Shown here: in pieces, positions 1 to 64,000 of the stretch
Numbering within the stretch: position 1 is the stretch's first letter
Layout of the letters: the number at the start of each line of letters is the position of its first letter
Assembly (NCBI RefSeq): GCF_014652535.1
Contig: NZ_BMYZ01000001.1
Location: forward strand, 248,001 to 312,000
Source of the DNA: Cellvibrio zantedeschiae
Lineage (GTDB): Bacteria > Pseudomonadota > Gammaproteobacteria > Pseudomonadales > Cellvibrionaceae
Reading direction: 5' to 3'
DNA length: 64,000 nt
Notes under the pieces: generated by a model
What the model saw: the letters and a program-made list of their open reading frames with translations, nothing else
Databases searched by the model: none
What the model was told of the DNA's origin: nothing
Position numbers and translations under genes: made by a program

Positions 1-348
1 CTGCGCTACACGATGTTCGTGCAAGTGATTTCTGCTTTAGATAGCGATGCCAGTATCGCGCTGTACAAGCGTTATTACCCGCTGTTAAACCGTGCCTATC
101 AGGAGTTGGGGTTGGGCAAAGGTAATTTTCACTCAGTGCTTATTCGCGCTATTGATAAAGTACTGGCTGCGCCCGACGCCGGTGGCGAGATGTTGTTGAT
201 TCACCCCAAGGTCTACTACCAATTTGCTGACCCGGCTTTAGAAAATTTGCCCGATGCACACAAACTAATGCTACGCATGGGGCCGGACAATGCAGCAAAG
301 GTGAAGGAAAGCTTGCGCAATATTCGTATCAAATTACTGAAGAAATAA
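1..348 (+). CDS. DUF3014 family protein, C-terminal part
   Basis: The reading frame is open from the first base, so the gene begins upstream of the window and only the last 115 or so codons are present. The visible part has the pattern I recall for the C-terminal half of DUF3014 proteins: a YKRYYPLLNRAYQELG segment, then HPKVYYQFADPALE and LRMGPDNAAKVK. These are usually predicted periplasmic or membrane-anchored proteins of unknown role. No catalytic motif is visible. An intrinsic terminator follows about 28 bases after the stop. The family call rests on remembered motif resemblance only. Confidence 0.7.
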   Translation: MRYTMFVQVISALDSDASIALYKRYYPLLNRAYQELGLGKGNFHSVLIRAIDKVLAAPDAGGEMLLIHPKVYYQFADPALENLPDAHKLMLRMGPDNAAKVKESLRNIRIKLLKK

Positions 349-376
349 CTGCCGTCGAGTTATAGATTCCTAAAAA

Positions 377-414
377 AAGCCGCTCACATAAATACACTGT
401 GAGCGGCTTTTTTT
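377..414 (+). terminator. Intrinsic terminator after the DUF3014 gene
   Basis: A perfect 10-bp GC-rich stem (379-388 with 398-407, gccgctcaca/tgtgagcggc) has a 9-base loop and is followed by seven T residues. It lies just after the DUF3014 stop codon and insulates the nag-regulated TBDR downstream. Confidence 0.93.
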
Positions 415-537
415 ATTTGATCTGTAATAATTTTTTCTGCTCCCCAATTCCGCTTCGTTTGTCTATCCGGTTCTATCTCACTGAAAACCAACAAGAAAGA
501 TCATTTTTACGCCTGTGTGGCGAATTGACACAAGGGG

Positions 538-566
538 TTGACAACGTTGTCCTGTAGGCATAATGT
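538..566 (+). promoter_or_regulatory. Sigma-70 promoter of the first TBDR
   Basis: TTGACA at 538-543 and TAATGT at 561-566 are separated by 17 bases, which is near-ideal sigma-70 spacing. The predicted transcription start is near 573. The -35 box overlaps the first palindromic operator, and the second operator covers the predicted start region, so repression by occlusion is likely. The nagK promoter near 6000 has the same arrangement. Confidence 0.75.
540..551. promoter_or_regulatory. NagR-type operator 1
   Basis: This is the perfect 12-bp palindrome gacaacgttgtc with a central CG, typical of LacI-family operators. Identical copies occur at 576-587, 5998-6009 and 24324-24335, all upstream of GlcNAc-related genes. 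The LacI-family gene at 24452-25477 is the obvious candidate binder (inference). It overlaps the -35 box. Confidence 0.85.
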
Positions 567-575
567 TGGCTCAAC

Positions 576-587
576 GACAACGTTGTC
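576..587. promoter_or_regulatory. NagR-type operator 2
   Basis: This second identical gacaacgttgtc palindrome starts 36 bp after the first and sits at the predicted transcription start of the TBDR gene. A further half-site-like ttgttgtc follows at 591-598. Two sites in tandem suggest tighter control of this receptor than of nagK or nagB-II, which have one each. Confidence 0.83.
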
Positions 588-632
588 AGGTTGTTGTCAA
601 AAAAATGAAAGTTAAAAATTAAGGGGAAAGTC

Positions 633-3332
633 ATGTATAACAAGCTTAGCGATGCAATTAAGGCCGCGAACTATTCGTTTGCTTTACGTAAAACCGTAGC
701 CGTGGCAGGTACAGCTGCAACTTTGGCCTTGATGGGTATGACCTCTCAAGTGCACGCACAAGCTGCTGCCGAGGCGGAAGAAATTACTGTTACCGGTATC
801 CGTGGTGCGTTGAAAAATGCAGTGGATATCAAGCGTAACGCTACCGCTATCGTTGATGCGGTATCAGCTGAAGATGTGGGTAAATTACCTGACTCAGACG
901 TGGGTCAATCTTTGGGCCGTATTCCAGGTATCACTGTTGCCCGTTCATTCGGCCAAGGTGCATCTGTTTCTATTCGTGGTGCTGCACCACAAATGACCTT
1001 GGTTCAATTGAACGGTCATTCAGTAGCTTCAACTGGCTGGTTCGACCAGGTTCCAGTTGACCGTAGCTTCAACTACTCAATGTTGCCTTCAGAATTGATT
1101 GGCGGCATGGAAGTTTACAAATCATCTCAAGCTGACCTCGCTGAAGGTGGCATCGGCGGTACTGTAAACGTTAAAACCCGCAAGCCATTGGACCTAGATT
1201 CAGGTGAAGCTTTCGTTGGCGTTAAAGCCGGTACTGGCACCATCGCTGATGACATCACTCCAGAATTATCTGGTTTGTACAGCTGGAAAAACGAGGGTGA
1301 AACCTTTGGTATTTTGGTTGCCGGTGCAACCGTTGAAGGCGACTACATTCGTCGCGGTGATGAGACTGACGTAGGTTGGTCAAGCGCTGTTGTTCCAAGT
1401 ACTTTCATTCAAGAGCGTGAGCGCACTGCATTGAATGTTACTGCTCAATTTAAACCGACTGAAAATTTGGAATTTGGTGCCCAAATTCTGACGATGAAGT
1501 TAGTGGGCGACAACACCAACAACGGTTTGTATTTGTTTGCCGGAGCGACTCCGTGGGGTCTGTCTAACGGTGCGGTTTGTGGTCACACCAACTCAAACGG
1601 CGTGTGCGACAAATACACTGTACCTAGCAAAATCGCGACTGGCGGTTGGGGTTCAGACACTTCATTGTTCGGTCAAACCTGGGGCCGTAAAGCTGAGATG
1701 ACCTCAGACAGTTACGACTTCAACGCTGCTTATACCGGCGACGGTTTCAAAGCTACCGCAAGCATCGGTAAAACCGAATCTGACGGTGGTAGTGCGTTAA
1801 CCTTGAACTACAGCTATTTCAACGGTGTTGCTGGTTTCAACATGCCACACTTCACCGGTACTGTTGATGCGACCGGTAAGCAAATCAAAATTACTCCGAC
1901 AAGTGATTTGAACCAATCTTTGAACAATTACGCCAAGAGCTTGAATCCAGAAGGTTGGGCAGTTCAAAGAGGCCCAGTAAGCGATGAAGAGTCTTACGGT
2001 CAATTTGATATTGATTTCGATCTCGACTTGGGTGCAATCAAATCGTTCAAAGTTGGTGTTCGCACAACCGATAACGATTTGGTTAAAGAAGGCTACAAAG
2101 GCATCCTGAAAGACAACATGACCCCAACAGCAGCGACTGAATTGTTCGGTGGTTCAATTGAATTGGGTAACGAAGGTTACAAAGCACCTAAACCAAAACT
2201 CGATGCAATGGTTAACGCAGTAATGGGTGGTTTGGATCGCTGGATTTACCAACGTTCTGCATACAAAGCATTGAACGAGAAGAACAACTCTGTTTACGGT
2301 ATGTTCACGTTTGAAGCTGAAGGCGTAAAAGGTAATTTCGGTTTGCGTTATGTTGAAACTGAAGCGACCAGCAGCTCTTACAAAATTGACGGTACTCCAT
2401 TAGCGACCGGCGATTTCGACGGCGACAAGTACTACAGCAAATCAAGATCAAATGACAAAGCTTCATATCACGATGTATTGCCAAGCGTGAACGTGTCATT
2501 TGATTTAACGGATGAATTGGTACTGCGTGCAACAGCATCGCAAGCAATCAACCGTCCAAGCTACGACAACATGTTTACCGCTGCGACTCAAGTGGGTTAC
2601 CAGGATACTATTGCAGGTAACGAAACTTTGGTTACCGGTAATGTTGGTTTGAAACCAATGAAGTCAAGCCAGGCTGATTTAGGTTTGGAATACTATTACG
2701 GTGATGGCAATTTGGTGTCTGTAACTTACTTCGTAAAAGACATCAGCAACTTCGTAACTTCAAGCAACTCTTTCCACCAATCAATTGGTTTGGTAAGCCC
2801 TGATTCCAAGAAAGATGATTGGACTGTTACTAAATATGTAAATGCTGGTGGCGGTGAAATTGATGGTCTTGAGCTTCAATGGAACCACGCCTTCGGTAAC
2901 GGCTTCGGTACTTCTATCAACTACACCTACGCAAATGGTACTGCACCAGCGGTAAGTTACGCGGATAACATCAACGTGTTTACTGAATCATCTAAAAACA
3001 GTGCTAACCTCGTAGGCTACTGGGAGAATGATACTTTCTCTGCACGTGCTGCCTACAACTGGCGCTCCAAGTACATGGTTCGTGAAATGCCTTTCTACTA
3101 CGGCAACCGTTGGCACGATGCGTTCGGTACACTTGACTTGAGCTTCGGCTGGCACGTGACTGAAAATATCAACGTAACTTTGGAAGCAACTAACGTATTG
3201 GAAGAAGATGATATTCAATACGGTGCTGCAGACAAATCTACTGGCCTGAAGAAAGATCTTTACGCTGGCTACCCGGCTTGGTCATTCAAAGGTGAGGCAC
3301 GTTACGTGTTAGGCGCAAACTTCAAGTTCTAA
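633..3332 (+). CDS. TonB-dependent outer-membrane receptor (probable chito-oligosaccharide uptake)
   Basis: This 899-residue receptor starts at an ATG with a strong ribosome site (aaggggaa). It has a long signal peptide (about residues 1-42, ending near VHAQ), a plug domain from about 50 to 190 (EDVGKLPDSDVGQSLGRIPGI; the VSIRGA and GGIGGTVNV motifs) and a beta-barrel ending in Phe, as expected for BamA-recognised porins. The layout is that of the carbohydrate-type TBDRs of Xanthomonas, Caulobacter and Cellvibrio relatives. Two NagR-type operators in its promoter point to a GlcNAc or chitin-derived ligand; the exact substrate is inferred from this regulation, not from the protein. It is followed by its own terminator and a halogenase-like gene. 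Confidence 0.9.
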   Translation: MYNKLSDAIKAANYSFALRKTVAVAGTAATLALMGMTSQVHAQAAAEAEEITVTGIRGALKNAVDIKRNATAIVDAVSAEDVGKLPDSDVGQSLGRIPGITVARSFGQGASVSIRGAAPQMTLVQLNGHSVASTGWFDQVPVDRSFNYSMLPSELIGGMEVYKSSQADLAEGGIGGTVNVKTRKPLDLDSGEAFVGVKAGTGTIADDITPELSGLYSWKNEGETFGILVAGATVEGDYIRRGDETDVGWSSAVVPSTFIQERERTALNVTAQFKPTENLEFGAQILTMKLVGDNTNNGLYLFAGATPWGLSNGAVCGHTNSNGVCDKYTVPSKIATGGWGSDTSLFGQTWGRKAEMTSDSYDFNAAYTGDGFKATASIGKTESDGGSALTLNYSYFNGVAGFNMPHFTGTVDATGKQIKITPTSDLNQSLNNYAKSLNPEGWAVQRGPVSDEESYGQFDIDFDLDLGAIKSFKVGVRTTDNDLVKEGYKGILKDNMTPTAATELFGGSIELGNEGYKAPKPKLDAMVNAVMGGLDRWIYQRSAYKALNEKNNSVYGMFTFEAEGVKGNFGLRYVETEATSSSYKIDGTPLATGDFDGDKYYSKSRSNDKASYHDVLPSVNVSFDLTDELVLRATASQAINRPSYDNMFTAATQVGYQDTIAGNETLVTGNVGLKPMKSSQADLGLEYYYGDGNLVSVTYFVKDISNFVTSSNSFHQSIGLVSPDSKKDDWTVTKYVNAGGGEIDGLELQWNHAFGNGFGTSINYTYANGTAPAVSYADNINVFTESSKNSANLVGYWENDTFSARAAYNWRSKYMVREMPFYYGNRWHDAFGTLDLSFGWHVTENINVTLEATNVLEEDDIQYGAADKSTGLKKDLYAGYPAWSFKGEARYVLGANFKF

Positions 3333-3367
3333 TTTGAAATTTGCTAGTTCGACGAGTAAAAAAAAGG

Positions 3368-3394
3368 AGCCCAGCAATTGCTGGGCTTTTTTTT
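3368..3394 (+). terminator. Intrinsic terminator after the first TBDR
   Basis: A 20-bp perfect palindrome (agcccagcaattgctgggct, 3368-3387) is followed by a run of eight T residues ending at 3394. An A-run before the stem could make it work in both directions. It separates the TBDR from the halogenase-like gene, which must be read through or have its own promoter. Confidence 0.93.
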
Positions 3395-3461
3395 GGATTT
3401 AAAATGCGTAGTGAAAAATCGCGATAGAATGTAGAGTGATGAAAAAAGCAGGGGATTCGCA

Positions 3462-4994
3462 ATGAAAATAAAACGTGTTGCAATTATTGGTGGTGGAACA
3501 GCGGGTTGGCTGGCGGCGAACCATCTTGGTGTTGAATTAAAACAGGATAAAGAAATTGAAATCACTGTGATTGAATCACAACAAATAGGGATTATTGGTG
3601 TGGGCGAGGGTACAGTTCCGCACATTAAAAATTCACTGCAACGTTTTGGTATTTCAGAAGCAGAACTTTTTGCAACATGCGACGTAGCTTTTAAAGAGGC
3701 GATAAAATTTGTTGATTGGTTGAATCCCGAAAAACATGGCGCAGGATATTCTTACTATCATCCGTTCAATACGCCTTATCCGTCTGGTTTTGATGTAACT
3801 CCTTATTGGCTTTCCAATCGCGATGACTTTAATTTTTCTGCAGTAACTCCTCTCACCGCAGTGGCTGACGCTATGCGTTCACCCAAAAAAATATCATCGC
3901 CACCTTATATGGGTGAAGTCGATTATGCTTATCATTTTGATGCGGTTAAATTCGGCAAACTATTAGCCAAAAATGCACGCGAAAGACTCTCAGTTAAGCA
4001 TCTAATTACAACCTTAATCGGCGCGAAGAAAAATGAAGATGGCTCTATCGCAGCCCTAGTGTGTGAAGATGGTTCGGAACTGGAATTTGATTTTTATGTT
4101 GATTGCAGTGGTTTTGCATCATTATTAATTGATCGCGAGTTGAGCGTCCCTTTCATTGATAAGTCTTCGCAAATATTAACGGATACAGCGCTCGCCTTTC
4201 AGGTTCCTACCGATGGGATTGCTGAAATAGAACCTTACACCATTGCGACTGCGCACAAGGCAGGTTGGATTTGGGATATTCCATTATCTAATAGACGTGG
4301 AACCGGATTTGTTTATTCCAGTTCACATATGAGTGAATCCGAAGCTATCGAATATTATTCCAAATATCTCAAAATGGATGCAGATAAACTATCGCCACGA
4401 AAAATTAGTATGAAGGTGGGTTACCGCGAAAAATTCTGGGTTAAGAATTGTGTAGCTTTAGGGTTGGCGCAAGGATTTGTTGAGCCTTTGGAAGCCACAT
4501 CCATACTGGTTACCGACTTTTCAGCAGAATTATTCGCGCGCAATTTTCCGCGTATGAAAGAGGATATTAATGTGTCTTCCGGCTACTGCAACAAAGTGGT
4601 TAGTTATACCTGGGAACGAGTGTTTGATTTTGTGCAGTTGCACTATTGTATTTCTGATAGAAACGATTCTGATTTTTGGCTGGACAATACCAAGTTAGAT
4701 AATTTGTCAGATGTGTTGGCAGAACGTTTGGCTATGTGGAAATTAAATCACCCTAAAAAGCCTGATTTCTTCAGTCGCTTTGATTTGTTTGCGGTAGAGA
4801 ATTATCTCTATGTTTTATACGGTATGAAATATATAACCAGAAAGCCACTGTTATCCAACTATGAGATAGATATTAGCAAAGCACAGTTGCAACAGGTTCA
4901 GCAGGTATCGCAAAAGCTATCCCGTGAATTGCCTGGGCATCGTGAATGGATTACTAAATTTAAGCTTGCCGTGGGTGATGCGTACTCGAGGTAA
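3462..4994 (+). CDS. Tryptophan-halogenase-like flavoprotein (first copy)
   Basis: This 510-residue protein of the PrnA-like FAD-dependent halogenase family has no signal peptide and is predicted cytoplasmic. Visible marks are the N-terminal dinucleotide motif GGGTAGW (10-16), a second conserved GVGEGT (46-51), the lysine of the FKEAIKF segment (K78, matching the catalytic Lys79 of PrnA), the WxWxIP motif (W269, W271, I273, P274) and the glutamate of GFVEPLEAT (E341, near Glu346 of PrnA). ATG start with upstream aggggat. No flavin reductase gene is visible nearby. Members beside TBDRs have no established substrate as far as I know, so tryptophan halogenation should not be assumed. It converges on the DUF6445 gene five bases away. 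Confidence 0.85.
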   Translation: MKIKRVAIIGGGTAGWLAANHLGVELKQDKEIEITVIESQQIGIIGVGEGTVPHIKNSLQRFGISEAELFATCDVAFKEAIKFVDWLNPEKHGAGYSYYHPFNTPYPSGFDVTPYWLSNRDDFNFSAVTPLTAVADAMRSPKKISSPPYMGEVDYAYHFDAVKFGKLLAKNARERLSVKHLITTLIGAKKNEDGSIAALVCEDGSELEFDFYVDCSGFASLLIDRELSVPFIDKSSQILTDTALAFQVPTDGIAEIEPYTIATAHKAGWIWDIPLSNRRGTGFVYSSSHMSESEAIEYYSKYLKMDADKLSPRKISMKVGYREKFWVKNCVALGLAQGFVEPLEATSILVTDFSAELFARNFPRMKEDINVSSGYCNKVVSYTWERVFDFVQLHYCISDRNDSDFWLDNTKLDNLSDVLAERLAMWKLNHPKKPDFFSRFDLFAVENYLYVLYGMKYITRKPLLSNYEIDISKAQLQQVQQVSQKLSRELPGHREWITKFKLAVGDAYSR

Positions 4995-4999
4995 ATATT

Positions 5000-5716
5000 T
5001 CAAAAGGCGACAAAAGTATTAACCGTCAGGCGACCAGTACGTGGATCGGAATTAATACTCCGCCCGGGGTCGATAAGATAAGGTGAATGAATCACGCAAC
5101 TGCGATAAATCACCATTCGATTTAATGCAGCTGGCAAAAAGCCGATTTTGGTAAAGCGTTCGTTGGACTCGGAAAAATATTGCTGCGCTGGTCGCTTTTC
5201 ATTGAGTTCAGCAAAAAACATATCCAGGTAGCGATCTTTGGTCGCTGGAGTAATGAATTCTAAACCTGTTGCATTATGGCGATAAAATGCCGTGCCTCCA
5301 TGTGGTTGGCCGCATAAATATAAAAGAACCGCGAATTGGTTGATGTTGCTGGTATCAAAATGTGGAACGCATTGAAGGGGGCCAAGTTCTTCAGGTTTGG
5401 TCGTCATAAGGGATAGGGCGCATTCACTTTTACCCATTTCCAAATTCTCAGGGATTGCAAATTCGCTGCGAATGAGCGGTTTAATAAAATCAACAATGGT
5501 GTTCGAATAATCTGACGGTGGTGTGAGTCGTAAACCAGGATAGCCCTTACCGGTGCCGTGTCCGGCATAAGGTGAAAAGTTATTTGCTGCTGCAAATGCA
5601 ATTAAATTGTTAGGCTGCTTTAATATATCGTCGATTATTATAATTTTTTGTATTGGATTGTTTGGGTTAAGAATTTTAACGGACAAGTTTTCATTAAGCG
5701 CAAATAGGTTCGTCAC
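5000..5716 (-). CDS. DUF6445 protein, 2-oxoglutarate/Fe(II) oxygenase-like (first copy)
   Basis: This 238-residue protein uses a GTG start (5716-5714) with no in-frame ATG nearby. It carries VPHFD (H119, D121), GGTAFYRH, VIHS (H210) and a C-terminal DPRTGRLTVNTF (R226/R229). That order, HxD, then a distal His, then an Arg, matches the iron and 2-oxoglutarate ligands of prolyl-4-hydroxylase-type oxygenases; the enzymatic role is inference. A paralogue lies at 10999-11769, also beside a halogenase-like gene. It is convergent with the first halogenase gene and has no SapC partner here. Confidence 0.72.
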   Translation of the reverse strand: MTNLFALNENLSVKILNPNNPIQKIIIIDDILKQPNNLIAFAAANNFSPYAGHGTGKGYPGLRLTPPSDYSNTIVDFIKPLIRSEFAIPENLEMGKSECALSLMTTKPEELGPLQCVPHFDTSNINQFAVLLYLCGQPHGGTAFYRHNATGLEFITPATKDRYLDMFFAELNEKRPAQQYFSESNERFTKIGFLPAALNRMVIYRSCVIHSPYLIDPGRSINSDPRTGRLTVNTFVAF

Positions 5717-5995
5717 ATCAATCTCGCATTGTTAAGAAAATTATAAGAGCCACAGCATAAATTTTGGCAGCCAAACTGAATTTCATCTGTGTGATATTGT
5801 AGTTCAAGTGGTAGTATACAAGAACTGTTATTCTTCGCCCTTGGGTGATTTTTGTGGTGCGAGTTACGAATAAAAGCATTAGTTACAAACGAATAAAAAT
5901 AAGTGCGTTTCTTATATGAAAAGTACCCCAAAAAATACATTTTTGAAGCTCCGGTTATATGACTTGAGTTGCGTTAAAATACGCATAATATCTGT
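5717..5995. other. Intergenic region upstream of the nagK promoter
   Basis: About 280 bases lie between the DUF6445 start and the nagK promoter. An open frame of 75 codons on the minus strand has no ribosome site or recognisable family and is probably spurious. The region should contain the minus-strand promoter of the DUF6445 gene, but I could not identify one. No NagR-type palindrome is seen here except the one at 5998. Confidence 0.5.
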
Positions 5996-6024
5996 TTGAC
6001 AACGTTGTCTCAAAGGGTTAATCT
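5996..6024 (+). promoter_or_regulatory. Sigma-70 promoter of nagK
   Basis: TTGACA (5996-6001) and TAATCT (6019-6024) are 17 bases apart. The -35 box overlaps the operator palindrome exactly as in the TBDR promoter at 538-566, supporting co-regulation. The predicted start is near 6031, leaving a leader of about 175 bases before nagK. Confidence 0.72.
5998..6009. promoter_or_regulatory. NagR-type operator at nagK
   Basis: Perfect gacaacgttgtc palindrome overlapping the -35 box of the nagK promoter. It is identical to the sites at 540, 576 and 24324. Confidence 0.85.
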
Positions 6025-6205
6025 AATCCTGTGTTAAATGTTGTTTGCTAGTGTTCGTATGTTGTTGAGTTAATCCTCTTGTTGGTGTCGCAAGGCACCA
6101 ACTTTTTTCAGCACGCACTGGTAAAAAACTTAAAGCAAATCTACCAATCGGTTGCCCTTGAACCGGTCCAGTTTGCGTGAATTTTACGGTTGTAATGAGG
6201 TCATC

Positions 6206-7102
6206 ATGGGAAAAACGCCAAATCTTGATTCCGGTCAGCTTTTTATCGGCATAGACGGTGGCGGCACTAAATGTCGCGCACGTATCTTTTCTGCCGACGA
6301 CAAAGTGCTGGGTACAGGTGTAGGTGGTCCCGCAAATCCGTTGCATGGGCAATCACAAGCTAAAGCTTCTATTTTGCAAGCCGTTGAAATGGCATTGACC
6401 GAAGCAGGCTTACCTAATTCCAGCGCTGGTAAATTAATTGCAGGCGTTGGCTTGGCAGGCGTTAATTTGCCTAGCCTTTTCGAGGTGATGAACTCATGGC
6501 ATCACCCGTTTAAAAAAATGTATCTCACCACTGATTTGCACATTGCCTGTTTAGGTGCGCACAGGTCTGACGAAGGTGCAGTGATGATTGCTGGCACAGG
6601 TTCGTGCGGTTATTCCTATGTAAACGGCAAGGCGACCATTATTGGTGCCCATGGTTTCCCTTTTGGCGATAAATGTAGTGGTGCCTGGATTGGTTTGGAA
6701 GCGGTGAAAGCAGTTTTACTTGCGTCTGATAATCTTGGCCCGCAAACAATTTTGAATGATTTGGTTGGCGATCACCTTGGGGCAAAAGGTGTGATGATTG
6801 TCGACAAAATGGGTGCGGCAAAATCTAGCGACTATGCACAACTTGCGCGTTTCGTGTTGGAAGCTGCTGATCAAAATGATGAAGTTGCGGTAAAAATTAT
6901 GCGTGAAGGCGCAGATTATATGAGCGCCGTTGCCGAAAAATTATGGGAGACAGGTCCGGGTCGTATGTCACTCATTGGCGGTTTGTCAGGTCGCTTAACG
7001 CCTTGGTTAAAACCCGGTATTGCTGCAAGCCTATCGAATCCTATTAGCCAGCCAGAATTTGGTGCAGTCTATTTTGCCAAACAACAATATGCGCTGGAGT
7101 AG
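6206..7102 (+). CDS. nagK: N-acetylglucosamine kinase, BadF/BadG type
   Basis: This kinase of about 298 residues would phosphorylate GlcNAc to GlcNAc-6-phosphate in the cytoplasm. The ATP-binding phosphate-1 motif FIGIDGGGTKCRARIF lies near the N-terminus, followed by a phosphate-2-like VMIAGTGSCGYSY segment and a C-terminal LIGGLSG motif. It belongs to the BadF/BadG/BcrA ATPase family used for GlcNAc kinases, not the ROK family. I chose the ATG at 6206 because tgagg lies five bases upstream; a longer TTG-initiated frame from 6152 lacks one. It is the first gene of the nagK-nagP-nagX-MFS series and carries a NagR-type operator in its promoter. Confidence 0.88.
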   Translation: MGKTPNLDSGQLFIGIDGGGTKCRARIFSADDKVLGTGVGGPANPLHGQSQAKASILQAVEMALTEAGLPNSSAGKLIAGVGLAGVNLPSLFEVMNSWHHPFKKMYLTTDLHIACLGAHRSDEGAVMIAGTGSCGYSYVNGKATIIGAHGFPFGDKCSGAWIGLEAVKAVLLASDNLGPQTILNDLVGDHLGAKGVMIVDKMGAAKSSDYAQLARFVLEAADQNDEVAVKIMREGADYMSAVAEKLWETGPGRMSLIGGLSGRLTPWLKPGIAASLSNPISQPEFGAVYFAKQQYALE

Positions 7103-7220
7103 ATATTTTTAATCGCAATAATTTTCCATTCAGTTTTAAGTCTCAGTAATCGCAAGTCGCGTGTATAAATAAAGTAATAATTAAAAGCTTGCGTAAGCGA
7201 GCATCACGAGGATACTTACC

Positions 7221-8555
7221 ATGAATGCATCTGCACAAACTTCGCAAAAAAATGCACCAGGGAATACCAGCACTTTTATACCTATGGTTATTATAGGTAC
7301 ACTGTTTTTTGTTTTTGGTTTTGTAACCTGGTTGAATGGTTCTCTTATTCCTTTCTTAAAAATTGCTTGCGAGCTTAACGAGTTCCAGGCATTGCTTGTC
7401 ACCTTTGCGTTTTATATCGCTTACACCTTTATGGCATTACCTGCTTCTTTGGTGTTGCGAAAAATTGGATTTAAAACTGGCATGGTAGTTGGGCTCGGTG
7501 TTATGGCGCTTGGTGCGCTTTTATTTATTCCTGCCGCTAAATCTTCTACTTACACTTTATTTTTAACAGCATTGTTTGTGTTGGGTGCTGGCTTGACCTT
7601 GCTACAAACTGCATCGAATCCTTATATCGTTTGTATAGGCCCGCGTGAAAGCGCCGCCATGCGAATCAGTATTATGGGATTAATTAATAAATCGGCTGGT
7701 GTTCTGGTTCCATTGCTTTTTACCGCGTGGATTCTTACAGGCATGGATCAATTTTCTGCGGATGCCCTGGCCGCGTTGGACGCAAATGCTCGCGCGGAAC
7801 GTTTGTCAGAATTATCATCGCGTTTGGTAACTCCTTATATTGTAATGGCGTTGGTGCTTATTGCTCTTATGGCTTTCGTGCATTTTTCACCTTTGGCAGA
7901 GTTAGATTTAAATGACGATTCTGATTCATTGCCCAATCAGAAATTAGGTGTGTTGCAATTTCCGCAATTAATTTTAGGTACTATTGCCTTGTTTTTGTAC
8001 GTGGGCGTAGAAGTTATTGCGGGCGATACTATAGGTTTGTATGGTCGTCACCTTGGTGTAGAAAAATTTGGTTCGCTTACCTCGTACACCATGGCGTTTA
8101 TGGTGTTGGGTTACATAGTTGGTGTTACTTGTATTCCTAAATATCTCAGTCAGGCTAATGCGCTTTTATTTTCTGCTCTCGCCGGTTTATTGTTTGGAAC
8201 AGGTGTTATTTTTTCATCGCCTACTGACACAGGTTTATCGCAAATTTTATTTGTGTGGGCTGGCGTTCCTGCCATTCCCAATACTGTGTTGTTTTTAGCC
8301 CTGCTCGGGTTCGCCAATGCTTTGGTGTGGCCAGCGATTTGGCCACTCGCGCTGGAAGGCTTGGGTAAATATACCAGCACAGGTTCAGCCCTGTTAATTA
8401 TGGGTATTGCTGGCGGTGCATTACTACCGCTCTTATATGGCCATTTCGCACATTCGAGCGGTAATAGCCAAATGGCTTATTGGATTATGTTGCCTTGCTA
8501 TGCCTTTATTTTGTTCTATGCACTCAAGGGGCATAAGCTAAGAAGCTGGAAATAA
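7221..8555 (+). CDS. nagP: GlcNAc permease, MFS sugar transporter of the FucP/NagP type
   Basis: This 444-residue protein has about 12 hydrophobic segments. It shows the FucP-like opening FFVFGFVTWLNGSLIPFLK and the QTASNPYIVCIGP segment typical of the glucose/galactose/GlcNAc subgroup of the major facilitator superfamily. It would import GlcNAc across the inner membrane for NagK. The ATG is preceded by cacgagga. It lies 118 bases after nagK with no operator or terminator visible between, so co-transcription is likely. The GlcNAc substrate is inferred from the neighbours. Confidence 0.86.
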   Translation: MNASAQTSQKNAPGNTSTFIPMVIIGTLFFVFGFVTWLNGSLIPFLKIACELNEFQALLVTFAFYIAYTFMALPASLVLRKIGFKTGMVVGLGVMALGALLFIPAAKSSTYTLFLTALFVLGAGLTLLQTASNPYIVCIGPRESAAMRISIMGLINKSAGVLVPLLFTAWILTGMDQFSADALAALDANARAERLSELSSRLVTPYIVMALVLIALMAFVHFSPLAELDLNDDSDSLPNQKLGVLQFPQLILGTIALFLYVGVEVIAGDTIGLYGRHLGVEKFGSLTSYTMAFMVLGYIVGVTCIPKYLSQANALLFSALAGLLFGTGVIFSSPTDTGLSQILFVWAGVPAIPNTVLFLALLGFANALVWPAIWPLALEGLGKYTSTGSALLIMGIAGGALLPLLYGHFAHSSGNSQMAYWIMLPCYAFILFYALKGHKLRSWK

Positions 8556-8604
8556 TTTTCGATTTAAATGCAGCGATCATATCAACAATAAAAACGAGGT
8601 TCTC

Positions 8605-9687
8605 ATGATTAAGCAAAGATTCCCCGCGCTCGATATTATGCGCGGCCTCACTTTGGCGCTGATGATCCTCGTTAATAATCCGGGTTCATGGAGTTACGTT
8701 TACGCCCCACTGTTGCATGCAGATTGGCATGGTTTTACCCCCACCGATTTTATTTTTCCGTTCTTTTTATTTATGGTGGGCGCTGCGCTGTTTTTCTCGC
8801 AACGCTCGCTTATGTTGCCTCATGTCACAGCGGGCGAGCGCCATAAAAAAATTATCCGACGCACGTTATTGTTATTTGCCATTGGTTTCTTTTTAAATAT
8901 TTTTCCATTTGTTAAACCTTTGGATGAAGCTCGAATCCTGGGCGTCTTGCAGCGTATCGCCTTGGCTTACATGTTTGCAGCGTTCATAGTGCTTTATGCT
9001 GGAGATAAATTGCGCTGGCTAATTGGTGCAATTTTGCTGTTGGGCTATTGGGCATTGTTGCAAATTAGCGATCAACCTTATTCACTGGAGGGATCAATTG
9101 TTCGTCAATTTGATTTATTTGTGCTTGGTGCAAACCACATGTGGCAAGGTAAAGGAATTCCTTTTGATCCAGAGGGCTTATTGAGTACTTTACCCTCAAT
9201 AGTTAATGTATTGTTGGGCTATGAAGTTGCGCGAATTTTAACTCAAGGAAACAATGTTGTTGCTGCGCAAAAAAAATTGGCTGGTTTGGGTGTCGCTTTA
9301 ATTGTTCTGGCGCTGATCTGGAATATCTATTTTCCTATTAATAAATCCCTATGGACTAGTCCCTTCGTTTTGCTTACCTCGGGTGTTGGTATCTTCGTTT
9401 TGTTGGCGCTGGTGTTGCTTGAACGAACACCAGCAAAACCTTTATTAAACTGGTTTACCCCATTTGGTAGAAATCCTTTATTCATCTATGCCTTGGCATT
9501 TATGTGGTCAACCATGATGTATACGCTAACCATCGGCGATCAAAGCTGGTATGACTGGCTGTACCAACAACTATGTCGTTTCCTCAATCTTTACAACGCG
9601 TCGCTAGCCTTCGCGCTCCTTCATGTTTTGCTATTTTGGTGCGTGGCAAAATATATGGACAGGAAAAATATTACTATCTCCCTGTGA
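8605..9687 (+). CDS. nagX: NagX-like membrane protein (DUF5009, HGSNAT-related)
   Basis: This 360-residue polytopic membrane protein begins with FPALDIMRGLTLALMILVNNPG, followed by WHGFTPTDFIFPFFLFMVGAA. That is the signature of the DUF5009/heparan-alpha-glucosaminide N-acetyltransferase-like family called NagX in proteobacterial chitin regulons. The human relative moves an acetyl group across the lysosomal membrane onto glucosamine; the bacterial role is not settled. The start ATG has a gaggt ribosome site, and the gene lies 49 bases after nagP. A perfect hairpin without a T-run follows the stop. Confidence 0.85.
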   Translation: MIKQRFPALDIMRGLTLALMILVNNPGSWSYVYAPLLHADWHGFTPTDFIFPFFLFMVGAALFFSQRSLMLPHVTAGERHKKIIRRTLLLFAIGFFLNIFPFVKPLDEARILGVLQRIALAYMFAAFIVLYAGDKLRWLIGAILLLGYWALLQISDQPYSLEGSIVRQFDLFVLGANHMWQGKGIPFDPEGLLSTLPSIVNVLLGYEVARILTQGNNVVAAQKKLAGLGVALIVLALIWNIYFPINKSLWTSPFVLLTSGVGIFVLLALVLLERTPAKPLLNWFTPFGRNPLFIYALAFMWSTMMYTLTIGDQSWYDWLYQQLCRFLNLYNASLAFALLHVLLFWCVAKYMDRKNITISL

Positions 9688-9695
9688 TTTTTTGG

Positions 9696-9718
9696 GCGCA
9701 TCTGCGTGACAGATGCGC
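9696..9718. repeat. Perfect inverted repeat after nagX
   Basis: A 9-bp stem (gcgcatctg/cagatgcgc) has a 5-base loop, 8 bases after the nagX stop. No T-run follows on either strand, so it is not a standard intrinsic terminator. It could be a processing or mRNA-stabilising hairpin, or a partial terminator before the next gene. Confidence 0.6.
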
Positions 9719-9831
9719 GTCTACTCGCCTCTACATTCCTCACATCTAAAACGTCTTGTATAGGCAGATCTTCACTAACATGGTTTAATCTAGCTCGTAT
9801 TTAAAGTCAGCTGGATTTGCAGGGAATCACC

Positions 9832-10995
9832 ATGTCTTACGCCGCGATCATACTGGGCTTGTGCCAGTTCTTATTTATGTCTGCTGTTGCTGTTGGTATT
9901 GCATTTAATGCTTTAGTTGGAAAGGCATTGGCTCCCACACCTGATATGGCAACCTTACCGCTATTTTTTATGATGGGCAGCACCGCAGCTTTAACGCTCG
10001 CTATGCCTGGAATTTTAGCGAAGTTTGGTTATCGCGCGGTCTTCATTGTTGGGGCCCTAATGGGCGCATTGGGCGGTTTATTTGCAGTGCTTGCTAACCT
10101 GTTACATTCATTTAATTTATTTTGCTTGGCAGGTTTTCTCATGGGGCTGTATCAGGCCTCAGCAATGTATTACCGCTTCGCAGCTGCAGATGCGGTTTCT
10201 GCGGAGCACAAAAGTTCTGCAATTGCCTGGGTATTAAACGGTGGCATTTTGGCCGCGTTTGTCGGGCCAATGATTGGTAGCCACAGCCTGCATTTCTTTA
10301 ACGTAGATTATGTAGGCTCTTATTCTGCCACTGCGCTTCTCGCTTTTATTGCATTACCGCTTTTAGCGTTTGGGCCCTTAGCTTCACGTAACGCACATGC
10401 ACCATTGCCAAAACTTTCGTTTAAAGCTATTAACTTTAATGCGTTTAGTGCAATTTTATTTTGTACAAGTGGATACGCCATGATGGGTATGGTGATGCTC
10501 GCCAGCCCACTCGCTATGTCAGGCTGCGGTTATCATCCACAGGATGCAGCCAGTGTAATTCAGTGGCATTTGCTAGGGATGTTTGTGCCTTCGTTGGTAA
10601 CAGGAAAATTAATTGCGCGGTTCGGTGCTCAAAAAATTGCATTTGCTGGCGTAACTATTCTATTGTCAGGGTGTGCTTTGGCCTTGCTTGGAACCAGCTT
10701 AAATATTTTTCATTTTTCGTTGCTAGTGGTTGGTGTAGGTTGGAATTTTATGTATATGGGCGGCAGCACTTTGCTTGCTCAAATTCCCGATGTGGGTTTG
10801 CGCAGCCGTTTGCAATCAATCAATGAATTTATCACCTTCGCCGCTATTACATTTATTTCAGGCTTAACCGGGTGGATTTATGAAAGCATGGGATGGCTTG
10901 CTATTATCTACATCGCACTCATTTTGTTATTGGCAGTAATTGCGACCATTTTAATGGGGCAATATCGCCAATCAAATGCATTAAGTTCTAACTAA
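9832..10995 (+). CDS. MFS transporter of unknown substrate
   Basis: This inner-membrane transporter of about 387 residues has roughly 12 hydrophobic segments and a compact MFS layout (GYRAVFIVGALMGALGG after the first pair of helices, LCLAGFLMGLYQASAMYYR in the fourth region). The ATG at 9832 has caggga upstream; an in-frame TTG 15 bases earlier is less likely. It lies after nagX in the same direction, 144 bases on, and converges on the second DUF6445 gene with a 3-base gap. Its position suggests an amino-sugar or oligosaccharide substrate or product, but the sequence does not show which. Confidence 0.78.
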   Translation: MSYAAIILGLCQFLFMSAVAVGIAFNALVGKALAPTPDMATLPLFFMMGSTAALTLAMPGILAKFGYRAVFIVGALMGALGGLFAVLANLLHSFNLFCLAGFLMGLYQASAMYYRFAAADAVSAEHKSSAIAWVLNGGILAAFVGPMIGSHSLHFFNVDYVGSYSATALLAFIALPLLAFGPLASRNAHAPLPKLSFKAINFNAFSAILFCTSGYAMMGMVMLASPLAMSGCGYHPQDAASVIQWHLLGMFVPSLVTGKLIARFGAQKIAFAGVTILLSGCALALLGTSLNIFHFSLLVVGVGWNFMYMGGSTLLAQIPDVGLRSRLQSINEFITFAAITFISGLTGWIYESMGWLAIIYIALILLLAVIATILMGQYRQSNALSSN

Positions 10996-10998
10996 CTT

Positions 10999-11769
10999 CT
11001 ATTCAATCATAATCAACGTGTTTGCAGTAAGCCTGCCAGTTCTGGGATCATTGTTTAGTTCTGCTGCATTTTGGATGTTGGCTGAATGTAAAATATTGCT
11101 GCGATAAAAAATAGCGCGATTGAATTTAGCGTCAATACTCGCAGTGCGCGCAAATAGCTCATTGTCACCATTTATATAATCAAATGATGTTTTGTGGCTT
11201 TGCATTACTTCGCTTTTAAGCAAGGGCGCGTACTGCTGTAAACGCTGTGCATTCATAGTTTCAAAACCTGTTGTACGGTGGCGATAGAAAGATGTACCAC
11301 CAAATTTGGAATCACACAGGTAATGCACGCTAGCGATATTATTGGTTACAAAACTATCAAAATGCGGCACGCTTTGAATGGGTCGCAAATCTTTCGCGCT
11401 GCTAGTTGCCAGGGATAAAACACTCGATAGCAGTTTAATATTAACCGTGAGTCTTGAGCTGAAAACCATCCACATAGTTTCCATTAAATGTGAATAAACA
11501 TTTTCAGCATAAGTAGGAGATAGTGGCTTGCGAATGCCTGGGTAAAAATCTTTCACATCTTTTTGAAATGCGTGGCCGGACTCCGCATATTGAATCAGTG
11601 AATCAGGCAGCTTTAATAAATTATCCACTACTATGACAGGTTCTTGCTCGTGGCCTACGTAAATAACCTCCAGGGTTAAATCAGGGTTTATGGAAAAGTC
11701 ATAGGTCGGATTGTTTGAATCGTGATTCAAATAAGAGCTCGCTAATTCAGGTTGGGCTAATTGCTGCAT
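10999..11769 (-). CDS. DUF6445 protein, 2-oxoglutarate/Fe(II) oxygenase-like (second copy)
   Basis: This 256-residue paralogue of the protein at 5000-5716 shares VPHFD (H136, D138), FGGTSFYRH, ILHS (H228) and DPRTGRLTANT (R243/R246). The HxD...H...R arrangement suggests an iron(II)/2-oxoglutarate oxygenase (inference). It is the last gene of a minus-strand series (TBDR, halogenase, SapC, DUF6445). Its ATG lies 3 bases after the SapC stop, and its ribosome site (gggaaa) overlaps the end of SapC, which points to translational coupling. Confidence 0.75.
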   Translation of the reverse strand: MQQLAQPELASSYLNHDSNNPTYDFSINPDLTLEVIYVGHEQEPVIVVDNLLKLPDSLIQYAESGHAFQKDVKDFYPGIRKPLSPTYAENVYSHLMETMWMVFSSRLTVNIKLLSSVLSLATSSAKDLRPIQSVPHFDSFVTNNIASVHYLCDSKFGGTSFYRHRTTGFETMNAQRLQQYAPLLKSEVMQSHKTSFDYINGDNELFARTASIDAKFNRAIFYRSNILHSANIQNAAELNNDPRTGRLTANTLIMIE

Positions 11770-11772
11770 AAT

Positions 11773-12504
11773 TTAGTTTCCCGCAAGACGCTTATTTTTC
11801 TTGTCGATCAATCCATAGATATGGCCAATAGAGGTCATCATTGTGTAGATAAAACTTAAATAGCCTTGGGTGTGCAGGCTATTGATGTCTGTAGTGCTTA
11901 GTCTGTTTAAATGCTCTTCATTAATTGTATAAAGGCCTTCAATGCGCGTGGATTCTCCAGATGCAAAAGTGATCTCCAATTGCATTGGTTGCAAAAGTTT
12001 TAAGCTCGCCAGAGTTGTTATAAATGCTTGAGTTGGTTCTTCGCCATTAACGAGTTCTGCCAATATGGATTTTATATTTTTTAAATAAGCTGTTTCCTTT
12101 CCATCGACGTCAAAGATGGCTGTGTTGACGCTGGCATCGGCATTTTCTGGTTGAATACTTTTGCTTCCAGTATCAATACAAATCACAAACTGGCTTTCAT
12201 CGTGCTCTGACTTGCCAAGGAAGAAGGGCTGCCTTCTAATTTGTAGCGGCAAATAGAGTGAATTCCATTGATTGTGGGTAATAAATAGATTTTCACCAGC
12301 TTGAAACCCAAAGAGCGCTACACAATTGAATCTACCCGTGTCCTTGTCCTTCGTCAGGACTATTGGAAATTGTACGGCGAGCTTTAAAAACTCACTGAGT
12401 ACCACAGGCACCATGTTTAAATGGCTGCCTTGTATTTCGGCCGCTTGGATGTTCACGCGAATGCTTTGATGTAGTTGATTGTTAAGCGCGACTAAAGTTG
12501 ACAT
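11773..12504 (-). CDS. SapC family protein
   Basis: This 243-residue cytoplasmic-looking protein has the SapC-family opening (MVPVVLSEFLKLAVQFPIVL, then FNCVALFGFQAGENLF and RRQPFFLG). The family is named after a Campylobacter S-layer gene, but in proteobacteria it commonly sits beside TBDRs and halogenase-like genes, where its function is unknown. There is no signal peptide, which argues against a direct surface role. It is 25 bases downstream of the halogenase-like gene and coupled to the DUF6445 gene. Confidence 0.85.
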   Translation of the reverse strand: MSTLVALNNQLHQSIRVNIQAAEIQGSHLNMVPVVLSEFLKLAVQFPIVLTKDKDTGRFNCVALFGFQAGENLFITHNQWNSLYLPLQIRRQPFFLGKSEHDESQFVICIDTGSKSIQPENADASVNTAIFDVDGKETAYLKNIKSILAELVNGEEPTQAFITTLASLKLLQPMQLEITFASGESTRIEGLYTINEEHLNRLSTTDINSLHTQGYLSFIYTMMTSIGHIYGLIDKKNKRLAGN

Positions 12505-12529
12505 AAGAACACCTGATTTTTATTTATGA

Positions 12530-14074
12530 TTAAACCGTAGCAAAACCATATTCGTGAATTTTATTAATAAGTTCGCGGTTGCTAGGCAGCATGCTTAAGG
12601 CTTTTTTTGTCGCTAGGGCACTTTGTGCAATTTGTTCGCTGGCTAAACGTTGCTCTGAGTAGGTGTGGGCAAGGATATTGGAATCCATTTTAAACCCCAT
12701 TCCATAGAGCACATATTGATAACTGGCGGCGGGAAAAACTTCGTTGTTGCTGGTGAAATCGTGGTTGCTGGGTGAACGATAACGCCAGAGTTGCATGAGT
12801 TCTTTTAAACTATCGGGAATAGTTTCAGGGTTGCGATTGTCCGACCAAAAACTGTTATCTGAGCGTTTGCTCAAAATGTAATGCAATTTTAAGAAATCAA
12901 TAATGCGGTCCCAGCGATACAAAAAGGTTTCATTAAAACGCTTGGCGGTAATATCCATAACATCTCTGCAAGCGGGCAATTGCTCCGCAATCATTTCTGC
13001 CGAGAGTTCTACTAATACAATGGCGGAGGCTTCAAGCGGCTCTAAAAATCCTGCGGATAAACCCACAGCAACACAATTATTTTTCCAGAATAACTTTCGA
13101 TGCCCTGATTGAATTGGTATTTTGCGCAGTGATAAATCCTTTGCGACTGGACCAATATAATCACGTAATACTTGCTCAGCCTGGTCGTGGCTGGTGTGCT
13201 TGCTTGAATAGACGTAGCCAGTACCGCGTCTATGAACCAAACCTATATCCCAAATCCAACCAGCGGCTTGCCCGGTAGAAATAGTATGCGATGCAATGGG
13301 TGAATCTTCGTGTTCGTAAGGGACTTGTGCAGCAATAGCCGAGTCGATAAAAAGTACATCGCTTTTGTCCATAAAAGGAACTTGATAATGCTTGCCCAGC
13401 AATAGCGATGAAAACCCGGTGCAGTCCACAAATAAATCGCCGGCAATTTCACCTTGCTGTGCAGTGGTTACTGATTTTATATCGCCATTGTCGGCAGAGT
13501 TAACGCTGATAACATCGCCTAGGGCATGGGTAACTCCCAATTTTTCTACGCAATGTTTTTTAAGGAATTCCGCAAATTTTCCGGCATTGAGATGATATGC
13601 ATAATTGGCGATGGACGCATATTCCGCGGTGGTAATTAATTTTGGAGCTAAGCCTTTTTCGCAGACCTGTTCTTGAAAGCATACGGCGTCAGAAAAAGAT
13701 TGATGGCTGAATTCTCTTTGCCAATAGGGTGGCAAATCAACTTTATTAAATCCTTGCGGCAACATTAGGGGATGGTAGTAAAAATCATTGGGCGTGCCGT
13801 CAACCCATTTTGCAAATTTCGCACCTTGTTTAAAGGTGGCATCGCACTCGCGCATAAATTCGGTTTCAGAGATGCCCATTTTCATAAGTGTGCTGCGCAT
13901 GGTTGGCCAGGTGCCTTCACCTACGCCAATAATACTGATATTAGGTGATTCTATGAGGGTAACTTTTACGCCAGCGTCGCTGCTGGATTTATGTTTTGCT
14001 GCAATTCGGCCTGCAGTAATCCAACCGGCGGTGCCGCCGCCAACAATCACGATTGATTTAATTGCTGTACTCAT
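12530..14074 (-). CDS. Tryptophan-halogenase-like flavoprotein (second copy)
   Basis: This 514-residue flavoprotein shows GGGTAGW (12-18), GVGEGTWP (50-57), the lysine in ATFKQGAKF (K82, the PrnA Lys79 position) and GFLEPLEAS (E345). The WxWxIP motif reads WIWDIG (273-278), so its final proline is replaced by glycine; the first copy keeps the proline. No flavin reductase is nearby. It follows the TBDR by 126 bases, beyond an intrinsic terminator, and precedes SapC by 25 bases. Chemistry on a substrate imported by the TBDR is plausible but unproven. Confidence 0.85.
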   Translation of the reverse strand: MSTAIKSIVIVGGGTAGWITAGRIAAKHKSSSDAGVKVTLIESPNISIIGVGEGTWPTMRSTLMKMGISETEFMRECDATFKQGAKFAKWVDGTPNDFYYHPLMLPQGFNKVDLPPYWQREFSHQSFSDAVCFQEQVCEKGLAPKLITTAEYASIANYAYHLNAGKFAEFLKKHCVEKLGVTHALGDVISVNSADNGDIKSVTTAQQGEIAGDLFVDCTGFSSLLLGKHYQVPFMDKSDVLFIDSAIAAQVPYEHEDSPIASHTISTGQAAGWIWDIGLVHRRGTGYVYSSKHTSHDQAEQVLRDYIGPVAKDLSLRKIPIQSGHRKLFWKNNCVAVGLSAGFLEPLEASAIVLVELSAEMIAEQLPACRDVMDITAKRFNETFLYRWDRIIDFLKLHYILSKRSDNSFWSDNRNPETIPDSLKELMQLWRYRSPSNHDFTSNNEVFPAASYQYVLYGMGFKMDSNILAHTYSEQRLASEQIAQSALATKKALSMLPSNRELINKIHEYGFATV

Positions 14075-14149
14075 GGTTTCTCCACTCTTTAAAAATTATT
14101 ATTATTTCGGGCGTAAAATTAATCGTTCTTTTATAGCTCTGCTTTAACG

Positions 14150-14179
14150 AAAAACGGGTTGCCAGAAATCTGGCAACCC
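14150..14179 (-). terminator. Intrinsic terminator after the second TBDR
   Basis: A perfect 10-bp stem (gggttgccag at 14156-14165 with ctggcaaccc at 14170-14179) has a 4-base loop and, read on the minus strand, is followed by a T-run after one G. It lies 22 bases past the TBDR stop and upstream of the halogenase, so the downstream trio may be expressed at a lower level or from its own promoter. Confidence 0.88.
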
Positions 14180-14200
14180 AAGGCTGAGGAGAGCATGAAC

Positions 14201-16975
14201 TTAAAACTTGGCTTGTACACCGACAGAAATACGACGACCCGCATCTTCAGCTAACAAGAATTGGTTTGTGTAACGGCCATATTTGGTAACGACTTCTTCG
14301 GTCAAGTTAGTGGCTTCAAACAACACCGAGAAGTTTTCGTTAATTTCGTAACTACCGCTCACATCCCATTGGCCATAAGCTGCTACGTTAACGACACCGT
14401 CACCATTGGTTTGGGTCATTGACTGTAAAAACTTATCACGCCAGTTGTAGGCGATACGCAATTGATATGGACCTTGTTCATAGAAGCCCACAAGGTTTGC
14501 AGAGTTACTGATACCTGTTACCGCAAATTTTTGCGTAATGTCACCGGCTTTTAGATCAGCATCGCTGTTTACTAAAGTACCGTTCACAATTACACCAAAA
14601 CCACTGTCACCAAAGGTGTGTTGCAATGCGATTTCAAGACCATCAACAATGGCTTCTTCACCGTTGCTTGGCAGGGTTACCGTAAATTCTGCAACCTTGT
14701 CATTAGCATCTGGCGCATTTGGATTACTGCCTGAACTTGGGTCAGTCAACAAACTTCCTGTGCTGGTAACGAAGGTTTGTTTTTTGGTTCCGGTAGTAAT
14801 GAAGTTACTTACGTCTTTCCAGAAATAGCCAGCAGATACGTAACTCGCATCGCCGTAATACCATTCCAATGACAAATCCAAATTGTCAGAAAGGAATGGT
14901 TTTAACGCGGGGTTACCTGCAGTAGCAGTCAATGTGCCTGGACGAGTTGTCACAATATTAGTCGCTGGAGTCATGCTGTTAAGTGGCGCACGCGTCAGTG
15001 AGCGTGACGCTGCCAAACGAGCAATGACATCATCCGTAATATTTAAATTAAAACTCATGTTTGGCAGGAGCGCTTTGTAAGATGCGTCTGTATCAATAGG
15101 CGATGCAGAACCATATACAGTACTCATTTCAGTTTGATCGAGAATTGTCAATTTTTCTGGCGAGCCTTGCGTACCCACAACTGTTACATCGGTGCTTTCA
15201 AGGCGCGCACCTGTAGTTGCTTTCAATGGCATGTCTGCAATTGATGTTGCGAAATCAAATTCAAAATAAGCTGATGTGGTTTTCTCTTGTACTACGTAAG
15301 AGATATCTGAACGCTTAGCATCAAAGTCTGCACCACTCTTACTTTCAAGGAATGCAAATTGTTGTTCGCCATTGTGACGCAACCAACTTGTTGGTGTTCT
15401 GCCATGACCGCTGACGTTATTTAAGAAATCACTACCTGCATTAAATACTGTCAGGAAATTATCGGGAATATCCGGTGAATCCGGGTAACCACAATATACG
15501 CAGTGCACACCACCAATTTCGTTGGTCCAGTAGGCTAAGGATTTGCTTTCATCGGACGACATCAAACCGAATTTAGCAGCAACCAAACCTGAGTCTGAAC
15601 CTTCTTTCCAGATACCATCCATTTTGTATTGTTTGATATCGTCTTCAACTTCCCAACCGCGGCGCAACATTACATGTGCGCGACCATTGGCAGGATCAAG
15701 ATAGTTGGACACGTTGTGCAAAGTACCATCGTAATTCAAGCCATTGGCTGCGCTTTGGAAATTGCTTACCCATGGCAAGGTGGCTGAGTCAGATTGGAAG
15801 CGCACACGGTTTTTGTAACCAATTAATGAAAGTTGGTTGCCGCCACCGTTGTTTGCATCGCGCGTTGCATTTGATTTGGAAATATCAAAAACAATATTCA
15901 GTTTATCTGTTACATCCCAATCGGCTTGCAAGCCGTAAGACTTGGTACTGGTTAAACGATCGAATTTTTTCGCGTGGAAATCTGTTGCCAAACCGGTCTC
16001 TTGGTAAAGATCGATAATGGTTCCGTTGGAATCTGTTTTTGCGCTTTCAACATTGGGTGCGGTGAACCAATGACCATAAGAAGTTGCATCAGTTTCAATA
16101 TCAAAATCTGAAAAGAGTGCATCTGCAGTCAAGGTTAAATTGTCTTGCGGTTTGTATTGCAATACTAAATTGGTATTGGTACGGGTACGTTCTTCAAAGG
16201 TAACTTTGGTGTCGTAGTTACGCGGCGAAAACACGTTGCCAGCGAAGCCTGCGCCACTGTTAAGTTCTGCTTTTGGAATCCCCGCATTTTCCAACCAACC
16301 GTCGGTTTGCGCTTGATTCAAGCGAGTGTTGGCTTCTTTGTGCGATACAGCAAGCAGCGCACCGAACGTTCCATCGCTAAAAGTATCGCTGATTAACGCA
16401 GAGTATTCTGGTGTGGTGTCACCGCTATTGTTATCGTTGAGTGCTTTGATTGAACCTGCAATTTTTAATCCGTCCCACGCGAGCGGGCGCGCCGTAGTAA
16501 TGTTTACGGTTGCACCAATGCCGCCAGATTGCTGAGTTGCAGTTGCGGTTTTATACACGTTAATACTGTTAACCATATCGGCAGAAATGGTGTCAAAACT
16601 AAATGCACGCGTATCATTTTCCGATGCCATTTGGCGACCATTTACCAATACTGTGTTGAAGTCAGGGCCAAAGCCACGCACAGTAATTAATTGGCCTTCA
16701 CCGCCGGCGCGATCAATAGATACACCTGTAATACGCTGCAAAGATTCTGCAAGGTTTTGATCTGGAAATTTACCAATATCTTCAGAAGAGATTGCGTCCA
16801 CAACACCATTACCATCGCGTTTAATATCTTGTGAACGCATCAAGCTACCACGAATACCTTCAACAATAACTTCGTCGACTTCACTGGATGCTTCTTGTGC
16901 AATGGAGTATTGAGCTGCTGACATTGTTGCCGTAATGGCAAAAATGGCGCTCGATAATTTTCGTTTTTTAAACAT
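14201..16975 (-). CDS. TonB-dependent receptor with halogenase/SapC neighbours
   Basis: This outer-membrane receptor of about 924 residues starts at the ATG of MFKKRKLSS (16975), preceded by aggggaa; the frame stays open 78 codons further upstream without a credible start. It has a signal peptide ending near SIAQ, a plug (SSEDIGKFPDQNLAESLQRI, ITVRGFGPDFNTVLVNGRQ) and a barrel ending in QAKF. There is no N-terminal STN domain, so it cannot itself signal to the FecR-like protein encoded upstream. It is of the large carbohydrate-type TBDR class. The substrate is unknown; placement inside the nag locus suggests an amino-sugar polymer. Confidence 0.88.
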   Translation of the reverse strand: MFKKRKLSSAIFAITATMSAAQYSIAQEASSEVDEVIVEGIRGSLMRSQDIKRDGNGVVDAISSEDIGKFPDQNLAESLQRITGVSIDRAGGEGQLITVRGFGPDFNTVLVNGRQMASENDTRAFSFDTISADMVNSINVYKTATATQQSGGIGATVNITTARPLAWDGLKIAGSIKALNDNNSGDTTPEYSALISDTFSDGTFGALLAVSHKEANTRLNQAQTDGWLENAGIPKAELNSGAGFAGNVFSPRNYDTKVTFEERTRTNTNLVLQYKPQDNLTLTADALFSDFDIETDATSYGHWFTAPNVESAKTDSNGTIIDLYQETGLATDFHAKKFDRLTSTKSYGLQADWDVTDKLNIVFDISKSNATRDANNGGGNQLSLIGYKNRVRFQSDSATLPWVSNFQSAANGLNYDGTLHNVSNYLDPANGRAHVMLRRGWEVEDDIKQYKMDGIWKEGSDSGLVAAKFGLMSSDESKSLAYWTNEIGGVHCVYCGYPDSPDIPDNFLTVFNAGSDFLNNVSGHGRTPTSWLRHNGEQQFAFLESKSGADFDAKRSDISYVVQEKTTSAYFEFDFATSIADMPLKATTGARLESTDVTVVGTQGSPEKLTILDQTEMSTVYGSASPIDTDASYKALLPNMSFNLNITDDVIARLAASRSLTRAPLNSMTPATNIVTTRPGTLTATAGNPALKPFLSDNLDLSLEWYYGDASYVSAGYFWKDVSNFITTGTKKQTFVTSTGSLLTDPSSGSNPNAPDANDKVAEFTVTLPSNGEEAIVDGLEIALQHTFGDSGFGVIVNGTLVNSDADLKAGDITQKFAVTGISNSANLVGFYEQGPYQLRIAYNWRDKFLQSMTQTNGDGVVNVAAYGQWDVSGSYEINENFSVLFEATNLTEEVVTKYGRYTNQFLLAEDAGRRISVGVQAKF

Positions 16976-17195
16976 CTTGAATATTTCCCCTAAAAATTTA
17001 TTGTTAATAATGGGATGAGCCTGGATCAACGTGTTAGCTATTCGGTTATCCAAAAACACGTTAGTACTAAGACGGGGAGCTATTGCGAATCCGCTCCCGT
17101 GAGGAAAAATATTTTTGATGAGGGGGTGTGAGTGATCTTTTGGGTAGATAAAAGCGGGAATTAAATAAGGGAATATAATCTGGAGTGAGGATGAC

Positions 17196-17221
17196 TCCCT
17201 ACTTATCAAATTAAGTAGGGA
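17196..17221. repeat. Perfect inverted repeat between the fecR-like and TBDR genes
   Basis: A 10-bp perfect stem (tccctactta/taagtaggga) has a 6-base loop and lies 15 bases past the FecR-like stop. No T-run follows on the minus strand. It may be a weak attenuator, a processing hairpin or a dyad operator upstream of the TBDR, whose start is about 220 bases further on. Confidence 0.6.
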
Positions 17222-17235
17222 AGGTAGAGCGAAGT

Positions 17236-18276
17236 TTATTTAGTGTTGTGCGGAATATTATCCACATCACTGCGCGAAACAATCACAATATTATTTTGTG
17301 CGTCACGTTCTAATACTACGGGCAATGAGCTTGCCAGCATTTCAGTTAAAGAGTCGATTTGATTAGTGCTCACTGCTGCAGTAACTTTTAAATCCGCCAG
17401 ATTTTTTGAGCCAAGACTAATTGAGCTACTAAAATAGCGATTGGCATCGGCTACAACATCGGCAAGGCTTGCGCGCAAATAGATTAAGCGTCCGTTGCGC
17501 CAGGATTCCAGTTCAGAAACTGAAATAGAATTTACCGCTTCAAATTTTCCCTCATTTAAACGCGTAACTTGTTGCCCGGCAGTAAGCACCACGGGTGCTA
17601 AATTTGCTGATTTCGTTGCGCTGGAAACATTCACAATGCCTTCCAATACGGCAACGCGTGTGCGATCTGAACCTTTACGTACATCAAATTGAGTGCCTAC
17701 TACGCGCACTTTGGTTTCGCCTGCATCTACCCAGAATGGGCGCTCCGGATTTTTTGCAACTTTAAAGAAAGCCTGGCCACTCACTAAAATGATATGACGC
17801 TCTTTATTGGTCGCCCATGCTTTTAATTCGGATTTTGCGCCCAGTGTTATTTCGCTGCCGTCCTCAAGGATAAATGTTTTTACTTCGCCGGTTGCAGTCG
17901 CGAATTCCTGAGTGGTAATTTTTTCGGGTTGCAATCCAATGACGGCCACAACCAAAATCGCCGCAGAGGCTAGCGCAACGCCTAAGGGTGATTTTGGTTT
18001 TAATGCGTGCAAGCCAGAGAAAATGCCATTGCGTATAGTTTCAAACAAGGATGGTTTGACCGAGCGCTTGAGCGCGGCCAATTCTTTAGTATTTTTTAAA
18101 TTACCCAAATCTTGCCAGATCATTTCGTACTGATCATAGGCATGTTGATGTGCGCTATCTGCTTGCAACCATTCTTGAAAATGCTGTTGCTCTAATTCAC
18201 TCACGGAACCCGACTGCATTAACGTAAACCACTCTCTGGCTTCGTTATTGATGCGTTCCAACTGATCTGCTTGCAT
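17236..18276 (-). CDS. FecR-like anti-sigma/signal-transduction protein
   Basis: This inner-membrane regulator of about 346 residues has an N-terminal cytoplasmic DUF4880 segment (INNEAREWFTLMQSG, then FQEWL and HQHAYDQY), one transmembrane segment (about 100-118, LGVALASAAILVVAVIGL) and a periplasmic FecR domain (FATATGEVKTFILEDGSEITL, GTQFDVR, VAVLEGIVNV). FecR proteins hold or activate a partner ECF sigma factor in response to a TBDR carrying an STN domain. I give the ATG start at 18276; an in-frame TTG at 18297 that overlaps the sigma stop is also possible. It forms a pair with the sigma gene. Confidence 0.88.
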   Translation of the reverse strand: MQADQLERINNEAREWFTLMQSGSVSELEQQHFQEWLQADSAHQHAYDQYEMIWQDLGNLKNTKELAALKRSVKPSLFETIRNGIFSGLHALKPKSPLGVALASAAILVVAVIGLQPEKITTQEFATATGEVKTFILEDGSEITLGAKSELKAWATNKERHIILVSGQAFFKVAKNPERPFWVDAGETKVRVVGTQFDVRKGSDRTRVAVLEGIVNVSSATKSANLAPVVLTAGQQVTRLNEGKFEAVNSISVSELESWRNGRLIYLRASLADVVADANRYFSSSISLGSKNLADLKVTAAVSTNQIDSLTEMLASSLPVVLERDAQNNIVIVSRSDVDNIPHNTK

Positions 18277-18293
18277 AATAAAGTTTCGCAACC

Positions 18294-18845
18294 TCAACTC
18301 TGGGCTTGTAATGCTTTATGGCAATCTGCCAGTGCATTAGAAATATGTTTACGTACGACGGTTTCTGATAAGCCAACCTGACGAGCTATTTCTGCATAAG
18401 ATAATCCATCAAAGCGGCTCATCATCAGTAATTGCCGACGCTTTTGCGGCATTCCCCAGAGTGCTCGTGAAATAATCCCCAACCGCTGCTTGCCTTCAAC
18501 TTCTCGCTCGGGGCCAACAGCTTCAATAATTTCTGCGTCGTTATCTACAACCGATTGCGTGTAGCGATTTTGCACTTGATTGTGCCGCTTCAAATCAATC
18601 GCAATGTTGTAACTGGTGGTATATAAAAATGCACGCGGATTTTCAACCGAGAGCGGTGACTCCATTCCAACAAAACGCGCAAAGGCTGAATGCACTATGT
18701 CTTCAGCTTCACTGGATTTCACCCCACATTTATTCACAATGTAGCGGCACAGTTCTTCGCGATGTTGAAGATAGATATCACGCACATAATCTTCTTTATT
18801 ATCTGTGCTCACAATATCTGTCCGAAGGTTTTGTAATGGGCGCAT
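18294..18845 (-). CDS. ECF sigma factor, FecI-like
   Basis: This ECF sigma-70 factor of about 183 residues has region 2 (YLQHREELCRYIV, AEDIVHSAFARFV, RAFLYTTSYNIAIDLKRH) and region 4 (MPQKRRQLLMMSRFDGLSYAEIARQVGLSE). The ATG at 18845 is chosen; a TTG six codons upstream is an alternative, and neither has a strong ribosome site. It is followed directly by the FecR-like gene and is divergent from an STN-type TBDR 340 bases away, the usual three-component surface-signalling layout. Likely targets are the TBDRs on either side (inference). Confidence 0.88.
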   Translation of the reverse strand: MRPLQNLRTDIVSTDNKEDYVRDIYLQHREELCRYIVNKCGVKSSEAEDIVHSAFARFVGMESPLSVENPRAFLYTTSYNIAIDLKRHNQVQNRYTQSVVDNDAEIIEAVGPEREVEGKQRLGIISRALWGMPQKRRQLLMMSRFDGLSYAEIARQVGLSETVVRKHISNALADCHKALQAQS

Positions 18846-19184
18846 AGGCTGACTAGCGCTCAATAACAGCAGAGCAGGAGGCTAGCCGCTCTGGTGTGGT
18901 GTTGGATTCTGCTAAAGCATAGCGTGAATTCATGGTTAACGCCTATTTAACTGCCATTTGGTTCTTACTTATTGTTGATGCGCATGGTGTTTTTGCGGCT
19001 CATGTCCGGGAACAAAAAGCTATCCACCGACTAAGACGTATGAGCCTGCCGAATCCGCTCCCCTTGGTTAAATTATTTTTTGTAAACGGTTTCGAGTTTG
19101 GTTTGCGACCCAAGTCAACCTCTTATGGGGCGCGGCTTTCGACAGGGTGGTGTTTTTCCTATATAAATAGCCACCTTTTATGAA
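18846..19184. other. Divergent promoter region between sigma factor and STN-TBDR
   Basis: About 340 bases separate the two divergent genes. An 83-codon plus-strand frame fills most of it but has no ribosome site or family signature and is probably spurious. No NagR-type palindrome is present, in line with control by the sigma/anti-sigma pair. I could not identify an ECF promoter with confidence. Confidence 0.5.
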
Positions 19185-21998
19185 ATGGCTTCCATCTCCC
19201 TATTGCCTATGAAAAATGCGTGTGTCCGCACATTGTTAAAGCATGTCTTCCTGCTCGTGATGAGTTTGGGCAGCGTGTTTGCTGTGGGGGCTTATGGTCG
19301 AAATGAATCTGAGGCTGTCATTCAATTTGATATTCCTGCCCAGCCTTTGGATGCGGCTCTGTTAAATGTATCCGCACAAGCGAATGTGGATGTGCTGGTT
19401 TCCTCGACTTTGGTGACGCCTTATAAATCACCGGTAATTAAAGGTGAGATGACCTTGTCGAAAGCGTTAGATCAATTGCTGCAAGGCACTGCACTGACTT
19501 ATAAAATTAGTAAACAGCAACGCGTAACTATCTCGGCGATTAAAAAGCCCCAGCCTAAAACTTTGAGCGAAACTCCTAAAGCTGTAAAAGCGATAGAGGA
19601 GGTTATTGTCACCGCGACCAAGCGTGCTACTGATCTGCAAAAAACACCTATTGCGGTGACGGCGTTAAATCAGGCGAACCTTAATCAATATCAAGCCAAA
19701 GATATTCGCAACCTCACGGACGTTGTTCCCGGTTTGGAAATGACCAACACCGGTGAGCAATCTGCGCTTTTGGTACAGCTGCGCGGCATTGGCCAAACCA
19801 ATATCACTGAAATTGCAGATGGCCCCGTAGCCTTGCATATAGATGGTGTTTATTCCCCGCGCGCGCAGGGCGCCGCAACGCTGCTTTATGATCTCGACCG
19901 AATAGAAGTTTTGCGCGGCCCCCAGGGTACTTTGTTTGGGCGCAATGCAACGGCGGGGGGAATCAATATCCAAACTGAAAAGCCCAAGCTTGAAAGTGTG
20001 TCTGCTGAATTGGCAGTGACTCTGGGAAATTACGAACACGAAGCGCTTAAGGCGACGGTAAATATTCCAGTGACAGAAACCTGGGCCCTACGTTTTGCGG
20101 GCGCGCTTGATAAACACGATGCATATACCAAGCTCATCAATAATTACGCCGGTCTTGGGCCGCAATATCCCGCCACCGAAGCTGAATTAAATACTTATCA
20201 AAAAGCAGCCACCAATGCGCAAGGGCCAGATGCGGATGATCAGCGCGCGCTTCGCCTTTCCAGCTATTGGGAACCCACAGAAAATTTTCATTGGTTTGCC
20301 AGTCTTGAACATTATCTTGATCAAGGCACCAGTGTGACTGAGTTGGATCCAACTTTGGTTGCGCGCGGTATGCGTGTGACTGTGTCAGATACACCATCTT
20401 TTATTGACTTAACCAATAATACTTTTCGTTCGCGCATGGATTACACCTTTGCCAATGAACAAACGCTAAGTTACATCGCTGGCACCGCGGTTATGCGCCG
20501 CGAGCAGGGTTTTGATCAGGACATGGGGCGCAGTGGAAATTACGAACAACGCCGCACCGATAATTCGACCTTTCGCTTTCGCTCCCACGAGTTGCAATTA
20601 ATTAACAGCGATAAAGAGCATTTGCGCTGGATTGTGGGCGCATTTGCATCGCAAGAACGCAACGATATTGTTTATGCAATTGATCAGGCTGATGACGATG
20701 GCCACGGTGACCCCACAAAAACTACCAGTTTTATTAGCGATTTCGGCGGTGCTGCCACAGCAATTTTTGTGCAACCCGATCGACGTGTTGAATCTAAAGC
20801 TGCATTTGCACAAATCACTTACGATGTGAATGAACGCAATCGTTTCACCGCAGGTGTGCGTCATACCAGAGACACTAAGTCAGATGAAGGCGGGCGCAGT
20901 TTAAATTGTCGCGTAACGGGAATGGGCCCCTATCTCACTAATGATTCGATTGGTCATGGTGCGCCCAAGCCACATCAAATTTACGCAGACGCAGGAGCGC
21001 AAGCGGCAATTGCTGCAGGCTTGCCTTATGACGATGGTACTCATGTTGGTATTGGTGATCAGGTATGTTGGACACGGCAAGTTAATGATTATTCTGCAAC
21101 CTGGAAAAACACCAGCGGTTTATTGCGCTATGAATATGATGTGCACGCAGACGTTATGAGTTATGCATCAGTTGCGACAGGTTTTAAATCGGGTCACATT
21201 CAAGATCGCGGCAATGAAGCAAAACCGGAAGAAGTCATCAATTACGAATTGGGTTTGAAATCAACTTTGCTCGATGGAAATTTGCGTTTAAATGCAGCGC
21301 TCTATCAAGCTGATTACACTAATCTGCAATTTTCGGATCGCGATTTATTTGATACCAACGGCGATGGCGTGGTGGATCGCGTTACTAGCACTGTTGTGCG
21401 CAACGCCGCAGCGGCAACGGTAAAAGGGTTGGAAGTTGAAATCGATTGGGCGATCACCGGTAACGATTATGTTCATTTTGCTTCTGCTTTAATGAATGCG
21501 CGTTTCGATAATTTTCAAACGCCAGATACTTTATTTGGCAATTTATTTAATCCTTATGTAGATAGTGCAAGCGGGCGTGCGGCAAAAATAGTTGAGCTCT
21601 CAGGTAATGCTCCGGTGCGCGCGCCTGATTGGAAGTTTACTTTGGTGTATAAGCACGATTTTGAATTGAGTAGCGGTGTAGTTTCAGCACAAACCAAAGC
21701 CACTTTTTCGGATGAATATTTTTTAGATATCTATAACCGGACTAATTTAGCCGCCGAAATTTTTAAAAGTGCACCCAATGGTGCAAAAGATTTGGCAGTG
21801 CAAAAAGCATATCGCTCTTATGACATAAGTCTGCGTTATGAGTCCAATAATAATTGGGCGTTGGAAGGCTTTATTAAAAATGTGACTGATCAAAATATAA
21901 AAACCTCATCAGGCACTTTTATTACACCGGGTGGATTTGATGCGATTTTTTTGCCACCGCGCACCTTTGGTGTAACCTTGAGTTATCAGTTTAAATAA
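19185..21998 (+). CDS. TonB-dependent receptor with N-terminal STN signalling domain
   Basis: This outer-membrane transducer of about 937 residues has a signal peptide (core LLKHVFLLVMSLGSVFAVGA), a secretin/TonB N-terminal (STN) domain at about 47-97 (IQFDIPAQPLDAALLNVSAQ, LDQLLQGTALTYKI), a TonB box region (EEVIVTATKR), a plug (VALHIDGVYSPR, LRGPQGTLFGRNATAGGI) and a barrel ending in SYQFK. The STN domain contacts FecR-like proteins, so it is the likely sensor for the divergent sigma/anti-sigma pair. An ATG at 19209 is an alternative start that gives a shorter signal peptide. The plug is of the siderophore/xenosiderophore-like class, unlike the other two TBDRs of this locus. Confidence 0.88.
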   Translation: MASISLLPMKNACVRTLLKHVFLLVMSLGSVFAVGAYGRNESEAVIQFDIPAQPLDAALLNVSAQANVDVLVSSTLVTPYKSPVIKGEMTLSKALDQLLQGTALTYKISKQQRVTISAIKKPQPKTLSETPKAVKAIEEVIVTATKRATDLQKTPIAVTALNQANLNQYQAKDIRNLTDVVPGLEMTNTGEQSALLVQLRGIGQTNITEIADGPVALHIDGVYSPRAQGAATLLYDLDRIEVLRGPQGTLFGRNATAGGINIQTEKPKLESVSAELAVTLGNYEHEALKATVNIPVTETWALRFAGALDKHDAYTKLINNYAGLGPQYPATEAELNTYQKAATNAQGPDADDQRALRLSSYWEPTENFHWFASLEHYLDQGTSVTELDPTLVARGMRVTVSDTPSFIDLTNNTFRSRMDYTFANEQTLSYIAGTAVMRREQGFDQDMGRSGNYEQRRTDNSTFRFRSHELQLINSDKEHLRWIVGAFASQERNDIVYAIDQADDDGHGDPTKTTSFISDFGGAATAIFVQPDRRVESKAAFAQITYDVNERNRFTAGVRHTRDTKSDEGGRSLNCRVTGMGPYLTNDSIGHGAPKPHQIYADAGAQAAIAAGLPYDDGTHVGIGDQVCWTRQVNDYSATWKNTSGLLRYEYDVHADVMSYASVATGFKSGHIQDRGNEAKPEEVINYELGLKSTLLDGNLRLNAALYQADYTNLQFSDRDLFDTNGDGVVDRVTSTVVRNAAAATVKGLEVEIDWAITGNDYVHFASALMNARFDNFQTPDTLFGNLFNPYVDSASGRAAKIVELSGNAPVRAPDWKFTLVYKHDFELSSGVVSAQTKATFSDEYFLDIYNRTNLAAEIFKSAPNGAKDLAVQKAYRSYDISLRYESNNNWALEGFIKNVTDQNIKTSSGTFITPGGFDAIFLPPRTFGVTLSYQFK

Positions 21999-22026
21999 TT
22001 TATTGCTCAAGCTTCATTGCAGTTAT

Positions 22027-22057
22027 AAAAAAGCCCATTCTTTTTAGGGAATGGGCT
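22027..22057 (-). terminator. Intrinsic terminator of the nagB-II-nagA operon
   Basis: A 9-bp stem (agcccattc/gaatgggct) is followed on the minus strand by six T residues. It lies 34 bases past the nagA stop and ends the operon. The convergent TBDR ends 29 bases away on the other side. Confidence 0.88.
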
Positions 22058-22090
22058 AACGCTAAGACTACTGGAGAATTGCGGATTTAT

Positions 22091-23227
22091 TTACACTTCG
22101 CTGCCGTTTATCCAGCTGCGAACTAATTTGAAATTGTCATCAATTAAAATCATGCTGGCCTTATAGCCAACTTTAATTGCACCTAAAGAATTTTCGCCCA
22201 TCATGGCTGCAGGATACTGGCTTGCCATTCGAATAGCTTCATCCAAATCGATTCCTACCATTTCTACCGTATTTTTTACCGCCGCGAGCATATCCAAATC
22301 TGAGCCAGCGAGCGTGCCTGTAGCGGTGGAGAGTTTTCCATCTTTACACTGGATTAGCTCACCATTGAGCATAAAATTTTTATCAGTTGCGCCTACGCTT
22401 GGCATGGCATCGGTCACCAGTACCATTTTTCCTGGCGCCTTGGCTTGATGCGCTACTTTTAAACTTGCCGGGTGAACGTGGAAACCATCCACGATAATTC
22501 CGCACCAGGAATTTTTATCTTCCAATATGGCGCCGACCATTCCAGGCTCACGGCTGGTGAAAGGTGTCATAGCATTAAATAAATGCGTGAAGCTGCTAAC
22601 GCCAGCGGCTAAAGCAGTTTTGGTTTGCGCGTAATTCGCTGCACTGTGACCTGCCGCAACTACAACACCTGCGTTAACAAAACGTTTAATCATTTCTGGT
22701 GTTGTTAATTCGGGTGCAATTGTAATGAGAGTTTTGCCAACTTTTAATGAGGTTAATAGTTCAAACGCAGCTTCATCAATAATTTTAAACTTTGAAGCAT
22801 CGTGAACGCCTTTGCGTTCCGGATTTAAAAATGGGCCTTCCAAATGAATACCCAATACCCCCGGGACTTTTTCTGCAATCGCTTGGTTAACCGCTTCAAT
22901 GGCTTTCGCAACTACCGATAAGTCATCGCTAATTAATGTTGGATAAAAACCTGTAGTGCCAAACTGGCGATGTGCTTGCCCGATAGCGCGTATGGTTTCT
23001 ACCGTAGGCGCATCATTAAATAAGGCGCCGCCGCCGCCATTGACTTGAGTATCAATTAAACCGGGAATTAATCGCTGGCCTTGTAAATCAATTTTTTCAT
23101 TTACAACAGCGGGCAAATTATTGATATCGCAGATAGCAACAATTTCTTCGGCATCAATAATCACTGCTTGATTTGTTAACCAGGTATTCCCAGTAAATAT
23201 TAAGCCATTGACGAGGGCGATAGTCAT
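22091..23227 (-). CDS. nagA: N-acetylglucosamine-6-phosphate deacetylase
   Basis: This 378-residue amidohydrolase-fold enzyme converts GlcNAc-6-phosphate to glucosamine-6-phosphate and acetate. Visible motifs are the opening PGLIDTQVNGGGG, the metal-binding HLEGPF, AAGHS, FTHLFNAM, DGFHVHP and the catalytic aspartate in LVTDAM. Length is normal for NagA. Its ATG shares one base with the stop codon of nagB-II, so the two are translationally coupled. The substrate comes from NagK; the product goes to NagB-II. Confidence 0.95.
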   Translation of the reverse strand: MTIALVNGLIFTGNTWLTNQAVIIDAEEIVAICDINNLPAVVNEKIDLQGQRLIPGLIDTQVNGGGGALFNDAPTVETIRAIGQAHRQFGTTGFYPTLISDDLSVVAKAIEAVNQAIAEKVPGVLGIHLEGPFLNPERKGVHDASKFKIIDEAAFELLTSLKVGKTLITIAPELTTPEMIKRFVNAGVVVAAGHSAANYAQTKTALAAGVSSFTHLFNAMTPFTSREPGMVGAILEDKNSWCGIIVDGFHVHPASLKVAHQAKAPGKMVLVTDAMPSVGATDKNFMLNGELIQCKDGKLSTATGTLAGSDLDMLAAVKNTVEMVGIDLDEAIRMASQYPAAMMGENSLGAIKVGYKASMILIDDNFKLVRSWINGSEV

Positions 23228-24279
23228 TAAACAGTCTCCGTGACCTTGCGTAAGTGCGGTGGTTCGTCGGGATTGTAACCGCGTGCAATGGATAATGCGT
23301 TAGCCATACGATAAAAACTTTGTACGGCAAGCAATGGCGCAATGATGGAAGGAACATTGGTGACAACGGGTAAACAATCGTCTCCAGACACATTTTCGCT
23401 CGCAATCATCATGGCGGCTTTGCGTGCACGGAAATCTTGAATCAATGAATCCATACCGCTGAATGCCTGATCTTGTTGCGTAAACAAGAGCACCGGAAAA
23501 TCTTCTTTTACGATTGCCATAGGGCCATGTTTTACTTCAGCAGCACTAAAAGCTTCCGCATGTAAGCCGCAAGTTTCTTTCAGTTTTAACGCTGCTTCTT
23601 GCGCAGTGCCGAAACCGACGCCGCGGCCAATCACAAATAAATTGGTGGCTGTTTGAAGTGTTTTTACGGCGGGTGACCAATCTTTTTCCCATGCTTGCGC
23701 TAAGGCTGTTGGCAAATTGGTTACTGCGTTTTTCAGTTCTGCATTGTCGCTCCACACGGATACTAAATGTAAAACCGCGCCGAGGGTCGCCAAATAAGAT
23801 TTAGTGGCTGCCACACTTTTTTCTGCGCCGGCTTGCAGTGGAATAACAATATCGGCAAGTTGCGCGAGAGGGGAGTCTTCTACGTTTACGAAGGCCAAGG
23901 TTAGTGCCCCGGCTGATTTTGCCTGGTTAACGCTTGCCAATAAATCCGGGCTTTTCCCCGATTGGGAAATAGCAACGTACAACATGCCGTTTAATTTTGG
24001 TTGCGCGAGATATACGGAAGTGATTGAAGGCGCTGCCGATGCAGTCACTAATCCCAATTGCGTTTCAAACAAATATTTTGCATAGGTCGCTGCATGATCT
24101 GAGCTGCCGCGTGCGCAAGTCACTATAGCCACAGGTGCGAAGGTTTTCAGGCGTGCGACAGCCTCTTCAATGCGGCTTTTGTTCAATAGCTGTTGCTGCG
24201 CAATAACGCTGGAAGCGGAAGCTGCTTCCTGAAACATCAATGTTTGTTCGGGTTGTAAGTTGAGGCTGGATGACGACAT
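23227..24279 (-). CDS. nagB-II: Glucosamine-6-phosphate deaminase, SIS-domain type (NagB-II)
   Basis: This 350-residue protein has two SIS sugar-phosphate isomerase domains and no glutaminase domain, so it is the NagB-II alternative to classical NagB, converting glucosamine-6-phosphate to fructose-6-phosphate and ammonia. Motifs include CARGSSDHAATYAKY and AISQSGKSPDLLA in the first domain, and VIGRGVGFGTAQEAALKLKE and AEVKHGP in the second. The ATG has a ggag site six bases upstream. It is the first gene of the nagB-II-nagA operon with a NagR-type palindrome 45 bases upstream. Confidence 0.93.
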   Translation of the reverse strand: MSSSSLNLQPEQTLMFQEAASASSVIAQQQLLNKSRIEEAVARLKTFAPVAIVTCARGSSDHAATYAKYLFETQLGLVTASAAPSITSVYLAQPKLNGMLYVAISQSGKSPDLLASVNQAKSAGALTLAFVNVEDSPLAQLADIVIPLQAGAEKSVAATKSYLATLGAVLHLVSVWSDNAELKNAVTNLPTALAQAWEKDWSPAVKTLQTATNLFVIGRGVGFGTAQEAALKLKETCGLHAEAFSAAEVKHGPMAIVKEDFPVLLFTQQDQAFSGMDSLIQDFRARKAAMMIASENVSGDDCLPVVTNVPSIIAPLLAVQSFYRMANALSIARGYNPDEPPHLRKVTETV

Positions 24280-24323
24280 GGATGCTCCGCAGGAAAAGTA
24301 CTTTGTTTCTATTTGCTTTTTGA

Positions 24324-24335
24324 GACAACGTTGTC
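24324..24335. promoter_or_regulatory. NagR-type operator at nagB-II
   Basis: Perfect gacaacgttgtc palindrome 45 bases upstream of the nagB-II start, identical to the sites at 540, 576 and 5998. On the minus strand a TTTACA-N17-CACAAT candidate promoter lies just upstream, so here the operator would sit immediately after the -10 box. That promoter call is weaker than the other two. Confidence 0.83.
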
Positions 24336-24451
24336 ATTGTGGACTGACTTGATTCGCTTGTAAAGTGAATTGCCACATTTTTTACAGGCAGCTTGGAATA
24401 ATGGCGGTGTACACCCACTAAAAATAATAGTGAGTGTCATTTCGGTGGGAG

Positions 24452-25477
24452 TTAGCCCTTACGGTTGGATACCGGGCAGGTAGAGTCCCGCACGATCAGT
24501 TCTGGATAAAAACCTTCGCTCTCTACGCTCTTTTCGCCATTTTTCATGACTTCTATCAGCAAGCTGGTCGCGTGCTGGGCGATGGTGCGAATAGGTTGCT
24601 GCGCAGTGGTCAGGTTTGGCCAGGCTTGGCGAGAGAAGGGTGAATCCTCAAAGCCGACAATCGACAGCTGTTGTGGAACTTCAACGCCTTGGATGCGTGC
24701 TGCAAACAGGGTACCTGCTGCAATTTCATCGTTACAAGCGAAAACAGCAGTAGGTTTGCTGGCACCATTCAATAATTGACGGGTGCGTTTTACGCCGGAT
24801 TCAAACGAGTATTCGCCGCCAATAATTAATTTCTTATCCAGCGTAATTTTGTTGTCTTTGAGCGCAGCTTTGTAGCCTTCCATACGTTCCGTACTGGATT
24901 TATGCGCCTCATCGCCGCCCAGGAACGCGATAGCTTTATGGCCAAGATCAATCAGGTATTGGGTAATTTTATAGGCGGCAGTACGGTCATCAATAAAGAC
25001 GCATGGCGATATGGTATCGGGCGGATTTGCGCCTGACAAAATGCGCACATATTTGAGTTTGCGTTTATTGAGCGCGCTCAAAACATCGGGCATTTCCGAT
25101 ACTGGCGGCGTAAGTACCAGGCCGCCTACACGACTGCGGTCTACCATGCCGATGATTTCATCAATGATGGTTTTGGATTTTGCATCACAAGGGTGGATCA
25201 CCAATTCATACCCTTGGCGATGGCACTCTCCCAAAATACCCCGTTGCATATCAATTACATAATTGCTGTTGGGGTTGTCATAAATAAAACCAATAGATGA
25301 GGCTGTACCACGCAGTAACCGGGCCGAAAGATTCGGTTGGTAATTAAGCTCTTTAACGGCCTTCATGACCTTATTTTGCAGGTCTTGCCCGACAGTGCCT
25401 TCTTTATTAATGACGCGCGAAACAGTTTTAAATGAAACTCCGGCGAGCTTGGCGACATCTTTGATAGTGGCTTTCAT
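24452..25477 (-). CDS. nagR: LacI-family repressor, probable NagR
   Basis: This 341-residue protein has a LacI-type helix-turn-helix at the N-terminus (IKDVAKLAGVSFKTVSRVIN), a hinge-helix segment (NLSARLLRG) and a periplasmic-binding-protein-like sugar-binding domain. It lies directly upstream of nagB-II-nagA on the same strand, and four copies of one LacI-type palindrome lie before GlcNAc genes in this window, so it is the best candidate regulator. The effector is unknown; GlcNAc-6-phosphate or glucosamine-6-phosphate is plausible. There is no palindrome in front of its own gene, which argues against autoregulation by this site. Confidence 0.88.
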   Translation of the reverse strand: MKATIKDVAKLAGVSFKTVSRVINKEGTVGQDLQNKVMKAVKELNYQPNLSARLLRGTASSIGFIYDNPNSNYVIDMQRGILGECHRQGYELVIHPCDAKSKTIIDEIIGMVDRSRVGGLVLTPPVSEMPDVLSALNKRKLKYVRILSGANPPDTISPCVFIDDRTAAYKITQYLIDLGHKAIAFLGGDEAHKSSTERMEGYKAALKDNKITLDKKLIIGGEYSFESGVKRTRQLLNGASKPTAVFACNDEIAAGTLFAARIQGVEVPQQLSIVGFEDSPFSRQAWPNLTTAQQPIRTIAQHATSLLIEVMKNGEKSVESEGFYPELIVRDSTCPVSNRKG

Positions 25478-25652
25478 AGATAATTACTTGTATAGGTAGT
25501 AGCTCTCATTAATAGCAGCTTCATTGTTTTTTGTAATGTCGATCCAGTGGCATGCAAGGGTATTAAATTGCGCAAGGTAATGTAAAGCGTTTTGCTCTCA
25601 GCTACACTGAATGTTAACGTCGGTCAGTTCCAATAAAAATGAGGTGTCAAAC

Positions 25653-26501
25653 GTGATAAGTCTAAAAACGCTTGGTTTGAGTTTTTTACTGAGTTCCCTC
25701 TTTGTTACTTCCCTGGCACATGCTCAACCCACCCTGGAAAAATTGTGGTTGGCCGAAGGTTTGAATATTCCCGAATCAGTATTGGTCTACCGCAACGGTA
25801 AGACGAATTTTTTATTTGTTTCACAGATTAATGGCGACGCCAGTACAGTGGACGGCAATGGCAGTATTGCCAGATTAACCCTGGACGGCGAAGTGGACGA
25901 ACCCAACTGGGTAACTGGATTGAACGCCCCCAAAGGTATGGGAGTTTTTGAGGGTAAGTTGTACGTATCCGATATCAACGAGATTGTTGTTATTGACATA
26001 AAATCCGCCCAAATTGAAAAGCGTTTGGTTGTTCCAGGAGCAGTCTTCCTGAACGATATTGCGATTGATGCAAAGGGTACGCTTTATGTGTCGGATACCA
26101 GAACCAATAAGGTTCATCGTTATGAAAAAGGTTTGCTGGATGACTATTTGGTTAAAGTAGAAAGCGCCAATGGACTTAAAGTGATTGGTCCAAATCTGGT
26201 GGTAGGTGCAGGTACGCACTTGTATTTGGTCGATAAGAGCAAAAACCGCTTACAAATTGCCGCGGGCTTTGCGCAGGGTATCGACGGTATTGAATCCATT
26301 GGCAAAGGTGATTTTCTGGTTTCCTGCTGGGCAGGTTTACTTTATTACGTTCATCTCAACGGTAAAATGGATTTATTAATCGACAGCCAGAAGGAGGGTA
26401 TTAATACCGCTGATATTGGTTTTGATAGTCAAACCCAAACTGTTTTTGTGCCCAACTTTGCAAAAAACTCCGTAACTGCCTACAAAGTTGTTACTAACTA
26501 A
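25653..26501 (+). CDS. Secreted SMP-30/NHL-like beta-propeller protein
   Basis: This protein of about 282 residues has a signal peptide (LGLSFLLSSLFVTSLAHA, cleaved before QPTLEK) and beta-propeller blades: GLNAPKGMGVFEGKLYVSD, FLNDIAIDAKGTLYVSDTRTN and GLKVIGPNLVVGAG. That is the pattern of SMP-30/gluconolactonase-like proteins. I chose the GTG at 25653 because gagg lies nine bases upstream; an ATG 14 codons earlier has no ribosome site. It is probably periplasmic. No substrate can be read from the sequence. It is divergent from nagR. Confidence 0.75.
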   Translation: MISLKTLGLSFLLSSLFVTSLAHAQPTLEKLWLAEGLNIPESVLVYRNGKTNFLFVSQINGDASTVDGNGSIARLTLDGEVDEPNWVTGLNAPKGMGVFEGKLYVSDINEIVVIDIKSAQIEKRLVVPGAVFLNDIAIDAKGTLYVSDTRTNKVHRYEKGLLDDYLVKVESANGLKVIGPNLVVGAGTHLYLVDKSKNRLQIAAGFAQGIDGIESIGKGDFLVSCWAGLLYYVHLNGKMDLLIDSQKEGINTADIGFDSQTQTVFVPNFAKNSVTAYKVVTN

Positions 26502-26665
26502 TCTTTAAGCCGTTCAAAGGGATTTGATCGATTGAATTCAAAGCTATAAATTTAAAAGCTACAACTAAAAAGTTTAGAAGGGAGACTGAGCTCTATTCAT
26601 AAAAATACTGTTCCAATGGATCCTGAACGCAACATCCGTAGGAACACGAAAAGGGGTGCGGTTGA

Positions 26666-29600
26666 TTGGATGTTAAAGCGTTAACACCTAATGGGTGCTT
26701 GTGTTTTTGTCGTTATTTTTTGCGGCATTTTCTGCTATTAATTTCCCTCATCGCTGTTCATGCTAACTCCGCTGTGCAACCGCCTGCGAACGATCAAAAC
26801 GCTCCCAAACTTTTCTTCAAGCATGTGCTGCCCACGCAAATTGCTGGCATAGGTTATATCACCAGCATTGCGCAAGATACCCAAGGCTTTATGTGGTTTG
26901 GCGGCGCTAATGGTTTGGCGCGTTACGATGGCTACGACATTATTATTTTTCGCCACGACGACTCAGATCCCAAAAGTATAAGTCATAGCTCCATCAACCG
27001 AATTGCACAAGCGCGCGACGGTTCGCTGTGGGTTGCTACGCGCAACGGATTAAATTTATACGATTCTCGCTCACGCACCTTCACACACTTTACCGTTTCT
27101 TCGGAAGCCAGTACCAACGACATCACATGGGTTCATGAAGATCGCAAAGGCGGTATATGGTTGGGTACTCGCGGTGGGCTATTTAGTTTCGACCGTCGCA
27201 AAAAAATAGCCACAAAAATTGCTGATAAAACTCATTCGAACGCTAAGAATGCCAGTCAGGTGGTATGGTCGGTGGTGGATGATCAAGACGGTAATATCTG
27301 GATTGCTTATCAAGCTTATGGTGTAAGCCGCTACGATCCTGATACTCGCAAATTCGAAAGTTTTACACGCGATCAAAATCTGCCTAATGCGCATGGCTTT
27401 AATGACACGCGTCGGTTGTATGTTGATAACGAAAATCGATTGATGGCCGCAACATACGGCGATGGTTTATATCAATTTGATAGGGATAGTCATCAGTTTA
27501 ATAAAATCAACCACGATACAACTGAGAAAGGCGCGACTGTTTGGTCGATGCTAGTCGATCTCAATAATAATTTATGGGTGGGAGACGGTAGTCACGTACA
27601 TTTACGCCCCGCGCGCGACGAAAAATTTTATCGATATTTTTACAACGACCTTGATGTGGCCAGCCCTGGTAATTATGTCGTCAACGAAATATTTGAAGAT
27701 CGCGCGGGCGATATTTGGTTTGGATATTTTCCCTCGGGTATCGACGTTGTTGATCGCCAGGCATCTGCGTTTAATAATTACGGTTATAGCTCAACCAATA
27801 GTAATAGCATTACTGACGGCGGTGTATCTTCTATTGCGGAAGATGTCACGGGCAATTTGTGGATCGGCACAGGTTACGGTTTAAATTATCTTAATCGTAC
27901 AACCAATCAAATCACGCGTTTCAGTCACGATGCGTCAAATCCCAAAGGGCTAAGCGGAAGTACAATTTTATCCATTGCAAAATCATTCGACGACAATATT
28001 TGGTTGGGCATATGGTCCGGCGGATTGAATTGGCTGAATACCAAAACCCGCGAATTCAAACATTATTTGCCCGATGTAAATAATCCGCACAGCTTGCGCG
28101 GCCGTGAAGTCTGGTCGGTGATCGAAGATCATGAAAAAAATGTATGGTCTGCTACTGAGGAAGGCTTAAATAAGCTCGACCCCAAGACACAAGAATTTGA
28201 ATTTTTTATGCCTCCACCGGAGTTTTTGGATGGCGATAAAGTGTTGTATTCCAGAGTTGTTTATGAAGACTCAAAAAACAATTTGTGGGTAGGTAGCATT
28301 CGCGGATTATTTTTATTTGATCGTGATAAAAAGCAATTTACTCGTTACAAACATGAGGCCGCAGACCCGACAAGTATAAGTGCAGATTTTGTACTCGTTG
28401 TCTATGAAGACCGCCGTGGAAATTTATGGGTAGGTACTGAGGGTGGCGGTATAAATCTGTTGGACCGCGCCACGGGTAAGTTCACCGCGTTTACTATTAA
28501 AGACGGTTTGGCAGACAACGTGGTGGGCGGTATTACCGAAGATGAAGATGGCAATTTGTGGTTGGGAACCCAAAAAGGAATAGCGCATTTTGACACCCAA
28601 AAGCGCAGCTTTCGCAATTACGATAAGCACCACGGGTTAGCGGATAATTTATTTAATCGCAATGCTGCGCAAGTGACCCGGCAGGGCGAAATTATCATGG
28701 GGCACAGCAAAGGTTTTACCTTATTTAAAGCGGCTGATATTAAAAGTAATACCTATGCTCCGAATGTTGTCCTCACGAATTTAATGATAGGTAATAAACC
28801 TGTCGCTATTGGTGCCGAGAAATCGCCGCTTACCAAGGCAATTGATGCCACTTCAAGTATTACCCTCTCTCACAAAGACGCGGTTCTCTCTTTGGAGTTT
28901 GCAGCACTTAGCTTCCATCATGTTGAAGATAATCAATACGCTTATCGATTATTAGGCTTTGAAGAAAACTGGAATTTTGTTGGCACCAAACGCTCTGCTA
29001 CCTACACAAATTTGAATCCGGGAACTTACGTGTTTGAAGTTAAAGGGGCTAATAATGATGGTGTGTGGAGCTTGTATCCTGTCAGCTTACAAATTGATAT
29101 TTTACCTCCCTACTGGCGCACCTGGTGGGCCTACACAATTTACGCACTGCTGCTGTTGGCGCTAGCTTATTGGTTCTTCCACGTGCATCGTTTGAAGTTG
29201 TCATTTCAAGCGGAAAAATTGGAACAAGAGCGAGTTGTTGTTAAACGGCTTAAGCAAATTGATAAATTAAAAGATGAGTTTTTAGCAAATACATCGCACG
29301 AGTTGCGCACACCGCTTAATGGAATTATTGGCTTGGCGGAATCTTTACGTGAAGGTGTTGCTGGCGATGTCTCACCTAAAATGAAATATCATTTGTCATT
29401 AATCGTTGATAGCGGAAAACGTCTTGCGAGCCTGGTAAACGATATTCTCGATTTTGCACAATTAAAAAATAAAGGCTTAACCCTTAATAGAAAATCAATT
29501 GATATAAAAGTATTGGTGGATGTTGTACTGACACTGTCAAAACCTTTGGTTGCTAACAAGGCGGTTGTGTTTGCTAATAACATTCCAAAAAATTTACCCT

Positions 29601-31210
29601 CTGCTTATGCCGATGAAGATCGGGTTTTGCAAATACTGCATAACCTTATAGGCAACGCTGCAAAATTTACTGATCGCGGCGTTATTAATGTCTCTGCGAG
29701 TGTGAAAGACGATTTTTTACAAGTTGAAGTTGGCGATACAGGCACAGGTATTCCTGCAGACAGGGTTGGCGAAATTTTTGAAAGTTTTACGCAACTGGAA
29801 GGCGGTATTGAACGCGCCCAAGGCGGTGCTGGTCTTGGGTTGTCGGTAACCAAACAGTTAGTGGAGCTGCATGGCGGCAGCATTCGTGTCGAATCCGTTC
29901 TGGGTATAGGCTCAACTTTCTATTTTACCTTGCCTATGAGTTATGACTTACCGGAAAAAATTAACTCCAAATATGCACATGCAACATCGGCGGACAAAGA
30001 TGTTTCCTACTACGCCGCCAGTGTTGTCGCTCAGGACAAACAGCCGCATAAAAATAATATCTTGATTGTGGATGACGATTTAATTAACCGCCAGGTGCTT
30101 GCGAATTATCTGGCTATTGATGGTTATAATATTATTGAAGCCAGTTGCGCTGAAGATGCTTTCAAAATAATTGAAACCGAAGCTGTAGATTTGGTTTTAC
30201 TCGATATTATGATGCCGCGCATTTCGGGTTACGAAGCTTGCAGGCTTTTGCGCGAAACTTACCCGGCCCATGAGTTACCTATTATTTTGTTAACGGCGCG
30301 CAGCCAAATGAATGATCTGGTGATGGGCTTTGAAGCCGGCGCTAATGATTTTATGGTTAAACCTATCGTTAGGGAAACACTCATAGTGCGTGTGGCAACA
30401 CACTTGCAGCTACACGACGTAATGCGCAACATGGATAAAAAAGTTGCAGAACGCACCGAAGAATTAAATCGCAGCAACGCAGTTTTAAAAAAAGCTCAAA
30501 ATGATTTGGAAATTGCGTATCAAAAATTGGAAGAAGCCAGCCTCACGGATCCACTAACCGGTTTAAATAACCGACGTTTTTTGACGGAATCTATAGTGGC
30601 GGATATAGCCTTGGTGGAGCGCAATTATCAGGATTGGCTGGGTACGCTTGCTAATGCCTCACCGCCATCTCAGCCACTTAAAGAGCAAGATTTGGTATTT
30701 ATGCTGCTTGATATAGATTTTTTCAAAGCAGTAAATGATACCTATGGCCATAATTCCGGCGATAAATTATTGGAACAGTTCAGCCAGATTTTGAAAACCA
30801 CCTTGCGAGAATCAGATTATTTGGTGCGTTGGGGCGGAGAGGAATTTTTAATTGTTATTCGCTACTGCACGCGTGAAGAAGTGACTGAATTAGCAGAGCG
30901 CATTCGGCAAAAAGTTGAAAGCTTTAGTTTTGATATTGGTAATGGGCAGCGTATTAACAAGACTTGTTCAATTGGTATGGCGGCCTATCCTTTTTATCGC
31001 ACCAATCCTGCAGCAATGACATGGGAACAAGTCATTGATACAGCCGACCGAGCGCTCTATCTCGCAAAAAATCATGGCCGCAATTGTTGGGTAAATGTGC
31101 TGGCTGCTAACCCTGCTGAGTCAGGAGTTGTTAATCCCGCTGTTTGCGACAGTTTGATTTCGCTGGCTGCCGCGGGTGTGATTAGTATTGAAGCGTCCGT
31201 TACTATCTAA
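26666..31210 (+). CDS. Hybrid histidine kinase with periplasmic propeller sensor and C-terminal GGDEF domain
   Basis: This 1514-residue membrane sensor has, in order: a signal/anchor segment (about 16-33), many two-component-regulator propeller repeats (about 50-700, e.g. DGSLWVATRNGLNLYD), a Y_Y_Y domain (about 745-815, YRLLGFEENWNF), a transmembrane helix near 823-845, HisKA with phospho-acceptor H878 (ANTSHELRTPLNG), HATPase (DTGTGIPADR, GGAGLGLSV), a receiver domain with D1180 (LLDIMMPR), a coiled linker and an intact GGEEF diguanylate cyclase site (1390-1394) with an RxxD inhibitory site (RESD) before it. Start is TTG: a stop codon lies one codon upstream, no in-frame ATG is near, and agggg is nine bases before. 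The HTH output usual for such sensors is replaced by c-di-GMP synthesis. No enzyme genes adjoin to suggest the ligand. Confidence 0.92.
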   Translation: MDVKALTPNGCLCFCRYFLRHFLLLISLIAVHANSAVQPPANDQNAPKLFFKHVLPTQIAGIGYITSIAQDTQGFMWFGGANGLARYDGYDIIIFRHDDSDPKSISHSSINRIAQARDGSLWVATRNGLNLYDSRSRTFTHFTVSSEASTNDITWVHEDRKGGIWLGTRGGLFSFDRRKKIATKIADKTHSNAKNASQVVWSVVDDQDGNIWIAYQAYGVSRYDPDTRKFESFTRDQNLPNAHGFNDTRRLYVDNENRLMAATYGDGLYQFDRDSHQFNKINHDTTEKGATVWSMLVDLNNNLWVGDGSHVHLRPARDEKFYRYFYNDLDVASPGNYVVNEIFEDRAGDIWFGYFPSGIDVVDRQASAFNNYGYSSTNSNSITDGGVSSIAEDVTGNLWIGTGYGLNYLNRTTNQITRFSHDASNPKGLSGSTILSIAKSFDDNIWLGIWSGGLNWLNTKTREFKHYLPDVNNPHSLRGREVWSVIEDHEKNVWSATEEGLNKLDPKTQEFEFFMPPPEFLDGDKVLYSRVVYEDSKNNLWVGSIRGLFLFDRDKKQFTRYKHEAADPTSISADFVLVVYEDRRGNLWVGTEGGGINLLDRATGKFTAFTIKDGLADNVVGGITEDEDGNLWLGTQKGIAHFDTQKRSFRNYDKHHGLADNLFNRNAAQVTRQGEIIMGHSKGFTLFKAADIKSNTYAPNVVLTNLMIGNKPVAIGAEKSPLTKAIDATSSITLSHKDAVLSLEFAALSFHHVEDNQYAYRLLGFEENWNFVGTKRSATYTNLNPGTYVFEVKGANNDGVWSLYPVSLQIDILPPYWRTWWAYTIYALLLLALAYWFFHVHRLKLSFQAEKLEQERVVVKRLKQIDKLKDEFLANTSHELRTPLNGIIGLAESLREGVAGDVSPKMKYHLSLIVDSGKRLASLVNDILDFAQLKNKGLTLNRKSIDIKVLVDVVLTLSKPLVANKAVVFANNIPKNLPSAYADEDRVLQILHNLIGNAAKFTDRGVINVSASVKDDFLQVEVGDTGTGIPADRVGEIFESFTQLEGGIERAQGGAGLGLSVTKQLVELHGGSIRVESVLGIGSTFYFTLPMSYDLPEKINSKYAHATSADKDVSYYAASVVAQDKQPHKNNILIVDDDLINRQVLANYLAIDGYNIIEASCAEDAFKIIETEAVDLVLLDIMMPRISGYEACRLLRETYPAHELPIILLTARSQMNDLVMGFEAGANDFMVKPIVRETLIVRVATHLQLHDVMRNMDKKVAERTEELNRSNAVLKKAQNDLEIAYQKLEEASLTDPLTGLNNRRFLTESIVADIALVERNYQDWLGTLANASPPSQPLKEQDLVFMLLDIDFFKAVNDTYGHNSGDKLLEQFSQILKTTLRESDYLVRWGGEEFLIVIRYCTREEVTELAERIRQKVESFSFDIGNGQRINKTCSIGMAAYPFYRTNPAAMTWEQVIDTADRALYLAKNHGRNCWVNVLAANPAESGVVNPAVCDSLISLAAAGVISIEASVTI

Positions 31211-31229
31211 TTTATTTCATCACCTCTAA

Positions 31230-31535
31230 CTAACCTTGTTTGTTGTTAAATGAAGCAAGTTGCTCTTGCGTTGCCGGTTTTTGATGTTGCGCTTTCCAGG
31301 TCTCGTAGGGCATGCCATAAATTCGTTCGCGTGCATTCTCGTAATCGAGTGCGATATTTTTTTCTTCGGCCGCTGCAAGGTACCACTTACTCAAACAGTT
31401 GCGGCAGAAACCTGCAAGATTCATGAGATCAATATTTTGTACGTCGTTACGTTTATCCAAGTGCGCGATGAGCCTGCGCAACACTGCAGCTTCTAATTCA
31501 GTTTGGGTTTGAGTATCTAATTCGTTTATTTTCAT
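31230..31535 (-). CDS. DUF1244 family protein
   Basis: This small soluble protein of about 101 residues has the DUF1244 pattern AAVLRRLIAHLDKRNDVQNIDLMNLAGFCRNCLSKWY split across two segments, followed by YGMPYETWK. The Cys pair in FCRNC is conserved in the family, whose function is unknown. The ATG at 31535 is preceded by aggtg; a GTG two codons upstream is less likely. It converges on the sensor kinase gene with a gap of about 20 bases. Confidence 0.82.
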   Translation of the reverse strand: MKINELDTQTQTELEAAVLRRLIAHLDKRNDVQNIDLMNLAGFCRNCLSKWYLAAAEEKNIALDYENARERIYGMPYETWKAQHQKPATQEQLASFNNKQG

Positions 31536-31810
31536 AGTCACACCTGGATGTTAATAGTTGTCTGCATAAATGCAGGCAAACGGCTTGTCTGGTAGACACT
31601 ATAAAATTTATTCCCAACAAAGTCTCTGGCGAAAAAAACAGTCAGTTTAAAAACAGTCGAATTGACGAAAAAACAAACAATTATTGCCGGGTTTTATGTT
31701 GTATTTGGCGACAAAGCTAATCGCTGCTTTTTTTGCCTTGAACCTCAATGGATACAACCTATACTCAAAGCGGACCACACGCTGAGAAGATTGAAGACGG
31801 GAGTTTGTGC

Positions 31811-32665
31811 GTGAATATTATTCTGGGAATTATCGTTATATTCGGCTGTATCATCGGCGGGTTTGTTGGTGGCGGCGGCCAAGTCATGGCTTTGTTCCAG
31901 CCATTGGAAGTGTTAATTATTTGTGGTGCGTCATTGGGTGCGATGATTATTGGTAACCCTTTGTCTGTTTCAATTGGGGTGGTCAAATCTGCCGGTGCGC
32001 TTATGACTCCCTCCAAGTATAAAAAGCAGCTGTATTTAGATTTATTGACTCTGCTCTACGACATCTTTAACAAAACCCGTCGTGAGGGTTTGATGGCGAT
32101 TGAAGGCGATATCGAAGAGCCGGAGAGCAGCCCGATTTTTTCTAATTATCCCTCCATTCTTAAAGATCACCACGCTGTTGAATTTATTTGCGACTACCTG
32201 CGCATCATGGTTGCGGGCAACATGGCTCCCCACGAGCTTGAGGCTTTGATAGATCAGGAGCTTGAAGGCCATCATCAAGAACAGGCGTTAATCCCTTCAG
32301 CAATTTCAGGTGCGGCCGATGGTTTACCGGGTTTCGGTATTGTAGCGGCGGTATTGGGTATCGTGATCACCATGGGCAGTTTGGGCGGCCCGCCAGAAGA
32401 GTTGGGTCACCACGTAGCGGCGGCATTGGTGGGTACTTTGTTGGGTATTTTGTTTGCCTACGGTTTCATTGCTCCTTTCTCATCTTATTTGAATCACAAG
32501 AATCGCGACGAAGCGCATTTTTATTCTTGCATTAAAGCCTGTCTGGTGGCCTCTATGAATGGTGTGCCGCCACAAATTGCGGTGGAGTTTGGTCGCAAGG
32601 TTCTTTATCACAGTGTTCGCCCCAGCTTTAAAGAGTTGGAAGAACAATATCGTGCGAAAAAATAA
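31811..32665 (+). CDS. motA: Flagellar stator protein MotA
   Basis: This inner-membrane stator subunit of about 284 residues has four transmembrane segments (opening NIILGIIVIFGCIIGGFV; the third and fourth around DGLPGFGIVAAVLGIVITMG and GTLLGILFAYGFIAPF) and a cytoplasmic loop with NKTRREGLMAIE, carrying the Arg and Glu that contact FliG. I prefer the GTG at 31811 (ggag seven to eight bases upstream), which gives the normal MotA start; an ATG at 31748 would add an atypical 21-residue tail. The length matches the H+-type MotA. motB follows 12 bases on. Confidence 0.93.
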   Translation: MNIILGIIVIFGCIIGGFVGGGGQVMALFQPLEVLIICGASLGAMIIGNPLSVSIGVVKSAGALMTPSKYKKQLYLDLLTLLYDIFNKTRREGLMAIEGDIEEPESSPIFSNYPSILKDHHAVEFICDYLRIMVAGNMAPHELEALIDQELEGHHQEQALIPSAISGAADGLPGFGIVAAVLGIVITMGSLGGPPEELGHHVAAALVGTLLGILFAYGFIAPFSSYLNHKNRDEAHFYSCIKACLVASMNGVPPQIAVEFGRKVLYHSVRPSFKELEEQYRAKK

Positions 32666-32677
32666 GGGTAACCAATA

Positions 32678-33673
32678 ATGGAGAAGGGTGCCCAGCCGAT
32701 AATTATCATTAAGAAAAAGGGTCACGGCCACGGCCACCACGGTGGTAGCTGGAAGGTGGCGCTCGCTGACTTTATGACGGCGATGATGGCGTTTTTTATG
32801 TTGATGTGGCTTTTAGGCAGTACATCGAAAGAAGAACAAAAAGCGATTTCAGGTTATTTCAATGATCCTGGTAGCGAATATGCGATTGGTGAAGGCGGTG
32901 CTAACCCCGGCTTGATCAATGCTGAGCAACCGCAGGTAGAAAGCCATTCCGATGATCCGCAAACGGAAGACAAGAGCGATAAAGACAATTCTGAAGAAAA
33001 TACCCAAACGCAAACCGCAGAGCAAATCTCAGAGGCCAAGCTCAAAAAAGAGATGGAGCGCATAGAGAAAGAGCAGCTGGAGCAATTGCAAACCCAGGTG
33101 CAGGAAGAGATTAATCAAGACCCTGTATTCCAGCAGATGAAAGATCAAATCCTGATTGATTTGACCGCGCTTGGTTTGCGCATCCAAATTGTCGATAAAG
33201 ATCAGCGCCCCGGTTTTGATGTGGGAAGTGCGCGCATGAAACCTTATATCGAGGATGTGTTAAAAGCTTTGGCGCCGCTATTGGACAAAGTACAAAACAA
33301 AATTAGCGTTACCGGCCACACAGATTCCACTTCTTACGGCGCTGGCGCTAGTTACACCAACTGGGAACTCTCGGCAGACCGTGCGAATTCTGCGCGCAGA
33401 GCGCTTGTGCAAGGCAATTTCCCCGATGCCAAGGTGGCGACAGTACAAGGCATGGGCTCTGCCGCGCCGCTAATAGCCGACAAACCTGACGCGCCTATCA
33501 ATCGCCGCATTGCGATTATTGTGCTTAAAAAGGCCGTTGCTGATGCTTTAAGTAATGGCGGTACAGGGCTCAATTCCAGTGATCTGCTTAAGACTACTGA
33601 TATGGATTCCGAGCCCAAACAACACATCATGACGCCAAAGGAAGTTGAAGCTGCGATAGACGCCAAGCGTTGA
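32678..33673 (+). CDS. motB: Flagellar stator protein MotB
   Basis: This 331-residue partner of MotA has a single transmembrane helix containing the proton-binding aspartate (D31, in KVALADFMTAMMAFF), a charged linker rich in Glu/Asp/Gln and a C-terminal OmpA-like peptidoglycan-binding domain (SVTGHTDSTSYGAG, NWELSADRANSARRAL). The N-terminus holds an unusual Gly/His run, GHGHGHHGG, just before the helix; the HHGG part resembles Pseudomonas MotB, and the extra GH pairs may be local. ATG with agggtaa upstream. An intrinsic terminator ends the motAB unit. Confidence 0.94.
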   Translation: MEKGAQPIIIIKKKGHGHGHHGGSWKVALADFMTAMMAFFMLMWLLGSTSKEEQKAISGYFNDPGSEYAIGEGGANPGLINAEQPQVESHSDDPQTEDKSDKDNSEENTQTQTAEQISEAKLKKEMERIEKEQLEQLQTQVQEEINQDPVFQQMKDQILIDLTALGLRIQIVDKDQRPGFDVGSARMKPYIEDVLKALAPLLDKVQNKISVTGHTDSTSYGAGASYTNWELSADRANSARRALVQGNFPDAKVATVQGMGSAAPLIADKPDAPINRRIAIIVLKKAVADALSNGGTGLNSSDLLKTTDMDSEPKQHIMTPKEVEAAIDAKR

Positions 33674-33690
33674 TTTCTGTTAGTTCAAAA

Positions 33691-33728
33691 AAGCTCCTTG
33701 CGGGATATTCCTTCAAGGAGCTTTTTTT
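33691..33728 (+). terminator. Intrinsic terminator after motAB
   Basis: A 10-bp stem (aagctccttg/caaggagctt) has a 13-base loop and is followed by a run of seven T residues, 18 bases past the motB stop. Confidence 0.9.
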
Positions 33729-33818
33729 ATAGGATGCAAGCGCGCCAAGTCTGATTAGCTCGCCACTGGCGACTAGGCTATAATCGCCGCCTTTTACTGA
33801 CCGACCAAGCAGACCAGC

Positions 33819-35396
33819 ATGATTAATCTCAAGACCGAACTCGCCAAGCGCCGTACCTTCGCCATTATTTCCCACCCTGACGCCGGTAAAACAACCGTGA
33901 CCGAAAAGCTTTTATTGTGGGGAAATGCGATTCAATTGGCGGGCTCAGTTAAGGGTAAGCGCGGCCCACATGCAAAATCCGACTGGATGACCATGGAACA
34001 GGAGCGTGGTATTTCGGTGACCTCATCGGTCATGCAATTTCCTTACAAAGGCCGCGTAGTAAACCTGCTGGATACTCCCGGTCACGAAGACTTCTCCGAA
34101 GATACTTACCGCACTCTTACCGCAGTTGACTCGGTATTGATGATGATCGACGGCGCAAAAGGTGTTGAAGATCGTACGATTAAATTGATGGAAGTCTGTC
34201 GCTTGCGCGATACACCCATTCTCACTTTTATCAACAAAATGGATCGTGAAAGTCGCGATACTGTTGAGCTGCTGGATGAAATTGAAAACGTTTTGAAAAT
34301 TTCTGCAGCACCCATCAATTGGCCTCTCGGCAGCGGAAAAGAATTTGTTGGTGTTTATAATTTTTACACCGACATTATTCACGTCTATCAATCTGGCCAA
34401 GGCCATACAATTCCCGACGATATTCAAATCAAAGGTTTGGATAGCGATGAAGCAACAAAATTGTTGGGCTCATATGCATCTGATATTCGCGAAGAAATTG
34501 AATTTGTGCGCGGCGCAACTAATCAATTTGATTTGGAAGAATATTTGGCTGGCCGTATGACGCCGGTGTTTTTCGGCACAGCTCTCGGCAATTTTGGTGT
34601 GCGCGAAATGTTAGACGGTTTTGTTGAATGGGCGCCTACACCGCGTAGCCGCGAATCAAAAGATCGCGTTGTTGAAGCGAACGAAGAAAAATTCAGTGGT
34701 TTTATTTTCAAGATCCAGGCAAACATGGATCCCAAGCATCGCGACCGAATTGCGTTTATGCGTGTGTGCTCGGGTGTTTACCAGCAAGGCATGAAAATGA
34801 AACATGTGCGCATCGGTAAGGAAATTAGAATTGCTGACGCCGTGACGTTTATGGCGGGTGATCGCAGCGCAGTGGAAGAAGCACTCGCAGGCGACATTAT
34901 CGGTCTGCACAATCACGGCACAATTCAAATCGGCGATACTTTTACCGAAGGCGAAGATTTAAAATTCACCGGCATTCCCCACTTTGCACCGGAACTCTTT
35001 CGTCGTATTCGTTTGAAAGATCCTTTGAAGATGAAGCAACTGCAAAAAGGTTTACAGCAGTTGTCGGAAGAGGGGTCAACGCAAGTGTTTTTTCCCATCA
35101 ATAACAACGATATTGTTGTGGGAGCTGTAGGTGTTTTGCAATTTGAAGTTGTAGCCTACCGGTTGAAAGACGAATACAAGGTAGAAGCAGTATACGAACC
35201 GGTTAACGTTACTACGGCGCGCTGGTGTGAATGCGATGATCCGAAAAAACTGGAAGAATTCAAACGTAAGTGTACCGAGAACCTCGCGTTAGACGGCGGT
35301 GGGCATTTAACCTATTTAGCTCCATCCAGGGTCAATTTATCGCTTACACAGGAGCGCCATCCAGACGTAGAATTCAGGGCAACTCGCGAACATTAA
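33819..35396 (+). CDS. prfC: Peptide chain release factor 3
   Basis: This 525-residue translational GTPase recycles release factors 1 and 2 from the ribosome. Visible are the G1 P-loop SHPDAGKTT, the switch region [13 protein letters not shown]3 DTPGHEDF, G4 NKMD and the C-terminal RF3 domains ([28 protein letters not shown]). Length and ATG start are normal. It is unrelated to its neighbours. Confidence 0.96.
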
Positions 35397-35458
35397 TCGA
35401 TTTTATCGCGTAAATACACTAAGCTGGTTATATCTAAAATAATATTTGAGGCTGAAAA

Positions 35459-36019
35459 GTGACTCAAGCGAATAATAATAACGATCTGGTTTGGGATCTT
35501 GATGCGTTTAACCAGCGTCAGCGAGCTATTGATTTTGTAATGGGGTTTGAAAATAAGCTTTGCGTATTTTCAAACTCGGTTGAGCAGCTTTATACCAATT
35601 ACAATATTTTCTTTCCTCGCGAAGAAGCCCGCAAGCTAGTGATTCTGCCCAATCCATACGCACATCACGATACCTTTAATGGTATTCCCGAATCTGCTGT
35701 AACTGCGACAGGAATGGAAATTCTTCCCGGGGTTTTTAAAGGCAAACAAACCTTATTTTTGCGTATCCCTTTTAAGCAGGGAACAATAAAAACTGTTCCC
35801 CTGCAAATGGGCTTGCGTGTAGTGCAACAGCAATGTCCTCCAGAAAGGCCTTTCTTGCCTGTATTGATGAAAGGTGATTTGCGGGAGTTGGATGCATCTA
35901 TTCCCTGCTTGCACTTGCACAGAATCCACGTGAATCGGCTTACAGCTCACTCTACGTTGGACAAAAAAGATATAGAAAAAGTTATCAGTAAGCGTTTGGC
36001 AGATTTAAGTTTGCTTTAG
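35459..36019 (+). CDS. Conserved-looking hypothetical protein
   Basis: This 186-residue soluble protein has no signal peptide or membrane segment. I do not recognise the family. The gene has a GTG start with gagg seven bases upstream and ends at a terminator, so it is probably real. The middle is rich in aromatic and proline residues (YNIFFPREEARKLVILPNPYAHHDTF), followed by a basic region (PFKQGTIKTVPLQMG) and a hydrophilic C-terminus. It is 62 bases downstream of prfC and may be co-transcribed. Confidence 0.65.
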   Translation: MTQANNNNDLVWDLDAFNQRQRAIDFVMGFENKLCVFSNSVEQLYTNYNIFFPREEARKLVILPNPYAHHDTFNGIPESAVTATGMEILPGVFKGKQTLFLRIPFKQGTIKTVPLQMGLRVVQQQCPPERPFLPVLMKGDLRELDASIPCLHLHRIHVNRLTAHSTLDKKDIEKVISKRLADLSLL

Positions 36020-36064
36020 ACGTGGAATGAAAGGTGGCTTGATCAACACTCCTGCTGCAGAAAC

Positions 36065-36090
36065 AAAAAAGCCACATATGTGGCTTTTTT
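36065..36090. terminator. Bidirectional intrinsic terminator
   Basis: The palindrome gccacatatgtggc (36071-36084) is flanked by A6 before and T6 after, so it can serve both the plus-strand gene ending at 36019 and the minus-strand gene ending at 36111. Confidence 0.9.
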
Positions 36091-36110
36091 GTTCTCAGTT
36101 TTGCTGAAAT

Positions 36111-37274
36111 CTATTTCTGTAGAACGAATTTAATTGGTGCGGTAAATTCAAAAGTTGCTCCAGAAATTGCATCTGGAATTGCTGGGTATGGAGCAACTTT
36201 ATTAACTGCTTCCAGTGCTGCTTCATTAAGCGCTTCAACCTCTGAGGCTTGTACTACAGAAGTGCTTACGATATTGCCCTGACGATTAATCGTAACGGCG
36301 ACGCGCACACTACCTGTTTGACCGCGCTCAAGCGCTTTTTTCGGATAGCGAACGCTGGCGTAAATTCGTTTCAAGTTATCCGAAACATAGAATTGGCGAG
36401 CCAAAAGATTTTGTGCTGTTAACGCAGGTTTTTCATCATCGTCATTAGCTGCGGCAGCGGTTGCAGCTGGTGCTTTTTGCGCGGCTAAACGAGCAGCTTC
36501 AACTCTTGCAGCTTCCGCTTTAGCTTGTTCTGCTTTTAGTGCAGCAGCTTGTTTTGCGCTATCAGCAGAAGATGTTTGTGCGCCGGCAGTTTTTGCTGCT
36601 GCATCTTTTGCTTCTTTCTCTTTTTCTTTCTCAGCTGCTAAATCGGCAGCAGATTTAATCTTGCTCCAACCCGCCACTTCGGTAGTGCGCTCTTTGGACG
36701 GTTTGATTTTGTCGTAACGAGCTTTAAGCGCGGCGTTAACATTGCCAGCTTTCAAAATGTCATCTTTGTAATCAGAAGAAAGCGGTACTTTGCCAATCCA
36801 GGTTCTCAATAGCATTGCAAAAAATTTATCTCCAGCAATGTTGCCCAGGGCCACGTCGTTGATGGAAATATTTACACCTTTACCGGGCTCGTAATTGAAG
36901 GAAATGGTATCGTTTTGAACAAAACGACCTTTGAATAATCCGTCAAATTTCACCATGTTATCGGCTTGTTCAGTCAGCAGTGTAGGTGCGTTATTGATTG
37001 CCATACCCTCAATCCACCAGCGGCTGAAGCGGCGTGTGGTCACGCCTTCGGGTGCAACAATTTTTAATTCCATGCGCATGGCTTGGTTGTTAGCTAACAG
37101 CTTGTCAGGGTTATCGCTAAGGGAGCTTGAGTAAAGTGCACCGATAAATTGCTCTTTTCCCAAATCGATATGAGTAGCCATACCGTTGAGTACGGGTTCG
37201 GCGGCTACACTTAAAGAACAATAACAGGCGAGCAAAAAACTTATGCAACAGTTGATAATATGCTTTAGGCGCAT
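36111..37274 (-). CDS. Chalcone-isomerase-like / TonB C-terminal domain fusion protein
   Basis: This 387-residue exported protein has a signal peptide (about 1-25). Residues 30-165 fit the bacterial chalcone-isomerase-like fold (QFIGALYSSS, NNQAMRMELKIV, GVTTRRFSRWWIEGM, GLFKGRFVQNDTISFNYEPG, GDKFFAMLLRTWIGKVPLS). Residues 200-285 are a charged Ala/Lys/Glu-rich linker. Residues 300-387 are a TonB C-terminal domain (VRYPKKALERGQTGSVRVAVTI, LNEAALEAVNKVAPYP). It lacks the usual uncleaved TonB anchor and proline-rich spacer. It may link envelope lipid binding to a TonB-like contact, but no function is known to me. It has its own terminator and no operon partner. Confidence 0.78.
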   Translation of the reverse strand: MRLKHIINCCISFLLACYCSLSVAAEPVLNGMATHIDLGKEQFIGALYSSSLSDNPDKLLANNQAMRMELKIVAPEGVTTRRFSRWWIEGMAINNAPTLLTEQADNMVKFDGLFKGRFVQNDTISFNYEPGKGVNISINDVALGNIAGDKFFAMLLRTWIGKVPLSSDYKDDILKAGNVNAALKARYDKIKPSKERTTEVAGWSKIKSAADLAAEKEKEKEAKDAAAKTAGAQTSSADSAKQAAALKAEQAKAEAARVEAARLAAQKAPAATAAAANDDDEKPALTAQNLLARQFYVSDNLKRIYASVRYPKKALERGQTGSVRVAVTINRQGNIVSTSVVQASEVEALNEAALEAVNKVAPYPAIPDAISGATFEFTAPIKFVLQK

Positions 37275-37554
37275 GGCGTAAATACTCTCATTCTATTTAT
37301 AGGTAGGTGATTGGTTGAGATAAAATCCGTTTTAAACGCGTGCTCCGATAGTTTGAAGTATAATATATAAATTTGAGAGGCGGTGTATTCTCTTTCCCTC
37401 TACCAGGCCGCTGACAAAAGTCTGTTTTTAGAGTATAGGTCAAAATTACAGAACAAAAATAATTGTTAATTTGAAATCTGGCTGTTTACCAGCTAGCTTT
37501 TTTGTCAGAATAAGCGAGTTCTTTCGTTATCCAATTTGCACACTAGGGCACGAC

Positions 37555-38232
37555 ATGGAAATAAAACTGCTGTCTAAGCTGTCTCGCGATTATGTTGAGC
37601 AGCTTTTATCAGGCATTCCATTTTTTAAGCTGGTCAAGCAACAAGATGCTTGGCAGTTTGAGTTGTTGTTGCAGTCTTCCCGAATTGTTACTTATTCACC
37701 CGGTGAAATTGTTCTTCAGCGTGGCGATTCGGATCATTGGTTGTTTTTCTTGTTAAAAGGGCGCTTGGCTGTCTATGTCGATGATCCGCTAAAAGGAGAG
37801 TTAATCAATTATGTAACTCCCGGTGAAGTGTTTGGCGATTTGGCGCAGCTGATGGGGCAACCTCGCACAGCCACAGTTCTCGCTGAATCCAGCGCGCGAG
37901 AATCTATAGTGTTGGCTACTGATGCCTCGATATTTGGTGATGTGAGTTCATCTCGTCCCATCACAATTCAAACTAAACTGGCTTATTATCGCAATACAGT
38001 GCATAACCTGCGTTGGAAGCTGGAAGTTTATCGCTCCCAGCATCTGCAACATCCACTTGCCAATAAGCATCGTCAGGTTAAGCTTTACACCGGTGTGAAA
38101 GACACACTTGAAGAGTTGAAGGCGCTTTATGAACAAGCACAGGCGCTTGCCAGCCTTTTATTAGAATGGAATAGAGAGTTCGGGGCTTTAAGTGCTGACT
38201 CAAGCGTCCAGCAAGATGCCTATAATCTATAA
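37555..38232 (+). CDS. Cyclic-nucleotide-binding-domain protein without HTH
   Basis: This protein of about 225 residues has a CRP-like beta-roll at about 40-135 (SPGEIVLQRGDSDHWLFFLLKG, GEVFGDLAQLMGQPRTATVL). The phosphate-binding arginine of PRTATV is kept, while the usual GEL is GDL. The C-terminal 90 residues are helical and do not resemble a DNA-binding domain, so it is probably not a transcription factor. ATG at 37555 with aggg upstream; a longer TTG frame from 37471 is unlikely. A PilZ gene follows 124 bases on, which hints at nucleotide second-messenger control. Confidence 0.78.
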   Translation: MEIKLLSKLSRDYVEQLLSGIPFFKLVKQQDAWQFELLLQSSRIVTYSPGEIVLQRGDSDHWLFFLLKGRLAVYVDDPLKGELINYVTPGEVFGDLAQLMGQPRTATVLAESSARESIVLATDASIFGDVSSSRPITIQTKLAYYRNTVHNLRWKLEVYRSQHLQHPLANKHRQVKLYTGVKDTLEELKALYEQAQALASLLLEWNREFGALSADSSVQQDAYNL

Positions 38233-38356
38233 AAAATACGTCGCTAAAACTTTGCTCGCTTAATTTTTGCGTTTCACATGCATTAAGAATTTTAATAATA
38301 CTGCTGGCCTCCCTGAGGCGCTGTCCTATCTATTGTTTCTATTGGTTGATTGACCT

Positions 38357-39028
38357 ATGAAATTTGAAGACATGAAACTGATTTATGGTTATCCGTTGCA
38401 ATTGCAAGCAAGCAATAGTGCGGGGCAACCAGAGCGATTTTCCTGCCGTTTAATTGGTTGCCTACCTGGCCGCAGTATTCTCTTGTCTGTACCTAAGTTG
38501 GCAGGCAAATTAGTGCGCTTTCGTACGGGTCAAAAATTGGTTGCGCGGTTAATGGTAGATAACGGTATAGGTATATTTGCCAGCACCGTTGAAATCCAAA
38601 CAGCAGATCCCTACCCTATACTGCATATTAGTTATCCCGACAACGTAAGTTTTAAAGGTATTCGCGGGGCAACGCGAGTGGCTATTGATGAGCCAGTACA
38701 AATTGTTAACTTATCGCTTATTAGCGATCAGCAAATTTCGGGTAATGTTGTTGATGTTAGTGTGACCGGCGCTCGTATAGAAGCTGCATCTGCCTTTGGG
38801 GAGATAGGGCATAAAATCCAGGTGACGATGAAAGTTGCGGTTGCAAATATAATTCGCGATTTAACCCTGGAAGGCATTATTCGCTCACGAGGAGAAGCAG
38901 ATCCTCAAAATGTGAGTAACTCAATTGCTTATGGTGTGGAGTTCATTGAGCCAGAAGAAGACAAACGCTTACTTTTGTATGCCTATGTATATGCACAAAT
39001 CGGTAGTGAAGAAATTATTGGTAGTTAA
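38357..39028 (+). CDS. PilZ-domain c-di-GMP-binding protein (YcgR-like)
   Basis: This 223-residue protein has an N-terminal YcgR-like domain (about 5-100) and a C-terminal PilZ domain with the c-di-GMP-binding marks RGATR (RxxxR) and DVSVTGARIE (DxSxxG). YcgR proteins brake flagellar motors by contacting MotA/FliG when c-di-GMP is high. The motAB genes and the GGDEF-containing kinase are 5-12 kb upstream, so a functional link is possible but not shown by operon structure. ATG start with a weak ribosome site. Confidence 0.85.
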   Translation: MKFEDMKLIYGYPLQLQASNSAGQPERFSCRLIGCLPGRSILLSVPKLAGKLVRFRTGQKLVARLMVDNGIGIFASTVEIQTADPYPILHISYPDNVSFKGIRGATRVAIDEPVQIVNLSLISDQQISGNVVDVSVTGARIEAASAFGEIGHKIQVTMKVAVANIIRDLTLEGIIRSRGEADPQNVSNSIAYGVEFIEPEEDKRLLLYAYVYAQIGSEEIIGS

Positions 39029-39083
39029 TAGGCGATAATTGATTGGTAAGATGCATTGCCGCAGCTAATTATTGTGAGTGCAA

Positions 39084-39115
39084 ATAAAAAAGGGTGCCCT
39101 GAGGCACCCTTTTTT
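39084..39115. terminator. Bidirectional intrinsic terminator
   Basis: An 8-bp stem (agggtgcc/ggcaccct, 39091-39110) has a 4-base loop, flanked by an A-run and a T-run. It lies between the convergent PilZ and AlgP-like genes. Confidence 0.9.
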
Positions 39116-39150
39116 ATTTGAAGCACTGATCGCTCAATGCTTCGCGAGCA

Positions 39151-40080
39151 TTAAGCAGCTGGAGTAGCTGCTACTGCTGCTTTTGGCTTACGACCGCGCT
39201 TTGCAGCACCGGCAGCAGCTTTCTTAGCAGCTGGAGCTTTTTTAGCTACTGCTTTTTTAGTGGCAGGAGCTTTCTTGGCAGCTGGAGCTTTCTTAGCTAC
39301 TGCTTTTTTAGCAGCTGGAGCTTTTTTAGCTGCTGCTTTTTTAGCGGCAGGAGCTTTCTTGGCTGCTGGAGCTTTTTTAGCTACTGCTTTTTTAGCAGCT
39401 GGAGCTTTTTTAGCGGCAGCTTTCTTGGCAGCAGCAGCGGTTTTCTTAGCAGAAGCTTTGGCTTTTGCAGCAGCTTTCTTAGCAGCTACTTTAGCGCGTA
39501 AAGCAGCTTTTTTGTCAGCAGCTTTTTTCTTGGCAGCAGCTTTCTTAGCAGCAGCTTTAGCTTTCAATGATTGCTTCTTAGCAGCAGCTTTAGCTTTTAC
39601 AGCAGCTTTCTTAGCGGCCAATTTAGCTTTTACAGCAGCTTTCTTAGCAGCAACTTTGTTTTTAGCAGCTACTTTCTTAGCAGCAGCTTTTGCACGCTTA
39701 GCTACAGCAGCTTCAGCTTTAGCAACAGCTTTCTCGTGAGCTGCAGCTACTTTGTTAGCAGCTTTAATAGCAGCTACTTCTTTCTTAGCGGTAGCAACCG
39801 CAGCTTTAGCAGCGTCTGCAGCTTTCTTGGCAGAAGCAACATCGCCTTTAGCAGCAGCAGTCAACTTAGCGTTTTTCTTTTTAGCAGTAGCAGCTAATTT
39901 GCTTTGTGCAGCTTTAAGAGCAGCACCAGCTTTAGTTGCTTCTTTTACAAGACCAGCAATAGCTTTTTGAGCATCAGCAGCTTGAGCAGCGCGAGCCTTT
40001 GCCAATTGAGTTTTGAGGGCAGCGAGTTGTTGTTCTAGACCCGCAACTGGATTAACGGCAGATTGTTTACGTGCAGCCAT
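39151..40080 (-). CDS. Histone-H1/AlgP-like Lys/Ala-rich DNA-binding protein
   Basis: This protein of about 309 residues has a short N-terminal helical region (GLEQQLAALKTQLAKARAAQ) followed by some 240 residues of low-complexity Lys/Ala/Pro repeats (KKAAAKKA, KKAPAAKKA, AAKKAVAKKAPA). Bacterial H1-like tails of this kind (Pseudomonas AlgP, Bordetella BpH1) bind DNA without sequence preference. I chose the ATG at 40080 with aggaag upstream; the frame stays open upstream across AT-rich DNA. The repetitive DNA is prone to slippage, so length probably varies among strains. It borders an AT-rich gap. Confidence 0.85.
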   Translation of the reverse strand: MAARKQSAVNPVAGLEQQLAALKTQLAKARAAQAADAQKAIAGLVKEATKAGAALKAAQSKLAATAKKKNAKLTAAAKGDVASAKKAADAAKAAVATAKKEVAAIKAANKVAAAHEKAVAKAEAAVAKRAKAAAKKVAAKNKVAAKKAAVKAKLAAKKAAVKAKAAAKKQSLKAKAAAKKAAAKKKAADKKAALRAKVAAKKAAAKAKASAKKTAAAAKKAAAKKAPAAKKAVAKKAPAAKKAPAAKKAAAKKAPAAKKAVAKKAPAAKKAPATKKAVAKKAPAAKKAAAGAAKRGRKPKAAVAATPAA

Positions 40081-40586
40081 AGTGTGTGCTTCCTGTAAAA
40101 ATTCGATTAGACGAAAAATGGATAAAAAGTTACAACATGTATAAATTAAAACTTTATTGAAAAAATTCAAGTTTTTTAATGCATTTTTTGCAAAAAAACG
40201 TGTTTTTTTTACAAAAAAGTCCAAATTAAAGCTCTTAAGAGTTTATAAACACGATTTTTTTTGCTTTTCGAACTTTCTAAATGATTGTTAATTTATTTTT
40301 TAATGTAAATTTTTAACCGCTAATTTCCCTCAAATGAGTCTTTTGAAAACTCAATAACACCTGTTTAAGGTTTTTAAAAACCTTAATGCGAACTCTTTTA
40401 AAGATCTGTTTCGGTCATTTAAATTTTTTGTAAAAGCACTTTGATGACTCTTTTAGATGGCCTTACATACCCTCTTCAGACTCTCGTTAACCTCATAATG
40501 AACCCGATTAATTTTTTGAGTTTAAAGTTTTATCGCGTTTGATTTTTTTATTTTGCAATCCAGGCAATAACTAATATTGATAGTTA
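40081..40586. other. AT-rich gene-free region between the AlgP-like gene and dinB
   Basis: About 500 bases with strong A/T bias, long T-runs and repeated cttttaa/actcttt words (near 40337, 40395 and 40445). No reading frame or RNA gene is recognised. It should hold the promoter of the AlgP-like gene on the minus strand, but the A/T content makes box calls unreliable. It resembles an intrinsically bent, xenogeneic-silencer-prone segment. Confidence 0.55.
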
Positions 40587-40606
40587 TTATGTATGCATAT
40601 ACAGTA
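40587..40606. promoter_or_regulatory. LexA-like SOS box at dinB
   Basis: ttatgtatgcatatacagta matches the gammaproteobacterial LexA consensus (CTGT-N8-ACAG) with one mismatch in the left half (ATGT). The right half and the alternating AT core are intact. It lies 36 bases before the dinB start, where LexA repression is expected. Confidence 0.72.
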
Positions 40607-40641
40607 TTGATGTTGTTGTTTTTAGTTTTGGAAAATTTTTT

Positions 40642-41700
40642 GTGAAAAAAATCATTCATTGTGATGCAGATTGTTTTTATGCAGCAGTCGAAATGCGCGA
40701 TGACCCTTCGTTGCGTTCGCGCCCTATTGCCGTAGGGGGGAGCTCTGAACAGCGCGGCGTAATTTCAACATGCAATTACGAAGCGCGTCATTTTGGTGTT
40801 CGTTCTGCTATGTCATCCATTGCAGCAAAAAAGCTATGTCCAGATTTAATAATCCTGCCGCATCGCATGGAGGCTTATAGGGAAGCTTCGGTAAGCATGC
40901 GACATATTTTTTATCAATACACTGATCTCGTAGAACCACTATCGCTTGATGAAGCTTATTTGGATGTTAGCGATAGTGAATATTGTGGCGGGAGTGCAAC
41001 GCGTATAGCCGAGCAAATTCGCCAGCGTGTTTATGACGAATTAAAGCTGACTGTTTCAGCGGGTGTAGCGCCCAATAAATTTTTGGCTAAGGTGGCTAGC
41101 GATTGGAATAAGCCAAATGGCTTATTTGTAATTACGCCTAATGCGGTAGACAGTTTTGTTTTGCGTTTGCCTGTCAGTAAAATTTTTGGTGTTGGAAAAG
41201 CAACTAATACTCGGTTAGCAGAGATCAATATTAAGACCTGCGCCGATTTGCGCCGCTTTAGTATTTTCGAGTTAAAACAGCGTTTCGGGCAGCTTGGGGT
41301 ACGTCTATATGAATTGTGCCGGGGGATAGATAACCGTGAGGTGAGTCCCTCGCGTCGGCGTAAATCATTAAGCGTTGAAAATACCTTTCCGCAAGACTTG
41401 CGCGATTTGGCCAGTTGTTTAAATCGCTTGCCTGAACTTTTGCAACAGCTGGCGAGTCGCTTAAGGCGAATAGATGATGATTACGTGGTGGTTAAGATAT
41501 TCGTCAAAATAAAATTCGCTGACTTTACCCAAACCACTATCGAGCGCAGTGGGTCCACTTTAACGCCGTCGGAGTTTCAGAGTTTATGTTGTGATGCATA
41601 CGCTCGCAAAGAATCGCCGGTCCGCTTATTGGGTGTTGGTGTTCGCTTTGTTGATTTGCGTGAGGATCAACCTTTCTATCAGTTGGATTTGTTTGAGTGA
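40642..41700 (+). CDS. dinB: DNA polymerase IV (Y-family)
   Basis: This 352-residue translesion polymerase has the catalytic CDADCFYAAVE motif (D8), the STCNYEARHFGVRSAM finger motif and the SLDEAYLDVS acidic pair, followed by a helix-hairpin-helix region (VGKATNTRLAEINIKTCADL) and the little-finger domain. The C-terminus ends QPFYQLDLFE, a QLxLF-type beta-clamp-binding motif. It uses a GTG start with a weak ribosome site (ggaaaa). A LexA-like box lies just upstream. Confidence 0.95.
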   Translation: MKKIIHCDADCFYAAVEMRDDPSLRSRPIAVGGSSEQRGVISTCNYEARHFGVRSAMSSIAAKKLCPDLIILPHRMEAYREASVSMRHIFYQYTDLVEPLSLDEAYLDVSDSEYCGGSATRIAEQIRQRVYDELKLTVSAGVAPNKFLAKVASDWNKPNGLFVITPNAVDSFVLRLPVSKIFGVGKATNTRLAEINIKTCADLRRFSIFELKQRFGQLGVRLYELCRGIDNREVSPSRRRKSLSVENTFPQDLRDLASCLNRLPELLQQLASRLRRIDDDYVVVKIFVKIKFADFTQTTIERSGSTLTPSEFQSLCCDAYARKESPVRLLGVGVRFVDLREDQPFYQLDLFE

Positions 41701-41759
41701 CTGAAAGAGAGTGAGCATGGAGGAGTGGAGGTGTGACACATCCATGTGATGTGAGGATG

Positions 41760-42284
41760 TTAAAGCGAGTCGTAGGTGTTGCGAACGTGTAGGGGCGGTT
41801 GATAGTGACGGTTGCGGCTTGCGCTGAAATGATCATGTAAGGTGTTTTGCATAAGTTTGGTGAATTCTGGCTGCTTGATGCAAATTAAATGTCGATGATC
41901 GCCTGCTTCCATATAGATAATATCGTTTTCCATCAATTCATCATCCCAAATCACATCAATACCATAAGCTTTGCCAACTACCGGTATTGCACCTGCCTCG
42001 CAATCTTTAAAAAATTGCACAAGTTCGTCTTCTTCAACGAGATGCATGTGTCGGTCAAATATTTGGTTGAGGGTATGGCGCAGGATTTTATGGCTGGAGG
42101 GAAGTACGCAAAGCGTGTAATGAAAATCTTCATCGCGGAGTAAAACGCCTTTAGCAAGTGAGCGATTGTCTATCTTGGCAACTTGAGCAGTGTTAAATGA
42201 GCCCTCTGCATACGCATGCTCGAGTAATGAATATTGGATTTGATTGTTCGTTAAATATTTCTCTATGTTTCTAGCGACACCCAT
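41760..42284 (-). CDS. YbaK/ProX-family aminoacyl-tRNA deacylase-like protein
   Basis: This 174-residue protein has the YbaK/EbsC fold markers SFNTAQVAKI, AKGVLLRDEDFHYTLCVLPSS and CEAGAIPVVGKAYGI, which includes the GxxPPxG-like loop region. Family members hydrolyse mischarged tRNAs (for example Ala- or Cys-tRNAPro); which one applies here cannot be read. The ATG at 42284 is preceded by a weak site. It is convergent with dinB. Confidence 0.8.
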   Translation of the reverse strand: MGVARNIEKYLTNNQIQYSLLEHAYAEGSFNTAQVAKIDNRSLAKGVLLRDEDFHYTLCVLPSSHKILRHTLNQIFDRHMHLVEEDELVQFFKDCEAGAIPVVGKAYGIDVIWDDELMENDIIYMEAGDHRHLICIKQPEFTKLMQNTLHDHFSASRNRHYQPPLHVRNTYDSL

Positions 42285-42487
42285 ACGTCAACACTCCAAA
42301 AAGTGAATATATTTATTTAAGTGGCGTTGGTAAGGTCAAACAACCTTTGCTCTTAAAGTATAAGAACGGAAATGCAAATGCGTTGGAAAGTTTTCGAAGC
42401 AATTTCTTTAAAAATAGATGTTTTGGTTATCAGCAGCGAATAAATTGCGGTATGGGTGGGTGATTGGCAGAAATTACCGCCTGATAA

Positions 42488-42529
42488 AACAAAAGGCCTC
42501 GTGGCGTAAACCATGAGGCCTTTTATTTT
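42488..42529 (-). terminator. Intrinsic terminator after the aspartate aminotransferase gene
   Basis: A long stem (aaaaggcctcgtgg with ccatgaggcctttt) has a short loop and a T-rich tail on the minus strand. It starts 15 bases past the aminotransferase stop and is nearly symmetrical, so it may act in both directions. Confidence 0.87.
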
Positions 42530-42543
42530 GGATGAGTTGAAAC

Positions 42544-43821
42544 TTATGCGAGAGCAGCGATTTCTTGTCTTACGGACGCCAGTTTCACGCAGGTGACGAA
42601 CACTTTCATGGCTTCAACAACTTCCGGTACTGTGGGAACTGACGGCGCAATACGGATATTGCGATCTTCCGGATCTTTACCATAGGGGTAGGTTGCGCCC
42701 GCTGGAGTCAATTTGACGCCAGCTTCTGCTGCCAGGCGTACGGTCTCTTTTGCACAGCCTTTGCGGGTATCAAAGGATACGAAGTAACCGCCTACTGGTT
42801 TTTCCCATGCGCCTAAATCTGTACCTTCAAAGGCGCCTGCCAAGGCTTCCAACACAGCTTCAAAACGTGGGTTAAGCAATTCAGCATGTTTCTTCATGTG
42901 AGCCATAAGAGCGGAACGGTCAGGCAAGAAACGTGTGTGGCGAATTTGGTTAACTTTGTCTGGACCGATTGTTTGGGCGCCCAAGGCCTTTTTGAAACCA
43001 GCCAAATTGGCAGCGCTAGCGGCTACGAAGGCTACACCCGCACCAGCTTGGGTGATCTTGGAGGTAGAGGCGAACTGAAGCACTGAGTCTTCGGTGCCGT
43101 TGCGGCGAGTTGCTTCCAGAATGCTTGCCAGCTGGGGAGCATTATCAACCAAGTCGTGTACCGAGTAGGCGTTATCCCAAAATACGCGGAAGTTAGCACT
43201 GGCGATTTTGCCCAGTTTGGCAATGCGCTCAACAGTTTCATCGCTATAAACAACCCCTGTTGGGTTGGAGTATTTGGGTACGCACCACATACCTTTGATT
43301 GAGCTATCCGCTTTAATCGCAGCTTCAACAGCATCCATATCCGGGCCGGTTGAAGTCATAGGTACGGTTACCATTTTGATGCCGAGTTGTTCGCAAATGG
43401 TGAAGTGGCGGTCATAGCCAGGTACGGGGCATAAGAACTTTACTTCACCTTCGTTTTTCCAGGCGCTTGCCGCATCTTTCAGGCCAAACAAGTAAGCGGT
43501 GGATGCAACCTGGAACATGAGCGTCAAACTGCTGCTGCCGCCAACGAGTACATTAGCTGCATCTACGCCCATGATGTTTGCGCCCAATTGTTTGGCTTCG
43601 GGTAAACCGTCGAGGCCGCCATAGTTGCGGGTATCGGTGCCATCAGCCGCAATGTAGTTGCCTTTGAGAATGCCGTCGAGCGCGTCAGACAGATCCAATT
43701 GATCTGAAGATGGCTTGCCTCGGGTTAAATCGAGGTTCAATTTTTTGCTGAGAATAGTTTGGTATTCAGCGGCTAGTTGGCTTTCCAATTGACGCAATTG
43801 CGTTGCTTGATCCGGTTGCAC
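42544..43821 (-). CDS. Aspartate aminotransferase, class I subgroup Ic-like
   Basis: This 425-residue PLP-dependent enzyme has the opening LNLDLTRGKPSSDQLDLSDA, the YGGLDGLPEAK segment, PKYSNPTGVVYS, DNAYSVHDL and the PLP lysine in ASTSKITQAGAG (K255). These fit the AspT-type aspartate aminotransferases of the PF12897 group, distinct from E. coli AspC. GTG start, with gaggtg eight bases upstream. No operon partner is visible. Confidence 0.87.
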   Translation of the reverse strand: MQPDQATQLRQLESQLAAEYQTILSKKLNLDLTRGKPSSDQLDLSDALDGILKGNYIAADGTDTRNYGGLDGLPEAKQLGANIMGVDAANVLVGGSSSLTLMFQVASTAYLFGLKDAASAWKNEGEVKFLCPVPGYDRHFTICEQLGIKMVTVPMTSTGPDMDAVEAAIKADSSIKGMWCVPKYSNPTGVVYSDETVERIAKLGKIASANFRVFWDNAYSVHDLVDNAPQLASILEATRRNGTEDSVLQFASTSKITQAGAGVAFVAASAANLAGFKKALGAQTIGPDKVNQIRHTRFLPDRSALMAHMKKHAELLNPRFEAVLEALAGAFEGTDLGAWEKPVGGYFVSFDTRKGCAKETVRLAAEAGVKLTPAGATYPYGKDPEDRNIRIAPSVPTVPEVVEAMKVFVTCVKLASVRQEIAALA

Positions 43822-43953
43822 AGTAAGTCACCTCAAAAGTGGTTGGCGATTTGCGGAGATAAGATGGATGGTTGTAGCAGTTTACAAAACGGCGCGCATT
43901 ATAACCGCTAGACGCCGCCAAGTTATAGCTTTCAATAGTGTTGACGTAAAAAA

Positions 43954-45909
43954 CTAATGGCTCGCAACAATGAGTGGTGGAACCGGGCAATCCAGCGCAT
44001 CGGCAATGGCGCGAAATAATTCTGCCTCTACAACGGTGATCTCTTGATCTGCCAACACGCATTGGCTCATGGCTTTTAATAGTTTGGGTTTTTGCAGTGG
44101 TTTAACGCAATTCAAACGGTTAATCGCCAAATCCAAATCCATCATGTTGTAGTCGCTTTCATTCATGAGTTGCAGATCATCAAAACCTATTATGGATTTA
44201 CTCTTGTTGAACGCTGCTTGGGCATTTGATGCGGAATTTGCTCCCGCATTGGCGATGACCGATAAAAGTGTGCAGGCTTCATTTTTCAGTTGCGTCAAAT
44301 CCACCAAACGATGTGCTGATTTTTTAGGTTCCAAATTGTGCGTGATAATTTTGAAGAATGACCATTCGATTAAATCGATATGCTCATCCGCATGGATAAC
44401 ATGGCTCATAGCTGAGCGAAAGAGTTCATATTGTTGCGTTGAGAGATTTTTTAACGCAGGTAAGCTGAGTTCCAATAATGGCAATCTCAATCGCGGCTCT
44501 AATAAAGAAGCTTGAAGCGCAAGCGGTTTGATTGAATGAATTTGTGTTTGTGAAAATAGTTTGCCGAGCGCTTGCCATTGAATGCTTTGTTTGTCGGGAT
44601 TTTTATCAATCAGTAAACCCAGCATCAATGCTTGCGCATCCCATGGATTGTGGGCAGCTTCGCGCAGTTGATCGTTAATTGCATTCAATGTTTGGTGTGC
44701 GTATGCAAGGTGCGACTCATTGGGTTGACCAATGGTTTGCAAAATTTGATCGACTGTAACCACAAACTCCATGGCATTTTTGGGCGAACTAAATTCCAGG
44801 GGCGAGTGATCTTCATTGGCCTCAGAAAGTCTTCCTTCTTCTATATAGCTATTTTCGTCCGGTTGATAAACATCAATGTGGGCGAATTCACCATTCCAGC
44901 GTGGATCAATTCTTTTAATGCGTTCGGGTAATGGTGGGTGCGTTGCCAAGGCAGAAAACAAACTATTTGCGCCCTCGCCAAAAAACATATGACTGAATTC
45001 AGCGGCATTAGCGACATCCATTTGCGAGCCGCCGACATAGCCACCCAACTTCTTTAATGCGCCACCAATACCATCGGGATTGCGCGTAAATTTTACGGCG
45101 GAAGCATCAGCTAAAAATTCGCGTTGGCGGCTAACGGCAGCTTTTATCAGTTTTCCGAAAAATGTTCCCGCGTAGCCAATAATCATCAAGCCCAAACCAA
45201 TTCCCATCATAGCTGCGGCAGATTGATCTTTACGGGAGCGAAATGCTCTTCCGTGGCGTGAGCTACGCAACAGGAATTCGCCGATTAAACCTATTAGTAG
45301 AATACCGTTAAGTAAGGCAACCAGGCGCATGTTCAATTTCATATCACCGTGGAAGATATGGCTGAATTCATGTGCGATAACGCCCTGCAATTCATCGCGA
45401 TTTAGTACTCGAATACAACCGCGCGTTACGCCAATAACAGCATCTTGTGGAGTATGGCCAGCAGCAAATGCGTTAATCGCTTCATCTTCAATAATATAAA
45501 CCGGCGGCACAGGCGTGCCGGATGCGATGGACATTTCTTCCACCACATTCAAAATTTTCTTTTCATCTGCATTAGCATTATGAACAGTAAGGGGGCGCCC
45601 ACCGAGTGATTCAGCCACTACTCGGCCTCCGCTGGAGAGTTGGAATAACTTATATAAGCTACCTAAAAAAATAACCGCGCAAACAGAAAAGCTTATGCCA
45701 CCCAACATTTGCCAGCTCATAGCATGGGTAATGCCTTGCCATAAACCTGCATTCGCTAAATAGTTATGGGTGTTCTGCTCCATATAATAGAAGACTGCGG
45801 CGCAGAAGAAGGTGGTTACAGCAATTAATGACAATACCGCAAGGCACAATAAAACAATGAGCCGCTTGGTATTACGATAGGCGAGATCTTGTTGTTCAAA
45901 GAAATTCAT
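43954..45909 (-). CDS. M48-family membrane metalloprotease (LemA-associated)
   Basis: This 651-residue protein has two N-terminal transmembrane segments, an M48 protease domain with the zinc motif HEFSH near residue 180 and further membrane segments around 190-240. The C-terminal half is a long helical region ending in a TerB-like segment (LLKAMSQCVLADQEITVVEAELFRAIADALDCP). HtpX relatives degrade misfolded membrane proteins; this longer type pairs with LemA. lemA lies immediately upstream on the same strand, separated by a terminator-like hairpin. ATG start. Confidence 0.85.
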   Translation of the reverse strand: MNFFEQQDLAYRNTKRLIVLLCLAVLSLIAVTTFFCAAVFYYMEQNTHNYLANAGLWQGITHAMSWQMLGGISFSVCAVIFLGSLYKLFQLSSGGRVVAESLGGRPLTVHNANADEKKILNVVEEMSIASGTPVPPVYIIEDEAINAFAAGHTPQDAVIGVTRGCIRVLNRDELQGVIAHEFSHIFHGDMKLNMRLVALLNGILLIGLIGEFLLRSSRHGRAFRSRKDQSAAAMMGIGLGLMIIGYAGTFFGKLIKAAVSRQREFLADASAVKFTRNPDGIGGALKKLGGYVGGSQMDVANAAEFSHMFFGEGANSLFSALATHPPLPERIKRIDPRWNGEFAHIDVYQPDENSYIEEGRLSEANEDHSPLEFSSPKNAMEFVVTVDQILQTIGQPNESHLAYAHQTLNAINDQLREAAHNPWDAQALMLGLLIDKNPDKQSIQWQALGKLFSQTQIHSIKPLALQASLLEPRLRLPLLELSLPALKNLSTQQYELFRSAMSHVIHADEHIDLIEWSFFKIITHNLEPKKSAHRLVDLTQLKNEACTLLSVIANAGANSASNAQAAFNKSKSIIGFDDLQLMNESDYNMMDLDLAINRLNCVKPLQKPKLLKAMSQCVLADQEITVVEAELFRAIADALDCPVPPLIVASH

Positions 45910-45992
45910 AGGGGCTCTGTCAATTAAGAGGGGCTCTATTAGTTAAAAGAGGCTCTGTTGATAAGAATCAGGGAAATTGCTGTAGCTGAAAT

Positions 45993-46024
45993 AAAAAAGG
46001 CCATCTAATGATAGCCTCTTTTTT
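45993..46024 (-). terminator. Terminator-like hairpin between lemA and the M48 gene
   Basis: On the minus strand aaaaaagaggctatc...gatggcctttttt forms a stem with one mismatch and a T-run. Because it lies inside the apparent lemA-M48 unit it may be a partial attenuator that lowers protease expression relative to LemA. Confidence 0.65.
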
Positions 46025-46032
46025 GATTTTTA

Positions 46033-46626
46033 TTAAAAGCTGACTTTGGGAGCCGCTTGAATTTCTTTGGAATCTTCGAAGACTAATAAAGAAGCGTCCT
46101 GGCTGTGGCCGAATGATGCGGCAAAAAATACCGGAGGAAAGCTTTGTTTATAAGTGTTGTAAGAGGTCACTGCATCGTTAAAAGCCTGGCGAGCAAATGA
46201 CACTTTGTTTTCTGTGCTGGTAAGCTCTTCTGAAACCTGCATCATATTTTGTGATGCTTTTAAATCCGGGTAAGCCTCCATTACTACACTCAAGCGGCTC
46301 ATCGCATTTGTCAGCAAACTTTCTGCGCCTGCTAAATCTTTCATCGCTGCTGCGTTGCTTGGATCAGCTGCTGCTGCTTTTAGTCCACCAACTGCCTGAT
46401 TACGTGCGCTAATTACAGCTTCCAAGGTTTCGCGCTCGTGCGACAGATAACCTTTAGCGGTTTCCACCAGGTTGGGAATTAAGTCATAGCGGCGTTTTAA
46501 CTGTACTTCGATTTGCGAAAATGCATTTTGGTAACGGTTTTTAAGCGATACCAGTTGGTTGTAAATGCCAATAACATAAAACACGATAACGGCAATAATG
46601 ACCAGAAGAACAATAAATGCGACCAT
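46033..46626 (-). CDS. lemA: LemA family protein
   Basis: This 197-residue protein has one N-terminal transmembrane helix (FIVLLVIIAVIVFYVIGIYNQ) and the LemA core (RYQNAFSQIEVQLKRRYDLI, PNLVETAKGYLSHE, ARNQAVGG). LemA proteins are long helical bundles that work with M48 or TPM-domain partners; their biochemical role is not established. ATG start. The M48 protease gene follows on the same strand, and the dolP gene lies 70 bases upstream in the same direction. Confidence 0.92.
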   Translation of the reverse strand: MVAFIVLLVIIAVIVFYVIGIYNQLVSLKNRYQNAFSQIEVQLKRRYDLIPNLVETAKGYLSHERETLEAVISARNQAVGGLKAAAADPSNAAAMKDLAGAESLLTNAMSRLSVVMEAYPDLKASQNMMQVSEELTSTENKVSFARQAFNDAVTSYNTYKQSFPPVFFAASFGHSQDASLLVFEDSKEIQAAPKVSF

Positions 46627-46696
46627 GATGGCTTCCTATATGCTTGTGTGTGTTTAGCGAACTTATTTTTCGGCGCTTTGAAACTTCATGTTTTAG

Positions 46697-47281
46697 TTAG
46701 TCAACATATTCAAAAACTTTAACAACTTTTTGTACATCTGCAGTATGGCTAACCATATTCACGATACGATCTGCCTCTGCATGAGTGACTATACCCATCA
46801 AAAATACCGCCTGGTTTTCGGTAACAAAATGTACGCGACGACTCTCAGTTTCGCTATCGGCCAGCAGTTGGGCTTTTATTTTTGTGCTAATCCAGGCGTC
46901 TTTACTGCGTGCGGTAAAGTTAGTGGGTTCGCTAACGATTAGCTCGTTATGGATTTCGCGAACCGGGTTTAATTTGTAAACCGTGTCAGCTACCAGGTTA
47001 CGTAGCTCATCGCTGGGTACTTGACCGGTTAATAAAACGATACCGTTAAAGCTGTCGATGTTGACGTGGGCATGTTCCAGCTGGGGATCAGCCTTCTTTA
47101 TATTAACCTTGGCTGCAGTTTCAATTTCGTTGTCGTTGAGTTTTGCGCCCATGGTGCGTTCATTGGCTTTCATCTCAATCGGTTTGCTGGTGGTGGCGTT
47201 AATCACTTCCGCGCAGCCGCTCATCAACAAGCTTGTGCAAAGGGCGAGGCTCAATAAACTAATACGAGTTGAGGTTTTCAT
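46697..47281 (-). CDS. dolP: BON-domain outer-membrane lipoprotein DolP (YraP)
   Basis: This 194-residue lipoprotein has a lipobox at LLMSGC (C22) and two BON domains (ETAAKVNIKKADPQLEHAHVN with NGIVLLTGQVPS, and AWISTKIKAQLLAD with NQAVFLMGIVT). DolP marks sites of cell-division and outer-membrane stress. It is the last gene of the conserved lpoA-yraN-diaA-dolP order, starting two bases after diaA. Confidence 0.92.
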   Translation of the reverse strand: MKTSTRISLLSLALCTSLLMSGCAEVINATTSKPIEMKANERTMGAKLNDNEIETAAKVNIKKADPQLEHAHVNIDSFNGIVLLTGQVPSDELRNLVADTVYKLNPVREIHNELIVSEPTNFTARSKDAWISTKIKAQLLADSETESRRVHFVTENQAVFLMGIVTHAEADRIVNMVSHTADVQKVVKVFEYVD

Positions 47282-47283
47282 AG

Positions 47284-47859
47284 TTAAAATCCACCAAACA
47301 GTTGTTGATCAATCAAATCACACACGCAGAAGAGCGTGAGCAAGTGTACTTCATGAATACGATGTTTGGCCGTAACTGGCACGCGAAGTTCAATATCCTG
47401 TGAATCTAACAAAGCTGCTACATCGCCACCGTCGCGACCGGTGAGTGCAATGACTTGCATATGCTTGTCGTGAGCGGCACTAATAGCTTGTAACAAATTG
47501 CTGGCGGTGCCTGTAGTGGTCACCAACAACAATACATCGCCTTGGTTGCCCAAGGTACGAATTTGTTTTGCATAGATGTCATTCGTATTCGAGTTGTCAG
47601 CATTGCTGATGATATCTGTACCCAAGCTGATTGCCGGTAAACTCGGGCGCTCTTGCTCCAGGCTGTTCATCAGGTTGGCGGTAAAAATATGTGCATGTGC
47701 AGCAGAAATACCGTTGCCGCAGGTTAATACTTTTTTCTCGTTCAGTAGCGCTTCAACAATACAATGACTTGCATGTGCAATGAGTGGTGCAAGCTGTTCG
47801 CCAGCTTGCATTTTGGCTTCAATACTTTCGTGAAAAAGCGTGATAACTCGTTGATCCAT
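47284..47859 (-). CDS. diaA: SIS-domain DnaA-interacting protein DiaA-like
   Basis: This 191-residue protein has a single SIS domain (KKVLTCGNGISAAHAHIFTANLM, LLVTTTGTASNLLQAI, TGRDGGDVAALL). It is close in type to GmhA, but synteny with yraN and dolP identifies the DiaA/YraO branch, which regulates replication initiation by binding DnaA. ATG start. It lies 29 bases after yraN. Confidence 0.88.
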   Translation of the reverse strand: MDQRVITLFHESIEAKMQAGEQLAPLIAHASHCIVEALLNEKKVLTCGNGISAAHAHIFTANLMNSLEQERPSLPAISLGTDIISNADNSNTNDIYAKQIRTLGNQGDVLLLVTTTGTASNLLQAISAAHDKHMQVIALTGRDGGDVAALLDSQDIELRVPVTAKHRIHEVHLLTLFCVCDLIDQQLFGGF

Positions 47860-47888
47860 AATATTCGATTCAAAAATAGCAAAAATTG

Positions 47889-48260
47889 TTAGCTGGAGAA
47901 GGCGTCTTTAATCCACTCAGGTTCACCATTGTCGCTGAAGGCTATGACATCAAAGCGACAAATGGCAGATTCGGTGAGTTGGTGTTCTTGCAAATAATAC
48001 AGCGCTGTTTTGATGATTTTTTGCTGTTTGCGAATAGTAACGCTTTCAGCTGCATTGGCAAATGCCTGGTGGGTGCGTAGGCGCACTTCAACGAATACCA
48101 AAGTATCTTTGTGCTGCATTATGAGGTCAATTTCGCCGAGTTTGCAGCGGTAATTTTGGGATATTTTTACCAACCCCTGTTGCTGCAAAAAGGCGAGCGC
48201 GCGGTCTTCAGCTTGAGCGCCGGAGTTTTTTTCAGTTGATGTTTTTCGGCTAAAAAACAT
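47889..48260 (-). CDS. yraN: UPF0102 protein YraN
   Basis: This 123-residue endonuclease-fold protein has GAQAEDRALAFLQQQGL, the GEIDLIMQ and VFVEVRLRT motifs (the D/ExK-like nuclease core of the family) and a C-terminal RFDVIAF. Function is unknown. Its ATG lies two bases downstream of the lpoA stop, so it is translationally coupled. Confidence 0.92.
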   Translation of the reverse strand: MFFSRKTSTEKNSGAQAEDRALAFLQQQGLVKISQNYRCKLGEIDLIMQHKDTLVFVEVRLRTHQAFANAAESVTIRKQQKIIKTALYYLQEHQLTESAICRFDVIAFSDNGEPEWIKDAFSS

Positions 48261-48261
48261 C

Positions 48262-50151
48262 TTATTCGCTGGCTTCCTGATTACTGGTATCTACTACTGT
48301 TGCTAAGGGTTCGGCCAAACCTTCATTAAAGCGCGCCCACATTTGTTCGCGCTCTATGCGGCCATCAGGCAATAGTTGTAGTGAACCTGTGGCTCCATAA
48401 ATTCGCATTTGTGGAGCTTGTTTCAGTTGCGCCAAGCGTGAGTAGAGATGAAATGCATCAGCACCTAATGCGTGTAAGCGGCCATAGACTGCAGCGACGC
48501 GAGTATTTTGTGCGATGGTTTGTTTGGTGGGATTGTTGCTATCAAAAACCCACGGCAGTGTATTAAAGATAACGCCGTTTAAATCTTCGTTTTTAATTGC
48601 ATCAGCATCGCCAGAATAAATGCTGCTGGTCGCATACACGGGAATGCTGTTGGCATATTGAAACACTAATGTAGGTTTGATTTGTCGGCCTTGATCGGGT
48701 GTAACTGCCATAAAAATCATATTCACGTCGGCACGGCGACGAGGTTGGAATTCCAGTTTTGTACCTAATTGTTGTTGTAAAAGCGTAGCGCGCGCTTGGC
48801 TTTCGTCGAGCAACATCAGGTGGCGAAAACTTTCGGAAAATTTATCTTGCGATGCAAAATTACTTTTACCTACCAGTGTTCCGCCTAACTTTTGCCATTC
48901 GGCTGCGAATGCTTGCGCGCTACGTTCACTGATTTCCTGTGCTGTTGAAACTATAAGTGCGCGCTTGTAACCATCTTGAATTCCCTGACGCGCAACCTGA
49001 CGCGCTTCATCTTCAACAGCTAAACCGAATTGATAAAAATTTGCCAAAGGCTGCGCTGGTTGTTGATCGGGATAATTCAGGCTCAAGAGCGGTACTTGCA
49101 GCGACGTTAAGCGGCTAATGGCATTGACGTTATCTTTATCAATTGGGCCAATAATAAAATCAGCACCGTCGTTAACAGCTTGCTGATAAGCTGCTATTGA
49201 ATCTTTGCTGGAATCGTATTTGCGAACGCTGGGTAAATTAGTAGTACCTATATGTTGATAATAAGCCGCAAAAAAACCATCGCTAACCGTTTCACCTGCT
49301 TCGGTCAATCTGCCCTGCAAGGGTAGCAGGAGTGCAATTTTTTTTGGTTGCGAGGTGTTAATACCTTGCAGCGCGCGCAAGTCTTTGGGGAGATTGCTAG
49401 CCGCAGGATGTGTACGCCATTGCTTTTGCCACTGCGTGAGGCTTGCAAGTTGCGCGCTAATATCTTGCGTGTTGTTTTTGCTGAGTGCGGCCAAACTGTA
49501 CCAACCTTGGGTAATACCACCGCTGCCTTTCATCGCGTTGGCTTGCAGTTCGTTGAGCGGAATATTCATAAGCGTTTGCCAAAGTACATCCTGATTGATA
49601 TTGGCAGCTTGTTGATCCGTTAACAGGGCAGAGGCGTTAATGCGTTCCGCAATACTTTCATGCAACTGACCGTTGCGTTCAAACGCCTGGGCGCGCAACT
49701 CGCGTAATGCGGCTTCTTGTGCTGGTTCCAACGCTTTTAATTGTTGTTCCAGCCGGGTGTTGGTTAAAATGCGTCGCGCACGATCAGCATTACCATCTTT
49801 TAAGGCTAGATCTGCAGATAATTGGCTCGATTTTACAAATACTGAATCAGACGATTGGTTCGTGCCGAGTTCGCCAATTAAATTGCGAGCTTTATCCAAT
49901 TTATTTTGCGCAAGATAAATCTCTGCTGCTTGCAGAATTAAGGTTTCGCGTTCCGGTGATTTTTTTTGCTGGGCAAGTGTAATAAGTGTTTGTGGATCTT
50001 GAGTGGCTGTAGATGTTTTTGTTGCTGCCGCTGCATCGCTTTTAACAGTGGAAGCAGGCTCGTTGGGTTTTACGCGGGCGTCACCACCACAGCTGCTAAT
50101 TGCTAGAGCTAGCAGCGAAATGAATACACAATGTGTTGGTCGGTTTAACAT
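48262..50151 (-). CDS. lpoA: Penicillin-binding-protein activator lipoprotein LpoA
   Basis: This 629-residue outer-membrane lipoprotein has a lipobox at AISSCGG (C21), an N-terminal TPR-like helical domain (about 50-250) and a C-terminal periplasmic-binding-fold domain (KKIALLLPLQGRLTEAG, ADFIIGPIDKDNVNAI, DVNMIFMAVTPDQGRQI). LpoA activates the peptidoglycan synthase PBP1A. ATG start. It heads the minus-strand yra operon and is divergent from rsmI over 59 bases, a conserved gammaproteobacterial arrangement. Confidence 0.92.
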   Translation of the reverse strand: MLNRPTHCVFISLLALAISSCGGDARVKPNEPASTVKSDAAAATKTSTATQDPQTLITLAQQKKSPERETLILQAAEIYLAQNKLDKARNLIGELGTNQSSDSVFVKSSQLSADLALKDGNADRARRILTNTRLEQQLKALEPAQEAALRELRAQAFERNGQLHESIAERINASALLTDQQAANINQDVLWQTLMNIPLNELQANAMKGSGGITQGWYSLAALSKNNTQDISAQLASLTQWQKQWRTHPAASNLPKDLRALQGINTSQPKKIALLLPLQGRLTEAGETVSDGFFAAYYQHIGTTNLPSVRKYDSSKDSIAAYQQAVNDGADFIIGPIDKDNVNAISRLTSLQVPLLSLNYPDQQPAQPLANFYQFGLAVEDEARQVARQGIQDGYKRALIVSTAQEISERSAQAFAAEWQKLGGTLVGKSNFASQDKFSESFRHLMLLDESQARATLLQQQLGTKLEFQPRRRADVNMIFMAVTPDQGRQIKPTLVFQYANSIPVYATSSIYSGDADAIKNEDLNGVIFNTLPWVFDSNNPTKQTIAQNTRVAAVYGRLHALGADAFHLYSRLAQLKQAPQMRIYGATGSLQLLPDGRIEREQMWARFNEGLAEPLATVVDTSNQEASE

Positions 50152-50210
50152 GGGTTACAACTCCTGACGCACGACTAAAATCTGGCCATATGGCCTTTGG
50201 AACGAACTTT

Positions 50211-51062
50211 ATGAGTACTTTGGCAGCTAATTCTGGCGGCACACTTTATGTAGTCGCCACGCCTATCGGTAATTTGGACGACATGGTACCGCGAGCCATA
50301 CAGACACTACAAACTGTAGCAGTGATTGCTGCGGAAGATACGCGCCACAGCGCTCGTTTATTGGCTCATTTTGACATAAAAACACCTGCAGTCGCGTATC
50401 ACGATCACAGTGATGAACATCGCACCGAACAATTGATTGCGCGATTATTAGCCGGTGAAGATGTCGCCTTGATTTCAGATGCTGGCACGCCTCTGGTTTC
50501 TGACCCGGGTTACCGCCTGGTGCGCAAAGCGCGCGAGCAAGGAATTCGTGTTGCACCTATTCCCGGTGCATGCGCCATGATTGCGGCTTTGAGCGCTGCG
50601 GGTTTGCCGTCTGATCGTTTTGCTTTTGAAGGTTTTTTGCCCGCAAAACAAGTAGCACGTACCACTCAGCTTGAATCTTTAGCGGGCGACACTCGTACGT
50701 TAATTTTCTACGAAGCGCCGCATCGCATTCTGGAAACCTTGCAAGATATGTTGAGTGTATTTGGTGCTGAGCGCGAAGTTGTTATTGCGCGCGAAGTCAC
50801 CAAAACATTTGAAACGATTAAAGGCGATAGGTTGGATGTTATGGTGAATTGGGTTGCTGCAGACAGCAATCAACAGCGTGGAGAAATTGTGTTGTTAGTG
50901 CATGGGGCAACCAAGCCAGAGAGTGCAGAAATATCCGCCGAGCAAGAGCGCATTATGCGCGTTTTGTTAGAAGACTTACCGGTAAAACAAGCTGCTGCTA
51001 TAGGTGCAAAAATTACAGGTTTGAAAAAGAATTTTTTGTACGATTGGGCGCTAAAAGAATAA
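50211..51062 (+). CDS. rsmI: 16S rRNA (cytidine-1402 2'-O) methyltransferase
   Basis: This tetrapyrrole-methylase-fold enzyme of about 283 residues has TLYVVATPIGNLDDMVPRA, AAEDTRHSARLL, SDAGTPLVSDPGYRLV and PIPGACAMIAALSAAGLP, all diagnostic of RsmI. It methylates C1402 in the 16S rRNA decoding centre. I chose the ATG at 50211; an upstream in-frame start at 50133 would overlap lpoA. In many relatives rnpB or mraZ follows closely, but here about 7.5 kb of accessory genes intervene. Confidence 0.95.
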   Translation: MSTLAANSGGTLYVVATPIGNLDDMVPRAIQTLQTVAVIAAEDTRHSARLLAHFDIKTPAVAYHDHSDEHRTEQLIARLLAGEDVALISDAGTPLVSDPGYRLVRKAREQGIRVAPIPGACAMIAALSAAGLPSDRFAFEGFLPAKQVARTTQLESLAGDTRTLIFYEAPHRILETLQDMLSVFGAEREVVIAREVTKTFETIKGDRLDVMVNWVAADSNQQRGEIVLLVHGATKPESAEISAEQERIMRVLLEDLPVKQAAAIGAKITGLKKNFLYDWALKE

Positions 51063-51282
51063 TACATTAATAATCACAACACCTATTGATCATTCCTTTG
51101 CGCCCCCCCTTTTTGAATGTCGCTATCGTCAGGTCGTTGGCGATACCGCTAAAAAATGCAGAAAACCCCTTATTTGCAGGCGATTTTTTACGTTAGGCAC
51201 CGCACATTTTTTTGATAACAAGTGGAGTTAAGCTTAAGGCTCGGCGCTGAAAATCTAATGCGCGCAATTCAGGAGTTTACCT

Positions 51283-51522
51283 ATGACCGCAATTCATGCA
51301 CCTGCTGCAATGCACAAAGTACATGATGGATTAAGTTATACAATCCTTTTGAAGCCTGATGATACAACGGTATATTTGGATATTAATGAGTTAGGTTTGC
51401 ATCATCATCAGGTGCGAACTGTCTGCGAAAAGAATGATTGGGATCATCTGGAAGAAGAGGGTGATCATGCCGCGTTCACTATCATTGACTTACACAATGC
51501 CGCTCCTAAAGTTTTTCTTTAG
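51283..51522 (+). CDS. Small hypothetical protein
   Basis: This 79-residue soluble acidic protein has a good ribosome site (aggag, seven bases upstream of the ATG), so it is likely real. The sequence is His/Asp-rich (HHHQVRTVCEKNDWDHLEEEGDHAAF). I recognise no family, signal peptide or membrane segment. It stands alone between rsmI and the porin gene. Confidence 0.65.
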   Translation: MTAIHAPAAMHKVHDGLSYTILLKPDDTTVYLDINELGLHHHQVRTVCEKNDWDHLEEEGDHAAFTIIDLHNAAPKVFL

Positions 51523-51560
51523 ATACATTCGGCCCCAATTTTGTTAATTAAATAAGTGAA

Positions 51561-51581
51561 GAGGGTTGCATAGCAACCCTC
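51561..51581. repeat. Perfect short hairpin after the small protein gene
   Basis: A 9-bp stem (gagggttgc/gcaaccctc) has a 3-base loop 38 bases past the small ORF. No T-run follows, so terminator activity is doubtful. It lies between two genes that converge. Confidence 0.5.
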
Positions 51582-51625
51582 ATAAGCCGCTTTTAATGCG
51601 ATTCTATTTTATAGAAGCCTGGATT

Positions 51626-52990
51626 TTAATACGCAAACTGCAATCTAAGTTGCACTGCATTTAAATCTTTATCGGCAAACGACCCACCTTCTATATCCAG
51701 CACATGTACGTAATTCATGCTTGCGCGGAAATATTGGTTTAAATAACTATTAAGTGCGAAGGTAAGGTTGCGCTCTTTGCCACCATTGATTTCCGGTAAC
51801 ATCACCTTATTGCGCAATACCAAATCACCGTCGGTTAAATCAATTTCGGATAAACGCACTGCTAATTCCCACGCGCCTATACCACCTTGGTCAATACCTT
51901 TTGAAGGCTTGATGCCATCAAATAAACCTTTATCGCCTTTATAGGTACGTTGTTCTCCCGTAATGCTCCAACTAGTTTGCGCAAACCAGCCACTGAAATG
52001 AACATCGTCCAAATTATTTTTGCGGTGTACGGTGGTATCAATATATTCCGCGTTAAAGCCCAAGGTTTTAAAGCTCCCCCCCAATTCTAACCCCCACAAA
52101 TCAGTGCGTTCGGCGTTGGCAATATTGCCAGTGTCCACCAAGCGAGTTTCAATAATGTTGGATTCAGGTTTGCTGCGGAAGCGCACGCTATCGCTGTAAG
52201 TAATAGGTGTCGTTGTTGATGCCGTATTATTTTGACTCGGCGCGCGCGTTGCGAGAGATGCGCCTAAATGAAATGTGCCACCGGGACCAATTAAAGGTGC
52301 CCAGGAGGTACGGAAAGCTGCGCCGCCACCTTCATCACTTACTGCACTGGCAGCGGTAGAAATTTGTTCGCCGTACAGCATAAACGCGCTGCTCCAATTA
52401 TCTTTGCCCGCAGAAATCATGGCACCAGGTGCGCGTGCATTTAAAAATGCATTGGGCAGTGAACGCTCCATAAAGGTTAAACCTTTATCGGCGGCTAAAG
52501 ACTCCTGACTGAACGGAATTTTAAAGTGGCCGAAGGTTAATTGAATTGGCGTGGAGGTTTTAAAGCCGCGATAGGTGACAAAGCCATCAATTAATTGTGA
52601 ACCATTGGCAAAATCAATTTCAGTTTTGTAATCCCAGCTGTTGTACAAAGTGCCGTTAATCGATAAGCGTACGCGGCGAAATTCAGAGCCAGCGTTAGCG
52701 AGGTCTCGCCCTGCAACATCTTTAATATCGCTGCTGTAATTGACTCCATCTAATTGCAACATGGTGCCGATTTGCGCACTGAAATTCTTATCGCCGCTCA
52801 CAATTTTTAAGCCATCGCTCATATCAACTGTGGCTTGTGAGTTTTGTGCTTTTTTAATTTTTTCGTATTCTTCGGCAGTAATAACACCTTTTTGGGCGAG
52901 TAGTTCAGTGGTGGCGTCCACTGCGAATGCGGGGGCAGCGAGCGATGAATATACTAAAAACCAGGGTGAGAGTTTTGCTAATTGACGCAT
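51626..52990 (-). CDS. OprO/OprP-type anion porin
   Basis: This 454-residue outer-membrane porin has a signal peptide (ends SLAAPAFA), a short N-terminal coiled region (LLAQKGVITAEEYEKIKKAQ) and a barrel of the phosphate-selective porin O/P family (FRRVRLSINGTLYNSWDYK, LTFGHFKIPFSQE), ending in QFAY. The family prefers phosphate or polyphosphate. It is divergent from modABC across a shared ModE-like site, so molybdate or another oxyanion is a reasonable guess for its substrate (inference). Confidence 0.85.
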   Translation of the reverse strand: MRQLAKLSPWFLVYSSLAAPAFAVDATTELLAQKGVITAEEYEKIKKAQNSQATVDMSDGLKIVSGDKNFSAQIGTMLQLDGVNYSSDIKDVAGRDLANAGSEFRRVRLSINGTLYNSWDYKTEIDFANGSQLIDGFVTYRGFKTSTPIQLTFGHFKIPFSQESLAADKGLTFMERSLPNAFLNARAPGAMISAGKDNWSSAFMLYGEQISTAASAVSDEGGGAAFRTSWAPLIGPGGTFHLGASLATRAPSQNNTASTTTPITYSDSVRFRSKPESNIIETRLVDTGNIANAERTDLWGLELGGSFKTLGFNAEYIDTTVHRKNNLDDVHFSGWFAQTSWSITGEQRTYKGDKGLFDGIKPSKGIDQGGIGAWELAVRLSEIDLTDGDLVLRNKVMLPEINGGKERNLTFALNSYLNQYFRASMNYVHVLDIEGGSFADKDLNAVQLRLQFAY

Positions 52991-53049
52991 TGTTCAAGTC
53001 TCCGATTGTCATTTGAATGAAATATCGGGGGCGGATGTTGACATTGTTA

Positions 53050-53077
53050 ATCGATATATACAACCATATACATCGAT
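53050..53077. promoter_or_regulatory. ModE-like operator between the porin and modA genes
   Basis: The near-perfect inverted repeat atcgatatata-caacca-tatacatcgat has the shape of ModE sites (CGnTATATA-N6-TATAnnnCG). It sits in the 140-base divergent promoter region of the porin and modA genes, 54 bases before the modA start. One mismatched position breaks perfect symmetry. The short ModE encoded at 55446-55844 is the likely binder. Confidence 0.72.
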
Positions 53078-53130
53078 GATCTATTAGAAATGACGTTATT
53101 GATTAATTGATGTAAAAAATGAGGAATAAA

Positions 53131-53931
53131 ATGATGCAAGCTTTGTTGGTGTTGCCCAAAAGCGGTGCCTTTTTGAAGGCAAAAATAAAATTATTGTGTG
53201 TAATTACTCTGGGTTTGTTGAGTAATTGGGCAGCGGCTGGAGAGGTAAATGTTTATGCCGCAGCGAGTTTGACGGATGCTGTAACTGAGTTAAGTTCGGC
53301 ATATCAAAAGACCCACCCTGACGTTGCGATTAAAAAATCTTTTGCTGGCTCGTCCACGCTTGCCAAGCAAATTGAAAATGGCGCACCAGCAGATATTTTT
53401 ATTTCGGCAGATAATGATTGGGCTGATTATTTAGGTAAACGTGGTCTGTTGGTGAGTGAATCGCGCAAGAAATTACTCAGCAATGATTTGGTATTGATTG
53501 CACCTTTGGCAAGCGATGTTAAGATCACTTTAGGCGCTGGCTTTAATTTTAATGCTGCTTTTACCGGACGTTTGTGTACAGGCGACACCGCATCTGTTCC
53601 CGTGGGTAAATATGCCAAGCAATCGCTTACGCACTACGGATGGTGGGATAAATCTTCAGCGCGCATTGTGGGGACTGAAGATGTTCGTACCGCATTGGCT
53701 TTTGTTGAGCGCGCAGAATGTAGCTTGGGGATCGTCTACAAAACTGATGCACAATTGAGCAAAAAAGTGAAAGTGGTGGCAACTTTTCCCGCTGCGAGCC
53801 ATGCACCTATTGAATATCCCGGTGCTTTAACCAAAAATGCGGGTGCTGACTCAAAGGCTTTTTGGGAATTCTTGCAAAGCGATGACGCTAAAGCTGTATT
53901 CGCTCGTTACGGCTTTGTCATTTTTAATTAA
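53131..53931 (+). CDS. modA: Molybdate ABC transporter substrate-binding protein
   Basis: This periplasmic protein of about 266 residues has a signal region (KIKLLCVITLGLLSNWAAAG), VNVYAAASLTDAVTELSSAY, FAGSSTLAKQIENGAPADIF and the C-terminal GIVYKTDA segment, all typical of ModA. I prefer the ATG at 53131 because gagg lies six bases upstream; the ATG at 53119 overlaps that site. It is followed by modB after a 182-base gap that holds a dispersed inverted repeat. Confidence 0.93.
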   Translation: MMQALLVLPKSGAFLKAKIKLLCVITLGLLSNWAAAGEVNVYAAASLTDAVTELSSAYQKTHPDVAIKKSFAGSSTLAKQIENGAPADIFISADNDWADYLGKRGLLVSESRKKLLSNDLVLIAPLASDVKITLGAGFNFNAAFTGRLCTGDTASVPVGKYAKQSLTHYGWWDKSSARIVGTEDVRTALAFVERAECSLGIVYKTDAQLSKKVKVVATFPAASHAPIEYPGALTKNAGADSKAFWEFLQSDDAKAVFARYGFVIFN

Positions 53932-54004
53932 GATTTAAATGAATGACATCATGTCCTGCTTTTCTCAAATACAGAGTAATCGAAAAGATATTTGAGTAAA
54001 TACT

Positions 54005-54072
54005 CTTCGACAAGCTCTTGGTGAGCCGGTTGGGATATTAAGTAGGTATCGCTCATCCTGAGCTTGTCGAAG
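54005..54072. repeat. Dispersed inverted repeat between modA and modB
   Basis: Two 13-base arms, cttcgacaagctc (54005-54017) and gagcttgtcgaag (54060-54072), face each other across 42 bases. I recall this word family as a common intergenic repeat in proteobacterial genomes (REP-like). It widens the modA-modB gap and may form a long hairpin that processes or stabilises the mRNA. Confidence 0.72.
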
Positions 54073-54113
54073 GATTTAGGGTGAGCTAGTTTTTATTCAG
54101 GATTGTGTTCTCT

Positions 54114-54809
54114 ATGTTGACTGAACCCGAGTGGCAAGCGCTCGCACTCTCTGCACAGGTTGGCCTGTGGGCCACGCTCGTGTGTTTGCTGCCGGGAATT
54201 GCTTGTGGATGGTTACTTGCGCGTAAAAGTTTTTTTGCAAAACCTGCGTTTGAAGCTCTTTTATTTATGCCAATGGTATTGCCGCCAACTGTGCCGGGCT
54301 ATTTATTATTAGTCACCTTTGGTTCGCAGGGTGTTGCTGGGCAATGGCTAAAAAATCATTTCAATATTGAGTTTGCGTTTAACTGGAAAGGTGCGGTTTT
54401 GGCTTCGGCAATTATTGCATTTCCCTTGATGGTACAAGCGGCAAAATTGTCTGTGCAAATGATTGATCGTCGCCTTGAGCAAGCTGCTAGTACCCTCGGT
54501 GCCAGCCCGTTAAAAGTATGGTTGACCGTAACCCTACCGCTTATGCTGCCCGGTATTTTAATTGGTTTGATTATGGTGTTTAGCCGCTCGCTTGGCGAAT
54601 TCGGCGCGACTATTACCTTTGTAGGAAATATTGCCGGTGAAACAAGAACGTTGCCCTTGGCGATCTACTCGGCAACTCACCAAATTGATGGCGATGCAAT
54701 TGCAATGCGGTTGATTTTTATCAGCTTGGCGTTTGCATTTTTTGCATTGTTATTGAGTAATGTGTTGTCACGTCGCACTGAAAAATGGCTGGGAGTTCAT
54801 CGTGCTTGA
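54114..54809 (+). CDS. modB: Molybdate ABC transporter permease
   Basis: This inner-membrane permease of about 231 residues has five to six hydrophobic segments and the EAA-type loop LEQAASTLGASPLKVWLTVTLP that couples to the ATPase, plus FSRSLGEFGATITFVGN, characteristic of ModB. ATG at 54114; a GTG three codons earlier is possible. Its end overlaps the modC start by eight bases. Confidence 0.94.
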   Translation: MLTEPEWQALALSAQVGLWATLVCLLPGIACGWLLARKSFFAKPAFEALLFMPMVLPPTVPGYLLLVTFGSQGVAGQWLKNHFNIEFAFNWKGAVLASAIIAFPLMVQAAKLSVQMIDRRLEQAASTLGASPLKVWLTVTLPLMLPGILIGLIMVFSRSLGEFGATITFVGNIAGETRTLPLAIYSATHQIDGDAIAMRLIFISLAFAFFALLLSNVLSRRTEKWLGVHRA

Positions 54810-55449
54810 TGTAGATATTAATGTTAAGCGCGATGATTTTTGCTTGCAGGTTTGTACAAAACTAGAAGCTCCTATCACCGGGATTTTAGGTGCATCTGGC
54901 AGTGGAAAAAGCACATTTTTAGCGGTAATTGCAGGTTTGTTGAAGCCGCAGCAGGGGTATATCCAACTCAATGATCAGCGTCTTTTCGACGCAAAAACTA
55001 ATCTCTGGAGTCCACCGCACAAACGCAGGATTGGTTTGGTTTTTCAGGATGGTCAACTGCTGCCGCATCTCTCGGTACACAATAATTTGCTTTACGGTTA
55101 CCGAAATATTACTCAATCTGAACGACATTTTGAGTTAAATGAAGTTGCAAAATTATTGGAAATTGAACATTTGCTGGATCGCAAAGCAACTGCGCTTTCG
55201 GGTGGTGAAAAACAACGTGTAGCTCTAGGGCGAGCAATTTTATATTCGCCATCCGTGTTGCTGATGGATGAACCGCTATCTTCGTTGGATGAGCGTTTAA
55301 AAAATCAGATTTTGCCGTTTTTTTTACGAATTAAATCGGAATGTAAAATTCCTATGGTTTACGTTACACACTCACCGCGTGAGCTTGATTTCTTGACAGA
55401 TACGCAGCTAGTGATGAGTGATGGTCAATTGTTGGCTAATGGAAATTAA
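54802..55449 (+). CDS. modC: Molybdate ABC transporter ATPase, short form lacking a MOP domain
   Basis: This 215-residue ATPase has a Walker A GASGSGKST, a Q-loop (GLVFQDGQLLPHLSV), the signature LSGGEKQRVALGRA and a Walker B VLLMDEPLSSLD with a downstream H-loop (VTHSPRELDFL). GTG start at 54802 with gggag eight bases upstream, overlapping modB by eight bases. Typical ModC proteins are near 350 residues and end in a molybdate-binding MOP domain; this one stops after the nucleotide-binding domain, so it would lack transinhibition by molybdate. The stop is unambiguous and no second frame continues the domain. Confidence 0.92.
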   Translation: MLDVDINVKRDDFCLQVCTKLEAPITGILGASGSGKSTFLAVIAGLLKPQQGYIQLNDQRLFDAKTNLWSPPHKRRIGLVFQDGQLLPHLSVHNNLLYGYRNITQSERHFELNEVAKLLEIEHLLDRKATALSGGEKQRVALGRAILYSPSVLLMDEPLSSLDERLKNQILPFFLRIKSECKIPMVYVTHSPRELDFLTDTQLVMSDGQLLANGN

Positions 55450-55844
55450 GTAGCGGATTCAGAAGCTAATGGCATTTTGCGTAAACAAGACTGCATTTTT
55501 TCAAAATGTTTATTGGTTATGATGGCGACTTCTGCTTGCAGGGCTCGGTAATCTTCCAGTATTTGTGCGCCTAATTTTGTTAATTGTGTTCCTCCACCGT
55601 TTGTTCCACCTTTTGCAGTATCGACTAATGGCTGTTGAAAGCAGCGATTCATTGCATCGACCAATAACCACGCACGCCTGTAACTCATACCCATTTTTTT
55701 TCCTGCGGCAGATATAGAACCTGTATCGCGAATTGCCTCAAGTAAATCTGCTTTTCCCGGGCCAAACGCAATTTCATTACCCAACATCACGCGCAATTGG
55801 GCACGTAATAGAGCGGTAGATTGTTGAGTGTTCTTTGCTGGCAT
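55446..55844 (-). CDS. modE: Short ModE-type regulator lacking a MOP domain
   Basis: This 132-residue protein is the winged-HTH half of ModE (IAFGPGKADLLEAIRDTGSI, SAAGKKMGMSYRRAWLLVDAM, GGTNGGGTQLTKLGAQ). Full ModE (about 260 residues) has two C-terminal MOP domains that bind molybdate; none is present here. Its last codon overlaps the modC stop region by four bases, tail to tail. HTH-only relatives exist in other bacteria, and how they sense molybdate is unclear to me. It probably binds the palindrome at 53050-53077. Confidence 0.87.
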   Translation of the reverse strand: MPAKNTQQSTALLRAQLRVMLGNEIAFGPGKADLLEAIRDTGSISAAGKKMGMSYRRAWLLVDAMNRCFQQPLVDTAKGGTNGGGTQLTKLGAQILEDYRALQAEVAIITNKHFEKMQSCLRKMPLASESAT

Positions 55845-55985
55845 TGGCGGATGTCCCGAGTCGAAAGTTGAACGCTAACATCCTGAGATAAGATTTTCAA
55901 ATAACCCGTTATACGCACGGTAAAATCCACGGTCAGTGTTATCCGGCTATAGAAATATGATTATGTTGTCATTTGACAATAATAA

Positions 55986-56020
55986 AAAAGCCGCATCTAA
56001 AAACTTAAGATGCGGCTTTT
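55986..56020 (-). terminator. Intrinsic terminator after the fourth TBDR
   Basis: A 12-bp stem (aaaagccgcatc/gatgcggctttt) has an 11-base loop and, on the minus strand, a T-rich tail. It starts 20 bases past the TBDR stop and separates it from modE. Confidence 0.9.
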
Positions 56021-56040
56021 AAAAACTTAATTTCTATGTC

Positions 56041-58392
56041 TTAAAATTTAATTGTTCCTTGAATCGCAACGCTTCTAGCGGGTTCATAGAACGCATAAAA
56101 GCCTGAGCCAGCACCTTTGGTTAACACGCTTGCAACGGGCAAGCCGTTGGCATAAGTGATAACAGATTCATCGGTGAGGTTTTTGCCAACCAATGCGACT
56201 TCCCATTTTTCATCCGCACCACTTAATGCAATGCGCGCATTAATTTTGGTGTATGACGATTGCTCAAAACGACTATCCAATGATGGTGTAGTTAAATACC
56301 CGGAATTGAAAACAACATCCAGGGTATTCGCAAGTTTCCAGCCATTGGGTAAATCGATATCGTAATCCCAACCTACATTGCCTTGGTATTTGGGTACGAA
56401 CTCTCGACGCATGCCCGTTTGATCGCAAGCTGTTGGCCCGCTATTAGCGGCTTGGCCAAATGCGCATTGCCCGTTGGGGAAGTCGAGGTATTCAAAGTCC
56501 AAATAGCTTGCACCGCCGCGCATTAATAAGTTGCTGGTAATTGCCCAGCGTCCGTCCACTTCCAAACCTTGCACGCGCGCTTCACCGGCGTTGGTAACAT
56601 TGAAGCTTAGGCTGCCGTCGAATTGGCTGGTTTGCATGTTGGTGAAGTCTGAGCGGAACAATGCAATGTTAAGTTCAGCTGAGCCGCTCGCAAGTAAAAA
56701 CTTGCCACCTAACTCATAGTTTTTCACATCTTCTTTTTCAAACTCCCAGCTACCGTTAGTGTCATTGCCCGGGTAGAGGCCGCCTAAAGCAGTAGGCGCG
56801 GAGTTGGCGCGAACATCGTAACCGCCAGATTTAAAGCCTGTGGTGTAACTGGCGTACAGGCGATCAGTTTTATTGATGTCTTGTTGGAAAATAATTTGCG
56901 GATCAAAACCTGATTCGCTGCGATCGCCCTTAACATTATGTGGATCAACTTTAAAACCAACCCAAAGTTTATTGTATGGATCATTGACGGTCCCTAGTGG
57001 CAACAAATCACCAGTCGGTGACACATGATATTGCGCGCGATCTGCATCTTTGGTTTCTGATGAATAACGTCCACCGAGAATTAAACGGTTGGTATCCGTA
57101 ATGTTCCAGGTAACTTGACCAAACACAGCATACAAACTGGTGTCCTGATTAAAGTCACGTTGCGTTGAGGCACCGCGCAACAACGGTGAAACGGCAGTGG
57201 CAATTACGCTGTTGGTAGGTACAAAAACTTTATCGTGGAATTTGATATTGCTGCCTTGATAAAATAAACCGCCAATCCAGGTAATCTTTTGATCTGCTGC
57301 CGACGTTAAGCGCAACTCCTGGCTCACCTGGCGATACTTTTCATCAGAATAAATATTGAAGCCAGACGCGCCGGTAAAATCACAATCGCACAATTCAGAA
57401 TAGGTGTAGCCGTTATAACCGGTCACAGATGTCAGTGTCATACCGCCAATATCGTGCTCAGCAGTCAGTGTGATGTTGTTTGTGTCGTTGTAACTATAGT
57501 CACCGTTAGATTGACGTTTGCCGTCTTCAGTCGTGTCTAATTGGAAGGCGCCAGCAGTTAAATAGGAAAGTATAGTTTTGTAAGGATTTGGATCTTTTGT
57601 CGTATTGAGCGCGCTGTTAGTGACAGGTTTAATCACTTCAATATTGCGACCATTGCTATCAAATGAACCGTCTTCCAATTTCAGGGTGATATCCCAAGTA
57701 TCAGTTGGTTTCCACTCCAAAGTTGCACGTATGACTTGGTCTTTATCAGCAGATTCGTTTCGATCCAGTGTAGTGTTTTCAATGAAGCCGTCAGTCTTGC
57801 GGCTCAAAATTGCCATGCGTCCGCCGACGGTATCGCTGATGGGGCCAGAGAGCACGAGGCGAGCTTCTTTTTCTTCAAACTCGGGTTCATAGCTCAAGTT
57901 TAAGCTGCCTTCAAATTCTTTTCCGGGCTTGGCGTTGATAATGCTAATTGCGCCCGCAGTACTGTTTTTGCCAAACAGAATACTTTGCGGGCCGCGCAAA
58001 ATTTCAATTCGCTCGATATCGAGGAAAGGTGCACGCGCTAACTGCGCGCGGCCATAGTGAATACCATCCACAAACATCGCCGCTGACTGCTCAAAGCCCT
58101 GGTTTACGCCTGAGCTGATGCCGCGAATCGCTATGTTTGTACCAATACCCGTTTGGGTCATGTTGAAGCTGGGGGTGTAATCGGCAATTCCCGCAATGCT
58201 GGTGATGCCGGTTTCTTCCAGTTTCGCGCCGTTAAGGGCGGTAAGGGAAATGGGTACGTCTTCCATTTTTTGTACGCGTTTTTGCGCGGTAACCACAACC
58301 TCATCCAGAGTGGGGGTTTCATCTGCTATGGCCGGAAAACTGATGTAACTGGCAATAACAACAGACAGTAAGCTGAGTTTTGGCAATTTCAC
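56041..58392 (-). CDS. TonB-dependent receptor (siderophore/other ligand type)
   Basis: This 783-residue outer-membrane receptor has a signal peptide (core LSLLSVVIASYISFPAIA), a TonB box (DEVVVTAQKR), a plug (MFVDGIHYGRAQLARA, DIERIEILRGPQSILFGKNS) and a barrel ending in IQGTIKF. It is smaller than the two carbohydrate-type receptors and has no STN domain. It resembles siderophore or vitamin-type receptors. Its own terminator separates it from the mod genes, so the ligand cannot be inferred from context. Confidence 0.88.
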   Translation of the reverse strand: MKLPKLSLLSVVIASYISFPAIADETPTLDEVVVTAQKRVQKMEDVPISLTALNGAKLEETGITSIAGIADYTPSFNMTQTGIGTNIAIRGISSGVNQGFEQSAAMFVDGIHYGRAQLARAPFLDIERIEILRGPQSILFGKNSTAGAISIINAKPGKEFEGSLNLSYEPEFEEKEARLVLSGPISDTVGGRMAILSRKTDGFIENTTLDRNESADKDQVIRATLEWKPTDTWDITLKLEDGSFDSNGRNIEVIKPVTNSALNTTKDPNPYKTILSYLTAGAFQLDTTEDGKRQSNGDYSYNDTNNITLTAEHDIGGMTLTSVTGYNGYTYSELCDCDFTGASGFNIYSDEKYRQVSQELRLTSAADQKITWIGGLFYQGSNIKFHDKVFVPTNSVIATAVSPLLRGASTQRDFNQDTSLYAVFGQVTWNITDTNRLILGGRYSSETKDADRAQYHVSPTGDLLPLGTVNDPYNKLWVGFKVDPHNVKGDRSESGFDPQIIFQQDINKTDRLYASYTTGFKSGGYDVRANSAPTALGGLYPGNDTNGSWEFEKEDVKNYELGGKFLLASGSAELNIALFRSDFTNMQTSQFDGSLSFNVTNAGEARVQGLEVDGRWAITSNLLMRGGASYLDFEYLDFPNGQCAFGQAANSGPTACDQTGMRREFVPKYQGNVGWDYDIDLPNGWKLANTLDVVFNSGYLTTPSLDSRFEQSSYTKINARIALSGADEKWEVALVGKNLTDESVITYANGLPVASVLTKGAGSGFYAFYEPARSVAIQGTIKF

Positions 58393-58575
58393 GAGGTGAG
58401 CTCCTCAATGCTTATTTTATTAAATGGATCAGAGAGTTAATGGGTGAAGCCTATGATTAGTAATAGCCCAAAATCCATAAAATACCAGCCGTCTAATGAT
58501 TTTGGCATGAGGATGCGCATTAACTTAATCACGCTTTGTGATCCAGTAGTCAGTCGCTACAAACACGGAATTTAC

Positions 58576-58604
58576 TTGTGCTTTTGAAACCTTGGGGGTA
58601 GTGT
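58576..58604 (+). promoter_or_regulatory. Probable sigma-70 promoter of rnpB
   Basis: TTGTGC (58576-58581) and TAGTGT (58599-58604) are 17 bases apart and 7 bases before the expected 5' end of the RNase P RNA at 58612. The boxes are weak matches, but the placement is right. Confidence 0.5.
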
Positions 58605-58611
58605 GCGCGCC

Positions 58612-59010
<399 letters not shown>

Positions 59011-59040
59011 ATTGTTACCCCAGATAAATTCTGGAAATGA

Positions 59041-59073
59041 ATCCCGAAACTGGCGACGGTTTCGGGATTTTTA
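59041..59073 (+). terminator. Intrinsic terminator of rnpB
   Basis: A perfect 10-bp stem (atcccgaaac/gtttcgggat) has an 8-base loop and is followed by a T-run, 30 bases after the RNA's 3' end. Confidence 0.93.
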
Positions 59074-59675
59074 TTGTTGATAAAAATAATCGGGGCGATT
59101 AAAAATTTAATATTGCGGGAGTTAAGCCTGTAAAGCCAATTAACAATACAGCTGGATCTGGTTTTGTCGAGAGCTAGCAAGTCGCAACCAACTTTAATCC
59201 GGTTAGCTAATCTAGTGAATCATGTTATTCACCGCTAGGTGTATTCGTCTTGTGTTTCAACATTTAAAAATTAATCAGCTTGCCTGATTAGCGAACCACT
59301 TTTTACCTCTCTTGCCATTTTCAAAACACAATGTTTGATGCATTGTCTAGGTTGGTTTTTAATTAAAATATTTAGAGTTTTAAAAATTGTCAGGAATATT
59401 TGAGATGTTTAGCAAATTCACCGATTGTATTTAACCTCGTGTTATTGAGATATTAAGTGCCAAGTCTAGTTGAACTAGTTTTTGAATTGTCGTTTAAATA
59501 TTTATTTAAAAATAAATATTCATAGTTAGTGAGACCTTTTGTCTGTACAAAAACTTATTTTATTTATATTTGGTTTATAAAAAGCCGATTTCGTAACACA
59601 TTGATTCTTTTTATCTCGGTAAACTGTGATCTTATAAACGGCGACCATTGAAGAATTTGGATTAAGGATAGAGAT
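59074..59675. other. AT-rich gene-free region after rnpB
   Basis: About 600 bases with no convincing frame. It holds an AT-only inverted repeat (aatatttatt/aataaatatt, 59497-59520) and a small ctagttgaactag dyad near 59466. The promoter of the small exported protein should lie near 59600-59660, but no clear boxes stand out. Confidence 0.5.
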
Positions 59676-60221
59676 ATGAAAAAACTATTGTTCCTGATAC
59701 TACTGCTTTCGTCTCAAGTGTTGTATGCAACACCTATTACGTTAGCGTTCGAATTTCTAGAGAGTTCAACGCCGGAGCGTCAAGGTCGCCTTGTTCTAAC
59801 GGGAGATATGAGTTTCAGTGGAACACATCCAGTTTTTAGTAATGTTTTACAGGGCTATATTCATTCCTCGGGTATGACATATATGTTTGGCGCCACTCAT
59901 TTTCGTTACGATTCGCTAGTAGGAAATGAATGGGGTAAAGGGTACGGTATAATGCACGTAAACGGAAAATATGTAGATGCTAAGGGTTTCGAGCAATCTG
60001 TATTAGCCTATTGTGAAGGGTTTGAAGACCGTTTTGCGAAAACAGGGTTGTTGGATGGTGAGGGTTATTTTCAGCTTGGCCACGCATCCAATTATCTTCC
60101 TGCACGTTTAAAATTATTAGTTGGTGAGCCGGCCTCTTGGTTGCTTTGTTTGGTGGGTGTTATTTTTTCCCTTCTCAGGTCGCGGGTTGACTCAGTCGCA
60201 TCTAGGAGAGAATCCGAATGA
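59676..60221 (+). CDS. Small exported protein with PEP-CTERM-like C-terminus
   Basis: This 181-residue protein has a signal peptide (KKLLFLILLLSSQVLYA), a beta-rich middle with no known domain, and a C-terminal GEPASWLLCLVGVIFSLLRSR: a PEP-like motif, a hydrophobic helix and a short basic tail. That is the tripartite PEP-CTERM sorting signal, recognised by exosortase in exopolysaccharide-producing Gram-negatives. The signal deviates in having GEPAS. A continuation of 11 residues after the basic tail is unusual. Good ribosome site (aaggatagag). Ordinary membrane anchoring is the alternative. Confidence 0.68.
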   Translation: MKKLLFLILLLSSQVLYATPITLAFEFLESSTPERQGRLVLTGDMSFSGTHPVFSNVLQGYIHSSGMTYMFGATHFRYDSLVGNEWGKGYGIMHVNGKYVDAKGFEQSVLAYCEGFEDRFAKTGLLDGEGYFQLGHASNYLPARLKLLVGEPASWLLCLVGVIFSLLRSRVDSVASRRESE

Positions 60222-60538
60222 GTGTTTGATGATGCTTCTCTTCAATATAATTCGAGGTCATCATAAAAAACTAGTCAAAAACAGATGGGTGTGTAATATT
60301 TGCCCTCTCAAAAATATCCCCCGTTAGTTGGTTATAGACCGCTTCCTTCTAAAAAATCACTTCTTTTAACCCAAAATAATTTCAAAGTTAAAGTGTTACT
60401 TTAACTTCGCGCGCCATTCTTTTGATTTTGCTGGATATATCGCTTTTCATCTTTTCCTGATCCCTACTAATTCCCTGCTGTTGTCTTCCAAATCCTGTTT
60501 TTTAGCGTGATTTTCCCCGCTTTTTACCGATTGCTTGC
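60222..60538. other. Gene-free region upstream of the mraZ promoter
   Basis: No convincing frame is present. A perfect 10-bp inverted repeat (aagttaaagt-gtt-actttaactt, 60386-60408) stands out, with no T-run after it, so it could be an operator or a weak terminator of the upstream gene. Confidence 0.5.
60386..60408. repeat. Perfect inverted repeat upstream of mraZ
   Basis: Ten-base arms aagttaaagt and actttaactt have a 3-base loop, 130 bases before the mraZ -35 box. A role as a regulatory dyad is possible but not supported by any other copy in this window. Confidence 0.6.
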
Positions 60539-60566
60539 TTGACTTTGAGTCTTCCCGATTTATAGT
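60539..60566 (+). promoter_or_regulatory. Promoter of the division/cell-wall cluster
   Basis: TTGACT (60539-60544) and TATAGT (60561-60566) are separated by 16 bases. The predicted start is near 60573, immediately before the MraZ-type repeats, matching the known layout of the mraZ promoter in gammaproteobacteria. Confidence 0.78.
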
Positions 60567-60573
60567 GTGCGTT

Positions 60574-60609
60574 GTGGAAAAAAGTGGGTTTTAGTGGTGT
60601 TTTGTGGAA
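60574..60609 (+). promoter_or_regulatory. MraZ-type operator: four TGG repeats at 10-bp spacing
   Basis: TGG begins at 60575, 60585, 60595 and 60605, each preceded by G, giving GTGG words at an exact 10-bp period. MraZ is known to bind tandem TGGG-type repeats separated by 5 bases in its own promoter. The array overlaps the predicted transcription start, so MraZ would block initiation. Confidence 0.8.
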
Positions 60610-60652
60610 AATTCCAACTAATAACGACAGCAAAAACAAAAAGTGGTGAAAC

Positions 60653-61093
60653 GTGTTCACAGGTAGTAACTCCATCAGCATGGACCCCAAGGGTCGCATG
60701 GCGATACCGACTCGCGTACGCGAAGAGTTGGTGGCGTCTTGTGGCGGGCGCCTAGTGGTAACTGCGCATACGCAAGATCGCTGCTTATTGGTGTATCCCG
60801 AGCCTGAATGGTTGGAGCTATTGCCGCAAATCGAAGCACTTCCCAGCTTTAACAAAGTTTCCCAGCGCACCAAGCGCATCCTGATTGGTTATGCCACTGC
60901 ATTGGAGATCGATGCCAGTGGTCGTGTGCTCGTCCCGCCAACCCTGCGTGAATACGCGAATCTTGATAAAAAAATGATGTTGGTTGGTCAGGGCAAAAAG
61001 CTGGAGTTGTGGAGTGAAGGAAGTTGGCTGGCGCTGTTGGATGAGCCTGCTGACGACGAAATTCCCAGCGAAATGCTCTCGCTTTCGCTTTAG
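60653..61093 (+). CDS. mraZ: Transcriptional regulator MraZ
   Basis: This 146-residue AbrB-fold DNA-binding protein has two tandem domains, each with a DxxGR motif ([16 protein letters not shown] and [16 protein letters not shown]). It is the first gene of the division/cell-wall cluster and represses it. GTG start at 60653 with a weak ribosome site (ggtgaaa). rsmH follows nine bases on. Confidence 0.95.
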
Positions 61094-61102
61094 GAGCAAT
61101 TC

Positions 61103-62035
61103 GTGACTCAACTCCAACATGTCACCGTACTTTTGCAGGAAGCGGTTGACGCGCTAGTTACTAATCCCGCTGGTTTTTATGTCGACGGTACTTTTGGTCG
61201 TGGTGGCCATAGTGCGTTGGTGCTGGAGCGCTTATCGGCTGATGGCCGTTTGCTTGGTATTGATAAAGACCTTGCGGCAATTGCGGTGGCAAACGAGCGC
61301 TTTGCGCAGGATTCCCGTTTCGAGATTGCGCACGGTTCGTTTGCGGAACTTGGCGATTTGATTGAAGCGCGCACCATGACCGGCAAGGTCGATGGTGTGT
61401 TGTTGGATTTGGGCGTGTCATCGCCCCAGTTGGATGAGGCGGAGAGAGGCTTCAGTTTCCAAAACGATGGCCCGCTGGATATGCGTATGGATCAAACCCG
61501 TGGTCAGAGCGCAGCTGAATGGGTGAATACAGCGGCCGAAGAAGATATCGCTTATGTGTTGAAAGAGTTTGGTGAGGAGCGATTTGCCAAGCGCATGGCG
61601 CGCGCGATTGTTGTCGAGCGTCAAACCAAACCATTTTCTCGCACCAGGCATTTGGCGGAAGTGATTAAGGAAGCTAATCCAGCGTGGGAAAAAGGCAAGC
61701 ATCCGGCAACGCGCGCTTTCCAGGCAATTCGCATTCATGTGAATAACGAATTGACGGATTTGGATGCAGTCTTAGAGCAGGCGTTGGAAGTTTTAGCTGT
61801 TGGTGGCCGCCTGGTTGTGATCAGTTTTCACTCTTTGGAAGATCGAGTAGTGAAACGTTTTATTCGTCGCCAGGAGTTGGGTGACCCTGTTCCGCGCGGC
61901 TTGCCTATTCGCGATGAACAATTAAATAAACGTATGCGCTCTTGCGGAAAAGCAATTAAAGCTAGCGATAGCGAAGTGGATATAAATGTGCGATCGCGCA
62001 GCGCGATCATGAGAGTCGCGGAGAAAATTTCTTAA
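61103..62035 (+). CDS. rsmH: 16S rRNA (cytosine-1402 N4) methyltransferase
   Basis: This 310-residue SAM-dependent enzyme has [13 protein letters not shown], the SAM motif [39 protein letters not shown] and [13 protein letters not shown]. It modifies the same nucleotide as RsmI, whose gene lies about 10 kb upstream. GTG start with taggag upstream. It is in the usual place between mraZ and ftsL. Confidence 0.96.
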
Positions 62036-62075
62036 TAATTAATTAAAAACGATCACACAAATTAATAGGAACATC

Positions 62076-62387
62076 ATGAGTCAATACCAATCAAGAACAC
62101 CAAAACGCATAGCGCCTTGGGCGTTATTGTTGGTGGCTTGTCTCTGGATTTCGGTGATTGTTTCTGCGCTTGCAGTTGTGTCATCTACACAGCAAGTTCG
62201 TCGTGACGTAAATCAATTGGAAACCCTGCGCCGTGAAGCCTCTCATTTGCAGGTTGAGTGGGGGCAATATTTACTCGAAGAAAGTACTTGGGCTGCGTAC
62301 AGTCGAATCGAAGGCATAGCAAATAAAGAATTAAACATGATTGCACCAACAACTGAGCATGTGGTGATGGTGCCTGCTGATGATTAG
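62076..62387 (+). CDS. ftsL: Cell-division protein FtsL
   Basis: This 103-residue bitopic membrane protein has a short basic cytoplasmic N-terminus, one transmembrane helix (WALLLVACLWISVIVSALAVV), and a periplasmic coiled coil (RRDVNQLETLRREASHLQVEW). It recruits FtsI and FtsW with FtsB. Its stop codon overlaps the ftsI start. Confidence 0.93.
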   Translation: MSQYQSRTPKRIAPWALLLVACLWISVIVSALAVVSSTQQVRRDVNQLETLRREASHLQVEWGQYLLEESTWAAYSRIEGIANKELNMIAPTTEHVVMVPADD

Positions 62388-64000
62388 AACCTCCTATGCC
62401 AAAACTCTTGAGAGTAATCCGCAAATACCAAAACCGCGCAGCCCATTAAAGGTTGCGCGTTGGCGTTTTTATTGTGTCGTAGGTGTGATGGGCGTTTTAG
62501 TATTTGTGCTAATTGGGCACGTCGCCAGTTTGCAGGTTTTACCAAACGCCGATAAGGGTTTTGAATTTTTACAGGTGCAAGGCGAAGCGCGCACTTTACG
62601 GAATGAATTAATCCCGGCTTATCGCGGTGTAATTACTGATCGCAATGGTGCTCCGCTCGCGGTGAGCACGCCGGTTGCAACTCTTTGGGCGAATCCAAAA
62701 GTGTTGCTGCAATCGCCACAACGTTTTGCAGAATTGGCAAAAGCTCTAGGTATCAATAAAGCGGATATGGAATCTCGCCTAACACGTTATGCCAGTAAAG
62801 AGTTTATGTATTTGCAGCGCCAAATGGCCCCTGATGCCGCACAAAAAATTATGGATTTGGATATTCCAGGCGTAAACGTACAAACGGAATACCATCGTTA
62901 TTATCCTGCGGGTGAAGTGGTTTCGCATTTGGTTGGTATGACAGATGTTGATGATCGCGGTCAAGAAGGCATGGAAATGGCTTATGACGTTTGGCTGAGC
63001 GGTGAAAATGGTTCCAAGCAAGTCCTTAAGGATTTAAAAGGCCGTACCGTTAAAGAGTTGCAATTAATTAAAGCGGCGCGTGCCGGACAAAATCTCACCT
63101 TGAGCATCGATTTACGTTTGCAATATCTCGCTTATCGCGAATTAAAAAAAGCGGTGGAAGATAGCAGTGGAATTGCGGGTTCACTGGTGATTTTAGATGT
63201 AGAAAGTGGTGAGGTTTTGGCGATCACTAACTATCCATCATACAACCCAAATGATCGTGGTCAGGCAAAAGGCCAAGCTTTACGCAATCGCGCAATCACC
63301 GATATTTATGAGCCGGGTTCAACCATGAAACCGCTGGCAATTTTGGCCGCATTGGAATCCGGAAAATTTAAATCTACTGATGTTATTGATACAAATCCAG
63401 GTCGGTTTTTAGTAGGCACAAAAACAATTACCGATGACGGTTTTAACTATGGTGTGCTGGATTTGCCCATGGCAATTGCAAAATCCAGCAACATCGCCAT
63501 GTCAAAAATTGCATTGCAGTTAGATGCAAATGCTTTAACAAATATGTATAGCCGTTTGGGGATTGGTCACCCAACAGGAACTTATTTTCCTGGCGAATCA
63601 TCTGGTCGTGTTCCAGCACTTAAAGTTGGTCAGCTTATTGAGCGTTGCAACGTAGCTTTCGGATATGCAATGAATTTGACTGTGCTGCAAGTAGTGCAAG
63701 CTTATTCGGTGATTGCTAACGGAGGAGTGAAGCGCCCCATCTCTTTAACAAAAATAGACGTAGCTCCCAAAGGCGAAGTCGTTGTCGATAAAAAATATAC
63801 CGATGAAGTAAAAAATATGTTGTTACGTGTTGTGGGTACTGAGGGTACCGGTAAACGCGCGCGTACAATTTCATACACAGTTGCTGGAAAAACAGGAACT
63901 GCTTTCAAGTCTATTGCCGGTCATTACACACACAAGCAAATTTCTTCATTCGTAGGTATGGCACCTGTAGAAAATCCGCGCATTGTTGCCATGGTTGTTA
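62380..64000 (+). CDS. ftsI: Penicillin-binding protein 3 (FtsI), N-terminal and central part
   Basis: The gene runs past the window edge; 540 codons are present. It starts at an ATG overlapping the end of ftsL by eight bases. It shows a transmembrane anchor (about 35-55), the non-catalytic module (RGVITDRNGAPLAVSTPV), and the transpeptidase motifs SxxK with active-site S314 (GSTMK), SSN (369-371) and KTG (504-506). It is the septal peptidoglycan transpeptidase targeted by beta-lactams. Confidence 0.96.
   Translation, partial: MIRTSYAKTLESNPQIPKPRSPLKVARWRFYCVVGVMGVLVFVLIGHVASLQVLPNADKGFEFLQVQGEARTLRNELIPAYRGVITDRNGAPLAVSTPVATLWANPKVLLQSPQRFAELAKALGINKADMESRLTRYASKEFMYLQRQMAPDAAQKIMDLDIPGVNVQTEYHRYYPAGEVVSHLVGMTDVDDRGQEGMEMAYDVWLSGENGSKQVLKDLKGRTVKELQLIKAARAGQNLTLSIDLRLQYLAYRELKKAVEDSSGIAGSLVILDVESGEVLAITNYPSYNPNDRGQAKGQALRNRAITDIYEPGSTMKPLAILAALESGKFKSTDVIDTNPGRFLVGTKTITDDGFNYGVLDLPMAIAKSSNIAMSKIALQLDANALTNMYSRLGIGHPTGTYFPGESSGRVPALKVGQLIERCNVAFGYAMNLTVLQVVQAYSVIANGGVKRPISLTKIDVAPKGEVVVDKKYTDEVKNMLLRVVGTEGTGKRARTISYTVAGKTGTAFKSIAGHYTHKQISSFVGMAPVENPRIVAMVV

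Follow-up and report, generated by a model that had tools for sequence, protein, structure and literature searches.

A putative split-receptor signalling module that couples a TonB-dependent receptor to halogenase-type and oxygenase-type proteins in Cellvibrio zantedeschiae

In the 64,000-nucleotide stretch of Cellvibrio zantedeschiae DNA analysed here (the window), genes for an ECF sigma factor and a FecR-like anti-sigma factor lie between two TonB-dependent receptor genes. One receptor carries the STN signalling domain; the other heads an operon that also encodes a flavin-dependent halogenase-type protein, a SapC-family protein and a DUF6445 protein. We read this module as a cell-surface-signalling regulon in which the sensing and importing roles would be split between two receptors and the accompanying enzymes would mature the importing one, a reading as a whole to which we give a probability of about 0.4.

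Results

Gene content and layout of the module

Profile searches of the window recovered all seven genes, with the positions and order that the initial annotation had described. On the minus strand these are, in order, the ECF sigma factor (18294..18863; Sigma70_r4_2, sigma70-ECF), the FecR-like anti-sigma factor (17236..18297; PF04773, 79.4 bits; PF16220), a TIGR01782 TonB-dependent receptor (14201..16975; 643 bits, cut-off 310), the halogenase-type flavoprotein (12530..14074; Trp_halogenase PF04820, 412.9 bits), the SapC-family protein (11773..12504; PF07277, 218.9 bits) and the DUF6445 protein (10999..11769; PF20043, 252.7 bits). The STN-bearing receptor, the probable sensor, stands divergent on the plus strand (19185..21998) and matches Plug, barrel and STN profiles (PF07660, 33.7 bits, cut-off 28.4). 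It has no TIGR01782 match at E<=0.001 and is thus not of that type, and the minus-strand TIGR01782 receptor gave no Pfam STN match in the profile search. Adjacent ECF sigma and FecR-type anti-sigma genes with an STN receptor nearby make up the arrangement characteristic of FecI/FecR/FecA systems.

The reading frame of the minus-strand receptor is open to a TTG at 17209; its start is more likely the ATG at 16975, since this codon is accompanied by a Shine-Dalgarno-like sequence and, judged by eye, a signal-peptide-like start. Gaps of 3, 25 and 126 bases separate the genes of the receptor-enzyme operon, in which profile searches found the receptor as sole transporter gene and no synthetase or exporter family.

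The same locus also holds a second receptor, halogenase and DUF6445 set (633-5716) that the initial annotation did not mention. For comparison, it comprises the TIGR01782 receptor of the GlcNAc locus (633..3332, plus strand, 576.9 bits), a halogenase-type protein (3462..4994, plus strand, PF04820, 430 bits) and a DUF6445 protein (5000..5716, minus strand, PF20043, 223.2 bits).

A shared promoter-like motif

Exact matches to an ECF-type promoter-like motif lie on the minus strand before the receptor-enzyme operon (17066..17098) and before the sigma-FecR genes (19030..19062), with 0.00 expected; the motif is absent upstream of the STN receptor. The 4.27-Mb genome contains its core in three exact copies and once more with a single mismatch, the reversed control giving 0, and the core is kept in three relatives (L035, L036 and L039). 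The third exact copy precedes a paralogous operon of the same genome encoding sigma factor, FecR, STN receptor, halogenase and SapC. The shared exact motif and its conserved core lend support to the sigma/anti-sigma control proposed at the outset, and sigma-dependent transcription of the receptor-halogenase-SapC-DUF6445 operon is predicted from the motif that the two sites have in common.

At loci with split receptors, a match with <=2 mismatches stands before the halogenase-linked receptor in all 11 cases, the window included, and before the sensor receptor in none of eight Alteromonadaceae-type and none of four window-type cases. Among 2189 other upstream regions 19 match at <=2 mismatches, the halogenase-linked receptors of split loci being among them. 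Counting against the proposed wiring, the core stands at <=2 mismatches before only 11 of the 27 sigma genes examined (7 exact), and in five Alteromonas loci the sigma gene is preceded by a match with three mismatches or by none. It follows that other lineages use different promoters or that the motif is looser. In FecIRA-type systems the signal passes from the STN receptor to FecR and on to the sigma factor. By analogy with these known systems, we consider it likely that the STN receptor acts through FecR and the ECF sigma factor on the receptor-enzyme operon.

Proposed separation of sensor and importer

To place the two receptors in a wider context, 169 TIGR01782-type receptors, redundancy kept, were scored for STN with a profile of 71-72 residues (one also spanning linker residues gave false positives) and for sigma/FecR genes within 2.5 kb. 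Nineteen had both STN and sigma/FecR, two STN alone, six sigma/FecR without STN, and 142 neither. Five of these last six exceptions, among them the window, have a separate STN receptor beside the sigma/FecR genes, and a similar split was found in seven Alteromonadaceae loci. An STN domain of their own is present in 9 of 14 halogenase-linked receptors near sigma/FecR genes, two of the nine from the window's genus. That STN tracks sigma/FecR, and that a separate STN receptor accompanies most of the exceptions, favours the suggestion that one receptor senses and another imports.

In nine of ten fused receptors examined, a second signal-peptide-like stretch is preceded by an internal ATG. Ranked by Shine-Dalgarno energy against 146 other in-frame ATGs, five of these nine fall within roughly the lowest 13% and the remaining four at 33%, 33%, 41% and 71% (Mann-Whitney p 0.002, with L041 and L043 near-copies). 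L049 keeps the second signal-peptide-like stretch without a Met, and L110, outside the test, has TTG. Dual products from fused receptors are thus offered as a lead and not as a result.

The three proteins encoded with the TIGR01782 receptor

The protein encoded at 12530-14074 combines its PF04820 family match with a glycine-rich flavin motif, GGGTAGW, at the N-terminus. Its closest solved structure is 2PYX (571 bits); the orphan indole-type enzymes BrvH (6FRL, 250 bits) and Xcc4156 (6Y1W, 233 bits) belong to the same Pfam family but lie further from the window protein than do 2PYX, 9LTB and 9LU2. Lys82 and the glutamates of its EPLE stretch align with those of 8FOV, named a tryptophan 5-halogenase, and K82 is present in 13 of the 14 halogenases of the genome and E345 in all 14; we take these to be the catalytic residues of flavin-dependent halogenases. 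The WxWxIP motif of that class reads WIWDIG in the window protein and in 2PYX, against WIWTIP in 8FOV, and its IP is kept in 10 of the 13 other copies of the genome. For this flavin-dependent halogenase-type protein, halogenating activity is putative.

DUF6445 is probably a 2-oxoglutarate Fe(II) oxygenase. Residues H136, D138, H228 and R246 are invariant in 68 sequences, an HxD...H arrangement with a later Arg that we take to be the pattern of this oxygenase class. The AF2 model (pLDDT 92.2) returned 13 PDB matches at E<=0.001, mostly 2-oxoglutarate oxygenases such as HygX, PHD2, P3H1 and GriE, with which it has the fold and the HxD...H...R pattern in common, but TM-scores are only 0.2-0.5 and identity about 10% in these 13 best matches; a three-sequence profile gave no PDB sequence match. 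The SapC model (pLDDT 95.8) gave no PDB match at E<=0.001 with Foldseek. S-layer proteins, to which the name SapC refers, are exported surface proteins with a signal peptide, although some have none; by eye, no signal peptide is apparent at the start of the window's SapC, nor in the halogenase or the DUF6445 protein. One paper considered as SapC literature, PMC4911050, uses SapC as the name of a clay.

An enzyme set tied to a receptor subfamily

Twelve of the 14 halogenases of the genome have a TIGR01782 receptor at a distance of about 3 kb or less. For three genus relatives the matches listed comprise 46 halogenases out of 83 and 65 receptors out of 90, so that the counts are lower bounds; at least 30 of these 46 halogenases have a listed receptor no more than 5 kb away, whereas circular shifts gave a summed mean of about 2.8. 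Both results place the receptor-halogenase link beyond chance.

Co-occurrence of the enzyme families with TonB-dependent receptors proved recurrent in other genomes as well. The commonest runs are receptor>Hal>SapC>DUF6445 (20 runs, from alpha-, beta- and gammaproteobacterial records, as we presume from the record names) and receptor>SapC>JmjC-like cupin>Hal>DUF6445 (18 runs). The loci compared, the best 80 of 169, are biased towards window-like DUF6445, and in four of the 80 no DUF6445 ORF was called; the SapC gene of L158, missed by ORF calling, was positioned by a separate search. The receptor gene comes first in 60 of the 61 runs that hold one. The sister operons encode Cupin_8/JmjC-type proteins, a class known for protein hydroxylases. 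Of 13 SapC genes outside the genome of the window, 8 have a frame of at least 1200 residues no further than 1.6 kb away. Four such frames were scanned; one contains a TPS domain and another RTX repeats.

On a FastTree tree of 83 genus receptors, enzyme linkage requires 9 changes, against 27.6 when shuffled, and halogenase and receptor distances are correlated (Mantel r 0.58, 81 pairs; largest of 2000 shuffles 0.13). These results show common inheritance, not function. In four genomes from other families of the order, halogenase matches numbered 0, 3 (weak), 0 and 0 and receptors of this kind 0, 1, 0 and 0, a near-absence that points to a lineage-bound set. Within the genus sample, linked receptors adjoin GH3, 5, 9, 13, 18, 81 and 97, porphyranase-type and alpha-1,3-glucanase genes, and unlinked receptors GH28, 43, 53, 88, 95 and 127, melibiase- and NAGLU-type genes, so that ligand class is confounded with receptor type. 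From the sequence comparisons, the enzyme set belongs to a receptor subfamily across many glycan contexts and not to one glycan.

Discussion

Proposed mechanism and alternative readings

According to the reading we prefer, the STN receptor would bind its ligand outside the cell and its STN domain would signal through FecR. The freed ECF sigma factor would act at two promoters in this locus, one before its own gene and one before the receptor-enzyme operon, and the second receptor would carry out transport. The three other proteins of this operon would mature the receptor polypeptide before export, SapC guiding or holding the unfolded chain while the flavoprotein and the 2-oxoglutarate oxygenase, or in sister operons a JmjC-like cupin, modify receptor side chains. 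The leading position of the receptor gene, the lack of apparent signal peptides in the three proteins, the JmjC-type proteins of sister operons and the very long frames near SapC genes outside this genome all suggest the receptor polypeptide as the enzymes' target, which we infer and favour tentatively over an imported ligand. No shared target residue emerged among the W, H, Y and N columns of 45 linked and 38 unlinked receptors, none being near-universal in the former and rare in the latter; the best W columns stand at 62% of linked versus 8% of unlinked receptors and at 51% versus 3%. As candidates for a universal target residue, the clearest contrasts, R993 (93% versus 21%) and A920 (89% versus 16%), were set aside as probable subfamily marks. 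In its fullest form the proposal is of a receptor-maturation system, in which a receptor subfamily would be co-produced with cytoplasmic halogenase-type and 2OG/JmjC-type enzymes and SapC that modify its chain, for instance at Trp or other aromatics lining the glycan path, before export, with a separate sensor in some lineages; put so specifically, we regard it as unlikely.

The enzymes might instead have the imported ligand, or something derived from its breakdown, as their substrate, and would then hydroxylate or halogenate in the cytoplasm an aromatic, phenolic or peptide part that accompanies the glycan. The fixed association of enzyme set and receptor fits this, as do the different GH families that linked and unlinked receptors adjoin. 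BrvH brominates free indole slowly, with a site that may admit larger substrates, and known flavin halogenases act on small or carrier-bound molecules (PMC5945002), the latter point counting against the receptor as target. The operon, however, has no transporter gene besides the receptor, the neighbours include starch-, cellulose-, chitin- and agar-type enzymes as well as the non-glycan adenylosuccinate synthetase and UvrD, and one halogenase of the genome also adjoins a GH95 gene. We consider an imported substrate somewhat unlikely.

Quite improbable, in our estimation, is that the enzymes make a halogenated or hydroxylated small molecule that is released and retaken by the receptor in siderophore- or signal-like fashion. 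FecI/FecR with transducer receptors serve mostly iron signalling (PMC1790865), and a halogenase and an oxygenase could together tailor an amino acid; yet neither a synthetase nor an exporter family is present in the window operon, the conserved runs contain nothing beyond the families named above, and the receptors belong to the TIGR01782 type and often have GHs as neighbours.

The initial annotation had placed the module within GlcNAc use, processing a modified amino-sugar polymer. It does lie between nagK/nagP/nagX and nagA/nagB in the window; in L035 and L039 it is next to nagX, nagP and nagK, and in L036 nagX is about 4 kb away. A motif search of the window located palindromes, GACAACGTTGTC at 540..551 and others at 576..587, 5998..6009 and 24324..24335, which we take for NagR boxes from their positions before GlcNAc genes. 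They occur in the window only before the 633 receptor (the receptor/halogenase pair 633-4994), NagK (5998..6009) and NagB/NagA (24324..24335); the module has no such box in the window but an ECF motif of its own. For the nearest genus receptors (L166 and L185), the 18 kb retrieved contain no called nag gene, and the same is true of most other lineages retrieved. The GlcNAc role was not borne out, and we judge it very unlikely. Mere genomic hitchhiking of genes without joint function, to which the expansion of receptor families by whole-locus duplication might contribute, is the least credible reading in view of the gene orders conserved in 20 and 18 runs and the joint promoter motif.

Significance and comparison with known systems

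Flavin halogenases without a known substrate are common, and a recurrent link to a receptor subfamily gives a place to look. A genome survey counted 83 of 103 flavin halogenases outside biosynthetic clusters (PMC8269204), and PMC7336383 describes BrvH and three Xanthomonas enzymes as having unknown native substrates. If the receptor is indeed the target, many orphan 'tryptophan halogenases' would have an outer-membrane protein as their native substrate. The recurrent association with a single receptor subfamily, with two families of oxygenases and with SapC, and a motif of only three exact sites in a genome with 14 halogenases, make direct experiment possible, and the split of sensor and importer, seen in two lineages, allows one to test whether a signalling receptor must transport.

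According to the initial annotation, none of the enzyme families is known to have an established role here; the link as such recurs across genomes, while no paper stating it was found in a search that took in little of the subscription literature. 'TonB' has no occurrence in the BrvH and Xcc4156 papers (PMC5945002, PMC7336383), nor 'halogenase' in the xyloglucan locus paper PMC4285296. PMC11337851 reports that rebH/prnA transcripts of Colwellia and of phages rose with dispersant, and names a TonB receptor apart from them. The module resembles the CUT-type loci of Blanvillain 2007 (PMC1790865) in its carbohydrate-linked TonB-dependent receptors; that paper names FecI/FecR with transducer receptors, and its text has no occurrence of halogenase, SapC or tryptophan.

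The closest parallel is FecI/FecR/FecA signalling, with which the module shares an ECF sigma factor, a FecR protein and an STN receptor, and in which the sigma gene here appears to control both itself and the receptor operon. Unlike in that system, the sensor and the receptor of the operon are encoded separately and belong to different families, no ECF motif precedes the sensor, and the operon predicted to be regulated carries a halogenase-type protein, SapC and DUF6445.

Gene content and regulatory signals of the module

The module comprises minus-strand genes for an ECF sigma factor, a FecR-like protein, a TIGR01782-type TonB-dependent receptor, a flavin-dependent halogenase-type protein, SapC and DUF6445 (10999-18863), and a divergent receptor with the N-terminal signalling domain STN (19185-21998); all genes named in the initial annotation were found in the positions it gave them. 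The operon is compact, its last four genes being separated by 3, 25 and 126 bases, and the receptor probably has its start codon in the ATG at 16975, which has an AGGGGA sequence upstream and opens a signal-peptide-like start. The same locus carries GlcNAc-type genes (nagK, an MFS gene, nagX, a second MFS gene, nagA, a SIS-domain gene taken as nagB, and a LacI regulator), the nag names being read from Pfam matches, and a second receptor-halogenase-DUF6445 set (633-5716). This second set has two NagR-type boxes, and related sets adjoin nag genes in Cellvibrio records L075, L083, L088 and L096.

The palindrome GACAACGTTGTC, taken from its position as the predicted operator of the LacI regulator (NagR), occurs in four exact copies in the window (0.15 expected at up to one mismatch): two before the receptor at 633-3332 on the plus strand, one before nagK and one before nagB/nagA. 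The window scan found no copy inside or upstream of the module, which has its own ECF-type motif instead. The motif, GGGAGCGGATTCG-N11-CGTCTTAGT, has exactly two exact matches in the window (0.00 expected at up to three mismatches), both on the minus strand, one before the receptor-enzyme operon and one before sigma-FecR. Its core, GCGGATT-N13-CGTCTTA, is retained at both sites in the related loci L035, L036 and L039; across the 4.27-Mb genome it matches exactly three times and once more with a mismatch, and the reversed control gives no match. The third exact copy lies upstream of a sigma-FecR-receptor-halogenase-SapC operon on contig 3. From these motif and palindrome positions, the targets of the sigma factor are most likely its own gene, the module operon and the contig 3 paralogue, and not the GlcNAc genes. 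The wiring of the module would follow from the shared motif and FecI/FecR biology. Overall, the gene arrangement described initially is confirmed and its interpretation partly supported: the shared promoter-like motif supports sigma/FecR control of the receptor-enzyme operon, and the proposed GlcNAc role is not borne out, the set at 633-5716 being a better candidate for the GlcNAc-linked one.

Probable sensing and operon receptors

STN scoring covered 169 TIGR01782-type receptors from the fetched loci, counting near-copies. Nineteen combined it with sigma/FecR within 2.5 kb and 142 had neither; two had STN without sigma/FecR at that distance (L045, whose sigma gene is placed beyond the enzymes, and L047, whose contig is short), and six had sigma/FecR but no STN. 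Of the receptors that had sigma/FecR near and a halogenase no further than 1.5 kb away, nine had STN and five lacked it. A separate STN receptor adjoins sigma/FecR in five of the six STN-less cases (the window, L035, L036, L039 and L199); none was seen beside sigma/FecR in the sixth, L217. The proposal that one receptor senses and another imports fits this arrangement in the window, the identity of the importer being predicted.

Seven Alteromonadaceae loci (L047, L064, L067, L071, L073, L074 and L097) show a similar split with a sensor of TIGR01782 type. There the motif, at up to two mismatches, lies upstream of the halogenase-linked receptor in 7/7 and of the sensor in 0/7, and it is likewise absent upstream of the L057 sensor. 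Counting against this, four sigma genes (L064, L067, L071 and L074) reach a match only at three mismatches and that of L097 has no match upstream; 11 of the 27 sigma genes examined have the motif within two mismatches.

Relative to the nearest receptors in the genus (L166 and L185), each of which carries its own STN, the split in the window is a departure. Both lie in the order sigma-FecR-receptor-halogenase-SapC-DUF6445 with no nag gene called within the stretch fetched, and before their sigma genes the motif gave one three-mismatch match and one no match. Several STN receptors (L031, L041, L043, L045, L166, L175 and L185) contain a second, internal signal-peptide-like stretch after an internal ATG, often behind a Shine-Dalgarno-like sequence; this looks like the fusion of an STN part to a whole receptor, or like the making of two products.

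Association of the enzymes with receptor type

The source genome holds 14 halogenases, five SapC, three DUF6445 and 17 TIGR01782 receptors above the cut-off, 12 of the halogenases and 10 of the receptors being neighbours. Ten genus relatives (G094-G103) carry 11-32 halogenase-family genes and 9-33 such receptors per genome, and four genomes from other families of the order almost none of either. Co-occurrence of the three enzyme families with TonB-dependent receptors recurs in other genomes: a DUF6445-seeded search of the GTDB collection, from which the best 80 of 169 loci were fetched with a leaning to window-like DUF6445, gave 76 loci with a called DUF6445, having within 6 kb a receptor in 64, a halogenase in 64, SapC in 48 and a JmjC-type cupin in 24. 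The commonest unbroken run was receptor>Hal>SapC>DUF6445 (n=20), followed by receptor>SapC>Cupin_8>Hal>DUF6445 (n=18); 67% of 205 intergenic gaps in such runs were at most 50 bases, and the receptor came first in 60 of the 61 runs containing one.

Enzyme linkage required 9 changes on a FastTree phylogeny of the 83 genus receptors, in which a few long branches meet, against 27.6 with shuffled labels; halogenase and receptor distances were correlated (r 0.58). The set differs among nag loci: Hal and DUF6445 in the window and G102 (L205), SapC and Cupin_8 in G099 (L177), and three Hal with SapC in G096 (L206).

The nearest large neighbour was carbohydrate-active for 14 of 19 enzyme-linked receptors examined (21 distinct candidates submitted) and a glycoside hydrolase for 11 of 20 unlinked ones (23 submitted). 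The two groups had no GH family in common within this sample, a post hoc comparison rather than a test, in which orthologues recur; contrary to this divide, one halogenase of the source genome adjoins a GH95 gene. In L166-L225, GH3/5/9/13/18/81/97-type genes lie near linked receptors, and GH28/43/53/88/95/127, melibiase and NAGLU types and phytases near unlinked ones.

The enzymes and their putative target

In an alignment with a named tryptophan 5-halogenase (8FOV), the halogenase-type protein of the module retains Lys82, the EPLE glutamates and the Gly-rich motif but has WIWDIG in place of WIWTIP. The middle member of a halogenase triplet (L029:9192-10748) no longer has either the Gly-rich flavin motif or the catalytic Lys and is a probable pseudoenzyme. 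DUF6445 has a confident model with the predicted fold of 2OG-Fe(II) oxygenases, and H136, D138, H228 and R246 are invariant in 68 sequences. SapC was modelled with very high confidence, yet the model matched nothing in the PDB at E<=0.001.

A class-wide sample showed SapC in 11 of 94 genomes, the source genome counted. Among 13 SapC genes outside the source genome, two have a receptor and halogenase (L156, L158), eight have an open frame of at least 1200 residues no more than 1.6 kb away, some of these frames being perhaps spurious in G+C-rich genomes, and three are near neither. Four giant frames scanned gave a TPS domain (L161), RTX repeats (L150), other repeat-type matches and no match, in one each. 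Adjoining giant frames are frequent where SapC lies outside receptor operons (L150, L151, L153, L155, L157, L161 and others); one SapC gene of the source genome (L026:9854-10597) had no receptor or halogenase called in the 20 kb fetched.

We tentatively favour the receptor or another exported protein as the enzymes' target (probability about 0.35), on the grounds that inheritance is receptor-bound, that glycan contexts are many, and that the oxygenase types and the other neighbours of SapC point that way. Against the receptor stand the absence of a common target residue in the linked set, the finding that linked and unlinked receptors neighbour different GH families, and the preference of known halogenases for small molecules. 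Action on the imported ligand is only slightly less probable; a part in ligand biosynthesis is improbable. The enzymes' role in the module is a testable question.

Relation to known halogenases

Halogenase genes adjacent to TonB receptors have already been annotated incidentally. Our search of a limited library found no paper naming this receptor-halogenase-SapC-DUF6445 set. The word "TonB" is absent from PMC5945002, PMC7336383 and PMC8269204, and "halogenase" from PMC1790865, PMC7142613 and PMC4285296. The native substrates of BrvH and three Xanthomonas halogenases are stated to be unknown (PMC7336383), and indole has been doubted as the substrate of BrvH (PMC5945002). According to one survey, 83 of 103 genomic halogenases lie outside biosynthetic clusters (PMC8269204).
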